The notes beneath the pieces were generated by a model. It saw only the letters and a list, made by a program, of their open reading frames with translations. It was not told the DNA's origin and ran no database searches. Below are positions 1 through 64,000 of a stretch of DNA of 64,000 nt, in pieces; the first letter of the stretch is position 1; each line of letters begins with the position of its first letter. The translations under genes were made by a program, and so were the position numbers. The DNA is from SAR116 cluster alpha proteobacterium HIMB100 (GTDB lineage Bacteria > Pseudomonadota > Alphaproteobacteria > Puniceispirillales > Puniceispirillaceae): positions 1-64,000 of the forward strand of contig AFXB01000008.1 of NCBI GenBank assembly GCA_000238815.2. Reading direction: 5' to 3'.

Positions 1-3000
1 AACGCTTGGGGCGACGACTGCTCACAGCTATACAATTACTGAAAATGAGGCAGTCCCCACAATCCAGTTCAATGCGGCGACGTCTTCTGGCGCGGAATCG
101 GTATCATCTGCATCTATACAGGTGAATTTGTCAGGCCCCTCTGCAACCGCTGTCACGGCAAATTACACAGTTACAGGTACAGCGAGCGGGGGAGGGACTG
201 ATTATACGCTGGCAGATGGCACAATCACCATTGCAGCCAATACAACCTCTGACAACATCACCATTGCCTCTATTGTGGATGACAGCTTGTATGAAGGGGA
301 TGAGACTGTAATTCTAAACCTGTCTTCTCCGTCAGGGGCAACGCTTGGGGCGACGACTGCTCACAGCTATACCATTACCGAAAATGAAGCAGTCCCCACA
401 ATCCAGTTTAATTCTGCTTCCTCAAATGGGTTGGAATCTGTCTCCTCTAAAACGGTTGCGGTGACGCTTTCAGGTCCGACCACATCTGCTGTCACGGCAA
501 ATTACACAGTTACTGGCACGGCAACCGGGGGCGGGGCTGATTACACGCTGGCAGATGGCACAATCACCATTGCGGCAAATAGCATATCAGATAACATCAC
601 CATCGCTTCAATTATTGACGATAATCTGTATGAAGGGGATGAGACCGTAATTCTAACCCTGTCTTCTCCGTCAGGGGCAACGCTTGGGGCGACGACCGCT
701 CACAGCTATACCATTACTGAAAATGAAGCAGTCCCCACAATCCAGTTTAATGCGGCGACGTCTTCTGGCGCGGAATCGGTATCATCTGCATCCATACAGG
801 TTGACCTTTCTGGCGCTTCATCAACTGACATCACAGCCACATTCACTGTGACAGGAACGGCAACTGGCGGGGGGAGCGATCATAATCTTGCCAATGGTAG
901 CGTTCTCATCGCAGCCACAAATCTGTCTGCAAATATAAATATTTCTTCTATCATTGATGACAGCCTGTATGAGGGTGACGAGACAATAATTGTGACCTTA
1001 TCAGCACCATCTGGAGCAACGCTTGGGTCAACAGACGCGCACAGCTATACAATTACAGATAATGAGGTTCAGCCCACAATCCAGTTCAATGCTGCATCCT
1101 CATCAGGGGCTGAATCTGTCTCTTCTGCTGTTTTGCAGGTTGATTTATCCGGTGCGTCAGCATCAGCTGTCACAGCCAATTACACTGTGACAGGGACAGC
1201 AACCGGAGGCGGGACTGATTACACCCTTGCCGATGGGACAATAACGATTGCGGCAAATAGCATATCAGATAACATCACCATCGCTTCAATTATTGACGAT
1301 AATCTGTATGAAGGTGACGAAACGGTCATTGTGACCTTATCTTCTCCGACAGGGGCCACGCTTGGGGCGACGACCGCTCATAGCTATACAATAACAGATA
1401 ATGACGCTCAGCCCACAATCCAGTTCAATGCTGCATCCTCATCAGGGGTTGAATCTGTCTCATCAGCGGTAATTCAGGTCTCCTTGTCTCGCGCTTCGTC
1501 AACGGATATCACGGCGACATATACTGTATCAGGGACTGCATCTGGTGGCGGAACAGATCATAATCTAGCTAGCGGGACAGTGCTTGTTTCTGCCACCACC
1601 ACATCTGCGAATATCACTATCCCTGGCATCACAGACGATAATCTTTATGAAGGTGACGAGACCGTTATCCTGACATTATCTTCACCCTCTGGAGCCAGTC
1701 TTGGCGCAACAACAGCTCATACATACACAATCACAGATAATGAGGCTGTGCCGACGATAGAGTTCAACAATGCTTCATCAAATGGCGCAGAGGCCGTATC
1801 TTCAAAAGATATTACGGTTTCCCTGTCAGGCCCGAGCACATCAGCTGTAACGGCAAATTATACCGTCACAGGAACCGCGACCGGTGGCGGGACAGATTAC
1901 ATACTTGCAGATGGCACAATCACGATTGCGGCCAATACAACATCTGACAATATCACCATTGCTTCGATAGCAGATGACAATCTTTATGAAGGGGATGAAA
2001 CGGTTATTGTCACCTTATCTGCACCATCAGGGGCGACTTTAGGGTCGACTACTGCCCATACTTATACCATTACAGATAATGAAGGTATGCCAACGATACA
2101 GTTTAACTCGGCTGCGTCCAATGGCTCAGAAACCATATCTTCCAAAGTGATTGCGGTCACATTATCTGGTCCGACCACATCAGCTGTAACAGCTTCATAT
2201 ACTGTAACAGGAACAGCGACCGGCGGCGGCACAGACTATACCCTTGCTGACGGAACTGTAACGATTGCGGCCAATACTACGTCAGATAATATCACCATTG
2301 CCTCGATTATTGACGATAATCTTTATGAAGGGGATGAAACGGTTATTATCACCTTATCTGCACCATCAGGCGCGACATTAGGGCCGACGACCGCACATAC
2401 TTATACAATTACCGAAAATGACACATTGCCAACCCTCCAGTTCAGTCTGGCCGCCTCAAGTGGCGCAGAGTCTGTATCTTCAAAGGATGTTGCTGTTGTC
2501 CTTTCTGGGCCGACCACTTCAACAGTAACAGCCTCTTATGCTGTTACCGGCTCAGCTACAGGCGGCGGGACTGATTATACTCTTGCCGATGGCACAATCA
2601 CCATTGCAGCCAATAGCACATCAGATAACATCACCATCTCCTCAATTATTGACGATAGTTTTTACGAAGGTGACGAAACGGTCATTTTGACATTGTCTGC
2701 GCCAACGGGGGCGACGCTCGGTTCTGTTAGCACGCATACCTACACAATTAATGATAATGAGGGCACACCTACATTGTCTGTTACCGACCGCGCAGGGGCT
2801 AGCCAGCAGGTCTCTTCAAGCTATCCAATGGCAGTGTCCTTGTCTGTACCTTCAAGTTCGATTGTCACAGTTGATTATGCAGCTGCTGGTGGCACCGCTA
2901 CTGAAGGTAAAGACTATAATCTTCAAGCAGGAACACTTACCTTCCAGGCAGGTGAAACAGCAAAAAATATTATTGTAACAATTTTGCCAGACAGTACGGT

Positions 3001-4321
3001 TGAGGGGTCTGAAACGCTGCTCGTGTCTTTAACTAATCCCACGGGTGGTGCTGTGATAGGGAATAACACAGGGATATTTACAATATCGCCAGATCCAAAT
3101 ATCCCCGTTGTGGAAAAAGCAATTGAAGAAACGCAGACCATTGTTGCTGAACATGTGAATATGCAAGGTCGTGATCTCATGCTGGCATCACAAAATCTTA
3201 TTAAAACAACTATCGATAATCTTGTGGTGCAAACTGTACAGGCAAGCCGGAGTGGGCAACAAAACAGAGATGTGCAAACGGCAGGTCGGCCTCAGTCGCC
3301 ATCGACCTCCTTTTCCTTCCAGGAAGAGCCAGGGTGGGGACAAAAAATTATTGATGGGATCAATTTGCTGGAAGTTGACGCGAATGATTTTGGGGCAAGA
3401 GGAGCGCTTGATTTTAACCACTATGAACCGCTGGCTAACAGAAGAGACGCCATAATCACAAAGATAACAGCAGCCTTCAGCCAGCAAGATAATGGCCCTG
3501 AATCTGCCAGCATAATGGCCAGTTTAGCGAAAGAGACAAAATCTGCAGATGGCCAGTCTGTGTCCGCGCGCTTCATACATCTTGCTCAAACAAATGCTGA
3601 CTTTTCTCACCGCCAAACAGGAACGCAAGATTCAAAAAGCGTGTCTGTCGGCATGTACAGTGTTTACAGCCCTGGTGTCGATTTCTTGTTTACCTCTTAC
3701 CTTTCTGTTGGTGTATCTCAGACCGAGATGGATATTGAGTTTGATACAGCAAAAGTGAAGGATGTATTCAACAGCTATAATGCACAAGCAGGCATATCAC
3801 TTTCTGGTGCTTATCGCGGGCCGTCCTTAACATTTACTATCAAAGGGGCCATTGACGGCTTAGTGAGCAGACAGGAAGAAAGACATGCAAATGTGTTGGT
3901 CGGCTCTTCCTACTACAGAGCGTTGATAGAGGGACGAACTGTCAGTGATTACAGCGGAACGCTTACACCAATGTTCATATTTGACCTTGGCGGTCCAAGA
4001 GCACAGACATTTGAATTTTCTCCCTCCATCAAATGCGGAAACGGAACAGCAGACAAAAGCTGCGGATATGGTGTAAAAACCAGTCTTTCACAAATGTTTA
4101 GTCGTTCCGATGGCCATTATTCGGTTGGGCTTGCTTATGACAGATACAGAAAGACGGACACAATATCGTACTCGCTTGATATTAACCAACCAGTCTTTGG
4201 TGGTCGTGGTGCGCGTTTTGATGCGAATCTAAACCATAAAGTTGATCCGAGCCAAAGCCGCTGGAGAGGAGATTTCGGTATCGAAACTGAATTTAAATTG
4301 CCTCTTCAATTCGTCAATTGA
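1..4321 (+). CDS. Giant Calx-beta repeat surface protein with C-terminal beta-barrel-like domain (5' end outside window)
   Basis: The frame is open from base 2 with no upstream stop, so the gene begins before the window; the GTG at 122 lies inside a repeat and is not a start. What remains is about 1,440 residues. Bases 2-2752 encode tandem Calx-beta domains, each 113 residues, recognisable by the acidic DDNLYEGDETVI segment and a GATLG turn followed by AHSYTITDNE. A ninth, diverged copy ends near 3090. Then come a helical linker (about 3110-3250), a short Ser/Pro/Gln stretch and a C-terminal region of roughly 330 residues rich in alternating hydrophobic and aromatic strands, resembling an autotransporter-type outer-membrane barrel. 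Calx-beta domains usually bind calcium and act in adhesion. Surface display is inferred. The last residue is Asn rather than the common Phe. The passenger type and any signal peptide cannot be judged because the 5' end is missing. Confidence 0.85.
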   Translation, partial: TLGATTAHSYTITENEAVPTIQFNAATSSGAESVSSASIQVNLSGPSATAVTANYTVTGTASGGGTDYTLADGTITIAANTTSDNITIASIVDDSLYEGDETVILNLSSPSGATLGATTAHSYTITENEAVPTIQFNSASSNGLESVSSKTVAVTLSGPTTSAVTANYTVTGTATGGGADYTLADGTITIAANSISDNITIASIIDDNLYEGDETVILTLSSPSGATLGATTAHSYTITENEAVPTIQFNAATSSGAESVSSASIQVDLSGASSTDITATFTVTGTATGGGSDHNLANGSVLIAATNLSANINISSIIDDSLYEGDETIIVTLSAPSGATLGSTDAHSYTITDNEVQPTIQFNAASSSGAESVSSAVLQVDLSGASASAVTANYTVTGTATGGGTDYTLADGTITIAANSISDNITIASIIDDNLYEGDETVIVTLSSPTGATLGATTAHSYTITDNDAQPTIQFNAASSSGVESVSSAVIQVSLSRASSTDITATYTVSGTASGGGTDHNLASGTVLVSATTTSANITIPGITDDNLYEGDETVILTLSSPSGASLGATTAHTYTITDNEAVPTIEFNNASSNGAEAVSSKDITVSLSGPSTSAVTANYTVTGTATGGGTDYILADGTITIAANTTSDNITIASIADDNLYEGDETVIVTLSAPSGATLGSTTAHTYTITDNEGMPTIQFNSAASNGSETISSKVIAVTLSGPTTSAVTASYTVTGTATGGGTDYTLADGTVTIAANTTSDNITIASIIDDNLYEGDETVIITLSAPSGATLGPTTAHTYTITENDTLPTLQFSLAASSGAESVSSKDVAVVLSGPTTSTVTASYAVTGSATGGGTDYTLADGTITIAANSTSDNITISSIIDDSFYEGDETVILTLSAPTGATLGSVSTHTYTINDNEGTPTLSVTDRAGASQQVSSSYPMAVSLSVPSSSIVTVDYAAAGGTATEGKDYNLQAGTLTFQAGETAKNIIVTILPDSTVEGSETLLVSLTNPTGGAVIGNNTGIFTISPDPNIPVVEKAIEETQTIVAEHVNMQGRDLMLASQNLIKTTIDNLVVQTVQASRSGQQNRDVQTAGRPQSPSTSFSFQEEPGWGQKIIDGINLLEVDANDFGARGALDFNHYEPLANRRDAIITKITAAFSQQDNGPESASIMASLAKETKSADGQSVSARFIHLAQTNADFSHRQTGTQDSKSVSVGMYSVYSPGVDFLFTSYLSVGVSQTEMDIEFDTAKVKDVFNSYNAQAGISLSGAYRGPSLTFTIKGAIDGLVSRQEERHANVLVGSSYYRALIEGRTVSDYSGTLTPMFIFDLGGPRAQTFEFSPSIKCGNGTADKSCGYGVKTSLSQMFSRSDGHYSVGLAYDRYRKTDTISYSLDINQPVFGGRGARFDANLNHKVDPSQSRWRGDFGIETEFKLPLQFVN
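41..2752 (+). repeat. Eight in-phase 339-bp tandem repeats (Calx-beta units)
   Basis: The conserved GA(A/T)AATGA junction recurs at 41, 380, 719, 1058, 1397, 1736, 2075, 2414 and 2753, always exactly 339 bases apart, so no unit has gained or lost a codon. Some stretches are nearly identical between non-adjacent units: bases 1-122 and 679-800 differ at only a handful of sites. This points to recent duplication or gene conversion within the array. Confidence 0.95.
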
Positions 4322-4342
4322 CAAATATAAGCCGATACGGTG

Positions 4343-4373
4343 AGACATTGCGGCGATTTCTTCAGCAATGTCT
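4343..4373. other. Perfect 9-bp inverted repeat after the surface-protein gene
   Basis: AGACATTGC (4343-4351) pairs with GCAATGTCT (4365-4373) across a 13-base loop, starting 22 bases after the stop of the repeat protein. No T-run follows on either strand, so it is not a classical intrinsic terminator. It may be an mRNA 3' stabilising hairpin or a protein-binding site. Confidence 0.5.
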
Positions 4374-4429
4374 GCAGGGGTGACAGATAAGCTTTGACAC
4401 ATCTTTCAGCTTGCTTAACTGTGTCAATT

Positions 4430-5338
4430 ATGACGGATAACTATATCAGAGCAGCATTTCAAAAAGCCCTCCCATGGGCTTTTCTTCTTGTTATGGGAAC
4501 AGCGTGGGGGCTATCTTTTTCTCTTGGTAAAATTGCTGTTGAAAATGGCGCAAAGCCCTTTGGTGTGGCTCAGTTTCAGGTGATGTTTGCTGGCATCGTC
4601 CTGCTTTTCATTGCCGTCATTCGCAGAAAATCAATTCAGGATATGAAAGATAAGCTGGGCTTTATCTTTTGTGTCGCTATGCTGGGAGCCGCTATCCCCG
4701 GTGTTTTGTTTTATTATGCAGCACCACATGTTCCCGCGGGGGTGTTGTCGATCACAGTCGCGCTGATCCCTCTGATGACCTACGGGTTTTCTATCCCGCT
4801 GAAGCTGGAGACATTTTCTGTTGTGCGCGTGGTGGGCCTGGTTTTTGGCGTCATTGCGATTGGATTGATTGCCCTGCCAGAAAACAGCTTGCCTGATCCG
4901 GCTGCACTTCCCTGGATATTAATCGCATGCATCAGCGCACTTTGTTATGCTGTTGAAAACATAATTCTGGGGTTCAAATCGGCACTCACTGTTGGGCCAA
5001 TGAGGCTGGCAATGGGCATGAATTTGATGGCAGCGGTAACATTGCTGCCAGTCACTATTCTGACAGACAGCTTTTTCAGCCCAAGCTTCCCGCCTCAAAC
5101 CGTTGATTATGCAGTGATCGGATTAGGTTTGATCACTGTGGTAGCTTATACGATGTTTGTCTTATCTGTTGCACTTTTTGGGTCTGTTTTTTCCAGTCAG
5201 GTTGGATATATCGTCACCTTGGCCGGCGTGTTTTGGGGAATGTTTATTTTTGGCGAGAGCCCATCTGTTTGGATCTGGCTTTCGCTTTCAGCCATGATTA
5301 TCGGGCTTGCCCTTGTAACCCCCCGAAAGAAAGCATAA
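4430..5338 (+). CDS. DMT-superfamily (EamA) permease
   Basis: About 302 residues with ten hydrophobic segments arranged as two EamA halves; the first begins WAFLLVMGTAWGLSFSLGKI. Members export metabolites, amino acids or toxic compounds across the inner membrane, and the substrate cannot be read from sequence. I place the start at ATG 4430, directly before the first membrane helix. In-frame GTG 4421 and TTG 4394 would add 3 or 12 residues, and a purine-rich AGGGG lies upstream of the TTG, so the start is not certain. The gene stands alone, ends in a hairpin terminator and converges with the MttB-family gene. Confidence 0.8.
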   Translation: MTDNYIRAAFQKALPWAFLLVMGTAWGLSFSLGKIAVENGAKPFGVAQFQVMFAGIVLLFIAVIRRKSIQDMKDKLGFIFCVAMLGAAIPGVLFYYAAPHVPAGVLSITVALIPLMTYGFSIPLKLETFSVVRVVGLVFGVIAIGLIALPENSLPDPAALPWILIACISALCYAVENIILGFKSALTVGPMRLAMGMNLMAAVTLLPVTILTDSFFSPSFPPQTVDYAVIGLGLITVVAYTMFVLSVALFGSVFSSQVGYIVTLAGVFWGMFIFGESPSVWIWLSLSAMIIGLALVTPRKKA

Positions 5339-5378
5339 GCAATGATGCTGATGTCGGGAAAGAGTTCAGCATTTGTGC

Positions 5379-5398
5379 TCGGGCTATCATAAGCCCGA
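5379..5398. terminator. Hairpin terminator between convergent genes
   Basis: TCGGGCT (5379-5385) and AGCCCGA (5392-5398) form a GC-rich stem with a six-base loop, placed between the ends of the convergent DMT permease and MttB-family genes. The trailing sequence is only weakly T-rich, so it may serve both directions with modest efficiency. Confidence 0.6.
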
Positions 5399-5401
5399 AT
5401 T

Positions 5402-6931
5402 TCAGTCGGTGAGCAATATCTTGAATTTTTCTCTGATTGCTCTGTCCTTTTCCACCTCCAGATAAGCAGGCTTATAGCTGTCCAAAATTGCTTTAACTTG
5501 TTGATTGGCTCTCTGCCACATTGTTGAACGTCCGTCTTCTGACCAGGTTATTGGCGGGCTGCGATCTGCAAGCAAAGGATAGAAATAGTCCCGTTCCATT
5601 GCTGCCATTGTGTGTTCATGTCCAAGAAAGTGACCTTCCCCGAATATGCTTTGCTTAATCACGTCCAACCCGATGGTCTCGTCATTCACTTCAATACCGC
5701 GCATCGTCCGATAAATGGCACTATGCATTTCATCATCAATCAGAAAGGCTTCGAAAGACGCCCCCAGCAAAGCAGCAGTCATACCTGAACTTTCATAAAT
5801 AAGGTTTCCGCCTGCCAGCGCAGCAGAAAGGGCGGTGAGCCCCTTTTCACTGCCATATTGGGCATCGATAGCTTTTGCATCAGACATTGAACAGGCCACT
5901 CCTGAAGGCAGGCCCAGCGCGTTACTCAGTTGTGCAGATGCCGCATTCAACAAGGCTGTCTCTCCACCGCCACCAGAAAAAGCACCAGTGCGCAAGTCAA
6001 CAACAAACGGCCAATTGGAAAACACCATTGGATAGCCAGGACTGATACAATTCACCATAAGCAAACTGGCAAGGGTCTCTGCCAAGGACTGGGCAAGGAA
6101 GCCCGCCAAGGTTGCTGGTGCCGTAGCACCCGCCTGTGCTGCGGTAATACAGGATACAGGGATATTATGCCGGATACATTCAAACGTGACATCAACTGCA
6201 TCTTCACCAAACCGCATAGGCGAGATAATCGGGCTGATATGTGCTTTTAAGTAAGGGCGCTGTGAAAACGCACCATCACCGCCTTCAGCAAAGTCAAGCA
6301 TCTGAACAATCGGCGTTACATGCTCGGCCAGGGTGAATGAGGTGGCCATTGGCTTTGTTGTTCCGCGCAGCAGCGCATAAACCGTATTCACATCCAAATC
6401 AAAAATATCAGGGACATCAGTCGCGATACAGCATCTGGTGAACCAGCTCACATTTTTCAGCTGATCCTGTATTCTTGTGAAATCATACAGGTCTTGCAAT
6501 GTTGATGGTCGGTAATCACCAGAATATATATCTAATGTCTGAACTGCCGCCCCTCCTGTGCCAAAATGCACACTTTCACCGCCTACTTCGATAGAACGGT
6601 CTGGGTCACGACCGTGAAAGATAAAGCGTTGTGCCGCCTGCGCAATTGTATCCTCTACTAAGAATCGGGCAAAGATAATCCGGCCTTCAGCTGTTTTCTC
6701 TGCACCTTTGGCCAGGAATAGCTTTTCCAGCCTGTCAGGTGTTTCACCCATGCCGACCTCACTCAGCAAGGTGAAGGCGGCATCAATTATTTTTTCAACG
6801 TCACGTTCGGAAAGGGGCCTGTAGCTGCCTCCCGTTATTCCTGGCGGTGCAGGGTTGAAAGATGATATTTTTGAGGTGCGAAGCAAATGCCTTGCTTTGC
6901 GTCCACCAGCCCTGTTTGTATGTGTTGTCAT
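5402..6931 (-). CDS. MttB-family (trimethylamine methyltransferase-like) protein, non-pyrrolysine
   Basis: 509 residues along the full MttB fold, opening with the typical segment YRPLSERDVEKIIDAAF followed by a long TIM barrel. Archaeal MttB uses pyrrolysine at an in-frame UAG. Here the frame is uninterrupted, so this is a non-Pyl member. Characterised non-Pyl relatives such as MtgB demethylate quaternary amines like glycine betaine and pass the methyl group to a corrinoid protein. The substrate here is unknown and no corrinoid protein gene is in the window. The gene is divergent from a GcvT-FAD dehydrogenase gene 157 bases away, and the second MttB-like gene of the window is also next to such a gene, which suggests shared work on methylated amines. 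Start ATG 6931 has no strong ribosome binding site. Confidence 0.8.
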   Translation of the reverse strand: MTTHTNRAGGRKARHLLRTSKISSFNPAPPGITGGSYRPLSERDVEKIIDAAFTLLSEVGMGETPDRLEKLFLAKGAEKTAEGRIIFARFLVEDTIAQAAQRFIFHGRDPDRSIEVGGESVHFGTGGAAVQTLDIYSGDYRPSTLQDLYDFTRIQDQLKNVSWFTRCCIATDVPDIFDLDVNTVYALLRGTTKPMATSFTLAEHVTPIVQMLDFAEGGDGAFSQRPYLKAHISPIISPMRFGEDAVDVTFECIRHNIPVSCITAAQAGATAPATLAGFLAQSLAETLASLLMVNCISPGYPMVFSNWPFVVDLRTGAFSGGGGETALLNAASAQLSNALGLPSGVACSMSDAKAIDAQYGSEKGLTALSAALAGGNLIYESSGMTAALLGASFEAFLIDDEMHSAIYRTMRGIEVNDETIGLDVIKQSIFGEGHFLGHEHTMAAMERDYFYPLLADRSPPITWSEDGRSTMWQRANQQVKAILDSYKPAYLEVEKDRAIREKFKILLTD

Positions 6932-7088
6932 ATCTAAATAAATGTAAAAATCAGTCCCACCTTCTCAAAGCTTCTCTTATTTACCTAACAGGTGCAAATT
7001 TTTTGCGTCAGACCTTCAGCAAAGTTTTGACCCATCGCCTAAAAAGAGGTTCTATTAAGGTGATGAACGGATTGTGAGGGAGGGGGGA

Positions 7089-9512
7089 ATGAAGTCGTCT
7101 GCGCGCGTGGTGGTAATTGGCGGTGGTATTGCTGGATGTTCCACTCTTTATCATTTGACCCGTGAAGGATGGTCAGATGTTGTTCTTGTGGAAAGAGATG
7201 AGCTGACATCTGGAACCACTTGGCATTCTGCTGCTCAGGTTACAAATTTTGGAATGAATCAGACGATGGTAGGGCTGAAAAGCCATTCTATCGCTCTTTA
7301 TAAAGCCCTTGCCGAAGATGATGATTACCCAATTAATTATCACCATGCTGATGGCGGCATCCGGCTGGCAAATACAGAAGCTCAAATGGAAGGCTACCGA
7401 CATTTTGCGTCTATGGCCAAAGGGATGGGCGTTGATTTTGAAGTCATTGACGCTGAAGAATGTCAGCGTCGTCACCCATTGATATCAACCGAAAATCTTG
7501 TTGGGGGGCTATGGGATCCGCTGGATGGTGACATCGATCCAGCCCAATTATGTCAGGCACTTGCCCGCAAGGCTCGTCTGGCAGGTGCAGAAATCTATCG
7601 TCACACACCTGTTACAGCACTGACACAGCGTGATGATGATACATGGTGCGTGCACACCGCTAAGGGCGATATTGACTGCGAGATTGTCGTGAATGCCTGT
7701 GGGTACAGGGTCAATGAGGTTGGTGCGATGATGGGAGTGCATCATCCGGTTATGTCGATGGAGCATCAATATTTTGTCACCGAAACCATAGCTGAAATTG
7801 CACAAGCAGAACATCGTATGCCGTTGCTGCGCTGTCCGATTTCTGATTATTATTGCCGGCAGGAAAAAGATGGCTTGCTGCTGGGGTTTTATGAACAGGA
7901 TTGTAAAACCTGGGGTATGGGCGGAATTGATCCTCATTTTACCAACGCGCTTTGCCCTGATGATCTGGACCGTGTCACAGATGTTCTGGAAGGGGCCTTT
8001 GCGCGTATGCCTGCGCTGACAAGAGCGGGCATTCACACTGTTGTAAACGGGCCGATCACCTACACGATTGACGGTGCGCCGCTGGTTGGTCCTGTTCCCG
8101 GGAAGCGAAATGCTTTTTGTATCATTGGCTTGCGTGCCGGCCTTGGTGAGGGGGGCGGTCATGGCTGGCTTTTGGCGCAACAGATTGTGCATGGGGAAGC
8201 TTGCTATGATACATGGTGTCTCGATCCCCGTCGTTTTTCAGGGCATGGTAATGTTGAATTGACAGCCCTGAAGGCGATCGAAGAATATCAAAATGAATTC
8301 CGGTTTCATTTTCCCCATGAACATCGCCCAGCGGGCCGACCGATAAAGTCGACACCATTAACAGCTGTCCTTGCCGCCGAGGGCGCAGAATTTGGAGTTG
8401 TGAATGGTTGGGAACGTGTGGCCTATATCAAACCATCAGCTGATTTTGTCGAGACTCACAGCTTTCGCTTCACTGAGAGCTTTGACGTTGTTCGCCAAGA
8501 GATAGAGCATCTGCATAATTATGTTGGCCTGACAGAGGTTAACGGATTTAACCGGATTGAGATTTCAGGAACCGGTGTGCATAGCTGGCTTGACCGTTTG
8601 ATTTGTGGTCATGTTCCGCGAAAGAAAGGCCGGGTTGGGTTAGGCTATCTTCTGAATGAACAGGGCAATGTGAAATGTGAGGCAACCCTTGCTAATCTTG
8701 ATGATGGTCGCATCTGGTATGGTTCAGCGGCCGCGTCAGAAATTCATGATTATGAATGGCTCCAGCGTCATCTGCCTGACGATGGTTCTGTTCAGTTACA
8801 CAGCCTGACCAATGATTACACCATCCTGCTCCTTGCCGGACCACAATCAAGGCAGGTTCTGCAGGCCACAACCAGACTTGATTGCTCGCCACAATCTTTC
8901 AAATGGCTTGATGTCAAAACAGCTTTTGTGGGCATTGCGCCAGCAGTTATCATGGCTGTCAGCTATTCAGGAGAAGAGGCATTTGAGATTCATGTGCCCA
9001 ATAATCAGCTTTATGCTGCTTATCTGTCTTTGCGCAAGGCTGGGGAGGCCTTCAGGCTGAAGCTGTTCGGCTCTATGGCTGTTGAATCCATGCGCTTAGA
9101 AAAGGGGTTTTTGCATTGGAAAGCAGATCTGATCACAGAATTTAACCCGGTGGAAACAGGGTTAAGCCGGTTTGTGAATATGAATAAAGATTTTATCGGC
9201 AAAGAGGCCCTCCAGCTGATGATTTCAAAGGGGATGCGTCGGCAGCTGGTGTCTCTGGTGATTGATTGTAGCCATGCTCCCAGCCATGGCGGCGCATCAG
9301 TTTATCATAATGACCAGCTGATCGGCACCGTAACCTCATCAGCATGGGGACACAGAGTAAGTAAAAATATTGCTTTGGCTTTTATCGAACCAGAATATGC
9401 AGCTATTGGCACTTCCTTGGCGGTCGATGTGATGGGTATCAAGACTTCAGCCACAATTGTGCAACCCATTCTGTTTGATCCAGAAAACAGACGCCTGAAG
9501 CCTGATGCATGA
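7089..9512 (+). CDS. GcvT-domain FAD-dependent oxidoreductase (dimethylglycine/sarcosine dehydrogenase-like)
   Basis: 807 residues. The N-terminal FAD-binding (DAO) half starts with VVVIGGGIAG at residues 7-16. The motif TSGTTWH puts a histidine at residue 46, where dimethylglycine and sarcosine dehydrogenases attach FAD covalently. From about residue 430 there is a FAO_M/GcvT-type folate-binding half. The family oxidatively removes an N-methyl group from dimethylglycine or sarcosine and delivers it to tetrahydrofolate. ATG 7089 is preferred over GTG 7074 because a strong purine run (GAGGGAGGGGGG) sits just before it. The stop codon directly abuts the start of the DMSP lyase-like gene, so the two are probably translationally coupled. 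The exact substrate (dimethylglycine, sarcosine or another methylamine) is not decidable from sequence. Confidence 0.85.
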   Translation: MKSSARVVVIGGGIAGCSTLYHLTREGWSDVVLVERDELTSGTTWHSAAQVTNFGMNQTMVGLKSHSIALYKALAEDDDYPINYHHADGGIRLANTEAQMEGYRHFASMAKGMGVDFEVIDAEECQRRHPLISTENLVGGLWDPLDGDIDPAQLCQALARKARLAGAEIYRHTPVTALTQRDDDTWCVHTAKGDIDCEIVVNACGYRVNEVGAMMGVHHPVMSMEHQYFVTETIAEIAQAEHRMPLLRCPISDYYCRQEKDGLLLGFYEQDCKTWGMGGIDPHFTNALCPDDLDRVTDVLEGAFARMPALTRAGIHTVVNGPITYTIDGAPLVGPVPGKRNAFCIIGLRAGLGEGGGHGWLLAQQIVHGEACYDTWCLDPRRFSGHGNVELTALKAIEEYQNEFRFHFPHEHRPAGRPIKSTPLTAVLAAEGAEFGVVNGWERVAYIKPSADFVETHSFRFTESFDVVRQEIEHLHNYVGLTEVNGFNRIEISGTGVHSWLDRLICGHVPRKKGRVGLGYLLNEQGNVKCEATLANLDDGRIWYGSAAASEIHDYEWLQRHLPDDGSVQLHSLTNDYTILLLAGPQSRQVLQATTRLDCSPQSFKWLDVKTAFVGIAPAVIMAVSYSGEEAFEIHVPNNQLYAAYLSLRKAGEAFRLKLFGSMAVESMRLEKGFLHWKADLITEFNPVETGLSRFVNMNKDFIGKEALQLMISKGMRRQLVSLVIDCSHAPSHGGASVYHNDQLIGTVTSSAWGHRVSKNIALAFIEPEYAAIGTSLAVDVMGIKTSATIVQPILFDPENRRLKPDA

Positions 9513-10106
9513 ATGATGAGCAGCGATGATGATTATAACCGGCTCATAGCTGCCGTTCGAAAAGCTTATATTGCATATCCGGCTCTGTCTGACTTCACAC
9601 CTTTGCCAGCAGATTTGCCGAGGCAATCTCTGGTTCCTGAACATCGCGCATGCAGCACATCACTTCAATCAGAAACAGGGCTACAGCCATCTGGCCTGCC
9701 GGACCTGCAAGAACAGATTATTGCATCAGCCCCTTTTATGAAGTGGCGACAGGTCTACACCGATAATCAGAAAAATGCCTTTATGGAGAAGCTGGGCTGT
9801 TATGCGATTGTCGGCGAGGGCGGTCCATTTGCGTCAGACGAGATGCGGTTATTTGTTATCTATATGCCTCGGAATCTTTACTATCCCTGGCATATTCATC
9901 CTGCCGAAGAGCTGTATATGGTTATTTCTGGTGAAGCTGTGTTTAAACGGGAAGGCCATGCAGATAAAGTGCTGTCACAAGGCCAGTCAATGTTTCATGA
10001 GAGCAATCAGCCACATGCGATTGAAACATTTGATACGCCTATGCTCAGCCTTGTCGCCTGGCGGAATCATTTGCATATACCGCCTGTTTTGGTGGATATC
10101 GACTAG
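9513..10106 (+). CDS. dddQ: Cupin DMSP lyase, DddQ type
   Basis: 197 residues, the usual DddQ length. DddQ cleaves dimethylsulfoniopropionate to acrylate and dimethyl sulfide. The cupin motif has Tyr124, His127, His129, Glu133 and Tyr135 in the spacing of the catalytic tyrosines and metal ligands of characterised DddQ and DddK, with His168 as the distal ligand. The surrounding text (KWRQVYT upstream, HAIETFDTPMLSLVAWR downstream) also matches the DMSP lyase family as I remember it. The start ATG follows the previous stop with no gap. A bidirectional terminator follows. Being coupled to a dimethylglycine-dehydrogenase-like gene rather than to acrylate-handling genes is unusual. DddL or an uncharacterised cupin are less likely alternatives. 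Confidence 0.75.
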   Translation: MMSSDDDYNRLIAAVRKAYIAYPALSDFTPLPADLPRQSLVPEHRACSTSLQSETGLQPSGLPDLQEQIIASAPFMKWRQVYTDNQKNAFMEKLGCYAIVGEGGPFASDEMRLFVIYMPRNLYYPWHIHPAEELYMVISGEAVFKREGHADKVLSQGQSMFHESNQPHAIETFDTPMLSLVAWRNHLHIPPVLVDID

Positions 10107-10134
10107 CTGGCGATGTTGTTATTTCTTTACAAAA

Positions 10135-10161
10135 AAAACCGCGCTGATAGGGCGCGGTTTT
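10135..10161. terminator. Bidirectional intrinsic terminator
   Basis: AAAACCGCGC (10135-10144) and GCGCGGTTTT (10152-10161) form a perfect ten-pair stem with a seven-base loop. It is flanked by an A-run on the left and a T-rich tract on the right, so it works for both the converging dddQ-like and proX-like genes. Confidence 0.9.
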
Positions 10162-10183
10162 CTTCTTATTCAGGTAAGGCTGA

Positions 10184-11137
10184 TTAGCCGTTAACCCAAC
10201 TATTTACCAAGTCCTGATTTTCAGCAATCCAGTCCGCTGCGACTTCTGCAGGGTCACGCTTATTTTCAAACATTTCCTGAATCCACAAACCGACTTCATC
10301 ACCAGTCAGCTGCATACGGCTCAGCATTGCAGCGACCTTTGGGTTGCGCTCTTCAAGCGAAGCTGAGTAAGCGATATAGACTGAAGCTGCTGTGCCTTCA
10401 CATTCAAATTCAGACACTTCAAGCCAGTTTTCCGCGTCTAGGTCCAACTGCTCACACCCGTCAAAGCGAGCTGGTTCTTTCAGAGCTGTCAGGTCGTACT
10501 GAACATGCAGAGCTTCTGGTGTCCAGTAATAGAACAGCTGAGGCTGTGAAGCGGCATAGGCTGCCGCCAGGCCAGCTTTGAATGTGTCACCTGAAATGAT
10601 GTTTGGCTCCCAAAGACCGTCAAGACCATAAGATTTAAACTTAACCTGCCATCTTTTGGTTGACGCCCAGGTGACATCACCTGCCCAATATTCGCCCAGA
10701 CCGTCACCGTCTGAGTCAAACATGGCTGCGATTTCCGGATTTTTCAGATCTTCAATTGAATTGACTTTGTCTGCTAAATAAGTCGGAACATACAGAAGTG
10801 ATGTGCCAGCATAACCGTTATTGGTTTTCACTGTGCCATTGCCAGTTACATACTGATCCCAAGCAGACTGCCAGTTAGGCATCCACATATCAGGATGAAC
10901 ATCAATAGACCCGTCACCCTTGTCCATGCCGGCAAAGATAACAGGCTGTTGGTTCATGCCTGTTAGAATTTCAGCCTCACCGCCCATTTGACCTGTGATA
11001 ATGGCTTTAATCACATGGCCTACTGCGCGAGCACCGTTCCAGTTCGGGTCAGAGATCATGACCTTTTCCTGAGCGGATACAGCTGTTGCTGAGAACAGCG
11101 CGGCCGCAACGACCGCAGATTTAAGCAGATTTTTCAT
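10184..11137 (-). CDS. proX: Glycine betaine/proline ABC transporter, periplasmic binding protein (ProX/OpuAC)
   Basis: 317 residues with a clear Sec signal peptide (cleavage after AVSA, about residue 22) and the OpuAC fold. Tryptophans and tyrosines typical of the aromatic cage that binds quaternary ammonium ligands recur, for example in DPNWNGARAV, PDMWMPNW and YYWTPEAL. It would capture glycine betaine, proline betaine or possibly DMSP in the periplasm. It is the last gene of a leftward cluster with the permease (34-base gap), the ATPase and a DUF1989-GcvT fusion. The operon is therefore ordered fusion-proV-proW-proX. Ligand specificity is inferred. Confidence 0.88.
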   Translation of the reverse strand: MKNLLKSAVVAAALFSATAVSAQEKVMISDPNWNGARAVGHVIKAIITGQMGGEAEILTGMNQQPVIFAGMDKGDGSIDVHPDMWMPNWQSAWDQYVTGNGTVKTNNGYAGTSLLYVPTYLADKVNSIEDLKNPEIAAMFDSDGDGLGEYWAGDVTWASTKRWQVKFKSYGLDGLWEPNIISGDTFKAGLAAAYAASQPQLFYYWTPEALHVQYDLTALKEPARFDGCEQLDLDAENWLEVSEFECEGTAASVYIAYSASLEERNPKVAAMLSRMQLTGDEVGLWIQEMFENKRDPAEVAADWIAENQDLVNSWVNG

Positions 11138-11171
11138 AAGATTCCTCCTCTTTGTAGTTGGTCTGCTTCGC

Positions 11172-12980
11172 TTAAATTCGACTGAATGATGCCCGTATCC
11201 CTCTTAAGATACGGTCGATCATCATCGCCACAAGGGCAATAGCAATACCGGCAAGTAAACCCTTGCCGGCTTGCGCTTCCCCAAGTGATTCTGTGACTAG
11301 CGCGCCTAGGCCAGCTGCCCCAATAAAGGCAGAGATTGTTGCCATAGACAACGCAAGCATAATGGTTTGATTAAGGCCAGCCATGATGGATGGCAGCGCC
11401 ATAGGCAGCTCAACCTTCCGTAACAGCTGGCGTTCGGATGCACCAAATGCCAGAGCGGCTTCCTTTGTGCTTTCCGGAACCTGCAGGATGCCAAGGGCGG
11501 TCAGCTTCACCATCGGGGGAATAGCGAAAATGACTGTTGCCAGTACCGCCGGCGGCTGAGAGATTCCGAAGAAAGCGACCGCAGGAACCAAATAGCTTAA
11601 TGATGGTATCGTTTGCATAACATCCAGCACAGGCTCTGTTATCCATCTGAACCACTTATTCTTCGCCATCCAAATGCCGGTGGGAAGACCGACAAACACA
11701 CAAATGGCGGTTGCCACCACGACAAGTGCCATAGTCTGCATTGCAATCTGCCAAAGCTCAAACACCGCCAGAAAGGCCAGAGAGCTGGCAACAAATATGA
11801 CAGTGATCCTGTTTGTGTATGCCCAGCTGAGTGCAAGAAACAAAAAGGCAGTGACCGGCCAGGGTGTTTGCATAAACGCAATTTCTACATTGATAAGAGA
11901 CTGGCGCAGAATGTGAGTCATCGCATCAAAAAACCCTGCATATTGTGCGCGCAGATAATTGATGCTTGTGTCGATTGCTTCCGCATTATAGGTGAAAATA
12001 TTCACCCGCCGCCCTTCGATAGGTGCCTTTTGCTGGATCAGGACCTTCGTTGCGTCCAAATCGCCGGCCGCAATCGCCTCTTTGTCTGGTACACGCCGAT
12101 ATCTGACTTCTCCAGGAGGAACAATTCTTGTCAATGTTGGAAAGTCATCAATGAAAGCACAGTCAAAACGGTCCTTTTGACTGATGGCCTGATATTCATT
12201 GACCACATCAACATCGCGATTTGCCTTTCTGGCCTGTTTCCTTAAGGCGCTGCGTTCAGCCTTTTGCTCATTCGTCAACGTCTCCAGGGCGTTTAACCGA
12301 TCAAATTCTGATTGACTTGTCGCCGCTTCTTTTTCCAGTGTCAGCCGAAGAGCATCCAGATCATTTTCATCAAATCTTGTGACCAGATCCTGAATTTTTT
12401 CACCTGCCTTAATCTGGTTCAAACAGGCCCGTCCATCCAATCTCTGCTGACTGGCACGGTAAGTCGTAATCGGCACACAGATAACCATAATTAAAACAGC
12501 AATGGACATACGCTTTGCTGAAATACCGCTGGCAACCGTCTCGATCACGCGCCACCGGTTATATTGATTGTGGTACCATCGGTTCGCTTGATACCCAATC
12601 CACATCCGGCCAGTAAAGAATAATCCCCAACCGGCAAGTGTATAGATTTCAATCCAGTCTGTATAACGCGGGATTAAGGTTGTGTTGGCATCTGGATTTT
12701 GCAGTGCAGCAGCCAGTAAAGGCGTGAATTTCACAACCTGCATCAGGCAAGCTAAAGCAACCACATCAACTGCGAGTGCCAACCAGAACACAAGCCAAAT
12801 ACCGCGCCAGGACGCCCAAAACCAGGGAATGAGCAATGCAAATAGATTGATCCGCCAAACGGGCAATTCATTTCGCTGGATTTTGTCAAACACATCCTCG
12901 TAATAAGGATGATTTTTGCCAACAAATGCCGCTATCGAAATGTCGCGGTCTGCTTTTTCTAACACTGACTGGTCATTCAT
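11172..12980 (-). CDS. proW: Glycine betaine ABC transporter permease (ProW) with long N-terminal extension
   Basis: 602 residues. The C-terminal part (about residues 370-602) is a standard binding-protein-dependent permease with the EAA-type loop, seen as ESTKEAALAFGASERQLLRKV. The first 360 residues are extra. They contain a segment with several hydrophobic helices (INLFALLIPWFWASWRGIW, reminiscent of DUF2628), then a charged, coiled-coil-like stretch around residues 210-290 and a probably periplasmic segment. E. coli ProW is about 350 residues. Such long versions occur in marine alphaproteobacteria as far as I recall, but the role of the extension is not known to me. It overlaps the ATPase gene by four bases. 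Confidence 0.82.
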   Translation of the reverse strand: MNDQSVLEKADRDISIAAFVGKNHPYYEDVFDKIQRNELPVWRINLFALLIPWFWASWRGIWLVFWLALAVDVVALACLMQVVKFTPLLAAALQNPDANTTLIPRYTDWIEIYTLAGWGLFFTGRMWIGYQANRWYHNQYNRWRVIETVASGISAKRMSIAVLIMVICVPITTYRASQQRLDGRACLNQIKAGEKIQDLVTRFDENDLDALRLTLEKEAATSQSEFDRLNALETLTNEQKAERSALRKQARKANRDVDVVNEYQAISQKDRFDCAFIDDFPTLTRIVPPGEVRYRRVPDKEAIAAGDLDATKVLIQQKAPIEGRRVNIFTYNAEAIDTSINYLRAQYAGFFDAMTHILRQSLINVEIAFMQTPWPVTAFLFLALSWAYTNRITVIFVASSLAFLAVFELWQIAMQTMALVVVATAICVFVGLPTGIWMAKNKWFRWITEPVLDVMQTIPSLSYLVPAVAFFGISQPPAVLATVIFAIPPMVKLTALGILQVPESTKEAALAFGASERQLLRKVELPMALPSIMAGLNQTIMLALSMATISAFIGAAGLGALVTESLGEAQAGKGLLAGIAIALVAMMIDRILRGIRASFSRI

Positions 12981-14026
12981 TCTTGGGTTCCTCCCTGGAG
13001 CCCTTTCAGGAGCGTGTCTTTGGTGACAACACCAACTGTTTTACTGTCTGATTTGATAATCACGGGTAGGTCTGTTCCGGTGCTCAGGCCAACAAGCGTG
13101 TCGAGATCATCTTCTGGAGCAGCAACCGGCGCGCCATCAGGAATCGCGCCATTTGCTGCAATATGTTGCTTTGGGTTCACCATGATTTTGGATGCTGTAA
13201 CAAGCTTTAACCTAGAGATGCCCGCGACAAAGTCAGCGACATAATCATCTGCGGGTTCGGTCACAATATCTTCGGCCGTGCCGATCTGAACAATTTCACC
13301 ATCTTTCATGATGCCGATACGGTCTCCCATACGGATAGCCTCATCCAGATCATGGGTGATGAAAACGGTTGTCTTGTTCAATGTGTTTGACAGCGATAAA
13401 AATTCATCCTGAAGGTTCCGCCTGATCAACGGGTCAAGAGCAGAAAAAGGCTCGTCCATCAGAAGAATGTCAGGATCTGCTGCCAGGGCTCTGGCCAGGC
13501 CAACTCGTTGCTGCATCCCTCCGGATAATTCAGAAGGCAGCCTGTCTCCATAGCCATGAAGAGATACGGTCTCAAGTGCCTTCTCAGCTGCCTGGAAACG
13601 GTGATAGCCGTCCATGCCACGCAATTCCAGGGCAAACCCGATATTGTCACGAACAGAACGATGCGGCAGCAACGCCATATTCTGAAAAACCATACCAATC
13701 TTATCAGCACGAATTGCACGCAGCTCATCTTGCTTCATTGCGCCAATATCGTCGCCCATGATGCGAATGTTTCCGGCAGTTGGCTCAATCAGGCGGTTGA
13801 TGTGGCGGACCAAAGTTGATTTTCCTGATCCTGACAAACCCATCAGACAGAAAATTTCACCTTCAGCAACAGTAAAATTGGCATCCTTTACGCCCACAAC
13901 CGCATCATATTTCTCTAACACCTCTGATTTACTGAGGCCGGTGGAGCGAATTTCTGACATAGCCTCTCCAGCTTTATTGCCGAAGATTTTCCACACATTT
14001 TCTACTTCAATAACGGCATCATTCAT
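12977..14026 (-). CDS. proV: Glycine betaine ABC transporter ATP-binding protein (ProV)
   Basis: 349 residues. Walker A is GLSGSGKST, the signature is LSGGMQQRVGLARAL and Walker B is ILLMDEPFSALDP. The N-terminal 50 residues and the C-terminal tail are typical of ProV/OpuAA. The tail holds only one recognisable CBS-like strand set (DLPVIIKSDSKTVGVVTKD), whereas osmoregulated OpuAA has a tandem pair, so gating by ionic strength may be reduced. It overlaps proW by four bases at its 3' end and the DUF1989-GcvT gene by four bases at its 5' end, so translation of the cluster is probably coupled. Confidence 0.88.
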   Translation of the reverse strand: MNDAVIEVENVWKIFGNKAGEAMSEIRSTGLSKSEVLEKYDAVVGVKDANFTVAEGEIFCLMGLSGSGKSTLVRHINRLIEPTAGNIRIMGDDIGAMKQDELRAIRADKIGMVFQNMALLPHRSVRDNIGFALELRGMDGYHRFQAAEKALETVSLHGYGDRLPSELSGGMQQRVGLARALAADPDILLMDEPFSALDPLIRRNLQDEFLSLSNTLNKTTVFITHDLDEAIRMGDRIGIMKDGEIVQIGTAEDIVTEPADDYVADFVAGISRLKLVTASKIMVNPKQHIAANGAIPDGAPVAAPEDDLDTLVGLSTGTDLPVIIKSDSKTVGVVTKDTLLKGLQGGTQE

Positions 14027-16362
14027 GCCCTTGCCCTTTCACGTTTGGGGTCAAAAAATGGAAGGTCAGTTACCTTAGCCAACAGACGCTTCATGCGCCC
14101 GTCAAGTTGCCCCACTTCAAGCTGTTGACCTGTTTCTGCGTGTTCCACAGCCACCCTTGCCATGGCAATAGCACATTCAAATTTTGGAGACCATGTCGCT
14201 GAGGTAATGACGCCTACTTGCTGTTCTCCGGCGTATATTGGGGCGCCATGTTGCGGTGTATCACTGCAGTCAAGTTTCAGTCCCCTTAGCTGTTTTCTCT
14301 GGGCCTCAGCATTTCGCTTCAGCGCATCTTGCCCGATAAAGGCTGTTTTGTTCAGGTTAACGGCAAACCCCAATCCTGCCTCAAATGCATCTGAACCGGC
14401 TGCAAATTCTGCCCTGCTTGCGAAACCAGCCTCAATGCGAAGCATTTCCAGAGCCTCAGATCCCATGGGCACGAGGTTATGTTCGGCGCCTGCCTCCATC
14501 AGCCGATCCCAAATCGACAGCGCATCTCTTTCAGCACAGAACAGCTCATATCCAAGTTCTCCAGTATAGCCGGTCCGTGCCAGCATGAATGGCGGACCTT
14601 CGCGATCATGCAGCCGGGCAACGGTAACGCCAAACCAGTTCATTTGTGCAAGTGATGGGACATTTGGTTGTGTGAAGACGATTTTCTCTAAAATCTGCCG
14701 CGACCGCGGGCCCTGAAGGGCAAGATTGGGCAGTGATGAGCCTAAATCATGGATCCGAACCTGAAGGTTATGCTGATCTGCTAATGCGCTTAGCCATCGC
14801 CCGCTTTGTTCATTGCCACAACACCAGCGAAATAAATGCGGAGCTAACCGGAACAAGGTCCCGTCATCAATGACCTCTCCCATTTCGTTGCAAATCAGCG
14901 CATATGTTCCGCGCCAGACAGCTAATTTCGCAATATCCCTGGTGAGGGCGAGTTGCAATAAATATTTAGCATCAGGACCAATAATATCAAGTTTGCGCAA
15001 ACCGCTCATATCCTGAACAGTAGCGGCGTCTCTGCAGGCCCAATATTCACCGATACTGCCGGTAGCCGGAAATGAGGCCGCTGACCACATATCACGTGCA
15101 GGGGTGAAATGATTTGTCAGCGGTTCAAGCCGAGCATGGAATGCTGAGGGGCGAGTTTTCTGCATAGGCGCATCCTCCGTTACCCGGTAAGCAACTGACT
15201 TAGAAATTGTTGTTTTGTCACTGTAGATGCGCACATGTATGTCTGTTGGATTCCATCCGTTTATCGGGTCAATATCATCTGGACAGGCTGTTGTTACGCA
15301 TAACAGGTTATCTAGCGCCTCCATTACAACATGGTCACCAGGACGCGAGAATGCTTCTTCGGTCAGAATATTATGGTGGTCATCCAGCCATGTATTCCAG
15401 AAGAAATTAATCGCTGGCCAGGCAAGGCGGCGCGATACCCCATAAGGGGCCAGAGCAAAAGAAATATTATCAGAACAGTTTACATGACCAGGAAAGCCAC
15501 GGTCTTCATAGCTGCGGGCTGTACATGCCAGCCCAAACGTATCATGCCGCCCACAAGTGTCCTGAACTACTCTCAGCAGCGGCCGCATATCGGGATCAAA
15601 AAACTTATCAAATAATCCTGGTACAGGATAGGCCCGGCGCACCATCGATCTGGTTGCGGTGCTATCAATCATACTTTCTTCACCACTGTCCAGACCATTC
15701 AAGCGCAGGGCTTGAAAATCAGAACATTGCTGGCCGTCTATATCAATAATCTGTACGGATTCCCCTTGGCGAAGTTCATATGCCTGTGCAGTTCCTCTTT
15801 TTACCGTGAATGCGTCGCGAACATCACCAAGCGGTTCAGGCAGAACCACTGAGCTTTCAGAGCGCTGATGCCAAATATAAGCAGAGCCCACATGTTCACC
15901 TGAAATCAGACCGGCGACAGATTGTACATTGATCAGCCAGATTGTCAGATTGTCGCTTGCTTGAATCACAAACGGTTCATCTGTTTGATGCAGAAAGACC
16001 GCCTTTGTGTGATCAGCCGGGTCAGCACCCTGCGCCTGCAGCCATCCGTGATGGACTTCAAATTCATAACTTTCCGGGTCCAGCCAAGAAGCCTGTCCAA
16101 GGCCCATTACGGCGTCTTTTCGTGAGCCGGTTTTGGTGAAGGCCTGGAGAGCGAGGCTGGCTTGTGAAGAGGCGTTATCTATGCGCAACAAATCGCCAGA
16201 ACGCAGATGAAACTTCACAGCATCCCGTGGCGGCAAAGATATCGGTTGGAGAGCGTTCCTGGAGGGAAATCCAGAAAATAAGCGTCCACCAGACATCTGC
16301 CCGATATTTGTAAAGTCCCTAGTGACGTTCAGACTTAAAATGACGTGTCCCCCCATCACCAT
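14023..16362 (-). CDS. DUF1989-GcvT fusion protein (aminomethyltransferase-like)
   Basis: 779 residues. Residues 1-190 and about 195-400 look like two DUF1989-type (urea-carboxylase-associated, UAAP) halves; the second carries the hallmark RQGESVQIIDIDGQQCSDFQ. The C-terminal 360 residues are a complete GcvT aminomethyltransferase, including the region ARTGYTGELGYELF. GcvT-family enzymes move methyl or methylene groups to tetrahydrofolate. DUF1989 proteins sit near urea and amine catabolism and have no firmly known activity. Being the first gene of the glycine betaine transporter operon, with an ATGA-type overlap, suggests it processes what the transporter imports. The reaction is unknown. 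Confidence 0.72.
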   Translation of the reverse strand: MVMGGHVILSLNVTRDFTNIGQMSGGRLFSGFPSRNALQPISLPPRDAVKFHLRSGDLLRIDNASSQASLALQAFTKTGSRKDAVMGLGQASWLDPESYEFEVHHGWLQAQGADPADHTKAVFLHQTDEPFVIQASDNLTIWLINVQSVAGLISGEHVGSAYIWHQRSESSVVLPEPLGDVRDAFTVKRGTAQAYELRQGESVQIIDIDGQQCSDFQALRLNGLDSGEESMIDSTATRSMVRRAYPVPGLFDKFFDPDMRPLLRVVQDTCGRHDTFGLACTARSYEDRGFPGHVNCSDNISFALAPYGVSRRLAWPAINFFWNTWLDDHHNILTEEAFSRPGDHVVMEALDNLLCVTTACPDDIDPINGWNPTDIHVRIYSDKTTISKSVAYRVTEDAPMQKTRPSAFHARLEPLTNHFTPARDMWSAASFPATGSIGEYWACRDAATVQDMSGLRKLDIIGPDAKYLLQLALTRDIAKLAVWRGTYALICNEMGEVIDDGTLFRLAPHLFRWCCGNEQSGRWLSALADQHNLQVRIHDLGSSLPNLALQGPRSRQILEKIVFTQPNVPSLAQMNWFGVTVARLHDREGPPFMLARTGYTGELGYELFCAERDALSIWDRLMEAGAEHNLVPMGSEALEMLRIEAGFASRAEFAAGSDAFEAGLGFAVNLNKTAFIGQDALKRNAEAQRKQLRGLKLDCSDTPQHGAPIYAGEQQVGVITSATWSPKFECAIAMARVAVEHAETGQQLEVGQLDGRMKRLLAKVTDLPFFDPKRERARA

Positions 16363-16713
16363 CTTTGAATCTAACCCCGCAAAGATAGTAGGTTCGAATT
16401 TTAGGTGTCAATGGCGTTTAAACGACGAAAACGAAAAGATTCAGGATAAATTATCAATCATCAACCTGAGCGTGATTGTACGCCTCATAAAACTGCCCAT
16501 GAGTGGGTAAATTTTTTTAAATTTTTTCATTAACTGCTGGTTTTCTATTCTTTCAGTGAAGAATTTCATTTGCATTAAGAGGCTTTGATCAGACAGAGTA
16601 TGGAAGACATCATTATGACTTGAGATGTTCAACAGTCAGTAAAGAAAAAGTAGCAAGCTTGTCTCCTCAAAAATGAGGGATGTTGCAGGGGTTTTGAGAG
16701 TACGAGGGAAAAT
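16363..16713. other. Non-coding divergent promoter region
   Basis: 351 bases between the divergent DUF1989-GcvT operon and the globin gene. It is AT-rich in the middle (T-runs near 16508-16527). A short hairpin CCTCA-aaaa-TGAGG lies at 16665-16678, and a weak six-pair stem (TGCCCA/TGGGTA with a G-U pair) near 16495 is followed by a T-run. A ribosome binding site GAGGGA precedes the globin start. I find no RNA gene and no convincing ORF. Confidence 0.5.
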
Positions 16714-17067
16714 ATGTCACTTTTTGAAAAATATGGTGGGTTCGCGACCGTCAGTAAATTGGTTTCTGAGCTTTATGAAGAATTGAGCCAGAACGAAATC
16801 ACCGCGCCTTATTTTGAAAATTCGAATATGACCTCGCTGATGGATCATCAGGTGAAGTTCTTATCACAAGCTCTCGGCGGACCCGAACAATATACAGGGC
16901 AAGCGATGAATGCAGCCCATACAGGTCTTAAAATTACTGAAGCGGCCTTTACCGAAGTCGCAAAGACCATCCAATTTATTTTGGAAGATAATGGTGTAGA
17001 AGATGAAGATGTGGACCAGATCATGGCCCTTCTGGGGTCATTGAAAGACGATGTCGTCGAAGTCTGA
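16714..17067 (+). CDS. Group I truncated haemoglobin
   Basis: 117 residues, the normal size for a truncated 2-on-2 globin. Recognisable pieces are LFEKYGG at the N terminus, HQVKFLSQALGG in the B-E region and MNAAHTGL, in which His69 is the proximal haem ligand. Such proteins bind O2, NO or CO and detoxify NO or act as gas sensors. A good ribosome binding site (GAGGGAAAAT) precedes ATG 16714. The gene overlaps the downstream phosphatase gene by 17 bases in another frame, so the two are translationally linked. That makes a sensory rather than purely protective role plausible, as an inference. Confidence 0.85.
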   Translation: MSLFEKYGGFATVSKLVSELYEELSQNEITAPYFENSNMTSLMDHQVKFLSQALGGPEQYTGQAMNAAHTGLKITEAAFTEVAKTIQFILEDNGVEDEDVDQIMALLGSLKDDVVEV

Positions 17068-18181
17068 GCCTAATTTCATTGACCTTTTTGAAATTCCGAC
17101 TGTTCGTCTAGATTCAACGCTTAATGTTGTTGAGGCGAATGGTTGGTTTAATGCACTTTTCGGCGATTTGGCTGGCAAGGCTGTCGCCGAGATGAGTGCT
17201 GATTTCAACGAACGAAAATTCATCAGGAAAACGTCATCTGGTCAGCCCTACAGCTGCGGACTTCTGTCTGTAGGAGACCGGCAGGTACAATATTCATTGC
17301 GGTTAAAACCATTTGCAGACCATTTTATCGGTGTTGCGGTTGATGCGTCAGCTTCTGCAAAGGCAGAGGCGATGCTGGCCAGCTATAGCGAGATGATTGA
17401 GAAGCAAAATCGAGAAATTAAAGCAAAAACTGCACAAGTGAATATTTGGCGGGATCGTATTCAACAGGAATTGCAGCAGGCAGCGACTGTCCAGGACCTG
17501 CTGGTGCCCAAACATGTTGCAAATCGCTTTCTGGATTCACGATGTGAGCCACTTCAGGAATTATCTGGTGACTTTCATGAAGTTGGCTTTCATGCAGATG
17601 GGCAGATGACATTTATATCGGGTGATGTGGCAGGCAAAGGGATTTATGCCGCGATTATGCTGGCACAGACCTTGACGGCCTTCAGAGCCAGTTTTGACAG
17701 AGGCACGCTAACCGATGTTGCCGTCAATATGGTGGCTATGCTGGAGGACAGATTTCCAGATGGCTTATTCGTTGCTCTGACGCTGATCAGGCAATCTGCG
17801 GATAGACAAACTGTAAATATACTGAATTTGGGTAACCCTGATGGTGTTCTTATCGATGGTGATGGGCCTGTCGCCCTGATCCCGTCAGCTGGACCTGCTA
17901 TTGGGATATTGCCTGCTGATATCTATCAGGACCTTCCTGTCAGTAAATACAACCTGACAGATAAAAGACTGTATGTCTTCACCGATGGTGTGCTGGATAT
18001 TCAACGTGACGGATACCAAACCGGTTTTGCCAATTGTGAGGAGGTAAGCCAGTTTCTCTATGCATTGGAACAAACCAACCCCCGCAGCCCGCTGGATGAT
18101 TTGATAGCGATTGTGAGGGCAAACGAACAGATTGATGATGTCACCATTGCTTGTTTACATGCTGATCCGAGACATGAATAG
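17051..18181 (+). CDS. PAS-like sensor fused to SpoIIE/RsbU-type PP2C phosphatase
   Basis: 376 residues. Residues 10-105 form a small PAS-like domain containing DFNERKFIRKTSSGQ, followed by a helical linker (KAEAMLASYSEMIEKQNREI, residues 104-123). Residues 165-372 form the phosphatase, with the metal-binding motifs LSGDF (Asp174), GDVAGKG (Asp192), YVFTDGVLD (Asp312) and DDVTIACL (Asp362/363). RsbU/SpoIIE enzymes dephosphorylate a phospho-STAS protein, and the window supplies both a STAS gene (19271-19573) and an RsbW-like kinase (23114-23521). It overlaps the globin gene and is 12 bases upstream of a gene whose N-terminal half is a clear paralogue. The signal sensed is unknown. Confidence 0.85.
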   Translation: MSSKSEPNFIDLFEIPTVRLDSTLNVVEANGWFNALFGDLAGKAVAEMSADFNERKFIRKTSSGQPYSCGLLSVGDRQVQYSLRLKPFADHFIGVAVDASASAKAEAMLASYSEMIEKQNREIKAKTAQVNIWRDRIQQELQQAATVQDLLVPKHVANRFLDSRCEPLQELSGDFHEVGFHADGQMTFISGDVAGKGIYAAIMLAQTLTAFRASFDRGTLTDVAVNMVAMLEDRFPDGLFVALTLIRQSADRQTVNILNLGNPDGVLIDGDGPVALIPSAGPAIGILPADIYQDLPVSKYNLTDKRLYVFTDGVLDIQRDGYQTGFANCEEVSQFLYALEQTNPRSPLDDLIAIVRANEQIDDVTIACLHADPRHE

Positions 18182-18193
18182 GCGGAATATGCG

Positions 18194-19261
18194 ATGTGCG
18201 CGATGCTGAAAACAGATTTCGTATCCACATTCGCTCTCCCGGTGTTCAGCTTGGACAGCGTGTTAAATTTTAGCGAGATAAACGCGTCATTTTTTGAAAT
18301 TTTCGGTGATGTTCAGGGTAAACCCATCACATCTTTAAGCGATGAATTCAATGAACGAAAATGTGTGCGGAAAATCAGCGCAGGACAGGCCTATCGGTTT
18401 AAGATATTCACTTCAGATGTCCGGAAGACACCCTATTCGGTTGAGCTGAGGCAAACCGCTAGTGGATATATTGGCTTTGCTGTTGAAGCAGCTGACGCGG
18501 CTAAAGCAGAAGCCATGCTGGCCAGCTACAGCGAGATGATGGAAAAGCAAAACCGTATTTTAAAGGCAGAAAAGAACAAATCTGAAAAATTGCTTCAGTC
18601 ACTGTTACCAGCCACTTTTATTGACGAGCTTCAGTCTCTTTCCGGAACAACGCCCAAAACCATGAAAAAAGCTGGTCTTCTGATGGTCGCATTGCCCCAG
18701 GTTCAGCATTTATTGGGCGGCCTGGAAGCAGATGATATGTTTGCAGAGCTTGACGAGCTTTTTACATGTTTTGACCTGTTGGCCGAGATACATGCCTGCC
18801 AGAGGCTGGAGGCAACACCAAACAGCTACCTTGCTGCACTGCCGCTTCTTTCACCAGATAGTCCGGCCTGTGAAACCCTGGCCCAGTTTGCTTTGGATGC
18901 GATTGAAGTCATAAAATTGAGGCAGTCGCAGATTCACATACTGTGTAAATTTGGCTTGCATTTAGGTGAGGTCACTACCGGTATTGTGGGAAAGACACAT
19001 TTATCCTTCATGGCAATGGGTACAGGCGTTGCGGCGGTTGCTGATATCACTGGTCAGGCAGATGACCTGCAGGTCTGCTGTTCAGACACCATTTATCAGT
19101 ATAGCGAGCCGCTTCGACATGCTTTGCAGCTGAATTCAAATGGTCCTGACATGAGCGATAAAGATCCTGTTTACCGGCTTAGCCCAGAGTTTGGCACACG
19201 TAATCAGGACAAATTGCAACAATGCATCAGCAGAGCAAAAACGCTGCGGCGTAATTTTTAG
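18194..19261 (+). CDS. PAS-like sensor fused to a degenerate class III nucleotide cyclase domain
   Basis: 355 residues. The first 125 are a paralogue of the preceding phosphatase's sensor, sharing DFNERK, the SAGQ/SSGQ element and the linker KAEAMLASYSEM. The rest follows a class III adenylyl/guanylyl cyclase fold: LLPATFIDEL start, FAELDELFTCFDLLAE helix, and KFGLHLGEVTTGIVGK matching the usual IGIHSGPVVAGVIG strand-turn. The two metal-binding aspartates, the substrate-specifying Lys and Asp and the transition-state Asn-Arg pair appear replaced (for example LLMVALPQV where FADIVGFT is expected). It is probably a catalytically dead cyclase acting as a regulatory or scaffold module. Start ATG 18194 has AGGCGGA upstream. 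Its partner is unknown. Confidence 0.65.
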   Translation: MCAMLKTDFVSTFALPVFSLDSVLNFSEINASFFEIFGDVQGKPITSLSDEFNERKCVRKISAGQAYRFKIFTSDVRKTPYSVELRQTASGYIGFAVEAADAAKAEAMLASYSEMMEKQNRILKAEKNKSEKLLQSLLPATFIDELQSLSGTTPKTMKKAGLLMVALPQVQHLLGGLEADDMFAELDELFTCFDLLAEIHACQRLEATPNSYLAALPLLSPDSPACETLAQFALDAIEVIKLRQSQIHILCKFGLHLGEVTTGIVGKTHLSFMAMGTGVAAVADITGQADDLQVCCSDTIYQYSEPLRHALQLNSNGPDMSDKDPVYRLSPEFGTRNQDKLQQCISRAKTLRRNF

Positions 19262-19270
19262 GACCGCCTA

Positions 19271-19573
19271 TTAGTCGTTTTCTATAGAAAATAAGCTGTC
19301 AAATTTTAAAATTTTAAGAACATTCATCAGCGCGGCAGCAGGGTTTGCAAGACGCACTTTTGCGCCTGCGGCAGCCAATTGTTTGTAAGCCATGATCAAA
19401 CAGGCTACACCACTTGAATCGATATAATTCAATTCAGCAGAATAGATGATAAGATCACGCTCAGCAGGCGCTTTGCTTAATGCCGCTCTCAGCTCAGAAC
19501 TTGATGAAATGTTGATATCCCCACTTAAGGTCAGGATGGTGGCCTCATCCGTGTGGTCAATTTCAAAAGCCAT
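19271..19573 (-). CDS. STAS-domain protein (anti-sigma factor antagonist / MlaB-like)
   Basis: 100 residues, a single STAS domain. The motif YIDSSGV places a phosphorylatable serine at residue 53, the position of Ser56 of RsbV and Thr52 of E. coli MlaB. It could be the RsbV-type antagonist in a partner switch, or the MlaB subunit that binds the MlaF ATPase of the adjacent transporter, or both. It is transcribed away from mlaE and converges with the cyclase-like gene. A palindrome lies 28 bases upstream of its start. No sigma factor gene is present in the window. Confidence 0.8.
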   Translation of the reverse strand: MAFEIDHTDEATILTLSGDINISSSSELRAALSKAPAERDLIIYSAELNYIDSSGVACLIMAYKQLAAAGAKVRLANPAAALMNVLKILKFDSLFSIEND

Positions 19574-19600
19574 TTCTTCATTCCCTCATAGTAAAAAGCC

Positions 19601-19615
19601 AAAACGGTCCGTTTT
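19601..19615. promoter_or_regulatory. Palindrome AAAACGG-N-CCGTTTT, candidate operator
   Basis: Two perfect seven-base arms separated by one base lie between the divergent STAS and mlaE genes. The spacer is too short for a hairpin, so a dimeric DNA-binding protein is the natural reading. It is 28 bases from the STAS start, in a position to overlap its promoter. Confidence 0.45.
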
Positions 19616-19732
19616 CCTAGCCTATAAAATCGTGATTTGTTTGTTGAGTCAAAGCCAGACTAACAGTTTAAAGCTTTTTGATTAGAAAATTATGATATAC
19701 AACACTTCAAAACGCAGAAGATCAGGCACCAT

Positions 19733-20518
19733 GTGATGAACAGTACTATTTTGAAAGCCGGTCAGTCCGTAAATAACAGCATTGCTGCTGTTGGCTATGC
19801 GGCTCTGATTCTGCAGCAAACATTCATGATGCTGTTTACTGGCTACAGAGCCGGGCAAGCGGTTCGTTTGCGGCATGTATCTGCTGAAATTATGGTGGCA
19901 GGTGTACAGGCCTTGCCAGTTGTTATCCTCATGGCGGCAACAATTGGTATCATGTTATCTATTCAAGGCATCCATTCGCTCAGTATTTTTGGCGCAGAAA
20001 CGCAAGTCACTTTCGGTCTGGCTTTATCTATTCCACGCGAATTTGCCCCGCTCATCACTGGGATTCTGGTGGCCGGCCGTTCGGGCTCACAACTCACAAG
20101 CCGAATTGGATCGATGCGGTTAAATGGCGAGATTGATGCCCTGACCGTGATGGGCATATCTCCGGTTCGATTTGTCATAGCACCTGCTTTGCTTGGCTTG
20201 ATTGTCAGCCTGCCTATCCTTGTTGCGGTTGCTAACGTGGCTGCATTTTTTGCGGCTGGAATTTATATTCAGGCAGTTTTAGGGATTGGGCAGTTGGCCT
20301 ATTGGGCCGATATTTTGTCAATCGTCACGCTGGTTGATATGGCACATTCCTTTGGTAAAGCAGTTATTTTTTCCATATTGATTTCCCTTATCGGGATTTG
20401 TATGGGCCTGAAGGTTTCCGGCGGGTCAGAGGTGCTCGGCCGTTCCACAACCTCGTCTGTTGTGACATGTATTGCAGCGATTATCGCTGCTGATACCGTA
20501 TTTGCCTTAGTGTTGTAG
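19733..20518 (+). CDS. mlaE: Mla-type phospholipid ABC transporter permease (MlaE/YrbE)
   Basis: About 260 residues with five or six membrane helices and the family segments VVILMAATIGIMLSIQG and ITGILVAGRSGSQLTSRIG; the latter matches the conserved G-R-S-G-S loop of MlaE. It forms the inner-membrane channel of the MlaFEDB complex that moves phospholipids between the inner and outer membranes. The start could be GTG 19733 or ATG 19736, with AGG a few bases upstream. It is the first gene of a tight rightward operon with mlaF, mlaD and a lipoprotein gene. MlaC, the periplasmic shuttle, and MlaA are not in the window. Confidence 0.85.
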   Translation: MMNSTILKAGQSVNNSIAAVGYAALILQQTFMMLFTGYRAGQAVRLRHVSAEIMVAGVQALPVVILMAATIGIMLSIQGIHSLSIFGAETQVTFGLALSIPREFAPLITGILVAGRSGSQLTSRIGSMRLNGEIDALTVMGISPVRFVIAPALLGLIVSLPILVAVANVAAFFAAGIYIQAVLGIGQLAYWADILSIVTLVDMAHSFGKAVIFSILISLIGICMGLKVSGGSEVLGRSTTSSVVTCIAAIIAADTVFALVL

Positions 20519-20525
20519 GTTTGTG

Positions 20526-21359
20526 ATGGCCGGAATAACCACACAACAAACACCCAAATCAAAGCAGCCGCACCCACCGGTTCTTGATATCCTCAATCTT
20601 GTCGGCGGGTATGAGGGCACGGCGGTCATAAAAGATTGCTCTATGCAGGTCCAGCAAGGCGAAATTGTTGTCATTATGGGGGGCTCTGGGTCTGGAAAAT
20701 CGACCTTTTTGAAACATTTAATTGGCCTGAAAGAGCCGATGAGCGGGGATGTTAGCTTATTTGGGGACTCGCTCTATGAAGCCAGCTATCTTCATCGCCT
20801 GAAATTATTAAAAAATATTGGCGTGGCGTTCCAGTCAGGTGCTTTGCTCTCTTCTCTGACGGTCGCGGAAAATGTGGCTTTGCCATTACGTGAACATTCC
20901 GATCTTGATGAACAAACCATTGATTTCATTGTTCGCATGAAATTGGATTTTGTCGGTTTGCTGGATAAGGGGCATTTGCTGCCTTCTGAATTGTCCGGCG
21001 GGATGCTGAAACGAGCAGCGGTGGCCAGGGCGATTGCCCTTGATCCGCGGCTGACCTTTATGGATGAGCCGTCAGCCGGACTGGATCCTGTCGTTGCAGC
21101 TGCTCTTGATGATTTGATCATCAAGCTAAAGGACTCTCTGGGCATGAGTGTCGTTGTGGTGACCCATGAATTGGAGAGTGCTTTTAAAATTGCGGATAAA
21201 ATTGTGGTTTTGGATCGTGGTCATATTATTTTCACTGGCACAGTGAAGCAAATTAAGGCGAGCCGTAACCAGAGAATTCAAAATCTGATTAACCGAGTTC
21301 CTGAAGAAGAAGAGTTTGACGCTGAAGCACATCTCAAACGCTTGTTCGGGGAATTGTAA
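20526..21359 (+). CDS. mlaF: Mla-type ABC transporter ATP-binding protein (MlaF)
   Basis: 277 residues from ATG 20526 (GTG 20523 is an alternative; the AGG of the ribosome binding site overlaps the mlaE stop). Walker A is GGSGSGKST, the signature is LSGGMLKRAAVARAIAL and Walker B is LTFMDEPSAGLDP, all in the form typical of MlaF. It powers lipid transport from the cytoplasmic face. In E. coli MlaF is stabilised by the STAS protein MlaB. The only STAS gene here is the divergent neighbour of mlaE, so these two may interact. Confidence 0.87.
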   Translation: MAGITTQQTPKSKQPHPPVLDILNLVGGYEGTAVIKDCSMQVQQGEIVVIMGGSGSGKSTFLKHLIGLKEPMSGDVSLFGDSLYEASYLHRLKLLKNIGVAFQSGALLSSLTVAENVALPLREHSDLDEQTIDFIVRMKLDFVGLLDKGHLLPSELSGGMLKRAAVARAIALDPRLTFMDEPSAGLDPVVAAALDDLIIKLKDSLGMSVVVVTHELESAFKIADKIVVLDRGHIIFTGTVKQIKASRNQRIQNLINRVPEEEEFDAEAHLKRLFGEL

Positions 21360-21378
21360 TTGTGCGCGGAGCAAGTCC

Positions 21379-22440
21379 ATGAAACGGTCAACCACTGATT
21401 ACATTGCTGGTCTTTTTGTCATTGCCGGATTTGTCCTGATCATCGGCATGACCATTATTGTTCGGGGCCAACTCAACAAACAAGACAGCTATTTCACTTA
21501 CTTCAATAATGTGGCTGGCCTAAAATCTGGCGCGGCTATCATTTATGAAGGCTATATCATCGGCTCGGTAACGGACATCACCCCGGAAACAACGCCATCA
21601 GGGATGCGTTTTAAGGTCGATTTAGGGGTAAAGTCGGGCTGGCAAATTCCACAAGATTCAAAAGCAAAAATCGCGGCGCAGTCTTTGCTCTCTGCTCAGG
21701 CTGTTCAGATAAAGGCAGGGACAAAGTCACCACTGCCTGCAGGAGCACAGATCGCCTCGACCCAGACGCGTGATGTGCTTTCTGATTTGTCAGATACAGC
21801 AGATGAGTTGTCCTCACTGGCCCAGACCAGTCTGCAGCCACTGCTGGAGACACTCACATCTGTCATAGATAATGAAGTCAGAATGACCTTGTCTAGTGCC
21901 AACAATCTGACAGGGTTGGTGGAAGATAAAGTGCCGGATATGTTGGGCAGGCTGGATGCTATTTTTGTAAATCTTGAACTGGTCAGTGCGCAGCTTGAAG
22001 ATATGCTGGGTCAGGATATGCAGGTTCAAATCGCTCAGTCTGTAGGACAGATTGAAGGGATGGTGACGCGTATGAATGACGCAACTGCCCAACTCGCCTC
22101 AGAACAGAATGTCAGCCGGATTAATGACAGTCTGAAGAAGTTAGAACAGACAGCTTCACTGCTCTATCGCTCAGCAGAACAAACACAAGCGTTGACCTCA
22201 GAAAATAACATTGAGCTTGTTGAGACCTTCCTGAGCGACGCTATGGCCATACTGACACAGGTCGCCGATATTATGTCTTCTGCAGAACGCTCTGCTGAAA
22301 ACACTGCCCGGTTGACCTCAATCAGTCAGGACAGGATGGATTCTTTCCTGCAAAGGTTAGAAAATGCGGCCTTGAATATAGAAGAAATGACAGCACGTCT
22401 GCGTGATGATCCTTCGATTATCATCAGAGGATCAAATTAA
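21379..22440 (+). CDS. mlaD: MCE-domain lipid-binding protein (MlaD)
   Basis: 353 residues: one N-terminal membrane anchor (YIAGLFVIAGFVLIIGMTII), an MCE domain at about residues 35-115, then a long helical and coiled-coil tail. E. coli MlaD is about 183 residues, so this version has a much longer periplasmic tail, as seen in other MCE proteins that build hexameric tubes. Start ATG 21379 is chosen because GGAG lies eight bases upstream and the anchor follows at once. It sits 19 bases after mlaF and 11 bases before the lipoprotein gene. Confidence 0.85.
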   Translation: MKRSTTDYIAGLFVIAGFVLIIGMTIIVRGQLNKQDSYFTYFNNVAGLKSGAAIIYEGYIIGSVTDITPETTPSGMRFKVDLGVKSGWQIPQDSKAKIAAQSLLSAQAVQIKAGTKSPLPAGAQIASTQTRDVLSDLSDTADELSSLAQTSLQPLLETLTSVIDNEVRMTLSSANNLTGLVEDKVPDMLGRLDAIFVNLELVSAQLEDMLGQDMQVQIAQSVGQIEGMVTRMNDATAQLASEQNVSRINDSLKKLEQTASLLYRSAEQTQALTSENNIELVETFLSDAMAILTQVADIMSSAERSAENTARLTSISQDRMDSFLQRLENAALNIEEMTARLRDDPSIIIRGSN

Positions 22441-22451
22441 ACCTGACAGAA

Positions 22452-23087
22452 ATGAGCAGAATTATGTTGAACAAGCTAACGTCATCATTGCGAATAAACA
22501 GACGCATATTGCTGCGCTTCTTCACAGTGTTGTTTTTCGTGGGTGTGATAACATCATGCGCGCCCGCACCATCGCGGGCCCCGGATATATTCTATGATTT
22601 GAGCGTTCAGCCTGTCCAACAAAGCTATGGCAGCACAGAATCTCTCAGCATTTCGTCAGTATCTGCACAAGGCGTGATGAGTGGCCGGTCATTCGTAACC
22701 CAAACATCTGCAGACCCGGTCGCCTATTTAGAGCTGCGTGGGCATCTTTGGCATATTCCGCCAGCTCAGCTCTTACAATCTGCGCTGGTTGACGGGCTGT
22801 CTTTGGGCTCTGCTGACCTTGTTATTGGCACAAGCGATACGCTCAGCTCACCTGACTACAGACTGAAGCTGAAATTAAGGCAATTTTCATTCACCCCGAA
22901 TGGTGAGGCTGTTATCGCTCTTGAAGGGGTGATCAGAGCACAGCAATCAGATGTGCTGAAAACTGCGGTCTATTCTGTCCGTCAGCCTGTAGAGGGTGAT
23001 ACGGCGGAAGCTGCAGTGCGTGCTTATCAGGACGCAATTCAGCAGATTGCACAACAATTGTCAGCTGATATTGCGTCTTTGTTCTGA
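22452..23087 (+). CDS. ABC-type transport auxiliary lipoprotein
   Basis: 211 residues. A signal peptide ends in the lipobox VITSC, giving a lipidated Cys at residue 36. The rest fits the ABC-type transport auxiliary component family (PqiC/DUF330-like) that accompanies MCE transporters. It would be anchored at the outer or inner membrane and contact the MCE tube. ATG 22452 and ATG 22464 are both possible starts. It is the last gene of the mla operon and converges with the RsbW-like kinase gene 26 bases on. Confidence 0.75.
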   Translation: MSRIMLNKLTSSLRINRRILLRFFTVLFFVGVITSCAPAPSRAPDIFYDLSVQPVQQSYGSTESLSISSVSAQGVMSGRSFVTQTSADPVAYLELRGHLWHIPPAQLLQSALVDGLSLGSADLVIGTSDTLSSPDYRLKLKLRQFSFTPNGEAVIALEGVIRAQQSDVLKTAVYSVRQPVEGDTAEAAVRAYQDAIQQIAQQLSADIASLF

Positions 23088-23113
23088 AGCAGAGATCAGA
23101 CATCATTGTGGCA

Positions 23114-23521
23114 TCAGGCCGATGCAGCTTTGCCAAATATTAATTCAGCCTGATTACCCTCTTCACGCATTGAAAAACGCACTTCTGTTGCCAACGCTCT
23201 GATTAAATTCAGACCCAGGCCGCCTTCTTCAGGCGGGCGGTGAGTGGTTACCCAAGTATCAGGGTCAGACGGTGGTGCATTATCTGTAATGAGCAGTGTC
23301 AGATCGTCAGCGGTTGCGGTGAAGTTAATCCAGATTGCTCCGTCATTTGACCCGCCTGCAAACCCATACCGGATGATGTTTTGCAAAACCTCACCCAAAG
23401 CAAGCGAAACATCCATTTGCTTTTCTTCCCAACCCGCTTCTTCAAGACAGGCATTTATATCTTCTCTGACTTGAGACAGGCATTCAGGTTGCGGGATATA
23501 GGTAAACTGCTTCGCTGACAT
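23114..23521 (-). CDS. RsbW-like anti-sigma serine kinase (GHKL ATPase)
   Basis: 135 residues with the GHKL Bergerat fold: an N box with Glu44 and Asn48 (ALGEVLQNIIRYGF), a G1 box TDNAPP (Asp80) and a G2 segment GGLGLNLI (about residues 100-107). RsbW/SpoIIAB-type proteins phosphorylate a STAS antagonist and usually bind a sigma factor. The likely substrate is the STAS protein at 19271-19573, with the phosphatase at 17051-18181 as the opposing enzyme. No sigma factor is near. It is divergent from dmdA with a 230-base gap. Confidence 0.82.
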   Translation of the reverse strand: MSAKQFTYIPQPECLSQVREDINACLEEAGWEEKQMDVSLALGEVLQNIIRYGFAGGSNDGAIWINFTATADDLTLLITDNAPPSDPDTWVTTHRPPEEGGLGLNLIRALATEVRFSMREEGNQAELIFGKAASA

Positions 23522-23750
23522 TGACCTTCCACTTCTAAATCTTTTTCACGCCCTGCAGGCCTAGACTTCAGGCGGGGCGCGCACCACAGGCGAACATTGC
23601 TCGTAAAAGAGTAAAGTGCTTCAGCTTTTCGCACAAGATGCTGTATTCGATTTGGGCTCAACGCCAAATAAATCAACAGACCAGCAAGGGTACGGTCTTG
23701 CTTTGTTTTGTTTCGGAATATATCAAATGAGGACGCGAAAAGGGGCAGAT

Positions 23751-24893
23751 ATGCAAACTTCAGATGAATTTGGTTTTGGTACGCAAATCAGAAAATCACC
23801 ATTTTTTGACGCCACAGTGAAATGGGGGGCCAGCGGCTTTTCTGTTTATAATCATATGTATATTCCCCGTGATTTTGGTGATCCAGAACAGAATTTCTGG
23901 AACCTAATCAATGATGCGATTTTGTGTGATGTGGCTGTTGAACGCCAGGTTGAAGTTGCCGGCCCTGATGCAGCGCAATTCGTTCAGATGCTGACCCCGC
24001 GTGACCTTTCCAATATGGCTGTTGGCCAATGCAAATATATCCTGATTACCAATGCGCAGGGCGGGATCATCAATGATCCGGTGCTTCTGCGGCTTGAACA
24101 GAACAAATTTTGGATTTCACTTGCTGACAGTGATGTTTTGCTTTGGGCACAGGGTGTTGCTGTTCATGCAGGGCTGGATGTAACGATCTGTGAACCAGAT
24201 GTCTCACCTCTTCAACTGCAAGGACCACGCTCGCAGCAAATCATGACAGTATTGTTTGGTGAAGAAATTGAAGGCCTGAAATATTACTGGCTGCGTCACT
24301 ATATGCTGGACGGCATACCGGTGGTGGTCTCCAGGACAGGCTGGTCAAGTGAGCTAGGATATGAAATCTATCTTCAAGATGGCAGCCGGGGGACAGAATT
24401 ATGGGACAAAATTATGGCAGCAGGTCAGCCATTTGGTCTGCAGCCTGGTCATACATCTTCAATTCGGCGCATCGAAGGGGCTATGTTGTCCTATCATGCA
24501 GATATGGATATTCATACAAACCCGTTCGAGCTGGGTCTGGACCGTCTGGTGGCACTGGATGGCCAACATGACTATATCGGGAAACCGGCGCTCCAAAGGA
24601 TTAAACAAAGCGGTGTGAGACGCAGACAGGTCGGGTTGGTCATAGACGGCGCACCATTTACAGGGCCCAACACCAGATTCTGGCCTGTAACAGTTGATGA
24701 CCAGACGATAGGGAAGGTGACATCAGCTGTCTATTCACCACGTCTTAAGAAAAACATTGCTTTGGCTATGATCGAGGTTGGTTCATCTGATCTTGGCACG
24801 GCACTAACCGTGAAGACCGCAACAGGGCTGCGCTCTGCTGTTGTGGTCGAGAAGCCGTTTTATGATCCCAAAAAACAGATCACAACGAGCTAG
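23751..24893 (+). CDS. dmdA: Dimethylsulfoniopropionate demethylase (DmdA)
   Basis: 380 residues, GcvT fold. DmdA transfers a methyl group from DMSP to tetrahydrofolate, giving methylmercaptopropionate. Many segments agree with the SAR11 enzyme as I remember it: GFSVYNHMYIP, ERQVEVAGPDAAQFVQ, TPRDLS, NDPVLL, WISLADSDV, QGPRS, SRTGWSSELGYEIY and IRRIEGAMLSY. Start ATG 23751 has AGGGG seven bases upstream; upstream ATG 23727 and the TTG-rich open frame before it look non-coding. Its stop shares the palindrome CTAG with the converging MBL gene. With the DddQ-type lyase at 9.5 kb, both known fates of DMSP are encoded within 15 kb. A different GcvT-family demethylase is the main alternative. Confidence 0.82.
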   Translation: MQTSDEFGFGTQIRKSPFFDATVKWGASGFSVYNHMYIPRDFGDPEQNFWNLINDAILCDVAVERQVEVAGPDAAQFVQMLTPRDLSNMAVGQCKYILITNAQGGIINDPVLLRLEQNKFWISLADSDVLLWAQGVAVHAGLDVTICEPDVSPLQLQGPRSQQIMTVLFGEEIEGLKYYWLRHYMLDGIPVVVSRTGWSSELGYEIYLQDGSRGTELWDKIMAAGQPFGLQPGHTSSIRRIEGAMLSYHADMDIHTNPFELGLDRLVALDGQHDYIGKPALQRIKQSGVRRRQVGLVIDGAPFTGPNTRFWPVTVDDQTIGKVTSAVYSPRLKKNIALAMIEVGSSDLGTALTVKTATGLRSAVVVEKPFYDPKKQITTS

Positions 24894-25744
24894 AACGGTA
24901 TCGACAGCAAGTCTTTACCCAGGACCAGATTACCAGCGAAGGTCGAACGGATAGCTGTTTCAAATTCGTCTTTGCTGACTCGGAACCCAATCTCCGGCAC
25001 AAAGTGATTAACGACCAATGTCTTGCAGTTTGCAGAAGTGGCAATGCGGCCAACATCTTCGCAAGGGGTGTGGCTGGCCATAAAATGGTCCCACAGTTTC
25101 GGTTTTGTGTCTTTCAAAACGTCACAAATCTGTTTTGCCCCGCCAAGATGCATTGCTTCATGCACCAGAATATCAGCATCTCTGGCAAATTCTGCCAGAG
25201 GCGGAAAATAGGCCGTGTCCGCGCCAAACACGATTTTAGAAGTTTCAGTCTCAAATTTTAGCGCAAAACAGTCTGTGACAGGCGGATGTTTTACCCGCAG
25301 TGCCTGAACAATCAGATGATCATCCTCAAAGACAACTCCTTCAGTAAATTCATGACACGAAAAACAGTTTCGGATATCGTTTAGGCCTTCATCATGAACG
25401 CGGATATCGATATCAAATGCCTGGCTGTCAACGAAACTGGTCATTAGCCTGTTCAGCCCATGCGGGCCGAACAGCTTTATATGGTGTGCTGGTGCGCCGA
25501 CCCAGCTTGTATAGACAAGTCCCCCCAATTCCAGATTATGGTCACTGTGATGATGGGTGATAAACACAGTTTCCAGCTGGTCATAGGTAAAACCGGCTTC
25601 AATAAACTGGCGGGTCACCCCAAGGCCTGCATCTATGATATAGACTTTATCGTTCAGAACCAAGGCACTGCTGGTTGGCCATGAGCCGCCCTTAATCAGG
25701 CGCGGCCCGCCCTTTGTGCCAAACAGAACGACCTTATTTTCCAT
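24890..25744 (-). CDS. MBL-fold metallohydrolase (RNase Z/arylsulfatase-like subgroup)
   Basis: 284 residues. The metal-binding motif HHHSDH is at residues 64-69, followed by further ligands in HEFTEG-like and GADTAYFP segments and a C-terminal NHFVPE. The layout resembles the ElaC/RNase Z-like group used for small-molecule hydrolysis rather than tRNA processing; no flexible exosite arm is evident. The substrate is unknown. It is adjacent and convergent to dmdA, and upstream lie leftward iolG- and hyi-like genes 34-58 bases apart, so it may belong to their operon. Confidence 0.75.
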   Translation of the reverse strand: MENKVVLFGTKGGPRLIKGGSWPTSSALVLNDKVYIIDAGLGVTRQFIEAGFTYDQLETVFITHHHSDHNLELGGLVYTSWVGAPAHHIKLFGPHGLNRLMTSFVDSQAFDIDIRVHDEGLNDIRNCFSCHEFTEGVVFEDDHLIVQALRVKHPPVTDCFALKFETETSKIVFGADTAYFPPLAEFARDADILVHEAMHLGGAKQICDVLKDTKPKLWDHFMASHTPCEDVGRIATSANCKTLVVNHFVPEIGFRVSKDEFETAIRSTFAGNLVLGKDLLSIPF

Positions 25745-25777
25745 ATCTGTTCTTTCTTGCGCGCAGCTTTTTCAGTG

Positions 25778-26773
25778 TTAGACTTCACTTAACATGACTG
25801 GTCTGTGTTCAGCAGCTGACCGTGTTGCAGCTTCTGCAATCGCCAGCGCGGCCACGCCATCATCAAGGGTAACAGGCATCGCTGTTTTATTCAGAACGGC
25901 ATCAACGAAACTCGCCCATTCCGCTATATAGGCTGGCATATATCGTTCTAAGAAGAAATATGTCGGCTTGGCCCCAATCACACCTTGTTTGGTGGATTTG
26001 ACCACCGTGTTTTCCAGCATGTTTTGTGCCTGCAGCAGCCCGTCAGACCCCAATAATTCCACGCGCTGATCATAACCATAAACGGCGCGCCTTGAATTTT
26101 TTATTACAGCAATTTTGCCATTTTCATAGGTCAGGATTACAGCTGCTGTATCGACATCTCCTGCTGCACCAATCTCTGGGTCAACAAGACAAGAGCCAGT
26201 CGCATGGACTGTGACCGGGGCTTCTCCCATAATGAAGTTGGTCATGTCAAAATCATGGATCATCATATCGCGGAACAAGCCGCCAGACACTTGCACATAA
26301 GATACCGGGGGAGGGGCCGGATCAAATGAGGTGACGGACAATAATTCAGCTTTGCCGATTTCACCTGCCTGAAGGGCAGTTTTTACAGCTGCAAAATTTG
26401 GATCAAACCGGCGGTTAAATCCGATCATGATCGGCTGCCCTGACGGGCGTACCTGTTGCTGACACTGCCGCGCCCGCTCAAGGCTGAGGTCAACCGGTTT
26501 TTCGCATAATACAGCTTTACCAGCCGCCGCTGCTGCCTCTATCAGATCAGAATGCGTGTCCGTTGATGTCGCGATAAGCACCGCATCTATGTCGGGATTT
26601 GCAATTATGTCTTCAGACGAGGAGGCAGTTGCGCCAAACTGACGGGCAACAGCCTCTGCAGCTGGCTGATGGATATCCGATACGGCAACCAATTTGCTGT
26701 TTTTGTGGCCGGCGATTGTGTTTGCATGTAACTGGCCAATGCGTCCTGCACCCAATAGACCTACTCTCAGCAT
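25778..26773 (-). CDS. Gfo/Idh/MocA oxidoreductase, probable myo-inositol 2-dehydrogenase
   Basis: 331 residues. The Rossmann motif GLLGAGRIGQLHA is at the N terminus, EKPVDLS carries the family lysine near residue 97, and GFNRRFDPNF and MIHDFDM are typical of IolG-type inositol dehydrogenases. It would oxidise myo-inositol or a related cyclitol or sugar with NAD. The neighbouring TIM-barrel isomerase gene (30 bases upstream) is compatible with an inositol or sugar-acid pathway, but iolB, C, D and E are absent here. The substrate is therefore tentative. Confidence 0.72.
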   Translation of the reverse strand: MLRVGLLGAGRIGQLHANTIAGHKNSKLVAVSDIHQPAAEAVARQFGATASSSEDIIANPDIDAVLIATSTDTHSDLIEAAAAAGKAVLCEKPVDLSLERARQCQQQVRPSGQPIMIGFNRRFDPNFAAVKTALQAGEIGKAELLSVTSFDPAPPPVSYVQVSGGLFRDMMIHDFDMTNFIMGEAPVTVHATGSCLVDPEIGAAGDVDTAAVILTYENGKIAVIKNSRRAVYGYDQRVELLGSDGLLQAQNMLENTVVKSTKQGVIGAKPTYFFLERYMPAYIAEWASFVDAVLNKTAMPVTLDDGVAALAIAEAATRSAAEHRPVMLSEV

Positions 26774-26803
26774 GATTTTACATCCTCTCTTATCGGCATC
26801 TGG

Positions 26804-27577
26804 TTAAACAGTAAAAGCTGCGCGGAAAGCGTCTAATGCCTCTTCTGGTGATTTGCTGGCAAAGGCCTCTAGCCCAACCGCTCCCTGATAGCCCATATCT
26901 GTTAAGGCTGTCGCAACAGCCTTATAATTAATCTCTCCAGAGCCAGGTTCACACCGGCCAGTATTATCAGCAACCTGAATTTCACCGATAAAGGGTAAAC
27001 ATCTCTCACACCATCTGATCAGATCACCTTCGCCCAACTGCGTATGGTATAAATCAAGATTTATGCGTAATTCTGGTCTGTTCACAGACGAGACAAGAGA
27101 GAACACCGCTTCAGTTGATCCGAACGGACAGCCAGGATGATTCAACAAATTAAGGTTCTCAAGACAAAAGGTCACATCTTCCTGTTCGGCAAAATCACAG
27201 ATACGCATGAGCGTGTCTCTGGCCCTCAGCCACATCTGCCCCGTCTCAGCCTCACATTGTATAACAGGGATGCCGCCTTCGCCAAGCCCTGTGCCATGCA
27301 GATTGAGCCGCTGTACCCTGAGGCGTTTACCCACCTGTGCTGTCTGGCGGGCAGAGGCCAGTAAGATATCTGCCCCTTCATCATCAGCAAGGCGCCCCTC
27401 CAGATAGCCATTCATGATCGTAAAACTGGCCTTTGTCCTTGCCAGTGCATCAATATCATGATCCGGCCAGTTCCAAAGGCCCACGCCGAACCCTAATTCT
27501 TTAAGGCGGCTGGCCCGCCAGTCAATTGGCTTGCCCTGCCACAACATCTCTGCACAGGCAGCAAGTTCAAATGTCAT
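26804..27577 (-). CDS. Hydroxypyruvate isomerase-like TIM-barrel protein
   Basis: About 257 residues of an AP-endonuclease-2-like sugar isomerase. Recognisable parts are a central FCLENLN (metal-binding Glu), LDLYHTQLGEGDL and EIQVADNTGRCEPGSGEINY, which match the Hyi/OtnI group; the latter contains the usual Q-x-AD and PG-x-GE-x-N pattern. It would interconvert hydroxypyruvate and tartronate semialdehyde or act on a related ketose. ATG 27577 has GAGG nine bases upstream and is preferred over ATG 27586 or TTG 27592. It is divergent from the tartrate dehydrogenase-like gene, which could supply hydroxypyruvate. Confidence 0.72.
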   Translation of the reverse strand: MTFELAACAEMLWQGKPIDWRASRLKELGFGVGLWNWPDHDIDALARTKASFTIMNGYLEGRLADDEGADILLASARQTAQVGKRLRVQRLNLHGTGLGEGGIPVIQCEAETGQMWLRARDTLMRICDFAEQEDVTFCLENLNLLNHPGCPFGSTEAVFSLVSSVNRPELRINLDLYHTQLGEGDLIRWCERCLPFIGEIQVADNTGRCEPGSGEINYKAVATALTDMGYQGAVGLEAFASKSPEEALDAFRAAFTV

Positions 27578-27666
27578 CTTGAACATCCTCAATCATTCAT
27601 GCGAGAATTTAACGACTGCTTAAGTATGTGCATAGTCAAAAATAATGAAAACGTAAGAGAGTTAAA

Positions 27667-28740
27667 ATGGCAGAGGTAAAGATCGCATCAATTCCCGCAG
27701 ACGGCATTGGTCCTGAGGTGATTTCAGCGGGAATTGAGGTCGTGCAGGCTGTGTGCGCGCGCAATACTGAACTTGATGTGAGCTTTACCCATTTTGATTG
27801 GGGGTCTGACTATTATAAAACGCATGGCCAGATGATGCCTGCAGACGGGCTGGCCACATTAAAAGCGTTTGATGCCATATTTTTCGGTGCAGTTGGCGCT
27901 CCTGATGTGCCTGACCACATCACCTTATGGGGGCTGCGGTTGCCGATATGTCAGGGGTTTGACCAATATGCCAATGTCCGGCCAACCAAGATTATCAAAG
28001 GCATTGATTCACCCTTGCGGGCGGCGGGGCCCGGCGATCTGGACTGGGTGATTGTGCGCGAAAATTCAGAAGGTGAATATTCTGGCAATGGCGGGCGCGC
28101 ACATCGCGGCATGCCAGAAGAGGTCGGAACTGAAGTCGCCATTTTTACCCGCGTTGGCGTGACCCGCATCATGAGCTATGCGTTTCGTCTGGCCCAATCG
28201 CGTCCGCGCAAATTGCTGACTGTGGTGACAAAGTCAAATGCCCAGCGTCATGGTATGGTGATGTGGGACGAAATCGCCGAAGAGGTGGCTGCTGAATTCC
28301 CGGATGTCACCTGGGATAAAATGCTGGTTGATGCGATGACTGTGCGGATGACATTGCAGCCCGAAAGCCTGGACACGATTGTCGCCACAAATCTGCATGC
28401 CGATATTCTGTCTGACCTGGCCGGGGCGCTGGCAGGCAGTATAGGGGTGGCGCCAACCGCCAATATTGACCCGGAAGGCCGGTTTCCGTCGATGTTTGAA
28501 CCTATCCATGGTTCTGCCTTTGATATTACCGGCAAGGGGATCGCCAATCCGGTGGCCACCTTTTGGTGTGCTGTCCAGATGCTGGACCATTTAGGCTTGA
28601 ACCAAGAAGCAGCACGTCTGATGAAGGCGATAGAACTGGTCTGTGCAGAGGGGGTGATGACTCCAGATGTCGGCGGCAATGCCACCACAAGGCAAGTCAC
28701 AGACGCAGTATTGGCAGCGGTGCGGATGGCCAATGACTGA
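27667..28740 (+). CDS. Tartrate/D-malate dehydrogenase (isopropylmalate dehydrogenase family)
   Basis: 357 residues. The motifs VIVRENSEGEYSG, VTKSNAQRHGMVMWDEI, NLHADILSDLAGALAGSIG and MFEPIHGSAFDITGKGIANP are those of TtuC/DmlA-type tartrate or D-malate dehydrogenases rather than of LeuB. The family uses NAD and a divalent metal for oxidation and decarboxylation. TtuC can convert meso-tartrate to glycerate or tartrate to oxaloglycolate, linking it to the hydroxypyruvate isomerase-like and tartronate-semialdehyde reductase-like genes nearby. The sequence is visibly richer in G+C than the flanking DNA. It ends ten bases before a bulged hairpin. Confidence 0.82.
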   Translation: MAEVKIASIPADGIGPEVISAGIEVVQAVCARNTELDVSFTHFDWGSDYYKTHGQMMPADGLATLKAFDAIFFGAVGAPDVPDHITLWGLRLPICQGFDQYANVRPTKIIKGIDSPLRAAGPGDLDWVIVRENSEGEYSGNGGRAHRGMPEEVGTEVAIFTRVGVTRIMSYAFRLAQSRPRKLLTVVTKSNAQRHGMVMWDEIAEEVAAEFPDVTWDKMLVDAMTVRMTLQPESLDTIVATNLHADILSDLAGALAGSIGVAPTANIDPEGRFPSMFEPIHGSAFDITGKGIANPVATFWCAVQMLDHLGLNQEAARLMKAIELVCAEGVMTPDVGGNATTRQVTDAVLAAVRMAND

Positions 28741-28749
28741 CGGGCGGGC

Positions 28750-28776
28750 TGGCACGCGCCTGTAACCGGCGCGCCA
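28750..28776. terminator. Bulged GC-rich hairpin between convergent genes
   Basis: TGGCacGCGCC (28750-28760) pairs with GGCGCGCCA (28768-28776), leaving a two-base bulge and a seven-base loop, between the stop codons of the tartrate dehydrogenase-like and exported-protein genes. The following tract is only moderately T-rich. Confidence 0.4.
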
Positions 28777-28789
28777 CCCTGTTTCTGGC

Positions 28790-29209
28790 TTATTTCCAGG
28801 CCCTGCAGGTGGCGTCTTCACGCCCGCCAGGGGCTGAATCCACATAGGCCTGACCGGGCCGGGCAAAACGGTAACGCATTTTCCAGCTGGGGTCTTCGAA
28901 ATTGATGATGGTCCGGCCCCAGATCAGCATGTCACGATGTTTTGTGCCGGCGACCATACAGAACATTTCATCCCCGCCGACCTTCAGGTTTTGTTTTTCG
29001 GTTTCCGGGCACCATTCTGTCCAGTCAGTATTATTCTTGCGCACCCACACCTTATCTGACCAGATGCCGTCTTCCAGCTTGAAATTGCGCACGCCAACGC
29101 CCTTAATCTTGCATTTGATGATGGTGTCGCCGGCATAGGCGGGTGCAGGTACAGACGGCAGAAGAACGAGTAAGGACAGGCTCAGCGCCACAGCCAGAAT
29201 ACGTAACAT
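28790..29209 (-). CDS. Exported protein of unknown function
   Basis: 139 residues starting at ATG 29209, where a textbook signal peptide begins (MLRILAVALSLSLLVLLP, cleavage near AYAGD). Longer readings of the frame have no hydrophobic N terminus. The mature part is about 110 residues, basic, tryptophan-rich and with four cysteines that could form disulfides (for example IIKCKIK, TEWCPETE, EMFCMVAG and DATCRAW). I do not recognise the family. GGGGG lies about eleven bases upstream of the start. It ends next to the bulged hairpin and stands alone between panC and the tartrate dehydrogenase-like gene. Confidence 0.65.
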   Translation of the reverse strand: MLRILAVALSLSLLVLLPSVPAPAYAGDTIIKCKIKGVGVRNFKLEDGIWSDKVWVRKNNTDWTEWCPETEKQNLKVGGDEMFCMVAGTKHRDMLIWGRTIINFEDPSWKMRYRFARPGQAYVDSAPGGREDATCRAWK

Positions 29210-29335
29210 TTCACTCAATCCCCCAGAATATATAAAGACGTAACTCATAGCCGGAATTTTTCGCTGAGGAAAATGCCACAGGACAGGGCATGTGTCAAAG
29301 GGGATGTGGGGGGAGTTCTCAAAGCAATCCCCCAC

Positions 29336-30265
29336 TCACACCCGGATATTGTCAATCAGGCGGACGTCACAAAGGCGGGCGGCGGCCAGCAGGACCATTC
29401 CTTCACATCCTGCCGCGCCTCTCTCATCCGCGCCCTTTTCATCTGCGTGCTGTGCTGCGCGTCGTCCGTGCGGGCGGGTTATCGGGGTCAGCCTGTCGGC
29501 GTCACATAAGGCTATATATTCAACGCTGGCGAAACCGGCGGCCAGCACGGCTGCCTCCGCTGTGGCCAAAATCTGTTCCACATTATCCCTTCCGGCCTCA
29601 TCCACCCCGTCATTATCACCTCTGCTGCGCAAGCCCTCTGCTGCGGCTTGCAGTGCCTGATACAGGGCCGGGGCCGCCGCCCTTTGCGCCGCATCTAGAT
29701 AGCCGTTGCGGGAAGACATGGCCAGCCCGTCTGCCTCACGCACGGTGGGGGCAGGGATAATCTCAATCCCCATATGCAGGTCACGCACCATCTGCTGGAT
29801 CACGCGTAATTGCTGGAAATCTTTTTCACCGAAAATGGCTTTCTGTGCACCTGTTTGCACAAACAGCTGATACACAACGGTCGCGACCCCTTCAAAGAAA
29901 TGCGGCCGCGCCACAGATTCCAGCCCCTGTGCCGCCCCGCCCGGGGTAATGGCGGTGGCATGACCATCTGCATACATTGTCTTTGGCATGAACACCGCGT
30001 CACATTTACCTGTGGCGGCCAGCTTGTCCAGGTCCGCCTGAACAGTGCGCGGATAGCTGTTGAAATCCTCATGCGGGGCAAATTGCAAAGGGTTCACATA
30101 GATAGAGGTGATGATGCGCTGGCCATGCCGGGCCGCGATATCCAGCAGCGACAGATGCCCGTCATGTAAATTGCCCATGGTTGGGACCAGACAGACGGTC
30201 TCGCCTGTCGCCGCCCAGCCTGCGGTCAAGGCCAGCATCTCTTCACGGCTCGTGCAGATCTTCAT
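29336..30265 (-). CDS. panC: Pantothenate synthetase
   Basis: 309 residues. It joins pantoate and beta-alanine using ATP in CoA biosynthesis. Key motifs are PTMGNLHDGHLSL (HIGH-type ATP site), GEKDFQQL and LAMSSRNGYL. PanC is normally about 285 residues. The extra length is a charged, Ala-rich insertion (RRAAQHADEKGADERGAAG) just before the last strand, where other PanCs have only a few residues. panB is not adjacent. It follows the beta-hydroxyacid dehydrogenase gene by ten bases, so the two are probably co-transcribed. Confidence 0.9.
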   Translation of the reverse strand: MKICTSREEMLALTAGWAATGETVCLVPTMGNLHDGHLSLLDIAARHGQRIITSIYVNPLQFAPHEDFNSYPRTVQADLDKLAATGKCDAVFMPKTMYADGHATAITPGGAAQGLESVARPHFFEGVATVVYQLFVQTGAQKAIFGEKDFQQLRVIQQMVRDLHMGIEIIPAPTVREADGLAMSSRNGYLDAAQRAAAPALYQALQAAAEGLRSRGDNDGVDEAGRDNVEQILATAEAAVLAAGFASVEYIALCDADRLTPITRPHGRRAAQHADEKGADERGAAGCEGMVLLAAARLCDVRLIDNIRV

Positions 30266-30275
30266 GACCGGTCCT

Positions 30276-31157
30276 TCATTCTTTGTCTGCCTGGGCTGAT
30301 CGCGCTGAAAGCGTGTCGACCAGCTTCAGCACAGATTCATCAGCACCCATTTCCGCTGCGCTTTCTGCGAACAGCTTTTGTATCGCGCGGGCCACATCAC
30401 TGGTCTGATTGGCGGTGGTGAAATAGTCAATATCTTTCGCGGCATTTACCATCGAAAAGCGCAGCCCGCTGATATCGTTTTGTGTCAGATAGGGGCGGAA
30501 CCTGTCCAGTACAACTGACCTGCCGCCACCTGCTTCCAGCACATGGATAAATCTGTCTGTATCAATGCCATCCATGCGGGCAGCAGCCGCCGCCTCCGCC
30601 AATATTGCCGCATAGCCCAGCGAGACGTAATTATGAATAAGCTTCAGCCCATGCCCCGCGCCCACTGGCCCGGCTGTAGTTATGGTATCGGCAAAACAGC
30701 GCAACACAGGCATCACCCGGTCAATATCGGCCTGGTCGCCGCCCAGAATAAGGTTCAGCCTGCCCATCTCTGCTTCTTTTGGGGTGCGCGTCATTGCGGC
30801 ATCCACATAAGCTACTTGTCTGTCCGCCAACTGGCTTGCGAAAGCACGGCTGCGTTCCGGCAGGCTGGTTGAACAATCCACAATAATCTGTCCTGCCCGG
30901 ACGTGTTCATAAATGCCGCCTGTATCAAACAGCACCGCCTCAACCTCTGGCGCGCCCGTTACACAAAGCAGGATAATATCTGCATCTGGGACAATATCAG
31001 CAAGGTTCTGCGCTGGGGCTGCGCCTGCTTTCAGCAGGTCTTCAACAGGCTGGTTTCCTTCATGATGCAGAAAGCTCAGGCGATGCTGGCCAGTCTTCAG
31101 GATATTTTTTGCGATGCCATGGCCCATCAGCCCGACACCCACCATGCAGATACGCAT
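30276..31157 (-). CDS. Beta-hydroxyacid dehydrogenase (3-hydroxyisobutyrate / tartronate semialdehyde reductase family)
   Basis: 293 residues. The N-terminal MVGVGLMGHGIAKNIL is the NAD(P)-binding loop, DCSTSLPERSRAFA is the substrate-binding segment, and GHGLKLIHNY carries the catalytic lysine. Family members reduce tartronate semialdehyde or oxidise 3-hydroxyisobutyrate, and specificity cannot be read here. The presence of hydroxypyruvate isomerase-like and tartrate dehydrogenase-like genes 3-4 kb away makes tartronate semialdehyde an attractive substrate. It lies ten bases upstream of panC and is preceded by the DUF6165 gene on the same strand. Confidence 0.75.
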   Translation of the reverse strand: MRICMVGVGLMGHGIAKNILKTGQHRLSFLHHEGNQPVEDLLKAGAAPAQNLADIVPDADIILLCVTGAPEVEAVLFDTGGIYEHVRAGQIIVDCSTSLPERSRAFASQLADRQVAYVDAAMTRTPKEAEMGRLNLILGGDQADIDRVMPVLRCFADTITTAGPVGAGHGLKLIHNYVSLGYAAILAEAAAAARMDGIDTDRFIHVLEAGGGRSVVLDRFRPYLTQNDISGLRFSMVNAAKDIDYFTTANQTSDVARAIQKLFAESAAEMGADESVLKLVDTLSARSAQADKE

Positions 31158-31172
31158 TAAATCTGATCCCTG

Positions 31173-31562
31173 TCAGCTGTAGTCTTCATATGATTTTTCT
31201 TCGATCAGTTCAGACCCGGTTGCCAGGTTAATCTGTTTTTTCACAGCTGCTCTTTTATCATTAGTGAAATAGACTGACCGGGCCAGTTCAATGAAGTCTG
31301 CGTCAAAAGCTTTGTCTGCTTCTTTCAGCCGGATTTCATCTTCAATATCCCATAATTTCAGATTAATTTCTTTCAGCTCAACGACCAGCTGTTTTATCTC
31401 ATCTGTCTGATAAGCAGGCTTGTCAATTACAGGCAGCAGGCTGTCACGCTCTTTGTGAATATTGGCCAGCTTGGCGTCATCATCGATTTTCTCAGCCTTG
31501 ATTTCCAGAATGGTCAGCTTGTCCATAATTTCGCCGACTGAAACATCAATTTTTATGCTCAT
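31173..31562 (-). CDS. DUF6165 family protein
   Basis: 129 residues from ATG 31562. The opening SVGEIMDKLTILEIKAEKI is the family hallmark as I remember it, followed by predicted long helices and the conserved NDKRAAVKKQIN segment near the C terminus. The function is unknown. These genes often sit beside glycosyltransferases or tetratricopeptide proteins, and here the divergent neighbour is a family 9 glycosyltransferase. A longer frame to 31616 exists, but its extra residues do not look like the family. Confidence 0.7.
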   Translation of the reverse strand: MSIKIDVSVGEIMDKLTILEIKAEKIDDDAKLANIHKERDSLLPVIDKPAYQTDEIKQLVVELKEINLKLWDIEDEIRLKEADKAFDADFIELARSVYFTNDKRAAVKKQINLATGSELIEEKSYEDYS

Positions 31563-31688
31563 CTTGTACTCTATTTCTTGCTCGCGGGGCTTCACGGGGT
31601 ATTGCATAGACGCCACTATCCCTTACATGATACTGCTTGAACAATATTATGTAGCCCTGTTGTGAAGCAAATTGCGTGAAAGGTAAAG

Positions 31689-32720
31689 ATGCCAAAGCTT
31701 ATCTCCTCATCAGAACCGCAAAAGACAATCGGGTTTGTTGCTGGCGGTATCGGTGACCAGCTTTATCATTTTACGCAACTTGAACATCTGGCGCAGACGG
31801 GCGTGGCTGGGAAGCTTGACCTTGTATGTATGCATAACCGGCCGATGCGCGAGCTCGCCTCTGGCTGTGCCTGGATAGGGGATGTTATCGATGCGCAGCC
31901 CTTTCGTCATCTGGCCCGGCCTGCTGCGTTTCTGACAGCCTGCAAAAGTCTGAAAGAACGCGGCTATTACCGTGCGGTGATTTTCCATCGCTCCACTTCA
32001 TTTAAACTGGCAGCCCGTCTGGCGGGCATTCCGCTTCGTATTGGCTTAAGCTCAGGCGGAATTGACAATCTGCTGTTGAATGCGCCAGTCGCTCTAAGCG
32101 GCGGTGGCGGCCGCCGCCAGCGTTGGGGACACAGGCCGTTTATCGCCGCACTTGACCAGTATTTTGCCCCCTCAGGGCTCAGCTATTTAGGGCCTTCGCC
32201 GATACAGGCCAGCCCTGTACAACAGGCAGAGGTGCAGGCCCGCTTTGGTGAGTTCCCGCGCCCCTGGACGATTGTGAATTTGTTTGTTGGTGACGCCTTG
32301 CGCAGATGGCCACCGGCCCATGCCCAACAGATGATAAGAACCTGTTATGACCGATTTGGTGGTACGGTTTTTCTGAATACCGGTCCAGATGCGCTGGACT
32401 GGCATGATCAATTAGCCAGTCTCTGGTCTGGCCCGCCTCAGGCATTTGTGCATTTGCTGCCTGACGAAGCCCCGATTCCGTTCATGATTGCGCTCTACCA
32501 TCAGGCTGATTTATATTTAGGGGTGGACAGCTTTACGGCAAACCTGGCCTTGAATTGTGATCTACCTGCTGTCATTCTGTTCAATAAGGCATCTGACAGT
32601 CTGACTTATCGCGGCCGATCTTACCCGCTGGCCCCGGCTGCTGACAAACCGCTGGACAGCCTGACAGAAGACGACTTTCAGACCGTTTTTTCCCACTTTG
32701 ATAAGGACAGACAGACATGA
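31689..32720 (+). CDS. Glycosyltransferase family 9 (heptosyltransferase-like) protein
   Basis: 343 residues with the two-domain GT-B shape. The N-terminal FVAGGIGDQLYHF is the acceptor-side loop, and the C-terminal YLGVDSFTANLALNCDLPAV corresponds to the donor-binding GxDSGxxHLA region of LPS heptosyltransferases, with His-Leu changed to Asn-Leu. The conserved acidic residue is kept. It probably adds a sugar to a cell-surface polysaccharide. A good ribosome binding site (AAAGG) precedes ATG 31689. It overlaps the GST gene by four bases (ATGA). Confidence 0.65.
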   Translation: MPKLISSSEPQKTIGFVAGGIGDQLYHFTQLEHLAQTGVAGKLDLVCMHNRPMRELASGCAWIGDVIDAQPFRHLARPAAFLTACKSLKERGYYRAVIFHRSTSFKLAARLAGIPLRIGLSSGGIDNLLLNAPVALSGGGGRRQRWGHRPFIAALDQYFAPSGLSYLGPSPIQASPVQQAEVQARFGEFPRPWTIVNLFVGDALRRWPPAHAQQMIRTCYDRFGGTVFLNTGPDALDWHDQLASLWSGPPQAFVHLLPDEAPIPFMIALYHQADLYLGVDSFTANLALNCDLPAVILFNKASDSLTYRGRSYPLAPAADKPLDSLTEDDFQTVFSHFDKDRQT

Positions 32721-33349
32721 TGAAATTATTTACCGCTGGCCCGTCACCTTTTGGGCGCAAAGTGAAACTGGCCCTGCATGTGCTGGGCCTTTCAGATCAG
32801 GTGGAAACTATTGCTACAGACACCAGTCAGCCGGACAGTGAAAACCGGGCAGTGAACCCTTTGGGCAAAATCCCGACCTTGGTGACAGATGAAGCCCCCC
32901 TATTTGACAGCCGCGTAATCCTGGAAGCGCTGGACAGATTTGCCGGCGGTAACAGGCTGCTTCCGGCTGACGGACCTGACCGCACCGCGGTGCAGACAAA
33001 AGTCGCGCTGATTGACGGGATCATGGATGCTGCCCTGCTGATTGTTTATGAAGCCCGTTTGCGTCCAGCTGACATGCAGGTTCAGTCTGTGCTGGACTAC
33101 CAGCGCGGCAAAATTGAACGCAGCCTTGCCTATCTTGACGGGCTTGGCCTGACTTATGATAAGGCCGGCCAGCCAGATGCCGCAGATATTGGCCTTGCCT
33201 GTACGCTGGATTATCTTGATTTCCGGCAGGTGGCTGACTGGCAGTCTCTGGCCCCGTCACTTGTCGCATGGATGACTGACTTTGCCGCCTCTGTGCCGGG
33301 ATATAAACAAACCCTGCCCGACGGTATTGCCGCTGCCCCCTGGCGTTAA
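32717..33349 (+). CDS. Glutathione S-transferase family protein
   Basis: 210 residues. The N-terminal thioredoxin-like half has the GPSPFGRKVKLALHVLGL helix and NPLGKIPTLVTDEAPLFDSRVI, which gives the cis-proline and the glutathione gamma-glutamyl-binding D/S-R pair. The C-terminal half is all-helical. The catalytic position is a serine (SPFGRK), as in several bacterial GST classes. The substrate is unknown. It is translationally coupled to the glycosyltransferase gene upstream by an ATGA overlap, which hints at co-expression but gives no obvious functional link. Confidence 0.82.
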   Translation: MMKLFTAGPSPFGRKVKLALHVLGLSDQVETIATDTSQPDSENRAVNPLGKIPTLVTDEAPLFDSRVILEALDRFAGGNRLLPADGPDRTAVQTKVALIDGIMDAALLIVYEARLRPADMQVQSVLDYQRGKIERSLAYLDGLGLTYDKAGQPDAADIGLACTLDYLDFRQVADWQSLAPSLVAWMTDFAASVPGYKQTLPDGIAAAPWR

Positions 33350-33457
33350 GCAAAAAGGGGGCGTAATCTTTACTTAATTCTTGTCTCCAGCTCTTTCAGC
33401 GCGTCAGACTGAACTGTTCACTGGCATCAGATTTGACCTTCAGTTTTAAGACTGACC

Positions 33458-36400
33458 TTAAAAATCAAGCTGTTGGTTGCCTTGTCTGGCAGAGGCGGCA
33501 AGACTTCCTCTGGCCAGCGACAGCAACGGCGGGACGATTAACAGAGTTGCAACTGTGGACAAGGCCAGCCCGCCAAACACAACTGTGCCAATGCCGCGAT
33601 ATAGTTCAGACCCTGCCCCTGGAAACACCACCAGTGGGATAAGGCCGAACAATGAGGTCAGGGTTGACATGAAAATTGGCCGTATCCGGTTGCGTGTGGC
33701 CTCAATGATGGCATCCGGTGCGGCCATTTTATCTTCTTTCATATGCAGGACCGTCTGTTCAATCATCAAAATCGCATTATTGACGACAATCCCTGTCAGA
33801 ATCACAAACCCCAGCATCGTCAGCATATCCAGCGGCTGCCGCAGGAACAGGTTAAGAATGGCCAGACCTCCTATGCCGCCCGCTGAGGCGACCGGAATAA
33901 CCAGCAGAATAATGGCGGGAAGAATAAAACTGCGCAGCAGCATCACCATTAACAGAAAAATCACACCAATTGCTGTCATGACATTCAGCTGCATTGCCGT
34001 CCAGGTCCTGGCCAGTTCACTGGCTGCGCCTTTGACCCTGATCTGAACAGCTTGCGCGTCAATTTCGCTGAGCAAGGCAGGCAGGATAGTCTGCTCTATC
34101 TGATTGATCGCAGCCTCAAGCGGCAGTCCCTCATGTGGGCGCAGCTGAATAGATAGGGCTTGTTGTCCACCAATACGGCGGATTTCTTGCGGTGCGCTGA
34201 TGATATCAACACGGGCCAGCTGATCAACGCGGTACGTCCCACCATCAGCACCAATAACCGGCAGGCTGCCCAGATCTGACAGCACATATGCACCAGCCTG
34301 CTGTCCTGACAATACGATATCGATCAAATTCCCGTCATAGGGAATCTGCAGAACCGGTAACCCGTCATTCAACACATCTACCGCCTCTGCAAATTGCCGG
34401 GCAGTTAAGCCGGCTGCGCTGAGGGCGACAGGGTCAGGGCTTATGCGTATTTGCGCTGTTCCTGAAGACAGGTTGGGAATCGTGCGTACCTGATTCCCCT
34501 CAGACCGGGGAAAGACCTGTGACAGCTGGCCATTCATTTGGCGGGCGATAGGTGCGATGATGTCCAGATCGGATCCGGTGATATCAATGCGGATAGACCG
34601 CGAACCACCAACAGAACGACCAAACAATGACGCCTGCCGCACAAAGGCATAGGCGCCAGGTTCAGAAAAGACGGGCCGCGATAATACACGCTTCAGCTCA
34701 CCTACGCGGGCAGGGTCCTCTGCGGCGGCTCCGGCAAAAGCTCCGCCTGCATAAGCCACAAAGAAAAAGCGGGAAATTGCAGGCGGGCCATCTGGTTTTG
34801 TCTGACCTTGCCAGAGGGGCTCTGCAGATTGCTCCATTTTTTCAGCAATACGGAGGGTTTCATCCATTGAATAGCCTGGTGGCACAATGATGCGGCCAAA
34901 CACAAAATTTGCATTGCCATCGGGCAGATAGTCAATTTGCGGGGTAAAACGATAGACAGCAAGCCCGGCTGTGTTGATCATCATCACCACCAGCCCCAGC
35001 CCAATCAAACGACGCTGAACCGCAAAGGTCGCATAGCTGACAATCGCGCGATGAACCAACTGGGCGAGCAGATCCAGCCCAGGAATTCTGAACGGATGGG
35101 AATAGCGGTCAGCATCCCCTTTCAGCAGCGCAGCCGAAATAGAGGGGATTACGGTTGCAGATACAAGTACCGAGATCAGAACCGCGACTGAAATCGCAAT
35201 ACCAATATCACGGAACAGCTGGCCAACAGGCAGGTCAAGCATAATCACCGGAATAAAAACAAGCACGGTTGTCAGTGCAGAGCCTAAAATGGGGGCCCAG
35301 ACCTGGCGCGCGCCATGAAAGGCAGACTGAGCGGCATTCAGGCCCGATTGCCTCAGCCTGAAAATATTTTCCTGAGAGACGATTGATGCATCCACTACCA
35401 TGCCAACCGCAAAAGCCAGCCCCGCCAATGAAATCACATTAATTGACAGCCCCAGTGCAGCGATCATAACAAAAGTACCGATCACCGATATTGGTATCGC
35501 TGCGGCGATAATCAGCGTTGGTGCAGCGGTTCTGAGAAACAGGATAAGGACTGTCAAAGCCAGTAACCCGCCAACCCAGATATTCTGCTGCACCAGATTT
35601 AACGCGGATTCAATATATTTTGTCTCATCATAAACCAGCTTTAGAACCAAGCCGCGTTTGGCCAGAATGTCTTGGTTCAGCGTCCCGACGACCTCTTGCA
35701 ACCGCTGCATGGTCTGGACTACATTGGTGCCTTGTTCTCTCAGCGCATTCAGGATCAGCGCATTCTGTCCGTTCAGGCGCCGAAAGCTGGTCCGCTTTTG
35801 CATTTCAATTTCAATGTCAGCGATATCCTGCAACAAGATTGGCACTAATTGGCCGTCTGTTGTCATGTCATTTCGGATAACTGCGGTGCCGGCTGTTTGG
35901 GGTGTAAACAGGTCCGCCTGTGTGCGCACAGCGTAAGTTCGTTTGCCCTGATCAACTGATCCTGCAGAATTAACGGCTGATGACTGACGTAAGGCGGCCA
36001 CAACTTCAGAAATAGATAAACGGTATCTGACCAGTTTTTCGGGGTCGATGCGTATTGTCATCTGCTGGCTGCCACCACCATAATAACCGACCTCAGCAAC
36101 CCCTGGCACACGTTCCAGGCGCGACACAATCTCTGTGTCCAGAAAACTGCCCAAATTTTCAACATCGACCTGCGTATCCGGCAGCGCGGTCAACGCCAAT
36201 CTGGCAATCGGGCTGTCATCTGAATTTGATGTTCTCACCTGAGGGGCCTTGGCTTCGTCAGGCAGGTTTGTGATCCCGGATAACTTCGTCAACAACAGCG
36301 TCAACGCTTTATCCATATCAGTGCCCACAGCATAAGTCAGGGTTACGCGCGCAGAGCCGGTACGTGAGGTGGAGGATATCTCTTCAACAGATGATAAGTT

Positions 36401-36619
36401 GGACAGCTCATCTTCCAGCCTGTTGACGATTTCCCTGTCAACATCTTCTGGAGTAGCCCCGGCCCAATTCACTCTGACTTGCAGAATAGGTTTTTCAATA
36501 TCAGGGCTCATCTGGATGGGAATGGTGCGGGCAGCCACAAACCCAAACATAACAATCAACGCCATTAGGGCGATGACAGCAACAGGTCGTTCGATAGCAG
36601 ATTTAATGACAGCAATCAT
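33458..36619 (-). CDS. RND-family efflux pump inner-membrane subunit
   Basis: 1,053 residues with the standard twelve-helix, two-large-loop layout of HAE-type RND pumps. The proton-relay site in TM4 reads VVDASIVSQEN (one Asp where AcrB has two), and TM10 has VVNNAIL where AcrB has the Lys940 context. This matches the common environmental subgroup rather than AcrB itself. It would extrude lipophilic compounds with the adaptor encoded 14 bases upstream. No TolC-like outer-membrane gene is present. The substrate is unknown. Confidence 0.88.
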   Translation of the reverse strand: MIAVIKSAIERPVAVIALMALIVMFGFVAARTIPIQMSPDIEKPILQVRVNWAGATPEDVDREIVNRLEDELSNLSSVEEISSTSRTGSARVTLTYAVGTDMDKALTLLLTKLSGITNLPDEAKAPQVRTSNSDDSPIARLALTALPDTQVDVENLGSFLDTEIVSRLERVPGVAEVGYYGGGSQQMTIRIDPEKLVRYRLSISEVVAALRQSSAVNSAGSVDQGKRTYAVRTQADLFTPQTAGTAVIRNDMTTDGQLVPILLQDIADIEIEMQKRTSFRRLNGQNALILNALREQGTNVVQTMQRLQEVVGTLNQDILAKRGLVLKLVYDETKYIESALNLVQQNIWVGGLLALTVLILFLRTAAPTLIIAAAIPISVIGTFVMIAALGLSINVISLAGLAFAVGMVVDASIVSQENIFRLRQSGLNAAQSAFHGARQVWAPILGSALTTVLVFIPVIMLDLPVGQLFRDIGIAISVAVLISVLVSATVIPSISAALLKGDADRYSHPFRIPGLDLLAQLVHRAIVSYATFAVQRRLIGLGLVVMMINTAGLAVYRFTPQIDYLPDGNANFVFGRIIVPPGYSMDETLRIAEKMEQSAEPLWQGQTKPDGPPAISRFFFVAYAGGAFAGAAAEDPARVGELKRVLSRPVFSEPGAYAFVRQASLFGRSVGGSRSIRIDITGSDLDIIAPIARQMNGQLSQVFPRSEGNQVRTIPNLSSGTAQIRISPDPVALSAAGLTARQFAEAVDVLNDGLPVLQIPYDGNLIDIVLSGQQAGAYVLSDLGSLPVIGADGGTYRVDQLARVDIISAPQEIRRIGGQQALSIQLRPHEGLPLEAAINQIEQTILPALLSEIDAQAVQIRVKGAASELARTWTAMQLNVMTAIGVIFLLMVMLLRSFILPAIILLVIPVASAGGIGGLAILNLFLRQPLDMLTMLGFVILTGIVVNNAILMIEQTVLHMKEDKMAAPDAIIEATRNRIRPIFMSTLTSLFGLIPLVVFPGAGSELYRGIGTVVFGGLALSTVATLLIVPPLLSLARGSLAASARQGNQQLDF

Positions 36620-36633
36620 GTTTTACCTACCAT

Positions 36634-37947
36634 TTACTGCGCGGCAGGGCGTGACTTTTTCTTGGCTTGCCCATTTGCCCGATTGCCACCCCCTTGTCGT
36701 TTTGGCTGTTGTCCGGGCAGTTGAACTTTGCTGCCGTCTGAAAGACCTTCATTTCCCTTCACAACGACCATATCCCCAGCCTTCAGCCCTGCGGTGATGA
36801 TTACATTATTTCCATCTGTACCACCCAGGGTGACGATCCGGCGTTTTGCACTGTCTTCTGCAACCACAAATACAACATGGCCAGCTGAAACAGGAATAAG
36901 CGCATCCTGGGGGATCGTAATCACAGGCTCAGGCTGGCCTGAAGGAATATAGATAGTGACAGGCGTATTATCTGCCTGCAGTCCTGCAGGCAGGGGCGTT
37001 GCCGCCTTAAACCGGACAGCTCTTGTCCCTGTCCTGCTGTTTTCAAGCGGCAAGGTTGCTCTGAACACCAGATTGAGCGTTTTGCGGTCAGCAGAATCAG
37101 CATTCAGGGTTCGGGTACCGTAGCGGGCTTGCACCTCTTTGGCTTGTTCTACAAAACTGACATAATCAGCGGGAATTTGCGCCTCAATTTCGAAATCCTG
37201 CTGGTTCCTGATGCTGGCGATGCTGTCACCTTCTCGTAAAAACCGATTATTTCCTTCAACCAGTTCAACCAGTTGGCCTGATACAGGGGCGGTCAGTGTC
37301 GCTGCGCGGATATCTCTGTCCAGCTCATCTAAATCCAGTTGCAACTGCTGAATGGTAATCGTGAATAAAGAGAGCTGTGCCTGGAGCTGGCTGACAGCCT
37401 GCTGGCGCATGACCAGCTGTTCTTCTGCAGCCAGAAGACTGGCTTGCGCGGTTTCATAAGCTTCTGCGGACAATGTCCCTCGATTGACCAGATTTTGTGC
37501 GCGTTGTGCCTTCTGGCGCAGAAGGTCCCGTTTGCTGACGGCTAATTCTGCTAATTTAACTCGGAAGGTCAGGTCTGTTTTGGATTGGCTCTCGCTTTTT
37601 TTTGTCTCTGCCAGCCTCAAATTTGTGCGCTGTCTTTGTGTTTCCAGACCATCTGTTTTTTGGACCGCCAGTCTCTGGCCTTGTTCAACAAAATCACCTG
37701 TTCTGAGGGGCTCAATGCGGGTGACTGCGGTCAAAGGGGCACTGATTTCATGCGGCAGGCCGGACCGCACACGCCCCTGAACAGTAATTTGTCTGGCTAA
37801 AACCTGTTCTTTTGCAAGTGCCGTTTCGACAGGGGTTGGCCGGCTATATTGTGACCAGACAGGACCCGGAAGAAGCAAAGACAAGAAAAGGGCCGATGCA
37901 ATCGCGCGTTTTGTCTGCGTGCCAACAGGTAACAGATTTCCGAACAT
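36634..37947 (-). CDS. RND efflux periplasmic adaptor (HlyD/AcrA family)
   Basis: 437 residues from ATG 37947, where GAGG lies five bases upstream and a signal peptide follows (SALFLSLLLPGPVWSQ). The order is lipoyl half-motif, long coiled-coil hairpin (about residues 125-215), second lipoyl half with APVSGQLVELVEG, a beta-barrel, and a Gln/Lys-rich basic tail. It bridges the RND pump to an outer-membrane channel. Open frame extends upstream to 38070 but looks non-coding. There is no regulator gene alongside. Confidence 0.85.
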   Translation of the reverse strand: MFGNLLPVGTQTKRAIASALFLSLLLPGPVWSQYSRPTPVETALAKEQVLARQITVQGRVRSGLPHEISAPLTAVTRIEPLRTGDFVEQGQRLAVQKTDGLETQRQRTNLRLAETKKSESQSKTDLTFRVKLAELAVSKRDLLRQKAQRAQNLVNRGTLSAEAYETAQASLLAAEEQLVMRQQAVSQLQAQLSLFTITIQQLQLDLDELDRDIRAATLTAPVSGQLVELVEGNNRFLREGDSIASIRNQQDFEIEAQIPADYVSFVEQAKEVQARYGTRTLNADSADRKTLNLVFRATLPLENSRTGTRAVRFKAATPLPAGLQADNTPVTIYIPSGQPEPVITIPQDALIPVSAGHVVFVVAEDSAKRRIVTLGGTDGNNVIITAGLKAGDMVVVKGNEGLSDGSKVQLPGQQPKRQGGGNRANGQAKKKSRPAAQ

Positions 37948-38170
37948 GTGAACCTCATACCGCCCTGCAGATGATGCGGAGATTAGGCCCGGCAGGCGGA
38001 CCACGTCTGATGATAGGTAAATCATATGCCGTGGATGCCAGATTCCAAACATAAAAAAAGCGGAACCCATTTTTACAAACGGTTCCGCTCTTCGATGAGC
38101 TGCAGTTTAACCCGTAGTCCGGCCGCTGTGTGAGGGGGAGGAAATGCGGCGTCTGGCTGGTTTGTTTTAC

Positions 38171-38368
38171 CTATGCAGCGTCATCATTCTTGACTGACCA
38201 GGATCTGACGAAATCACTGATTTCGTCGCGCTTCAGGCCAATATCAGACAATGTTCTGTCATCCAGACGGTTCAGTGAGGACACTGCGCTGGAATATTCC
38301 AGCCAGGCCTTCAGCCGGCTCAGGAATGTTGGTGTGTTGTCGTTTGCGGCGTGCTTTGTTTGTGTCAT
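38171..38368 (-). CDS. DUF1127 small protein
   Basis: 65 residues from ATG 38368 (AGGG eight bases upstream). The C-terminal LNRLDDRTLSDIGLKRDEI is the DUF1127 (YjiS-like) signature. Such short, often arginine-rich proteins in alphaproteobacteria have been linked to RNA turnover and to phosphate and carbon regulation. The role of this one is unknown. The longer frame to 38515 has no family similarity in the extra part and is rejected as the start. Confidence 0.8.
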   Translation of the reverse strand: MTQTKHAANDNTPTFLSRLKAWLEYSSAVSSLNRLDDRTLSDIGLKRDEISDFVRSWSVKNDDAA

Positions 38369-38814
38369 TAGTCTGACCCTTTCATATATGTCGCTCGGCT
38401 CAACATAGAGCATGTGAGATACAGGTTGAGAATGGTTCAAACAAAGTCTGTCAGGTTGTGGCAAGGCTTTGCTGATATAGGACATATATGCTGACTTATT
38501 TGATTTGTAAAGCACTGAAAAGTTACATTTTTGTTAAATTTTTAAAAAGTAATTTTCTATCTCTTCTGTTCAGTAATTAGTTGTTTGGACATGTGTTGAC
38601 GCTCAATTTTGTAATTTTATGATCAGGTCGCGCTCTGGCATTTTTTTTGGTAGTCTTTAGGTCTCCTTTTTGTTCTGATCAACTGGACTGTTCGGCAGGT
38701 AACAGAATTGAAGACACAGATGATTCGCAAAACACAAATTACATCTGGCACCGTGAATATGCGGTATCTCTTGCAGCTCGCGCACGATTGCAGATGTCAT
38801 CAAAGGCGCAGCTA
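38369..38814. other. Non-coding region between DUF1127 and dinB
   Basis: About 446 bases between divergent genes. It contains an AT-rich stretch (38510-38560) and a run of eight or more T at 38641-38648. I looked for the alphaproteobacterial SOS box (GTTC-N7-GTTC) and found none: two GTTC copies near 38675 and 38690 are not seven bases apart. No RNA gene or convincing ORF is visible; an open frame to 38647 only extends dinB upstream. Confidence 0.5.
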
Positions 38815-40194
38815 ATGACGCCAGCTCTTTCAAAAGGCTTTATTTGCCGCGATTGTCTGTTGGCGGGGCACTATGGGTTTGCTGGCAAAGAAGATGGGCT
38901 GTCTGTACCAGCGTGTCCGTCCTGCGGTGGAAAACGCGTGGTTCTTCACGAAGAATTATTTTCCCTGACGATGGCACATATTGATTGTGATGCGTTTTAT
39001 TGTTCTGTTGAAAAGCGTGACAATCCGGCTCTTACAGACAAACCAGTGATTGTTGGAGGAGGCGATCGAGGTGTGGTCGCAGCAGCATGTTATGTGGCCC
39101 GGCAATATGGAATCCGTTCGGCTATGCCCAGCTGGCAAGCACGTAAAGCCTGTTCGGATCTGATTGTGATCAAGCCGCGCATGTCTCACTATCAGCAAGT
39201 CGGCAGACAAATCAGACAGATGATGTTGTCATTGACGCCTCTTGTTCAGCCTTTATCAGTCGATGAGGCCTTCCTTGATTTAACAGGCACACAAAAGCTA
39301 CATAAAAAAAGCCCTGCTGAGGTGCTGGCCGCCTTTCAGCAACAGGTCCGGTCTGAAGTCGGTGTGACGGTGTCTGTGGGATTGGCGCAGAACAAATCAA
39401 TGGCGAAGATCGCCTCTGATCAGGACAAGCCAGATGGTTTTTACGTTATTGGCCAAGCAGAGGCGCAAAGCTGGCTGCAGGACAGGCCGGTTCAGATTCT
39501 GTTTGGCCTTGGCAAGGTGACCACAAAAAAGCTGAACGCCGCAGGTTTGCATAAATGCGGTGATATTGCCGCCTGTCCAGCCTCTCAATTGCGCACATTG
39601 CTTGGGCGTGACTCAGATCGGGTCAAACAACTGGCATGCGGGATTGATCCGCGTATGGTAGAGACCAGCCGTGCAGCAAAATCAATCTCATCAGAGACAA
39701 CATTCGCACAAGACATCTCCGCACTTCCCGATTTGCTGAGCATTGCCGAGAGTTTGGCGCAATCTGTCTCGCAACGCTTGAAGCAGCAGCAGATGGAAGC
39801 AGTGAATGTAACTGTTAAGCTGAAGCGGCCCAATCATCAGCTTTTAACACGAACAAAGCAGCTGAACAGACCAACCCAAATGGCACATCGCTTGTTTGAT
39901 GTGGCTTCTGAACTGATTAAGACAGAAGCAAGTCCTGATAAAAAATGGCGTCTTTTGGGGGTGGGCGTGTCTGTTCGTGAAGAGGGAGGTGCTGATACCT
40001 TCGGGGCTGAGCCAGGGTTAGATCTTTTTGAACAATCTCAACAGGCTGTCGGGCAAAGACAGGACAGGCTTGAAGCCGCTCTGGACAGCGTGCGCACAAA
40101 GCTTGGTGCAGAATTAGTGATGACCGGCCGGCGCTTTTCGTTTGAAGCGCGTAAACAAAAGAAGCCGCCTGATAATTCAGGTAATGACAGGTAA
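38815..40194 (+). CDS. dinB: DNA polymerase IV-like Y-family polymerase with N-terminal zinc finger
   Basis: 459 residues from ATG 38815, which has AAGG eight bases upstream; ATG 38794 is an alternative. Residues 11-37 hold two CxxC pairs (CRDC and CPSC) that probably bind zinc, ahead of the catalytic start MAHIDCDAFYCSVEKR. The second carboxylate motif is SVDEAFLDLT, followed by thumb and little-finger domains. Y-family polymerases copy past DNA lesions. Standard E. coli DinB lacks the zinc-finger segment, and similar N-terminal extensions occur in some alphaproteobacterial DinB paralogues. The C terminus lacks an obvious canonical beta-clamp motif, although GLDLFEQ is close to one. Confidence 0.85.
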   Translation: MTPALSKGFICRDCLLAGHYGFAGKEDGLSVPACPSCGGKRVVLHEELFSLTMAHIDCDAFYCSVEKRDNPALTDKPVIVGGGDRGVVAAACYVARQYGIRSAMPSWQARKACSDLIVIKPRMSHYQQVGRQIRQMMLSLTPLVQPLSVDEAFLDLTGTQKLHKKSPAEVLAAFQQQVRSEVGVTVSVGLAQNKSMAKIASDQDKPDGFYVIGQAEAQSWLQDRPVQILFGLGKVTTKKLNAAGLHKCGDIAACPASQLRTLLGRDSDRVKQLACGIDPRMVETSRAAKSISSETTFAQDISALPDLLSIAESLAQSVSQRLKQQQMEAVNVTVKLKRPNHQLLTRTKQLNRPTQMAHRLFDVASELIKTEASPDKKWRLLGVGVSVREEGGADTFGAEPGLDLFEQSQQAVGQRQDRLEAALDSVRTKLGAELVMTGRRFSFEARKQKKPPDNSGNDR

Positions 40195-40224
40195 TGAACA
40201 GGCTTGAAAGATAGGAACGATAAT

Positions 40225-40659
40225 ATGACACAACCAGCGGCATTATTTTTTTACGGCACATTGCGTGCTGCAGAGGTCCGCAAAGCTGTTTTGGGCGAAG
40301 ATCTGCAGCCTGCACAGCTTCAACAGGCTGTATTGAACGACTATGAGGTAAGGCGTGTTGATGGTGCTCTTTACCCGATGTTGGTGGTGCGATCTGGTGG
40401 CCGGGTCAACGGGTTGGTGGTAACTGGACTGGATGCAGCCGCGCTTCATAAGCTGGACCAGTTCGAGGGCGTTAATTATCGCCGGGCGAGCCTGGAGGTG
40501 AATGCAGCCCATGGCCGAATAGATGCAGATGTCTATCTTCCTGATCAGCAGATGGTTGCAGCTGAACTTTGGGATTTTGACAGCTGGTATAAACGTGATA
40601 TGACACCGTTCTTAGAGCGAGAGTTTAATCCTGAGGGGGTAAGGCCGCCGGTAAGGTGA
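40225..40659 (+). CDS. Gamma-glutamylcyclotransferase / AIG2-like protein
   Basis: 144 residues from ATG 40225 (AGGA about ten bases upstream; TTG 40204 is an in-frame alternative). FFYGTLR near the N terminus is the family's substrate-binding loop. LDQFEGVNYRRASLEV contains the acidic residue (Glu in FEG) that catalyses cyclisation of gamma-glutamyl amines in this fold. The substrate is unknown. It is 30 bases downstream of dinB and may share its transcript. Confidence 0.75.
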   Translation: MTQPAALFFYGTLRAAEVRKAVLGEDLQPAQLQQAVLNDYEVRRVDGALYPMLVVRSGGRVNGLVVTGLDAAALHKLDQFEGVNYRRASLEVNAAHGRIDADVYLPDQQMVAAELWDFDSWYKRDMTPFLEREFNPEGVRPPVR

Positions 40660-40739
40660 CCCGTTCAGCTGTTTTTTTAAAGCAGGACGCTGTTTTCATC
40701 AGCTCTGTTCCTTTTTCTGTTATGTAATAAGACTGGTTT

Positions 40740-41558
40740 ATGTTTGATAGGCTCTCGATATTTTCAACGCTGAATCTCAGCACGCAGACTGACGGTTTAT
40801 TTTGGGCGGTTTGCGGCCTTGCGGTTTTGTCTGTCTCTATTTCAAAATCCGGATTTGGCGGCGCGCTGGGGGCGTTATCTGCGCCCTTGATGCTGACCAT
40901 TTTGCCAGCCAAAGCCACTTTGGCAATTTTGCTACCGCTTTATTTGATGGCAGATTTCTGGACTGTGTGGATTTGGCGGGGCTATGCGGTCAAGAAGCTG
41001 CTGATCTGGATGGTGGTAATGGCCATCATTGGACAGTTTTTAGGTTATCTTTTTATTGAGGTCATAGATGACAATACGCTGAAGGCGGTCATCGGGGCGC
41101 TGGCTCTGGTCACCGGGGCACGGTATTGGTTCGGCGTGCTCAAGCCAAAAACTGCTGCGCGGCCCAGGGCGGCCATTCGTCATATCCGCCGCCGCTTTCG
41201 TCAGCGTTCAGCAATCTGGTGCACCTTATCAGGCCTGTCCAGCTTCATTTCTCTGACCGGGGGAATTGGGGTGCAAATCTTCATGTTGCCTATGGCGATC
41301 CACCGGTTCTTTTTTGTTGGCACGCTGGCCTGGTATTTTTTGATTATTAATTTGGCCAAAATTCCCTTATTTTTTGAGCTCGATCTTTTTTCGCCTCAGA
41401 CAATGGGAATCAGCCTTACTCTGCTGCCGGTTATTCCTCTTGGGGTGATTGCGGGTAAATGGCTGAACAGGAATATGTCAGATCAGCTGTTTTACAAGAT
41501 AGGCCATTTTGCTCTTGTGCTGTTGGGTTTCAGGCTTATATGGACCTTTGCGGGATAA
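40740..41558 (+). CDS. TauE/SafE-family sulfite/anion exporter
   Basis: 272 residues with about seven to eight membrane helices. The family halves are visible in SISKSGFGGALGALSAPLML and in LSGLSSFISLTGGIG. TauE/SafE proteins export sulfite, sulfoacetate or related anions, often after degradation of organosulfur compounds. The window encodes DMSP degradation elsewhere, but no direct link is shown. It stands 80 bases after the gamma-glutamylcyclotransferase gene and 41 bases before DUF2842. Confidence 0.8.
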   Translation: MFDRLSIFSTLNLSTQTDGLFWAVCGLAVLSVSISKSGFGGALGALSAPLMLTILPAKATLAILLPLYLMADFWTVWIWRGYAVKKLLIWMVVMAIIGQFLGYLFIEVIDDNTLKAVIGALALVTGARYWFGVLKPKTAARPRAAIRHIRRRFRQRSAIWCTLSGLSSFISLTGGIGVQIFMLPMAIHRFFFVGTLAWYFLIINLAKIPLFFELDLFSPQTMGISLTLLPVIPLGVIAGKWLNRNMSDQLFYKIGHFALVLLGFRLIWTFAG

Positions 41559-41599
41559 GGCGGCAGCGGCCGAATAATGATCAAAGACAGGGTGAAATC

Positions 41600-41800
41600 A
41601 TGAAACGTTGGCGTCATTTGATTGTTGCTGTTTGCCTTGTGCCGGCTATGTCTATCTATGTGATATTGTGCCTGTATCTTTCTGAATTTGTGGTCGGCTT
41701 TCACTGGGGGCTCGATTTGGCTTATTTTGTTGTCTCGGGCTTGGCCTGGCTGTTTCCGGCTGGCCGGGTCATCAGTTGGCTTGCCGCCAGCGAAAGCTGA
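41600..41800 (+). CDS. DUF2842 small membrane protein
   Basis: 66 residues from ATG 41600 (AGGGTGA just upstream). Two membrane helices end in VVSGLAWLFPAGRVISWLA, matching the conserved end of DUF2842, a short family widespread in alphaproteobacteria. The function is unknown. A longer frame reaching back to 41459 overlaps the exporter and does not resemble any family. It is probably co-transcribed with the exporter. Confidence 0.7.
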   Translation: MKRWRHLIVAVCLVPAMSIYVILCLYLSEFVVGFHWGLDLAYFVVSGLAWLFPAGRVISWLAASES

Positions 41801-41901
41801 ACCCTGAACAGGGCCATGCCGGTTGCCGTTACGCGGAATAATATCCCTGCCGCGTCAGATAGTGACAGTTCTTGTCGAAAATTTAATAATTCATTGTTTT
41901 G

Positions 41902-41928
41902 TCCCTCATAATCATAGACAGTGAGGGA
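41902..41928. terminator. Hairpin with T-run upstream of soxB
   Basis: TCCCTCA (41902-41908) pairs with TGAGGGA (41922-41928) across 13 bases, and a TTTTTT tract follows at about 41934-41939. It could end the exporter-DUF2842 transcript, or act as an attenuator or operator in the soxB leader, since it lies only 38 bases before the soxB start. Confidence 0.5.
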
Positions 41929-41965
41929 ACATCTTTTTTGTCTGTGAACGGTCATCTTTGAACTT

Positions 41966-43231
41966 ATGAAACGCTATTCTGCTTGGCAACTTTTCAAACA
42001 AGGACTGACCGGCCAGACCGGATGGTCACCTGCCTGGCGTCAACCAGACCCGAAACCGGCCTATGATGTGATCATCATTGGCGGCGGCGGGCATGGTTTG
42101 GCTACAGCCTATTATCTGGCAAAAATCCATGGCATCACGAATGTTGCTCTGCTGGAGAAAGGCTGGATTGGTGGCGGCAATTCAGGCCGCAATACCACCA
42201 TTGTGCGGTCGAATTATTTTGTTGAAGGCAACACGGCCTTTTATGAACATTCACTGAAATTATGGGAAGGACTGTCACAAGATCTGAATTATAATGTGAT
42301 GTTCAGCCAGCGCGGCCACCTGAATCTGTTCTTCACGCCCGGTCAGCGTGATGCGTTAATGCGCCGGTATAATATTATGCGCCTGAACGGCATTGATGGC
42401 GAATTCCTGAACCGTGAACAGGTCCAGAAAATGGTCCCGCATTTGAATTATGGGAACCAGGCGCGGCTTCCGATTATGGGCGGGTTTTTGCAGGCAAGGG
42501 CAGGGACTGCGCGTCATGATGCGGTGAACTGGGGCTATGCGCGGGCGGCGTCTGCCTTGGGTGTGGATATCATCCAGAATTGTGAGGTCACAGGCTTTAT
42601 CAAAAAAGCAGGTCGCATAGCCGGTGTTGAAACAAATCGTGGCGAGATTAGAGCCGAGAAAATTGGCATGGCTGTCGCTGGCTCAACCTCTGTTCTGGCG
42701 GGGCTTGCCGGTTTAGGAAAATTGCCAATCGAAAGTCATAAGCTTCAGGCCTTTGTGTCTGAGCCGATTAAACCATTTTTGGATACGGTTGTGGTGTATG
42801 GGGCAGGCCACGGGCATTTTTACATCAGCCAGTCTGATAAGGGCGGCATGGTGTTTGGCGGTAACATTGATGGCTATAATTCTTATGCGCAAAAAGGAAA
42901 TCTCCCAATTTACACAGATGTTGCCAGTTGCGCGATGAATGTAATGCCTGCTCTGGGACGAATTAAGCTGTTGCGTCAATGGGCGGGTATTATGGATATG
43001 TCTATGGATGGCTCGCCCTTTATCACAAAAACAGATATGCCCGGCTTTTACCTGAATGCAGGGTGGTGTTATGGCGGCTTCAAGGCGATCCCGGGCTCAG
43101 GCTGGTGTTTTGCCCATACCATTGCTCATGATCGTCCGCACGAAATCAACAGCCTGCTGACGTTGGATCGATATGCCCATGGGCGCCAGATCGATGAATC
43201 TGGCCATGGGCCCTATCCAAAAGCGCATTAG
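41966..43231 (+). CDS. soxB: Sarcosine oxidase, beta subunit
   Basis: 421 residues. DVIIIGGGGHGLATAYYLAK at about residues 33-52 is the FAD-binding loop, and the GWIGGGNSGRNTTIVRSNY segment after it is specific for heterotetrameric sarcosine oxidase. SoxBDAG oxidises sarcosine to glycine and, with folate, forms methylene-tetrahydrofolate plus H2O2. SoxB carries the sarcosine-oxidising site. It is the first gene of the canonical B-D-A-G order and is followed by soxD after 22 bases. The leader contains a hairpin. Confidence 0.93.
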   Translation: MKRYSAWQLFKQGLTGQTGWSPAWRQPDPKPAYDVIIIGGGGHGLATAYYLAKIHGITNVALLEKGWIGGGNSGRNTTIVRSNYFVEGNTAFYEHSLKLWEGLSQDLNYNVMFSQRGHLNLFFTPGQRDALMRRYNIMRLNGIDGEFLNREQVQKMVPHLNYGNQARLPIMGGFLQARAGTARHDAVNWGYARAASALGVDIIQNCEVTGFIKKAGRIAGVETNRGEIRAEKIGMAVAGSTSVLAGLAGLGKLPIESHKLQAFVSEPIKPFLDTVVVYGAGHGHFYISQSDKGGMVFGGNIDGYNSYAQKGNLPIYTDVASCAMNVMPALGRIKLLRQWAGIMDMSMDGSPFITKTDMPGFYLNAGWCYGGFKAIPGSGWCFAHTIAHDRPHEINSLLTLDRYAHGRQIDESGHGPYPKAH

Positions 43232-43253
43232 AACAGATGAGGGGAGGCCAGAA

Positions 43254-43577
43254 ATGCTGAGACTTGACTGTCCGTTTTGCGGTCTGCGCGACCATGATGA
43301 ATTCAGCTATCTTGAAGATGGCAGCGTGACGATGCCTGCTGTTACAGACACATCTGAACAGGCCTGGTTTGAAGCAGTGTTTTTGCGTGATAATCCGCGT
43401 GGTAAGCATGTTGAACTGTGGCACCATGTGAATGGTTGCCGTATGGTTCTGCGGGTTGAACGCGACACCCAGACACATCTCATCAGCAAGGTAGAAGCAG
43501 CACATCCGGCTTGGCGGGATATGGCGGGGCAGGCGGCAAAGCCTGCGCGCAAATCAAAGACAAAGGCGACAAGATGA
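43254..43577 (+). CDS. soxD: Sarcosine oxidase, delta subunit
   Basis: 107 residues from ATG 43254, preceded by GGGGAGG. The N-terminal LDCPFCGLRDHDEF has the Cys pair, and with the later HVNGC segment it forms the zinc site of SoxD. The small subunit seals the complex between the folate and flavin sites. It ends in a basic tail and overlaps soxA by four bases (ATGA). The longer frame to 43173 lies within the soxB end and is not used. Confidence 0.92.
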   Translation: MLRLDCPFCGLRDHDEFSYLEDGSVTMPAVTDTSEQAWFEAVFLRDNPRGKHVELWHHVNGCRMVLRVERDTQTHLISKVEAAHPAWRDMAGQAAKPARKSKTKATR

Positions 43578-46537
43578 CAGGGTCTCGGCTGGAAAAAGGC
43601 GGTCTGATCGATAGGCGTCAAAAAGTTACATTCAACTTTAATGGCCGGACCGTAACCGGGTTTAAGGGGGATACAATCGCCTCTGCCCTATTGGCTTCTG
43701 GTCATATGCTGGTCGGCCGCAGTTTTAAATATCATCGTCCGCGTGGCGTCATGTCTGCTGGTGTCGAAGAAGGTGGCGCTCTGTTTAATACTGGTGACGG
43801 CGCAGAACGTGTGCCCAATGTTAAGGGTACGGTAACCGAAATCAAACAGGGATTAACTGTCTATAGTCAGAACGTCTTTCCCAGCCCGAAATTTGACCTA
43901 GGCGCGGTTAATGGGCTGATCGCGCCCTTCATCACTGCTGGGTTTTATTACAAGACCTTTATGGGGCCGTTCGCCAGCACAAAATTCTGGATGTTTTGTG
44001 AGGGGTTTATCCGCAAAGCAGCGGGACTTGGCCGCGCTTCACGTGAAGCTGATCCAGCCTCTTATGATATTGCACACGGCTTTTGTGATGTTTTGGTAGT
44101 GGGCTCTGGGCCTGCTGGCCTGACGGCTGCCGCAGGCCTGTCAGCCAAAGGCCTGAAGGTTCTTGTTGTCGAACAGGATTTCGACTTTGGTGGTGATTGG
44201 TTGGCAACAGGCGATAAAACCAAACTGGATAATCGGGACCAGCTGATTGCCCAGATTGAGGCAGCTGGTGGCAAATTGATGGCCCGGTCAACAGCATTTG
44301 GACTGTATGATGGCCATGTCGCAGGGGTGATGGAACGATGCACTGATCATCTGTCTGCCCCGCATGCTGACCTGCCGCGCGAGATTTTTCATATCATCAG
44401 AGCAGGTCATATTGTGCTGGCCACCGGCGCACTGGAACGCGGTCTTGCCTTTGGGAATAATGACAAGCCAGGCGTGATGCTGGCTCATGCTTTAACCGGC
44501 TATGCCGGACGGTATGGCGTGCTTGCCGGCCGCTCAGCTGTGCTGGCCACCTGTCATGATGGAACCTATGAAGATGCGTTGTTCTTGGCCGCAAAGGGGA
44601 TGCAAATCACACTTCTTGATGCGCGAGACAAACCATGCTCTTTGCATAAACAAATAACAGAGGCTGGAATTTCAGTAAAACTGGGCTGTGTCCCGGTGAA
44701 TGTTGTTGGTGGGCGTTGTGTCGCCGGGGTCGAAATTGGCCAATTAGGACCAGATGATCAGGTTGACGATAGCCGGCAAGTGATTGGTTGCGATGTGGTG
44801 GGCCTGTCCGGTGGCTGGTCTCCTGTGATCAATCTTTTGTCTCATCGTGGTGTAAAACCTGTCTGGAATGAACGCCTGCAGGGATTCTTGGGGGGTAAAT
44901 CCACGGAAAATATTCATCTAATCGGTGCTGCAGATGGCCTGTATGACGAAAGCTCAGTGCTTTTATCTGCTGAAAAGTTAGTTGGGTCTCTGACCGGGCA
45001 AACAGTGTCTGGTCGGTTACAGCGGGGCTGGTCTTCACCTCTTCGGCCAGTTTACGAAATTCGGACTGCTCGCAAGCTGAAAGCCTTTATTGACCCCCAG
45101 CATGACGTGACCACAGCTGATATCCGGCAGGCGCGCTTGGAAGGCTTTACATCTGTAGAACATATGAAACGCTACACCACACTTGGTATGGCGACAGATC
45201 AGGGCCGGATGGGTAATTTGCTGGGGATTGCCGCAATGGCTGATGCGCTTCAGCAAACCATTGCTGACACAGGGATCACAACTTTTCGTCCGCCCTTCAC
45301 GCCTGTATCAATAGGCGCACTAGCTGGCCGGTATTCTGGTACGCATTGGGCCCCGACCCGGCGTACACCTATGCACCACCAGCACCTGGCTGCCGGAGCT
45401 GTGATGACAGATGCAGGTTTGTGGAAGCGGCCTTGGTATTATCCGCGTGAAGGTGAAACAATAGATGATGCCTATATCCGTGAGGCAGGGACCACGCGTC
45501 AGACAGTAGGTATGGTTGATGTATCCACATTGGGTAAAATCGCTGTTCAGGGACCTGATGCGACTGAATTTCTGAACCGCCTGTATATTAACGCTTTTGC
45601 TAAATTGCCTGTCGGCAGGGCGCGCTATGGGGTGATGTTGCGTGATGATGGGATGGTGCTTGATGATGGGACCACCTGGCGGCTGGGTGACGATGATTAT
45701 TTTATGACCACAACCACGGCTCAGGCCGGGCCGGTTATGCAATTCATGGAAGAATTGCTGCAGACGCGCTGGACGGATTTGCGGGTGCATCTGACCTCTG
45801 TGACTGATCTGTGGGCAGGGATGGCTGTTGCGGGCCCGCTTTCTCGGCAAATCTTGTCAAAGGCGGTGCCTGAGCTTGACTGGTCTGATGCGGCTTTCCC
45901 GTTTATGGCGGTCAGGCACAGCCAGATAAAAATTGGCCGGACTTCTGTTAATTGTCGTATCGCCCGGATTTCTTTTTCTGGTGAGATGGCATTTGAGCTA
46001 TATGTCAATGCTGATCACGGGGCAGCTGTCTGGCAGCATCTGTCCGGTCTGGTCAGTCAGACAAGTGGTTGTCTGTATGGCATGGAAGCATTAGGAACGT
46101 TGCGGATAGAAAAGGGGCATGTCACAGCAGCAGAACTGGATGGACGGGTAACGCTGGAAGATGCCGGATTTGCTAAAATGGCGTCTGCCAAAAAGCCCTA
46201 TATTGGCTCGGTGCTCCGCAAACGTCCGCATCTGCAGGATACAAACCGGCCAAAGCTGGTCGGGATCTTCCCCAAGGACAGAACCCGTACCTTTGGCTCT
46301 GGGGCAATTTTATGTGCTGAAGGCAAAGAAAGCGGATTTGGTGAAGGGTGGGTGACGGCGGTGACCCATTCACCTGTCTTTGGCCATTATATTGGCCTTG
46401 GCTTCATTTCTGGCGGGGCAGAGGCTTGGGCTGGCCGAACAGCGATGATTGCTGATCCGCTGCGTGGTCAGACCATCGAAGCTGAAATTGTCTCACCACA
46501 CATGTTTGATCCATCTGGAGACAGACAACATGGCTGA
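43574..46537 (+). CDS. soxA: Sarcosine oxidase, alpha subunit
   Basis: 987 residues from ATG 43574. The N-terminal ferredoxin-like fold (VTFNFNGRTVTGFKGDTIAS) is followed by an NAD-binding domain with DVLVVGSGPAGLTAAAGL. The C-terminal 380 residues form the folate-binding GcvT domain that receives the methyl-derived carbon (GETIDDAYIREAGTTRQT start, VARISFSGEMAFELY-type core). This length and order are normal for SoxA. It overlaps soxD by four bases and soxG by eight. Confidence 0.94.
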   Translation: MTGSRLEKGGLIDRRQKVTFNFNGRTVTGFKGDTIASALLASGHMLVGRSFKYHRPRGVMSAGVEEGGALFNTGDGAERVPNVKGTVTEIKQGLTVYSQNVFPSPKFDLGAVNGLIAPFITAGFYYKTFMGPFASTKFWMFCEGFIRKAAGLGRASREADPASYDIAHGFCDVLVVGSGPAGLTAAAGLSAKGLKVLVVEQDFDFGGDWLATGDKTKLDNRDQLIAQIEAAGGKLMARSTAFGLYDGHVAGVMERCTDHLSAPHADLPREIFHIIRAGHIVLATGALERGLAFGNNDKPGVMLAHALTGYAGRYGVLAGRSAVLATCHDGTYEDALFLAAKGMQITLLDARDKPCSLHKQITEAGISVKLGCVPVNVVGGRCVAGVEIGQLGPDDQVDDSRQVIGCDVVGLSGGWSPVINLLSHRGVKPVWNERLQGFLGGKSTENIHLIGAADGLYDESSVLLSAEKLVGSLTGQTVSGRLQRGWSSPLRPVYEIRTARKLKAFIDPQHDVTTADIRQARLEGFTSVEHMKRYTTLGMATDQGRMGNLLGIAAMADALQQTIADTGITTFRPPFTPVSIGALAGRYSGTHWAPTRRTPMHHQHLAAGAVMTDAGLWKRPWYYPREGETIDDAYIREAGTTRQTVGMVDVSTLGKIAVQGPDATEFLNRLYINAFAKLPVGRARYGVMLRDDGMVLDDGTTWRLGDDDYFMTTTTAQAGPVMQFMEELLQTRWTDLRVHLTSVTDLWAGMAVAGPLSRQILSKAVPELDWSDAAFPFMAVRHSQIKIGRTSVNCRIARISFSGEMAFELYVNADHGAAVWQHLSGLVSQTSGCLYGMEALGTLRIEKGHVTAAELDGRVTLEDAGFAKMASAKKPYIGSVLRKRPHLQDTNRPKLVGIFPKDRTRTFGSGAILCAEGKESGFGEGWVTAVTHSPVFGHYIGLGFISGGAEAWAGRTAMIADPLRGQTIEAEIVSPHMFDPSGDRQHG

Positions 46538-47138
46538 TGAAAAACCGATGAAAACAAGCGGTGTTGCAGGTCTTGAGCTTGGCAAGCAGGGTCATCTGGA
46601 CGGCAAGCGGCCGGCAGTCATATTTCAGGAACTAACCGGGGTTAATTTGGTCCAGTTTGCGGTATTTACTGAACAACTCAGAAGCTTTAAAACCAGCTTT
46701 AAACGACAGACCGGCATCACAGACTTACCGCAAATGTCATCATCCATTGATGATGAGGCAGGGCTTGTGGTGCGGCCGGAATTAACAAAATTTTGGTTGT
46801 TGCGCCCGTCCGCAGCCGCAGATCTGGATATCTCTGCTCTGGAAAAATATTTTCCGCTTGATTTAACAGGCAGCCGTGTGTTTCTCAAGATAAGCGGTGA
46901 ACAGGCACAAACAGTTATTAACCGTTTTTGTGCAGTGGATTTATCTGGTGCGGATGGGCAATTTCTGGCCACAGGCTTTCATCATGTCCCGATGCATATC
47001 CTGAAACAAACACAAGACCAGTTCGTGTTCATCCTGCCACGCGGATTTTCGGAAAGTCTGGCAGAAACGCTGCATCATACGGCGCGCCAGTTCGGCGTCG
47101 AAGTGAAACGACCAGCAGACTGGGCCAGGACAGGCTGA
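46530..47138 (+). CDS. soxG: Sarcosine oxidase, gamma subunit
   Basis: 202 residues from ATG 46530, which overlaps the soxA stop by eight bases. The fold is a shortened GcvT-like module, as in SoxG, with a central FLKISGEQAQTVINRFCAVDL and an FHHVPMHILK segment. It contacts the folate domain of SoxA. It is followed 12 bases later by the SprT-like gene, so the operon seems to continue. Confidence 0.85.
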   Translation: MADEKPMKTSGVAGLELGKQGHLDGKRPAVIFQELTGVNLVQFAVFTEQLRSFKTSFKRQTGITDLPQMSSSIDDEAGLVVRPELTKFWLLRPSAAADLDISALEKYFPLDLTGSRVFLKISGEQAQTVINRFCAVDLSGADGQFLATGFHHVPMHILKQTQDQFVFILPRGFSESLAETLHHTARQFGVEVKRPADWARTG

Positions 47139-47149
47139 GGAGAGACTGT

Positions 47150-47647
47150 TTGAGCCTCGCACAGGAACAGAGTAAGACGAGTGAACAGGTAACAGAGCCA
47201 AAGCGGCGTTTGCAAACTGTGCTTGGGTTGGCTTATGAGTTACTGGCACAGCATGGGCTGACGGAATGGCGGGTGACTTATGATCATGCGCGGCGGCGGG
47301 CTGGTTTGTGCAACTTTACCACCAAAACCATTTCGCTTTCACGCCATTATGCGCGCCAGGCCCCCTTTAAGCATATCAAAGATACAATTTTGCATGAAAT
47401 TGCCCATGCCCTTGTTGGTCCGCGCCATGGTCATGACGCCACTTGGCGGCAGACGGCACGGCAAATCGGCTGTACAGCAATGCGCTGCCATAATTTGACC
47501 TTTAGTGCGGCAAAATGGATGATGGTCTGTCCAAATGAGTGTTTTGCTGTTGAACGCCACCGCCGTAAATCAGGACTAGTCTGTGCAAAATGCAAGCAGC
47601 CTGTCCGTTTTGTTCCAGCAGAAGATTATGACCAATTTCCATCTTGA
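47150..47647 (+). CDS. SprT-like zinc metalloprotease domain protein
   Basis: 165 residues starting at TTG 47150; GAGGAGA lies seven bases upstream and no ATG or GTG fits in this frame. The protease motif HEIAHAL (His82, Glu83, His86) is followed by a C-terminal zinc ribbon with CPNEC (127, 131) and CAKC (145, 148). SprT/Spartan proteins cut DNA-protein crosslinks, and formaldehyde is one cause of these. Sarcosine oxidase makes H2O2 and can release formaldehyde, so linkage to soxBDAG could be protective, as an inference. It overlaps the 2OG oxygenase gene by 20 bases. Confidence 0.8.
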   Translation: MSLAQEQSKTSEQVTEPKRRLQTVLGLAYELLAQHGLTEWRVTYDHARRRAGLCNFTTKTISLSRHYARQAPFKHIKDTILHEIAHALVGPRHGHDATWRQTARQIGCTAMRCHNLTFSAAKWMMVCPNECFAVERHRRKSGLVCAKCKQPVRFVPAEDYDQFPS

Positions 47648-48236
47648 TCCCGAAAGACAGCAACAATTTATTACAGCTGTTTTGTCTTTGCAGCATGCTG
47701 CCTTTGCTCATCCTGCTTTTTTTTCTGAAGCTGAGATATCTTCATTGAAACAAGAAGCGCTGGCACTGCCGTTCAGGTCAGCTCGGCCCGTAGTCGGCAA
47801 CGGTGTACATCAGGATTTTGATATTTGTTTTCCTGCGCCGCTCACGGGCAGCTTTGCCAAAGCAGCACAGCTGCTTTCAGCCTGCTGTAAGGCAATGTCT
47901 GATACCACTCCAGACCTATTCGAAGATGATGTGATTATAAATGACTTTGCGGTCCAGAATTATCCGGCTGGGTCCAAAGGAATAGGCATTCATAAAGACG
48001 GCCTGCGGTATCGCAATCTGGTGTTTATCATTACTCTTGCGGGTCAATCTGATCTGTTTATTTGTTCTGACCGCGAGGGCAGCAATCGGCAAATTATAGC
48101 AGATGAGCCCGGGCGCCTTGTCATTTTGCCTGCACCAGGGCTGGCTTTTTTAGGAGACTCGGATAACCGTCCCTTGCATGGTGTTGATAACGTCACGGCA
48201 GGCCGATTATCGATTGGGTTCAGGCAAGAGCGTTGA
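47628..48236 (+). CDS. 2-oxoglutarate/Fe(II) oxygenase-like protein
   Basis: 202 residues from ATG 47628. The double-stranded beta-helix signature is present: IHKDG gives His122 and Asp124, PLHGVDN gives the distal His184, and RLSIGFRQE supplies the arginine for 2-oxoglutarate (Arg193). Related proteins hydroxylate small molecules or demethylate alkylated bases. AlkB-type repair is one possibility, but no nucleotide-recognition lid is obvious. It overlaps the SprT-like gene by 20 bases and closes the apparent soxBDAG-sprT operon. The substrate is unknown. Confidence 0.68.
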   Translation: MTNFHLDPERQQQFITAVLSLQHAAFAHPAFFSEAEISSLKQEALALPFRSARPVVGNGVHQDFDICFPAPLTGSFAKAAQLLSACCKAMSDTTPDLFEDDVIINDFAVQNYPAGSKGIGIHKDGLRYRNLVFIITLAGQSDLFICSDREGSNRQIIADEPGRLVILPAPGLAFLGDSDNRPLHGVDNVTAGRLSIGFRQER

Positions 48237-48322
48237 ATCCTGCTCTTGATCGACCGGCTTGCCACATCATGAAAACCCTGCCACACTGAATCTCTGGTTT
48301 CGTGGTCATCATAGCGCCACCT

Positions 48323-48342
48323 GCCCAAAGCCTTGTTTGGGC
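48323..48342. other. Perfect hairpin GCCCAAA/TTTGGGC in the hpf leader
   Basis: Seven-base arms (48323-48329 and 48336-48342) with a six-base loop, 67 bases before the hpf start and 86 bases after the oxygenase stop. No T-run follows, so it is probably not an intrinsic terminator. A leader structure or operator is possible. Confidence 0.45.
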
Positions 48343-48409
48343 TCACAAAATCAGGCGTTCCTGCTGGCCTCGGACCTGTAACATAAAGTTCAGGGGAGGC
48401 GCATTGAAC

Positions 48410-49039
48410 ATGATTTTAAATATTTCTGGCCGTAATATGGATACCGGGGCTGCGTTTCAGGAACATGCCCGTGCAACGCTTCACTCAATTGTTGAAAAAT
48501 ATTTCTCAAACGCTGTCAGTGGCACGGTGACACTTGAAAAATCTGATGCGGGTTTTGAAGTCAATATCCGGATTAACCTGACCAAACGAATAGAACTTGA
48601 ATCTAAAGGCTCTGCACGTGACGCGCATGCGGCATTGGATTCAGCAGCTGAACATGCAGAAAAGCGGTTGCGCCGGCACAAGCGGCGTCTGAAAAACCAT
48701 CGCAGTTCAGCCAGCCACCTGGAAGAAGATATTCAGTTTGCGCCAATGTCTGTATATGCAGCTGCCCAACAGATACAGTCTGACCAAAGTGACTCAGTCC
48801 CAGAACGAGAAGCTGAAAATGATGATGACGTTTTGCCGGTTATTGCGGAACTGTCATATGAGGTTGAAAGCATGAGCGTAGAACAGGCGGTCATGCGTCT
48901 TGAATTGAGCGGTGAGAACTGTCTGCTGTTTCGCAATTCCGGTCATTTGGGGCTGAATATGGTTCATCTTCGCAACGATGGCACAATTGGCTGGGTTGAC
49001 CCACGCGGAAACAGAAATCTGTCTTCGTCCTCCGCCTGA
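48410..49039 (+). CDS. hpf: Ribosome hibernation promoting factor, long form
   Basis: 209 residues from ATG 48410, with GGGGAGGCG upstream. The N-terminal S30AE domain (MILNISGRNMDTGAAFQEHA through RLRRHKRRLK) is followed by a linker and the dimerisation domain (VIAELSYEVESMSVEQAVMR to the end). Long HPF dimerises 70S ribosomes into 100S particles in stationary phase. The upstream frame to 48302 is not used. It is not next to rpoN in this genome, and its neighbour is the second MttB-family gene. Confidence 0.9.
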   Translation: MILNISGRNMDTGAAFQEHARATLHSIVEKYFSNAVSGTVTLEKSDAGFEVNIRINLTKRIELESKGSARDAHAALDSAAEHAEKRLRRHKRRLKNHRSSASHLEEDIQFAPMSVYAAAQQIQSDQSDSVPEREAENDDDVLPVIAELSYEVESMSVEQAVMRLELSGENCLLFRNSGHLGLNMVHLRNDGTIGWVDPRGNRNLSSSSA

Positions 49040-49068
49040 TAAAATGGCGGGACTTGGCAATAACCTGT

Positions 49069-49091
49069 CCTGTATAAAACAGTTATACAGG
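49069..49091. promoter_or_regulatory. Perfect 9-bp inverted repeat upstream of MttB gene, candidate operator
   Basis: CCTGTATAA (49069-49077) and TTATACAGG (49083-49091) are exact inverse copies separated by five bases, 45 bases before the MttB-family start. The overall 23-bp dyad has the size of a typical GntR- or TetR-type operator. No regulator gene lies beside it. It starts 29 bases after the hpf stop, so a terminator role is less likely because no T-run follows. Confidence 0.55.
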
Positions 49092-49135
49092 TCAGGACGC
49101 CTAGCCTTTTGCAAGAGGTTCAAAGGGGGGCAGAG

Positions 49136-50683
49136 ATGGAACAACCGCAGCGTCGATCAACGCGCAAACGTAACCAAGGTTCTGCGGCCCGCAAGCTCCT
49201 TGATGGCCAACTGCCCTGGACACAGCCCAGATATGTAGACCCGCCGGTTGAACCGCTCTCCGCTGACCAGATAGAGGCGGTTCACGAAGCCAGCCTTGAT
49301 ATTCTGGAAACGATCGGCGTCATGTTTTTGAATGATGAAGCCTTGGATATTCTTGAGGCTGCCGGATGTGATGTTGATCGTGCAACTCAAAATGTAAAGT
49401 TGGATCGTCACTGGGTTGCCCAGACCATCAAATCAGCGCCGTCTCAGTTTACGATTATTCCCCGAAATACAGATCGTGCTATTACAGTAGGGGATAATTT
49501 TTTTAATTTTGGCCAGGTTTCGTCACCGCCAAACATTATGGATAATGACAATGGGCGGCGTAATGGCAGCCGAGCCGATTTCCAGGCTCTGACGCGCCTG
49601 TCTCAGGCTTATAATTGTATCCACACCATTGCGGGCTATCCTGTTGAACCGCTTGATCTGCATCCGTCTGTCCGTCATTTACACTGCACTTATGATATGT
49701 TGCTGCTTTCTGACAAGGTTGTTCATGGATATTCTCTTGGTAAAGAGCGTATCGAAGATGTGATGGAAATGATCCGGATTGCAGGGGGGCTCAGTCATGA
49801 AGAGTTTGATGCCGCACCGCGCATGTTTACAAACATCAATTCAACCTCACCTCTGAAGCATGATTACCCGATGCTTGATGGCGCGATGCGCCTTGCCCGT
49901 CGCGGCCAGCCTGTTGTGGTGACGCCCTTTACCTTATCTGGCGCAATGGCTCCGGTCACCATCGTCGGGGCAATTACACAGCAAAATGCCGAGGCCCTGG
50001 CGGCAATTGCCTTATTGCAAACCATTAATCCTGGCACGCCGGTGGTGTATGGGGCGTTCACCAGCAATGTGGATATGAAATCTGGTGCGCCTGCGTTTGG
50101 TACGCCTGAATATGTGCGGGCGATGCAGATTTCTGGTCAGATGGCGCGGTTCTATAAATTGCCCTTACGGACTTCTAATGCCAATGCTGCGAATGCCCCT
50201 GATGCACAGGCGGTATGGGAATCGGCATTTTCCTTACAGGCCTGTCAGCAAGGCTGGTCAAATATTGTTTATCATGCGGCTGGATGGCTGGAAGGCGGCT
50301 TGTCAGCCAGTTTTGAAAAATTCGTGATTGATTGTGAAATGCTGCAACAGGTGATCTACACACAACAGCCGCTCAAAGTTGATCCAGACGAACTGGCGGT
50401 AGAGGCGATCCGAGAGGTAGGCCATAACGGCCATTTCTTTGGCTGTGAACATACCCAGAGCCGTTATAAATCTGCGTTTTACAGCCCGCTTTTGTCTGAC
50501 TGGTCAAATTATGAAAGCTGGGAAGAAGCTGGTGCTGTCTGGACTCATGACCGGGCCAATAAGCAGTACAAACAAATTTTGAATGAGTATGAGGCGCCGT
50601 ATCTTGATCCGGCGATTAATGAGGAGCTGCAGGCGTTTGTGGCGAAACGGACTGAACAAGGCGGCGCGCCAACAGATTATTAA
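49136..50683 (+). CDS. MttB-family (trimethylamine methyltransferase-like) protein, second copy
   Basis: 515 residues from ATG 49136; a purine-rich GGGGGGCAGAG lies upstream. It has the same fold as the gene at 5402-6931 but is clearly diverged, opening VEPLSADQIEAVHEASLDIL. The reading frame has no in-frame UAG, so it is a non-pyrrolysine member. By family it should move a methyl group from a quaternary or tertiary amine. No corrinoid or methyl-acceptor gene is near. It is followed 24 bases later by a dimethylglycine-dehydrogenase-like gene, echoing the pair at 5.4-9.5 kb. A candidate operator lies upstream. Confidence 0.82.
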   Translation: MEQPQRRSTRKRNQGSAARKLLDGQLPWTQPRYVDPPVEPLSADQIEAVHEASLDILETIGVMFLNDEALDILEAAGCDVDRATQNVKLDRHWVAQTIKSAPSQFTIIPRNTDRAITVGDNFFNFGQVSSPPNIMDNDNGRRNGSRADFQALTRLSQAYNCIHTIAGYPVEPLDLHPSVRHLHCTYDMLLLSDKVVHGYSLGKERIEDVMEMIRIAGGLSHEEFDAAPRMFTNINSTSPLKHDYPMLDGAMRLARRGQPVVVTPFTLSGAMAPVTIVGAITQQNAEALAAIALLQTINPGTPVVYGAFTSNVDMKSGAPAFGTPEYVRAMQISGQMARFYKLPLRTSNANAANAPDAQAVWESAFSLQACQQGWSNIVYHAAGWLEGGLSASFEKFVIDCEMLQQVIYTQQPLKVDPDELAVEAIREVGHNGHFFGCEHTQSRYKSAFYSPLLSDWSNYESWEEAGAVWTHDRANKQYKQILNEYEAPYLDPAINEELQAFVAKRTEQGGAPTDY

Positions 50684-50707
50684 GCGCAGTCAGCTTAAGG
50701 CTGACAA

Positions 50708-53161
50708 ATGGCGGATGATGAGGGAACTATGAAAACACAAGCACAAGTGGTTGTAATTGGCGGCGGCGTAGTGGGTGCGTCTGTCCTGTACCATCTCACC
50801 AAGTTAGGCTGCACAGATGTAATGTTGCTGGAACGGTCGGATTTGACATCTGGGTCAACCTGGCATGCGGCTGGTGGCATGCACACTATTAATGGTGACC
50901 CGAATGTGGCCAAGCTTCAGCAATATACCATCAGCTTATATAAAGAGATTGAAGAGCTGTCTGGCCAGGATATTGGTCTTCACATGACCGGCGGGGTCAT
51001 GCTGGCAGCAACCCAGGAACGGTTTGACTGGCTGAAAGGGGTCTATGCCAAAGGGAAATATCTGGGCATGGATGAGCTGGAGATCATCACGCCGGAACGC
51101 GCAGCTGAATTAATGCCGCTTCTTGACCCGTCACAGTTTGTAGGCGCGCTTTATGACCCGATTGAGGGGCATTGTGATCCCTATGGCGTTACGCACGCCT
51201 ATGCAAAGGCAGCCCGCAAAAATGGGGCTGTTGTGGAAACCCAGACAAAAGTTGAAGCCCTGTCCCAAATCGCTGATGGGACGTGGTATATCAAAACCAA
51301 TAAGGGTGATATCAGGGCTGAACATGTGGTCAATGCCGGCGGCTTATGGGCGCGTGAGGTCGGCCGTATGGTTGGGCTGGAACTGCCTGTTCTGGCGATG
51401 GAGCATATGTATCTGCTGACCGAAGATATGCCAGAGGTCAAAGAATTTAATGATAAGACCGGCATTGAAATGCTGCATGCTGTTGATTTTGACGGAGAAT
51501 TATATCTGCGCCAGGAACGTGGCGGTATGCTTATGGGTACCTATGAGAAAGCCTGTCGGCCGTGGTCTGAACATGATACGCCTTGGTCATTCGGCCATGA
51601 ATTGCTGGAACCTGATATTGACCGTATCGCGCCGTCATTAGAGGTTGGATTTGAACATTTCCCGGCTTTCCAGAACGCCGGTATACGCCGTGTCATTAAT
51701 GGCCCGTTCACATTTGCCCCGGACGGTAACCCGCTTGTAGGACCTATAAAGGGGATGACCAATTACTGGTCGGCTTGCGCGGTGATGGCCGGCTTCTCTC
51801 AGGGGGGTGGTGTTGGGCTTGCTTTGGCGAACTGGATCGTGAATGGCGATCCGGGTTTTGATGTTTGGGCAATGGACGTCAGCCGGTTTGGCGACTATGC
51901 CACTATGGCCTATACAAACGCCAAGGTTCGGGAAAATTATTCCCGCCGCTTTTCCATCCGCTATCCAAATGAAGAGCTGACAGCGGCCCGCCCTCTGGCC
52001 ACCACGCCAATCTATGACAAGCTGGCTGCTGCCGGAGCCCAGTTTGGGGCGTCATTTGGTCTTGAAATGCCTCTGTGGTTTGCCCCGGAAGGTGTGCGCG
52101 ATGAATTTTCATGGCGCCGCTCAACTGACTTTGAACATGTCGCGGCAGAGGTTGCAATTGTCAGAGATTCGGTCGGGCTTTCAGATATTTCAAACTTTGC
52201 CAAATACCGGGTCACTGGCCCGGGCGTAACCGCTTGGCTTGACCAGATGCTGGCCTGTTCTCTGCCGCGCGCAGGCCGGATGACGCTGGCCCCGATGCTG
52301 AAAGAAGATGGCCGCGTTATTGGTGATTTTTCTGTCGCGTGTCTCAATGAAGACTCATATCTATTGGTTGGCTCTGGCTTAGCTGAAGATTATCATATGC
52401 GTTGGTTCCTTTCACATTTGCCTGATGATGGTTCGGTGGCTGTGACTTCCGAAGGGCTGGGTTTATGCGGCCTTACAATCGCCGGGCCGAATGCGCGTGC
52501 GGTTCTGGCCAGCCTGACCCGGACAGATGTCAGTCATGATGCGTTCAAATTTATGGCTGTGAAACAGATGGATATTGGTATGGTGCCTGCCCTTGTTGGC
52601 CGGGTCAGTTACACAGGTGATCTGGGGTACGAGATTTGGGTAAAACCACAATATCAGCGGCGTTTATTTGACGATTTGATGGCTGCCGGGGCAGCGCATA
52701 ATATCGGCCTGTTTGGCAGCCGGGCGTTAAATGCGCTGCGGCTGGAAAAAAATTACGGCAGTTGGGGCCGCGAATTCCGGCCGATTTACTATCCGAATGA
52801 AACAGGTCTTGACCGGTTTTGTGCCTTTGACAAATCAGCTGATTTCATTGGCAAGTCTGAAGCGGCAGAAATTGCAGCAGAAAATGGGGGCGATTATCGG
52901 CTGCGTTGCTTCGTTGTTCAGGCAAATGATGCTGATGTGATCGGGGATGAGCCTATCTTCCATAATGGTGAGGTTGCAGGATGGGTAACCTCAGGCGGTT
53001 ATGCGCATGGCTCTGATGTCTCTGTGGCTATGGGGTATGTCCGCACAGAACTGGCTGAACAAGATGAAGGTTGGTCTGTTGAACTGCTGGCCGAAACGCT
53101 GTCTGCACGTATGCAAAAACAGCCTTTGTTTGACAGTAACGCCAGCCGGATGCGCAGCTAA
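50708..53161 (+). CDS. GcvT-domain FAD-dependent oxidoreductase (dimethylglycine/sarcosine dehydrogenase-like), second copy
   Basis: 817 residues from ATG 50708 (AAGG seven bases upstream). ATG 50729 would put the flavin-binding histidine of TSGSTWH at residue 46, exactly as in the paralogue at 7089-9512, and also has GAGGG before it. The FAD loop is VVVIGGGVVGASVLYHL, and the C-terminal half (from about residue 430) is GcvT-like with SYTGDLGYEIW. It probably oxidises an N-methyl group of dimethylglycine or sarcosine into folate. It is probably co-transcribed with the MttB-like gene before it. It converges with the dehydratase gene eight bases away. Confidence 0.86.
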   Translation: MADDEGTMKTQAQVVVIGGGVVGASVLYHLTKLGCTDVMLLERSDLTSGSTWHAAGGMHTINGDPNVAKLQQYTISLYKEIEELSGQDIGLHMTGGVMLAATQERFDWLKGVYAKGKYLGMDELEIITPERAAELMPLLDPSQFVGALYDPIEGHCDPYGVTHAYAKAARKNGAVVETQTKVEALSQIADGTWYIKTNKGDIRAEHVVNAGGLWAREVGRMVGLELPVLAMEHMYLLTEDMPEVKEFNDKTGIEMLHAVDFDGELYLRQERGGMLMGTYEKACRPWSEHDTPWSFGHELLEPDIDRIAPSLEVGFEHFPAFQNAGIRRVINGPFTFAPDGNPLVGPIKGMTNYWSACAVMAGFSQGGGVGLALANWIVNGDPGFDVWAMDVSRFGDYATMAYTNAKVRENYSRRFSIRYPNEELTAARPLATTPIYDKLAAAGAQFGASFGLEMPLWFAPEGVRDEFSWRRSTDFEHVAAEVAIVRDSVGLSDISNFAKYRVTGPGVTAWLDQMLACSLPRAGRMTLAPMLKEDGRVIGDFSVACLNEDSYLLVGSGLAEDYHMRWFLSHLPDDGSVAVTSEGLGLCGLTIAGPNARAVLASLTRTDVSHDAFKFMAVKQMDIGMVPALVGRVSYTGDLGYEIWVKPQYQRRLFDDLMAAGAAHNIGLFGSRALNALRLEKNYGSWGREFRPIYYPNETGLDRFCAFDKSADFIGKSEAAEIAAENGGDYRLRCFVVQANDADVIGDEPIFHNGEVAGWVTSGGYAHGSDVSVAMGYVRTELAEQDEGWSVELLAETLSARMQKQPLFDSNASRMRS

Positions 53162-53169
53162 ACCGGGCT

Positions 53170-54162
53170 TTACACCAGCGATGCGGCGTTGAGCGCGCGT
53201 GAAAACATTTCCGCATCACAATTGCCGCCGGATATCATCGCCACAACGGTCTGGCGGTCGCCGCCGTTTTTGCTGGCGATGAAACCCGCATTCAGGGCGG
53301 CGGCCAGTGCCACCGCGCCGCCAGGCTCAACTGTCAGTTTGAAATAATCCCAGGCCGTTTTCATCGCAGATAGGGCCTCATCATCCGTAACGACCTTGCC
53401 ACCAGCAGCCAGTCGTTGGATAAGCGGAAAGGTCAGCTGGCCGGGGGCAGGGGTGACAATTGCATCACAGACAGACCGTGCAGACGGATCATTTGCCAGA
53501 CGTTCTCCAGCCTCAAGGGAACGTGCCGTGTCATCAAAACCTGCCGGTTCAGCAGTATAAAGCTCAGCCTCTGGAAAATGCGCTGCCAAAGCAAGCGATG
53601 TCCCTGCCATCAGACCGCCACCACCACAACAGCAGAAAAACACATCCAGCTGCCGGCCGATTTGTTTGAGCTGGCGTGCAATCTCAAGGCCCGCCGTGCC
53701 CTGCCCGGCAATCACCCGCTCATCATCAAAGGGGGCGATCAGCTCTGCTGACCGCTTTTCGGCCAGTTCTGCGCCGATCTCTTCTCGGCATTGGGTGTAG
53801 CGATTATATAAGACCACTTCTGCACCATAAGAGCGGGTGCCCTCGATTTTGGCAACAGGGGCATCTTCTGGCATGACAATCGTCGCATTCCGGCCCGATA
53901 ACCGCGCTGCCAAAGCAACAGCCTGTGCATGATTGCCGCTGGAATAGGCCAATACCGGTTTGTCAGGATCCTCGAGCGAAAATACAGCATTACATCCGCC
54001 TCTGAATTTGAATGAGCCTGTACGCTGCAAGCAATCGGCTTTCACAAACAAATCAAATGGCAATTTATGATTCAACCTGTCTGAACTGAGCAAGGCGGTC
54101 TCAATTTTACACGGGCTTATCCGGTTATCAGCATCTAGGATGGACTGAATGGTGACTGTCAT
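53170..54162 (-). CDS. PLP-dependent threonine/serine dehydratase-like enzyme
   Basis: 330 residues of the fold-type II PLP family. The cofactor lysine is in TGSFKFRGG (about residue 54), SSGNHAQ binds the substrate carboxylate, and CCGGGGLMAG is the phosphate-binding glycine loop. The serine/cysteine near the C terminus that contacts the PLP ring nitrogen sits in ISGGNCD. It lacks the regulatory ACT domain of IlvA, so it resembles catabolic threonine dehydratase, hydroxyaspartate ammonia-lyase or EutB-like enzymes. The substrate is undecided. It lies tail-to-tail with the DMGDH-like gene. Confidence 0.78.
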   Translation of the reverse strand: MTVTIQSILDADNRISPCKIETALLSSDRLNHKLPFDLFVKADCLQRTGSFKFRGGCNAVFSLEDPDKPVLAYSSGNHAQAVALAARLSGRNATIVMPEDAPVAKIEGTRSYGAEVVLYNRYTQCREEIGAELAEKRSAELIAPFDDERVIAGQGTAGLEIARQLKQIGRQLDVFFCCCGGGGLMAGTSLALAAHFPEAELYTAEPAGFDDTARSLEAGERLANDPSARSVCDAIVTPAPGQLTFPLIQRLAAGGKVVTDDEALSAMKTAWDYFKLTVEPGGAVALAAALNAGFIASKNGGDRQTVVAMISGGNCDAEMFSRALNAASLV

Positions 54163-54255
54163 TTAACCTGCCTTTTGCGTTTCGATATGGATCGTATGAT
54201 TATAATAATCAGCAGATGCGAAAGCAAACTTGTTTTCATGACTAAAACTGCCTAT

Positions 54256-54290
54256 TTTCAGGAACACTTGAATCTCAGGCTTACCTGAAA
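54256..54290. other. Inverted repeat in the dapA leader
   Basis: TTTCAGG (54256-54262) pairs with CCTGAAA (54284-54290) across 21 bases, followed by a T-rich tract (about 54297-54309) and then the dapA ribosome binding site. It could be a terminator, an attenuator or a regulator site. It is too small for the lysine riboswitch, which I also do not see. Confidence 0.35.
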
Positions 54291-54319
54291 CACCATATTT
54301 ATTTTTTTGAGAGTAATGC

Positions 54320-55222
54320 ATGTCAGACCTTTATCCAGATTTGCCATTTTCAGGCTCATATACTGCCCTTGTGACCCCTTTCTCATCCACAGGGACCCTA
54401 GATGAAGCAGCGTTTGAAAAGCTGGTAGACTGGCAGATAGAACAGGGCACACACGGGCTGGTTCCGGTTGGCACAACTGGCGAATCCCCCACATTAAGTC
54501 ATGAAGAACATGATCGGGTGGTGGAAATGTGTGTGAAAACTGCTAATGGCCGCGTTCCTGTGATTGCGGGTGCAGGGTCAAACAGCACTGAAGAAGCTGT
54601 GCGCCTGTCACGTCACGCAGAAGCTGTTGGTGCGAATGCGGTTTTGATCGTCTCACCTTATTACAACAAACCGACCCAGGCAGGTCTGAAGGCACATTTT
54701 ACGGCTGTGGCTGATGCTGTATCTGTGCCTGTGATTATTTACGATATCCCTGGCCGGTCAATTGTTCGGCTTGAGGATGAAGTTTTGGCAGATCTTGCCC
54801 AACATCCGAACATTGCAGGTATAAAAGATGCGACAGCTGATTGTGGGCGGCCAACCCGCCTGTTGAATTTGATTGGTGACGACTTCTGTCAATTATCAGG
54901 TGAAGACGCCACTGTTCTGCCCTATTTGGCAGCAGGCGGTCATGGCTGCATCTCTGTGGTCAGCAATATTTCTCCTGCTTTATGTGCTGAATTGCATACC
55001 GCCTGGACCAAAGGCAATGACAAAGACCGGGCGCTGGCCTTGCATAAGCAGCTGATGCCTTTGCATGATGCTTTATTCTGCGAAGCCAGCCCGGGGCCGG
55101 TGAAATATGCTGCAGAACGTCTTGGGTTATGTGGGTCAAAAACCCGTATGCCACTGGTTGAAATAGCCGATAGCTCCAAGGCTGCTGTTGATCGCGCCTT
55201 GGCGGCAGCAGGCCTGTTGTAA
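54320..55222 (+). CDS. dapA: 4-hydroxy-tetrahydrodipicolinate synthase
   Basis: 300 residues. It condenses pyruvate with aspartate semialdehyde, the first step towards lysine and diaminopimelate. Catalytic positions are Thr52-Thr53 in GTTGES, Tyr115 in SPYYNKP, Tyr141 in YDIPGR and the Schiff-base Lys169 in GIKDAT. The length and motifs are normal. smpB starts 38 bases after its stop, a common alphaproteobacterial pairing. A stem-loop lies in its leader. Confidence 0.93.
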   Translation: MSDLYPDLPFSGSYTALVTPFSSTGTLDEAAFEKLVDWQIEQGTHGLVPVGTTGESPTLSHEEHDRVVEMCVKTANGRVPVIAGAGSNSTEEAVRLSRHAEAVGANAVLIVSPYYNKPTQAGLKAHFTAVADAVSVPVIIYDIPGRSIVRLEDEVLADLAQHPNIAGIKDATADCGRPTRLLNLIGDDFCQLSGEDATVLPYLAAGGHGCISVVSNISPALCAELHTAWTKGNDKDRALALHKQLMPLHDALFCEASPGPVKYAAERLGLCGSKTRMPLVEIADSSKAAVDRALAAAGLL

Positions 55223-55259
55223 CAACGCCGCAGCTGCCAGAACAGGAAAGGCATCTGAA

Positions 55260-55715
55260 ATGTCGATTTCAACGGGCCGCGTTGCCGAAAACCGGCGGGC
55301 GCGCCATGACTATCAGATCGAAGAGACGCTTGAAGCTGGTATTATTCTTCAGGGCAGCGAGGTGAAATCCTTGCGCACAGGGCGGGCCTCTATTGCTGAA
55401 TCCTATGCGGGCGAGGATCAGGGCCGGTTGGCTCTGTTTAATGCGAATATTCCTGTCTATCCGGCCTCACGCGATAATCATGCCCCAAAGCGGGTGCGTG
55501 AATTACTGGTCAGCAAAAAAGAACGGAACCGGCTGCTGGGGCTGATCCGGCGTGAGGGGGTCACGCTGGTCCCTTTGTCGCTCTATTTCAATGCTCGCGG
55601 TCTGGCTAAGCTGCAGATTGGCTTGGCGAAAGGCAAAAAGAAAGCTGATAAACGTCAGGCTGAGCGTGACAGAGACTGGTCCCGCCAGAAACAAAGATTA
55701 TTGCGCGGCCGCTAG
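55260..55715 (+). CDS. smpB: SsrA-binding protein
   Basis: 151 residues from ATG 55260, with AGGAAAGG upstream. It starts with AENRRARHDYQIEETLEAGI and LQGSEVKSLRTGRASI, both typical, and ends in a basic, lysine/arginine-rich tail. SmpB delivers tmRNA to stalled ribosomes. The tmRNA gene ssrA is not in the window. The stop shares the palindrome CTAG with the converging uracil-DNA glycosylase gene. The longer frame to 55188 lies in the dapA end. Confidence 0.93.
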   Translation: MSISTGRVAENRRARHDYQIEETLEAGIILQGSEVKSLRTGRASIAESYAGEDQGRLALFNANIPVYPASRDNHAPKRVRELLVSKKERNRLLGLIRREGVTLVPLSLYFNARGLAKLQIGLAKGKKKADKRQAERDRDWSRQKQRLLRGR

Positions 55716-56356
55716 GCAATAATGCGCAGCCGCTCACAGACCTCATCAAACATCTCAAGACTCAGCCTGTTAGTTTGCACATTATAACGTGAGCAATGAT
55801 AAGAGCTGAGCAGCTGCAGCCCATTTGGCAGTTCATGCAACTGATTATGTGCAAACGGAAAGGCTTTCAGCTTCAGGTCGAAATGTCGCAATATGGTCTC
55901 ATGGGCGATGCGCCCAAGCGCCAAAATAGCCTTCAGCTGTGTCATCTGATCCAGTTCTAAAGACAGATAGGGCCGGCAGGTCGCAATTTCAGCTGCGGTT
56001 GGTTTGTTTTGTGGTGGCACGCACCTGACCGCATTCGAAATCCTGATATTATGAAGCTGGACTGTATCATCTGGCCGGGCCTGATAGTCACCTGAGGCAA
56101 ATCCAGATTTGATCAAAGCTTCATAAAGAACCTTTCCGGCAAAATCCCCCGTAAAAGGGCGGCCTGTTGCATTTGCCCCCCTCAGGCCCGGGGCCAGACC
56201 TAAGACCAGAATATCTGCATCAATCGGCCCGAAAGAAGGCACAGGGTTATTATGCCAGTCTGGTTTCTGCTGGCGGTGGCCATCAATAAAAGCTGCCAGC
56301 CGTTCACATTTTCGGCAGGTTACCGGAGCAACAAAATCAAGTTGATGGGCTGTCAT
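55712..56356 (-). CDS. Uracil-DNA glycosylase, family 5-like
   Basis: 214 residues. Cys14 and Cys17 (TCRKCERL) with Cys112 and Cys127 look like the four ligands of the iron-sulfur cluster found in families 4 and 5. Motif 1 is GLAPGLRGANATGRPFTGD, as in UDGb. Motif 2 reads SSYHCSRYNVQTNRL, in which the usual HPS has become HCS. The enzyme removes uracil and hypoxanthine from DNA. The loss of the proline in motif 2 is odd but the catalytic histidine (His187) stays. It converges with smpB by a four-base CTAG overlap. Confidence 0.82.
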   Translation of the reverse strand: MTAHQLDFVAPVTCRKCERLAAFIDGHRQQKPDWHNNPVPSFGPIDADILVLGLAPGLRGANATGRPFTGDFAGKVLYEALIKSGFASGDYQARPDDTVQLHNIRISNAVRCVPPQNKPTAAEIATCRPYLSLELDQMTQLKAILALGRIAHETILRHFDLKLKAFPFAHNQLHELPNGLQLLSSYHCSRYNVQTNRLSLEMFDEVCERLRIIA

Positions 56357-56401
56357 ACTAGGCTTTCATTCATTTAGCTGGGGTAACGAAAAGGCAAAAG
56401 C

Positions 56402-56920
56402 CTATCCGCGCTCGATGCTTGAGACGATGTCATCAAGATCCAAAAACTGATCAGCTTTCCGGCGTAAGGCATCTGACAACATATGGGTCTTCGTTGAAGA
56501 AACCACTGTCACCCGCACGCCCTTATCCTGAACTTCTTCCAGCAACCGGCAAAAATCACCATCACCGGAAAATAGCACTGCATGATCAATATGTGGGGCG
56601 AGTTTCAGCATATCCAGGGCCAATTCCATGTCCATATTGCCCTTGGTTCGCTTTTCGCCTGTTAATTGGTTTGTATATTCACGGGTGAGCTTGCTGACAA
56701 TCATATACCCATTATAGTCGAGGAAATCGATCAATTTGCGCAACGGGGCCTGCTCAGACGGGTCAGGCAAGGCGGTATAGTAATAGGCTCTGATTAATGT
56801 GGAGCGCGAACGGAAAAAATGCAATAATTTCAGATAATCAATGTCAATATTCAATAATTTTGCAGTCGCATGAAAATTTGACCCATCTATAAATAGGGCG
56901 CAACGTTCTGTCTCTTTCAT
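56402..56920 (-). CDS. NYN-domain (LabA/DUF88-like) putative nuclease
   Basis: 172 residues. The N-terminal CALFIDGSNFHATAK holds the first acidic residue of the PIN-like NYN fold, KGNMDMELALDML the second, and HAVLFSGDGDFCRLLEEV the third (SGDGDF). These would bind a metal for RNA cleavage, and LabA-like proteins are widespread in bacteria. The target is unknown. The 190-base gap to folK contains AT-rich DNA at 56930-56960, probably its promoter. Confidence 0.82.
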   Translation of the reverse strand: MKETERCALFIDGSNFHATAKLLNIDIDYLKLLHFFRSRSTLIRAYYYTALPDPSEQAPLRKLIDFLDYNGYMIVSKLTREYTNQLTGEKRTKGNMDMELALDMLKLAPHIDHAVLFSGDGDFCRLLEEVQDKGVRVTVVSSTKTHMLSDALRRKADQFLDLDDIVSSIERG

Positions 56921-57111
56921 AAAATATCCTTAAATTTTAAATAAAGTTAAATTTCTGGAAATGGTTGTAATGGTGTCAAGTGTGACGCTGTTTTTTCGAC
57001 TTGTCCAGCGTTGTTTATGCTATCCTCACCCATGCTCATGCTGATAGCTTATCTTTCAGTGTGATGCTGCCCTGATCAGGCTTGTCTCCATGTTCATGAA
57101 AGCGATGTTCT

Positions 57112-57645
57112 ATGTCTGAAGATGTATTTGTTGGCATTGGTGGCAATCTTGTGCCGGATGGCTATCCTGATCTGCATACGGCCTTTTTGGATGCCATTGA
57201 CAGGCTTCGCAAACAGGTGACCATCATCTCGGTATCGCCTTGGTATGTCACAGCTCCTGTTCCTGTTTCTGATCAGCCTGACTTTCTCAATGCCGTGATT
57301 CAGTTGCGCACGGCACGTAGCCCGCACCAGCTGCTTGAAACTTTGCTGGCTGTTGAAGGTCATTTCGGGCGTGTGCGCTCTGTCCGCAATGCTGCTCGAA
57401 AACTTGATTTGGACATTTTGGCGTTTGGTACTCAAATTATTTCAGATGAACGTCTGATTGTACCGCACCCGCGACTGAATGAGCGGGCTTTTGTTCTGCT
57501 ACCTTGGCGGGATATACAACCAGAATGGCAGCATCCTGTTCTGGGAAGAAATATTGCTGAACTTGCTGATTCAAATATGATAAAAAATCAGGCAATTAAG
57601 CAATATACCCCTGTTTCTGGGGGTAATAGAAAAATACATCCATAA
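57112..57645 (+). CDS. folK: 2-amino-4-hydroxy-6-hydroxymethyldihydropteridine pyrophosphokinase
   Basis: 177 residues. FVGIGGNL at the N terminus, FLNAVIQL and RKLDLDILAFG, followed by VPHPRLNERAFVLLPW, are the ATP- and pterin-binding motifs of HPPK. It pyrophosphorylates hydroxymethyl-dihydropterin in folate synthesis. The supply of folate matters in this organism because the GcvT-type enzymes need it. It is not clustered with folP or folB here. A palindromic promoter region of the next gene follows 16 bases after its stop. Confidence 0.85.
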   Translation: MSEDVFVGIGGNLVPDGYPDLHTAFLDAIDRLRKQVTIISVSPWYVTAPVPVSDQPDFLNAVIQLRTARSPHQLLETLLAVEGHFGRVRSVRNAARKLDLDILAFGTQIISDERLIVPHPRLNERAFVLLPWRDIQPEWQHPVLGRNIAELADSNMIKNQAIKQYTPVSGGNRKIHP

Positions 57646-57660
57646 AGAGAAAAACAAACC

Positions 57661-57698
57661 GTCAATAAATTGACCTTTTCTTTAAAATAGCCTAGCTT
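57661..57698 (+). promoter_or_regulatory. Promoter of the BCCT gene with overlapping palindrome
   Basis: A sigma-70-like pair TTGACC (57670-57675) and TAGCTT (57693-57698) is spaced by 17 bases. The palindrome GTCAA-taaa-TTGAC (57661-57674) overlaps the -35 box, so a repressor or activator could act on the transporter gene 45 bases downstream. The -10 box is only a partial match. Confidence 0.5.
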
Positions 57699-57742
57699 CA
57701 TCAGACTGAGCAACGCGCAGCAATGAGAAGGGTGAAACGGTC

Positions 57743-59344
57743 ATGGCAGAGGTAAAAAAAAGACTTGATCCGGATCCGCGGGTCTGGGATTTCAAGACAG
57801 AATACGAACTCGGGCAGGATAATATCCGGCCACTTGGGCTGGATATCCACAATCCTTTATTTATGATTTCCAGTGTGGTTATTGCGGGATTTGTTTTACT
57901 CGCACTCGCGAATCAGGAAGCGTCAGCTGCATTTTTTGGCTGGCTTCGGCCGTGGTTGACCAGCACATTTGACTGGTTTCTTGTTTTGTCAGTGAATGCC
58001 ATTACATTATTTTGCCTTGCGCTGATTTTTCTGCCTGTGGGGGCGGTCAGGATCGGTGGTAAGGATGCAAAGCCGGATTATTCCTATGCTGGCTGGATCG
58101 CCATGGTGTTCGCGGCCGGTATTGGCATCGGGCTTTTGTTTTTCGGTGTGATTGAGCCAGTCTATTACAATTTTTCTGAAGGCGGCGCGGCACGCCCACT
58201 TAGCATTGATGTTACCCAGGACGATCATCAATATGTTGGTATTGTCGGCACAATCCATCATTGGGGGTTGGAAGGTTGGGCAGTTTATGCTGCGGTCGGC
58301 CTGTCTTTGGGGATTTTCTGTTATAATCTGGGTTTGCCGCTGACGTTGCGTTCAGCCTTTTATCCTCTGTTAGGAGAGCGCGTGTGGGGCTGGTGGGGGC
58401 ATCTCATCGATACGCTTGCTGTATTTGCCACATTATTCGGTCTGACCACATCGCTTGGACTTGGCGCACAACAGGTGGCTGCTGGCCTGAATGAGGTGTT
58501 TGGCATTGCCCCCAGTTCGACTGTCGTGTTTCTGCTGATTATTGTTATTACCGCGATTGCGCTGGGGTCTGTCATATTAGGCATGGACGCAGGCGTAAAG
58601 CGGTTGTCAGAAATCAACATGGTTATGGCTGTATGCCTGTTTGTTTTTGTCATTGTGGTCACTGGTGTCGGCAGTGCGATTACGCGGTATCTTTCTGTGA
58701 TGATGGATTATGTTCTGCTTCTGCCCGCCCTTTCAAACCCGTTCGGGCGAGAGGATACGAGTTATTTTCATGGCTGGACAACATTCTATTGGGCCTGGTG
58801 GATTGCCTGGTCTCCGTTTGTCGGGATGTTCATCGCCCGCATTTCCAAAGGCCGTACGGTCAGAGAATTTGTCTTTTGTGCACTAATTGCACCGACGGCT
58901 GTCTGTGCGCTGTGGATGTCAACATTTGGAGGGGCGGCGATAGATATGCTGAATGCTGGGGGTGCTGAGGGCGTAAGAGCGACTGTGATTGACACTTATG
59001 CCCCGGAAGGCGCTCTGTTTGGTTCTCTGAAGAAGTTGCCCCTTTATTCAATTGTGGCCCCGGTCTCGCTTCTTCTGATTGTGATTTTCTTCGTGACCTC
59101 ATCTGATTCTGGTTCTCTGGTCATTGATACCATCACAGCCGGTGGCAAAATGAATGCGCCTCTGGTCCAGCGGGTTTTTTGGTGTACCCTTGAAGGGTTG
59201 GTGGCGATTGCTCTGCTTCTGGGGGGCGGTTTGTCCGCATTGCGGGGTGCGGCGGTGTCAACCGGCATTCCGTTTACCTTTGTGGTCCTGATTATGTGCT
59301 ATTGTTTATGGCTGGCCTTGAGGGCTGAACATGCCAAACTCTGA
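57743..59344 (+). CDS. BCCT-family betaine/carnitine/choline transporter
   Basis: 533 residues with about twelve membrane helices. The family signature lies in YWAWWIAWSPFVGMFIARIS, followed by KGRT, where the tryptophan box forms the quaternary ammonium binding site. BCCT carriers import glycine betaine, choline, carnitine or DMSP, driven by sodium or protons. The short cytosolic ends suggest a non-osmosensing uptake carrier. AAGGG lies upstream of ATG 57743. The substrate is inferred from the other methylated-osmolyte genes in the window. Confidence 0.9.
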   Translation: MAEVKKRLDPDPRVWDFKTEYELGQDNIRPLGLDIHNPLFMISSVVIAGFVLLALANQEASAAFFGWLRPWLTSTFDWFLVLSVNAITLFCLALIFLPVGAVRIGGKDAKPDYSYAGWIAMVFAAGIGIGLLFFGVIEPVYYNFSEGGAARPLSIDVTQDDHQYVGIVGTIHHWGLEGWAVYAAVGLSLGIFCYNLGLPLTLRSAFYPLLGERVWGWWGHLIDTLAVFATLFGLTTSLGLGAQQVAAGLNEVFGIAPSSTVVFLLIIVITAIALGSVILGMDAGVKRLSEINMVMAVCLFVFVIVVTGVGSAITRYLSVMMDYVLLLPALSNPFGREDTSYFHGWTTFYWAWWIAWSPFVGMFIARISKGRTVREFVFCALIAPTAVCALWMSTFGGAAIDMLNAGGAEGVRATVIDTYAPEGALFGSLKKLPLYSIVAPVSLLLIVIFFVTSSDSGSLVIDTITAGGKMNAPLVQRVFWCTLEGLVAIALLLGGGLSALRGAAVSTGIPFTFVVLIMCYCLWLALRAEHAKL

Positions 59345-59371
59345 CCAGCTTTGTGAGTCACAAGAAAAACC

Positions 59372-59400
59372 TTGAAAAAGGACCGGTTTTGGTGTAGGCT
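59372..59400 (+). promoter_or_regulatory. Promoter candidate of rpoZ
   Basis: TTGAAA (59372-59377) and TAGGCT (59395-59400) are spaced by 17 bases, 68 bases before the rpoZ start. The -35 box matches well and the -10 box partly. No other strong candidate is seen in the gap. Confidence 0.45.
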
Positions 59401-59467
59401 TTGCCACGCTGAAATTCTGGCCCTGATTTATCGTCAAAGGCCTGCCCTAACGTAAGGAGCCCTTGAT

Positions 59468-59881
59468 ATGGCACGTGTCACCGTTGAAGATTGTATTGAA
59501 AAAATTCCTAACCGGTTTGACCTTGTTCTGACGGCCGCTCAGCGGGCCCGCAATATTCAGAAAGGCGAGTTGCTGACAATTGACCGTGATGACGATAAAA
59601 ATCCGGTTATCGCTTTGCGCGAAATCGCTGACGAAACAATTGACATTCAACAGATTGAAGATCGGATTGTTCAGTCAATGCAGCGTCTGAACGAAAGTGA
59701 AGAAGAAGTGACGACAGCTGATGAGGCGGCAACAACCGCTGAAGAAGATATGTCAAATATGATCGGGCTTGAAAGCATGGATAACCTGGAAGGGTCAGGC
59801 ATGCAAATCGGCACCGGTGAAGAACTGAACGCCACTGGTTTTGAGGATGTCGACATCGCGTCTCTTGACGCTGACCAGTAA
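59468..59881 (+). CDS. rpoZ: RNA polymerase omega subunit
   Basis: 137 residues. [20 protein letters not shown] and [11 protein letters not shown] match the canonical omega N terminus. The tail is longer and very acidic (Glu, Asp, Thr and Ala rich), as is common in alphaproteobacteria. It helps assemble RNA polymerase. A GTAAGGAG ribosome binding site precedes it. rel lies 52 bases downstream, the standard neighbourhood. Confidence 0.93.
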
Positions 59882-59933
59882 ACAGCTGAAACTTAAGCCT
59901 GGTGTGTGAAATTAAGTGAACCATCAGGCAATT

Positions 59934-62135
59934 ATGGCAGCTCAGGCGAAAACAAAAACTCCAAACGCAAAGCACAGCGATCTGGTTGCTCAGGCATTCG
60001 CCCAGCTTCTTGATGTGCGGGCTGCATATGACGATGATGTTGGGCTGGATAAGCTCAGAAGAGCTTATGAATTTGGTCGGACCGCTCATGATGGGCAGAC
60101 CCGCGAAAGTGGCGAGCCTTATTTCACCCATCCTCTTCAGGTGGCATGTTTGTTGGCAGAAATGCGCCTGGATACAGACACGCTGGTTACCGCTCTGTTA
60201 CATGACACGGTTGAAGATTGTAATGTGACCCTGCAGGATATCGCCGCGCAGTTCGGCGAGAATGTGGCGATGCTGGTCGATGGGGTGACCAAGTTGAGTC
60301 GGCTGGAGCTGCAGTCTGTCGATACCAAACAGGCCGAAAATTTCCGAAAATTTGTATTGGCGGTGGGTAAAGATATTCGTGTGCTGTTGGTCAAGCTGGC
60401 TGACCGTACTCACAATATGCAGACGATCAAAGCGGTCTCCAGCCCTGAAAAAAGGCGTCGGGTTGCCACAGAAACAATGGAAATCTATGCCCCGCTTGCT
60501 GAACGGATGGGGATTACCCGGTTCCAGACAGAGCTGGAAGATCTCAGCTTTGAAATTCTGCAGCCTGAAATGCGGGATTCAATTATCAGCAGGCTGGAAT
60601 TCCTGGCGATTGAGACTGAAACAGTTGTCCCTGAAATTTGTGCTGAATTGCAATCTCTTCTTGTTGATCAGGGGATCCCTTGCGAGGTAACTGGCCGTCT
60701 GAAGACACCTTATTCAATCTCTCGTAAGATGCAGGTGAAAAACGTGACTATGGATCAGCTATCAGATGTGATGGCGTTCCGTATTATCGTCCAGGATGTG
60801 GCCAGTTGTTATCAGACGCTCGGGCGTATCCATACCACCTTTCCGGTGGTGATGGGCCGGTTTAAGGATTATATCTCCACGCCGAAAACAAATGGCTATC
60901 AGTCCCTTCATACTGGCGTTATTGGGCCAATGCGTCAGAAAATTGAAATTCAGATCCGCACCGAAGATATGGATGATATGGCGCAACGCGGTGTGGCCGC
61001 ACATTGGGACTATAAAGAAAGCTCTGCCCAGCCGGATACAGCTCACGAACGACAGGCCAGGCTGGAGACTTTCAGATGGGCACGTGAACTTGTCAGTCTT
61101 CTTGAGCTGAATGAAGAAGCTACCGAATTTCTGGAAAACACCAAGCTTGAGATGTATCAGGACAAAGTGTTTTGTTTTACCCCTAAGGGGGATTTGATCA
61201 GCCTGCCAAAAGGGGCAACCGCTATCGATTTTGCCTATGCTGTTCATACAGATGTTGGGGACAGATGTGTTGGGGTTTTGATTAATGATAAACGCCGGCA
61301 GTTGACGACAGAGCTGGTGAATGGGGATCAGGTGTCCATCATCACTGAAACAGACGCCAGCCCGCGCAGTGATTGGGAAGATTTTGCCAAAACTGGCCGC
61401 GCCCGGTCCGCGATAAAACGCTTTATCAGGCTGCAGAAACAAGAAGAATTCGCCCGTGTGGGCAAGGTGCTTTTAGAGCGGGAATACCGTTTCAGAAAAA
61501 CAAAATTCAAAGAAGCACTGGTTGAAGAATTTTTGTCTGCGTTTAATGTCAGTACCAGCACAGAGCTGTATGCTGAGATTGCCGAGGGCAATTTGAAGGC
61601 AAAAGATGTGTTTGATCGCCTTCATCCTGATCTGGCCACCACCAGCAGTGCTGACAAGAATAGCCCGCCTGCTGAAACACCGTCTGAACCATTATTTCAT
61701 GTGGATAAGGCGCATGAAGGGCTTGCTGTTCATTTGGGTAAATGTTGTCACCCGCTCCCTGGTGATAAAATTGTGGGGATTGTGACCACAGGTAAGGGCA
61801 TCACAGTTCACACTAAAAACTGCAATACGCTGGCGAAATTTGTCGAAATTCCTGAATTATGGCTGAACGTGGACTGGCCGCGAGGGGCGGTGCGCCGCTA
61901 TGCTGGACGGATCCAGGCCGTAATGGTGAACGAACCAGGGGCCCTGGCCGCGCTCTGTACGGTAATTGGCCAGCAGGCAGGCAATATTACGCATATTCAG
62001 CTGACTGAACGGAATATGAATTTTTTCACGTTCATTTTGGATATTGATGTGAAAAATCTCGAACATATTCATTCTATTATTGCAGTTTTGCGGTCCAACA
62101 AATACATAGAATCCGTAGAAAGAAGAGGATTGTAG
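59934..62135 (+). CDS. rel: Bifunctional (p)ppGpp synthetase/hydrolase
   Basis: 733 residues from ATG 59934 (AGG five bases upstream; GTG 59916 is an alternative). The N-terminal HD hydrolase carries LLHDTVEDC. The synthetase domain has GRFKDYIS, whose RxKD form is the one found in bifunctional Rel enzymes. TGS (VFCFTPKGDLISLPKGATAI), a zinc-finger-like region with GKCCHPLPGD, and a C-terminal ACT domain follow. It makes and breaks the stringent-response alarmone. Both activities look intact by motif. Confidence 0.92.
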   Translation: MAAQAKTKTPNAKHSDLVAQAFAQLLDVRAAYDDDVGLDKLRRAYEFGRTAHDGQTRESGEPYFTHPLQVACLLAEMRLDTDTLVTALLHDTVEDCNVTLQDIAAQFGENVAMLVDGVTKLSRLELQSVDTKQAENFRKFVLAVGKDIRVLLVKLADRTHNMQTIKAVSSPEKRRRVATETMEIYAPLAERMGITRFQTELEDLSFEILQPEMRDSIISRLEFLAIETETVVPEICAELQSLLVDQGIPCEVTGRLKTPYSISRKMQVKNVTMDQLSDVMAFRIIVQDVASCYQTLGRIHTTFPVVMGRFKDYISTPKTNGYQSLHTGVIGPMRQKIEIQIRTEDMDDMAQRGVAAHWDYKESSAQPDTAHERQARLETFRWARELVSLLELNEEATEFLENTKLEMYQDKVFCFTPKGDLISLPKGATAIDFAYAVHTDVGDRCVGVLINDKRRQLTTELVNGDQVSIITETDASPRSDWEDFAKTGRARSAIKRFIRLQKQEEFARVGKVLLEREYRFRKTKFKEALVEEFLSAFNVSTSTELYAEIAEGNLKAKDVFDRLHPDLATTSSADKNSPPAETPSEPLFHVDKAHEGLAVHLGKCCHPLPGDKIVGIVTTGKGITVHTKNCNTLAKFVEIPELWLNVDWPRGAVRRYAGRIQAVMVNEPGALAALCTVIGQQAGNITHIQLTERNMNFFTFILDIDVKNLEHIHSIIAVLRSNKYIESVERRGL

Positions 62136-62158
62136 CTCTTGTCTGCGGGAAGAATGTA

Positions 62159-62704
62159 ATGTTTCGACGGCGTGTACCTCTCAGCTTTTGGGCTAAAGTC
62201 AGGGAAATCCTCTGGCCGCGCAAAGGGTTTTCGCGTCTGTACAGCTATCTTGTGCAACGTGTATTGCGGATGCCGGGCTCTGCTTATTCTCTGGCCAGCG
62301 GCTTTGCTTCTGGTGTGGCGGTATCGTTTACGCCCTTGATTGGCTTTCATTTGCTGCTGGCTTTTGGTGTGGCGTATTTTCTGCGTGGCAATATGGTTAC
62401 GGCTTTCCTTGGAACGCTGGTGGGCAATCCGTGGACCTTTCCGTTGATTTTTGTTCTGCTTCAGGCGGTTGGCGACGGTCTGATTAATTATTTTGGCATT
62501 ACTGCCTTTTCTGGTCTGGCTGAAGCAACCGGTGTTTATGATCAATTTTTGGCGTATTTTATGCCGATGGCGGTCGGCGGCATGCTCTTGTTTGTACTGT
62601 CATGGCTAGTCAGCTTTTCAGTCTGTTATTGGGGTGTTATCAGTTGGCGCGCGCACCGGCTGCGGAAAAAGCAACAACGTCAGCAAATGGAAAAAGTAAT
62701 ATGA
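62159..62704 (+). CDS. DUF2062 membrane protein
   Basis: 181 residues. The stretch [20 protein letters not shown] and [14 protein letters not shown] are the DUF2062 core, in a protein with about three to four membrane helices. The function is unknown. The basic N terminus is cytosolic. It lies between rel and pdxJ, a frequent location in alphaproteobacteria, and its stop overlaps the pdxJ start by four bases (ATGA). Confidence 0.83.
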
Positions 62705-63438
62705 ATCCACTTCGGCTTGGGGTCAATATTGATCACATTGCAACGCTCAGAAATGCCCGTGGGGGCACACATCCTGATCCTGTTTCTGCAGCACTTCTGG
62801 CGCAGTCGGCTGGTGCAGATGGAATTACAGCTCACTTGCGAGAGGATCGCCGCCACATTCGTGATGAAGATATTTATGCGCTGAAACAGGCAATTGCCTT
62901 GCCACTGAATTTTGAAATGGCGGCTACAGATGAAATGGTGAATATTGCCTGTGATGTGAAGCCAAACGCAGCATGTCTTGTGCCTGAAAAAAGAGAAGAG
63001 CTGACCACTGAAGGCGGATTGGCAGTCGCCCGTCAAAAAGACAGGCTGTCGGGCCAGATCGACAAATTAAAGGCCGCAGGGATAAAGGTCTCGCTATTTG
63101 TTGATGCTGATGCTGACGATTTATCTGCTGCCGCACAGATTGGTGCAGATATTGTTGAGCTGCATACTGGCCGATTTTGTGATTTGCCTGCCGGGGCAGA
63201 ACGTGACACTGAATATGACCGTATTGTCTCTGCAGCCCGCTTTGCCAGCACCTGTGGCCTTGAGGTTCATGCCGGACATGGGCTGTCATTTGAAACTGCT
63301 GGACCGATTTCCCGTATCCCTGAAATTGTTGAACTGAATATTGGTCATTTTTTGATGGGCGCGGCTATGTTTACCGGCTTGTCTGACGCCATTACACAGA
63401 TGCGCCAGATCATGGATGAGGGCAGGGCGGCCATATGA
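62701..63438 (+). CDS. pdxJ: Pyridoxine 5'-phosphate synthase
   Basis: 245 residues from ATG 62701, which overlaps the DUF2062 stop. [15 protein letters not shown] at the N terminus and [11 protein letters not shown] near the C terminus are the phosphate- and substrate-binding segments, and HLREDRRHI is another conserved loop. It joins 1-deoxyxylulose 5-phosphate with 3-amino-1-hydroxyacetone phosphate to form pyridoxine phosphate. It overlaps acpS by four bases. Confidence 0.95.
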
Positions 63439-63860
63439 TTATCGGCATCGGTCATGATATCTGTGACCAGCGGCGAATATCTCGTCTGTTTGACCGTTTT
63501 GGCCAACGTTTTGTCGGGCGTGTTTACACTGCTGACGAACAGGCAGAACTGGCCAGCCGGTCAAATAAGGCTGCCTATTTGGCGGGCCGTTTTGCGGTGA
63601 AAGAAGCTGTGTATAAAGCGTTGGCGTCAGCTGATCAAACTGGCATGCAGTGGCAACATGCACAAACTTTATCTACGGCTTCAGGCGCGCCTGCACTGAC
63701 CTTATCCGGGGCGTGTCTTGCCGGGCTGAAGAATGTATGTCCGACCGGATTTAGCCCTCATCTGCATCTATCTATCAGTGACGAGCCGCCCTATTCTTCT
63801 GCCTTTGTGGTTTTTAGTGCGCTTGCCTCTGAACAGGTCCGTCAACTTCCGCCTACTTGA
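63435..63860 (+). CDS. acpS: Holo-[acyl-carrier-protein] synthase
   Basis: 141 residues. IGIGHDICD gives the metal-binding aspartate and [11 protein letters not shown] the catalytic Glu/Lys segment. It transfers phosphopantetheine from CoA to acyl carrier protein. It starts inside the pdxJ stop (ATGA). The order pdxJ-acpS-lepB is normal for alphaproteobacteria, and panC elsewhere in the window feeds the CoA it uses. Confidence 0.93.
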
Positions 63861-63924
63861 TGTCGGCCTGTAACTGTGTTTAAAGCAAACAAGGCCCGCA
63901 TCGATAGCAAAATAGAGAACGCTC

Positions 63925-64000
63925 ATGTCATCTGAAAAACAGTCATCCTCTTCGGGTATTGTGGATACGCTGAAAACCCTTTTGATTGCTGGTGCTATTG
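63925..64000 (+). CDS. lepB: Signal peptidase I, N-terminal fragment (cut by window end)
   Basis: Only the first 25 codons from ATG 63925 are present: a polar start rich in serine, then GIVDTLKTLLIAGAI, which resembles the first membrane anchor of LepB. The call rests mainly on position after pdxJ-acpS, where lepB is usual in alphaproteobacteria; the catalytic Ser and Lys lie outside the window. Confidence 0.6.
   Translation, partial: MSSEKQSSSSGIVDTLKTLLIAGAI

Follow-up and report, generated by a model that had tools for sequence, protein, structure and literature searches.

The gene heading an importer operon in the SAR116 cluster alphaproteobacterium HIMB100, within the 64,000-nucleotide stretch analyzed here (the window; contig AFXB01000008.1), is on balance probably a demethylase of the TMAO demethylase (Tdm) type that belongs to a separate clade ("TdmB"), a marine one, and acts on an imported methylated solute other than the fish osmolyte TMAO. 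As read from the sequence, it combines the Tdm domain layout and a conserved metal site with a compact importer cluster and a deep split from the characterized clade; the tree, neighbors, gene co-occurrence and binding pocket of clade B point away from TMAO. The original prediction had placed a DUF1989-GcvT fusion at the head of a glycine betaine transporter operon and proposed that it could perform an undescribed demethylation step on an imported compound. Of this, a demethylase-like fusion genetically tied to a betaine-type importer stands, but the fusion is already known as the architecture of Tdm, which rules out novelty of the layout, and glycine betaine specificity was supported by no test in this analysis. 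The gene and its parts are as follows:

14023-16362, minus strand: tdmB-like fusion gene, 779 aa, with N-terminal domain, DUF1989, GCV_T and GCV_T_C
15301-15807, minus strand: DUF1989, residues 186-354 (Pfam PF09347, 141.2 bits, cutoff 27)
15274-15720, minus strand: span of all six metal-site residues, D215, C280, H293, C296, C360 and D363
14362-15138, minus strand: GCV_T folate-binding domain, residues 409-667 (Pfam PF01571, 182 bits)
14050-14295, minus strand: GCV_T_C barrel domain, residues 690-771 (Pfam PF08669, 69.9 bits)

The plus-strand translation of 14023-16362 is riddled with stops; the reading frame lies on the minus strand, on which the earlier annotation was silent. That annotation described two DUF1989-like halves joined to a complete GcvT domain; Pfam recovers one DUF1989, GCV_T and GCV_T_C, but a second DUF1989 is not seen by sequence. 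A 151-residue N-terminal query gave no convincing match in the PDB. The N-terminal domain of Tdm is described as having a DUF1989-like fold in a published AlphaFold study (PMC12560246), and our model places a beta-rich domain at the N-terminus, a part barely compared with known folds. Structure models built from 7 and 60 rows had mean pLDDT values of 66.6 (poor) and 83.1. The modeled DUF1989 fold matched 3oru and 3siy (Z 19, 183-185 residues, rmsd about 3), and solved Tdm (9q59) was absent among the structure matches listed for the model.

The six metal-site residues correspond, in order, to D198, C263, H276, C279, C343 and D346 of Methylocella silvestris Tdm, according to the Zn/Fe-site numbering given in PMC12560246, and are identical in 22 clade-A and 64 clade-B rows save for one D-to-E exchange at the last position. 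The same six residues occur in 3oru, a stand-alone DUF1989 protein of unassigned function, so that alone they are no sign of demethylation. DUF1989 had been held to lack a firm activity; it has at least that of Tdm, and carboxyguanidine deiminases are also DUF1989 proteins, which are not known to carry a GcvT domain. The site in 3oru would also suit a reading that we consider improbable, in which the DUF1989 part hydrolyzes a C-N bond of an imported guanidino or related compound in the manner of carboxyguanidine deiminase and the GcvT domain acts on the product. The window protein does share the DUF1989 domain with the two urea-amidolyase-associated families (UAAP1/2) and matches both weakly (82.5 and 50.4 bits), but these scores lie far under the cutoffs of 284.7 (TIGR03424) and 206 (TIGR03425), whereas the Tdm model scores much higher, at 1017.7 bits.

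Tdm is the closest characterized relative. The window protein aligned with solved Tdm over residues 167-778 (615 bits) and shares with the M. silvestris and Ruegeria pomeroyi enzymes the DUF1989, GCV_T and GCV_T_C layout, the metal-site residues and ~40% identity overall (53% in DUF1989), but it differs in its sister-clade position, its importer and its want of a Tmm/DmmA link. Its score against the NCBIfam Tdm equivalog model also falls below the 1100-bit cutoff, where clade-A genes reach 1181-1243 bits; with 1125 and 1122 bits, two Labrenzia/Roseibium proteins of clade B exceed the cutoff. An 88-row quick tree placed the window in clade B (64 rows), outside clade A (22 rows), which includes solved Tdm and all Tmm-linked genes. 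The split had SH-aLRT 100 on both sides and survived the addition of Roseobacter, Rhizobium and Paracoccus references. DmdA (DMSP demethylase), DMGDH and GcvT share the GCV_T fold of the C-terminal half but have no DUF1989 and carry other partner domains.

A divergent TMAO demethylase, whose ABC system would import external TMAO for conversion to dimethylamine and formaldehyde, with the C1 unit kept and the amine lost or passed to another enzyme, is the alternative that we take most seriously, though we think it unlikely. The relationship to Tdm and the fully conserved metal site favor it, as do the two proteins above the Tdm cutoff. Moreover, 15 DUF1989 positions are common to clades A and B and differ in 3oru, while only four distinguish A from B systematically, so the active sites may be alike and TMAO could be the substrate. 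The deep separation of the clades argues the other way. Gene neighborhoods bear on the same choice, and in the window these are:

12977-14026, minus strand: ProV/ChoV-type ABC ATPase, overlapping the fusion gene by ATGA
11172-12980, minus strand: 602-aa ABC permease whose C-terminal part carries BPD_transp_1, 4-base overlap with the proV-like gene
10184-11137, minus strand: OpuAC-type substrate-binding protein, 317 aa, 34 bases past the permease gene
10135-10161, no strand assigned: terminator-like hairpin separating the operon end from the convergent cupin gene (from a consensus scan only, with the plus strand listed)
9513-10106, plus strand: DMSP_lyase-family cupin, convergent neighbor (Pfam PF16867, 68.6 bits)

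The predicted coupling of the fusion gene to proV was borne out by a 4-base overlap of 14023-16362 with 12977-14026, the proV-like start lying inside the fusion stop. The linkage to ProXWV genes also recurs elsewhere, contrary to the opposing expectation of a fusion that sits widely beside unrelated genes and in no case with betaine transporters. Named loci were the best 80 of 586 by similarity, which enriches them for clade B. ProXWV-type (betaine-type) importer genes lay downstream in 53/63 clade-B loci (counting L082, with two other ORFs between), and ABC ATPase relatives adjoining clade-B genes were 55-85% identical to that of the window. Three further loci carried TRAP genes, immediately upstream (L099, L101) or divergently (L092), which also speaks against TMAO, and six of the 63 clade-B loci had no importer that we recognized. 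Importer type switched at least eight times on the 88-row tree (57 rows typed by hand). That ProXWV-type importers do carry TMAO, as reported for TmoXWV in part of PMC8918994, is a point for the divergent TMAO demethylase. Against it, Tmm occurred in 0/63 clade-B compared with 13/21 clade-A loci, the gene in question being trimethylamine monooxygenase by NCBIfam, above cutoff in 3/3 examined. A LacI-type gene cluster, identified from the Pfam match of a single representative and the annotation of one plasmid record, was present in 49/65 non-clade-A versus 0/21 clade-A loci. Absences are weak for the 19/63 clade-B loci with <7 kb on one or both sides. Searches of the analyzed flanks told little: Dmm genes were found in neither clade, GmaS matches in six clade-A loci were merely 30-37% identical, and FolD-like genes stood at five loci of clade B and one of clade A. 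Of 385 genomes sampled across the class, 34 had a family member at E 1e-150 or better; the locus was examined for 29 of the 33 non-window members, and since all 29 were nearest clade A, clade B seems uncommon beyond the groups of the named loci. Eleven of these 29 had Tmm within ~1.5 kb and ten a TmoW/TmoX-like gene, 21 in all.

Co-occurrence was assessed in 42 genomes hand-picked from the named loci (best 80 of 586) plus G000 and G122, of which 41 held clade B; the remaining one (G174, locus L108) has a family member outside both clades. Clade-A Tdm was scored as present at ≥1181 bits against the Tdm model, which gave 14 genomes; the tree with added references covered the genes of 11 of them, every one in clade A (L134, L136 and L137 were left out). 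Fourteen of the 42 hold both clades side by side, a further argument against TMAO as the clade-B substrate. Tmm occurred in 10/14 genomes with clade-A Tdm versus 0/28 without (Fisher p 7e-7), strong PF11927 matches (DmmA-type DMA monooxygenase, >220 bits) in 11/14 versus 0/28 (p 9e-8) and GmaS in 13/14 versus 8/28 (p 2e-4), p-values that ignore relatedness. DmmB- and DmmC-like genes adjoin all six of the strong PF11927 genes inspected, out of 11. For a divergent TMAO demethylase, the absence of Tmm and strong DmmA-type genes from the 28 genomes is unfavorable, as is the lack of GmaS above cutoff in 20 of them; the eight with GmaS fit it, as do SAR11 bacteria, for which sections of PMC5520151 and PMC8918994 describe TMAO use without DmmDABC. 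The window genome had no FMO-family/Tmm match and no GmaS above cutoff, with one weak PF11927 paralogue (163 bits; 28% identity to Rhizobium etli DmmA over 177 residues). Many of the 42 genomes, that of the window among them, contain PF11927 matches of ~74-188 bits.

The binding proteins were compared with TmoX, in which Glu131 bonds the N-oxide oxygen of TMAO. At that position, Glu is present in 10/10 clade-A-linked proteins but replaced in 52/52 others (51 loci, L108 of neither clade included, plus the window), none with an acidic residue, which argues against TMAO import; in the window it is Ser113. According to PMC8918994, some Ruegeria TmoX pocket residues do not matter in SAR11 TmoX, but Glu114 of the SAR11 protein does. 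The window system resembles TmoXWV in pairing a ProXWV-type ABC importer with a Tdm-family gene and in its pocket Trp residues (W33, W85, W157 and W205), but its binding protein matches Ruegeria TmoX (4xz6) at just 38 bits and its 602-aa permease is shorter than those of three clade-A loci (650-686 aa). In the PDB, the binding protein scores highest against RnDmpX of the DMSP importer DmpXWV (7yle, 55.5 bits), whose W35, W84, W152, Ala153, Tyr200 and W202 places are kept, but Thr64 and Glu113 become Asn62 and Ser113, and overall similarity is weak. An ordinary Tdm beside TmoXWV was set aside as first choice by the tree, loci, importer and binding-pocket data.

Under the preferred reading, a clade-B demethylase for a solute other than TMAO, the methylated solute, a small molecule, would enter through the ABC system, one methyl would leave it as formaldehyde at the DUF1989 site (Zn/Fe in Tdm) in a redox-neutral reaction like that of Tdm, and the GcvT domain would hand the carbon to tetrahydrofolate. 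Less certainly, the solute would be a methylated compound different from TMAO, probably bearing a carboxylate or similar group, because a TRAP importer replaces the ABC importer in some relatives. We also lean, slightly, towards viewing TdmB and its importer as a self-contained, often re-paired cassette that takes up and demethylates some methylated zwitterion, abundant in the sea and different from TMAO. Dimethylsulfoxonium propionate (DMSOP) is a candidate that matches the Tdm chemistry exactly: it is isomeric with methylmercaptopropionate plus formaldehyde, as TMAO is with dimethylamine plus formaldehyde. By this analogy, its internal redox conversion would supply both the folate pool and the known route of DMSP demethylation, yet DMSOP is a long shot as the clade-B substrate. 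Whether DmdA acts on DMSOP is posed as an open question in a passage of PMC10686828. Homarine was also considered as the substrate; PMC13390433 has N-methylglutamate dehydrogenase taking part in the homarine pathway, and R. pomeroyi uses a methyltransferase system for glycine betaine in PMC12478193, whose abstract mentions no DUF1989 protein.

Searches of the open-licence PMC literature returned no paper on a second Tdm-like clade with its own importer, and one annotated clade-B record names the gene "aminomethyltransferase family protein". A published Tdm gene survey applied a cutoff of e-50 (PMC5520151); with a threshold of that kind, clade-B genes would presumably be tallied as TMAO demethylases. 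Should clade B have another substrate, surveys of this sort would overestimate the use of TMAO, and an importer-demethylase pair of wide occurrence would serve a further ocean solute; this can be tested directly, since clade B is present in named strains of Ruegeria, Leisingera, Roseibium and Paracoccus.

The DMSP_lyase-family cupin gene adjoins the cassette in both the window and its order-mate G122 (57% identity, L042), an observation that touches on the DMSOP idea; its membership of the importer-demethylase system is unproven. The window and G122 loci have no LacI gene at the place where clade-B relatives carry one, and these two are the sole clade-B members found in their order. A promoter scan was uninformative (5 found, 8.6 expected), and the scan for terminator-like hairpins found 11 against 7.0 expected.

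The fusion gene lies at the head of four compactly arranged genes:

14023-16362, minus strand: fusion ORF of 779 aa with DUF1989 (residues 186-354), GCV_T (409-667) and GCV_T_C (690-771), each well over the Pfam cutoff
12977-14026, minus strand: proV/choV-like ATPase gene, sharing an ATGA overlap with the end of the fusion gene
11172-12980, minus strand: permease gene (602 aa), overlapped by the ATPase gene
10184-11137, minus strand: OpuAC-type binding-protein gene, 34 bases after the permease gene

Given the shared strand and very tight spacing, these genes likely form a single transcript. The original prediction of a fusion linked to proV by an ATGA overlap was borne out in its ORF, Pfam domains and overlap. 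Of the two DUF1989 halves it proposed, sequence comparison recovered one (residues 186-354), and the N-terminal part as a query gave no convincing PDB match; the other is plausible, since the published model of trimethylamine N-oxide (TMAO) demethylase (Tdm), as excerpted, has a DUF1989-like fold N-terminally (PMC12560246). The idea of an undescribed fusion was rejected, as PDB and NCBIfam matches revealed a layout already known from TMAO demethylase: the Tdm of M. silvestris is described as DUF1989 and GCV_T preceded by a DUF1989-like domain at the N terminus (PMC12560246). The top PDB match was TMAO demethylase 9q59/9q5a (615 bits, residues 167-778), and the top NCBIfam match was the TMAO demethylase model (1017.7 bits, below the cutoff of 1100). 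Of 12 matches to this model in the window genome, 11 were confined to its GcvT part. We conclude that the window protein is a predicted demethylase of the Tdm family, from a clade that is uncharacterised and has an importer of its own.

Within the window's order, a long match occurred in 7/136 genomes, comprising the window genome, its order-mate G122 (66%) and five genomes at 45-47%. In three of these five (G022, G003, and G135), the gene was accompanied by a trimethylamine monooxygenase (Tmm) gene and a TmoXWV-like importer; the stretches examined in the other two (G072 and G125) contained neither. The window and G122 have a different importer beside the gene and no Tmm. A scan of named genomes supplied the best 80 of 586 loci by similarity, a selection thus enriched for the window's clade (clade B). 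Two quick trees were built without bootstrap. The first (88 rows) separated clade A (22 rows, including 9q59 and every Tmm-linked gene; SH-aLRT 100) from clade B (64 rows, including the window; SH-aLRT 100). Tmm genes from three clade-A loci, two of them in G022 and G135, scored above the NCBI trimethylamine monooxygenase cutoff. The second tree, with added Roseobacter, Rhizobium, and Paracoccus references, retained the split, placing plasmid genes of Rhizobium etli (close to DMA-monooxygenase genes) and Ruegeria conchae (close to a glnT gene and an ABC importer) in clade A, and a plasmid gene of Paracoccus seriniphilus, heading a LacI-tdm-X-V-W cluster, in clade B. Two relatives fell in neither clade of the first tree: locus L047 (1418-3715, minus strand), on a long branch with SATGYTGQ in place of the RTGYTGE of the other sequences compared, and locus L108 (7902-10295, plus strand), with a V-W-X importer immediately upstream.

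In M. silvestris Tdm, Zn is reported at C263/C279/C343, with H276/D346 proposed as Fe ligands (PMC12560246). Alignment places C280, C296, C360, H293, D363, and D215 of the window protein at Tdm C263, C279, C343, H276, D346, and D198. A 22-residue offset between 9q59 and M. silvestris numbering agrees at C263, H276, C279, C343, F487, and L618. Structure 9q59 therefore probably represents a tagged form of the M. silvestris enzyme, with one misfit (published A344 would be proline in 9q59). All six metal-site residues also occur in the stand-alone DUF1989 protein 3oru; their conservation is therefore no proof of TMAO as substrate. Positions that differ systematically between the clades number just four in DUF1989 (A162G, R194Q, Y273F, and A350I in M. 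silvestris numbering) and 14 in the GcvT part, while 15 DUF1989 positions are common to both clades and not found in 3oru, with two more beyond the compared 3oru stretch. This likeness in DUF1989 favours the same kind of chemistry in both clades. By extension from Tdm, a methyl group would be released as formaldehyde with no external oxidant, and the GcvT part would hand the carbon to THF. In the excerpted account, M. silvestris Tdm has L618 and F487 instead of two E. coli GcvT residues that bind THF (PMC12560246); the window protein has Ser and Phe there. The THF step is therefore uncertain for either protein.

Gene neighborhoods were compared across 63 clade-B loci (without the window) and 21 clade-A loci, mostly from the best 80 of 586. 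ProXWV-type importer genes (X, binding protein; V, ATPase; W, permease) lay downstream on the same strand in 53/63 clade-B loci (31 complete X-V-W, 12 V-W-X as in the window, and 10 recognised in part or truncated at contig ends), with two other ORFs intervening in one (L082). Elsewhere, TRAP genes were immediately upstream (L101, with DctP, DctQ, and DctM by Pfam; L099, with DctM) or divergent (L092), L102 had a V-W-X set upstream, and six loci had no recognised importer. Importer type changed at least eight times on the tree (57 rows typed by hand), and such repeated re-pairing makes an imported solute the most likely substrate of clade-B proteins. Tmm occurred in 0/63 clade-B loci (44 with ≥7 kb on both sides) and 13/21 clade-A loci, within up to ~8 kb each side. 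A LacI-type gene cluster (Pfam identity from one representative, L072) was found in 49/65 non-clade-A loci versus 0/21 clade-A loci, with 44/52 copies immediately upstream and divergent; the window and G122 have none in that place. In a Planktomarina MAG (L090, 5227-11515), which has no recognised importer, the clade-B gene is flanked by an ILVD_EDD dehydratase and FAA-hydrolase pair and, by eye, a kynureninase-like gene.

Co-occurrence was scored in 42 genomes: 40 via loci from the best 80 of 586, the window's, and G122; one (G174) has a member of neither clade. Clade-A Tdm (at least 1181 bits) was present in 14/42. Genomes with and without it differed in Tmm (10/14 vs 0/28; Fisher 7e-7), PF11927 above 220 bits, our measure of DmmA-type genes (11/14 vs 0/28; 9e-8), and GmaS over cutoff (13/14 vs 8/28; 2e-4), kinship being ignored throughout. 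Six of the 11 strong PF11927 genes were inspected; all shared 66-69% identity with R. etli DmmA and adjoined DmmB-/DmmC-like genes. The window genome had no FMO-family match and no GmaS over cutoff, its match resembling glnA by eye. Given this pattern, dimethylamine formed from TMAO by clade B would have no known route of use in most of these genomes. As a counterpoint, SAR11 is described as using TMAO without DmmDABC, though with GmaS (PMC5520151, PMC8918994, in excerpt). Many of the 42 genomes have PF11927 matches of ~163-bit strength, most of them lacking a strong DmmA-type gene; the window genome encodes one such weaker-group protein (163 bits; L009, G000:C6:75980-76582).

The window binding protein scored 55.5 bits against the DMSP-binding RnDmpX (7yle) and only 38 bits against Ruegeria TmoX (4xz6). 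TmoX is reported to bond the TMAO oxygen by Glu131 within a box of four Trp (PMC8918994), and DmpX to bind DMSP by Thr64, Ala153, Glu113, and Tyr200 within a Trp cage (PMC10030565). In our alignment, the Glu131 column holds Glu in 10/10 clade-A-linked binding proteins, but Ser, Gln, Ala, or Thr in the 52/52 others, which all share W33, W85, W157, and Y203 and mostly Asn62 (48/52). Where the window protein has the fourth Trp (W205), the 36 X-V-W-type proteins have Tyr. Because these pocket features are common to both types despite only 36-41% identity between full-length X-V-W proteins and the window's, the X-V-W and V-W-X types probably bind the same ligand, predicted from the pocket to have a methylated cationic head held unlike TMAO or DMSP. 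TRAP binding proteins usually take carboxylates, hence our guess that the substrate is a zwitterion.

The window protein probably works like TMAO demethylase. It departs from TMAO demethylases in three tested features (equivalog cutoff, clade, and genomic links), and we therefore do not file it as such. A substrate other than TMAO is the better bet rather than a result; the boldest surviving reading is that the system forms a route dedicated to another methylated zwitterion abundant in the sea. DMSOP, for which the atom balance fits, is perhaps one candidate, though a very improbable one. Other candidate methylated-compound genes in the window are:

5402-6931, minus strand: MTTB-family protein, one uninterrupted ORF (PF06253, 357 bits)
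7074-9512, plus strand: FAD (DAO) and GCV_T protein of dimethylglycine-dehydrogenase type
9513-10106, plus strand: DMSP_lyase-family cupin (PF16867, 68.6 bits), convergent with the operon
23616-24893, plus strand: DmdA-like GcvT-family protein (378.9 bits; DMSP demethylase cutoff 410)
41966-46537 and 50708-53161, plus strand: sarcosine-oxidase-like genes and a second FAD and GCV_T protein

With its MTTB-family ORF and dimethylglycine-dehydrogenase-type protein, the region around 5402-9512 is rich in methylated-amine genes. The cupin could be a DMSP/DMSOP lyase; G122 carries a 57% identical cupin gene at the same place (L042, 10974-11666).
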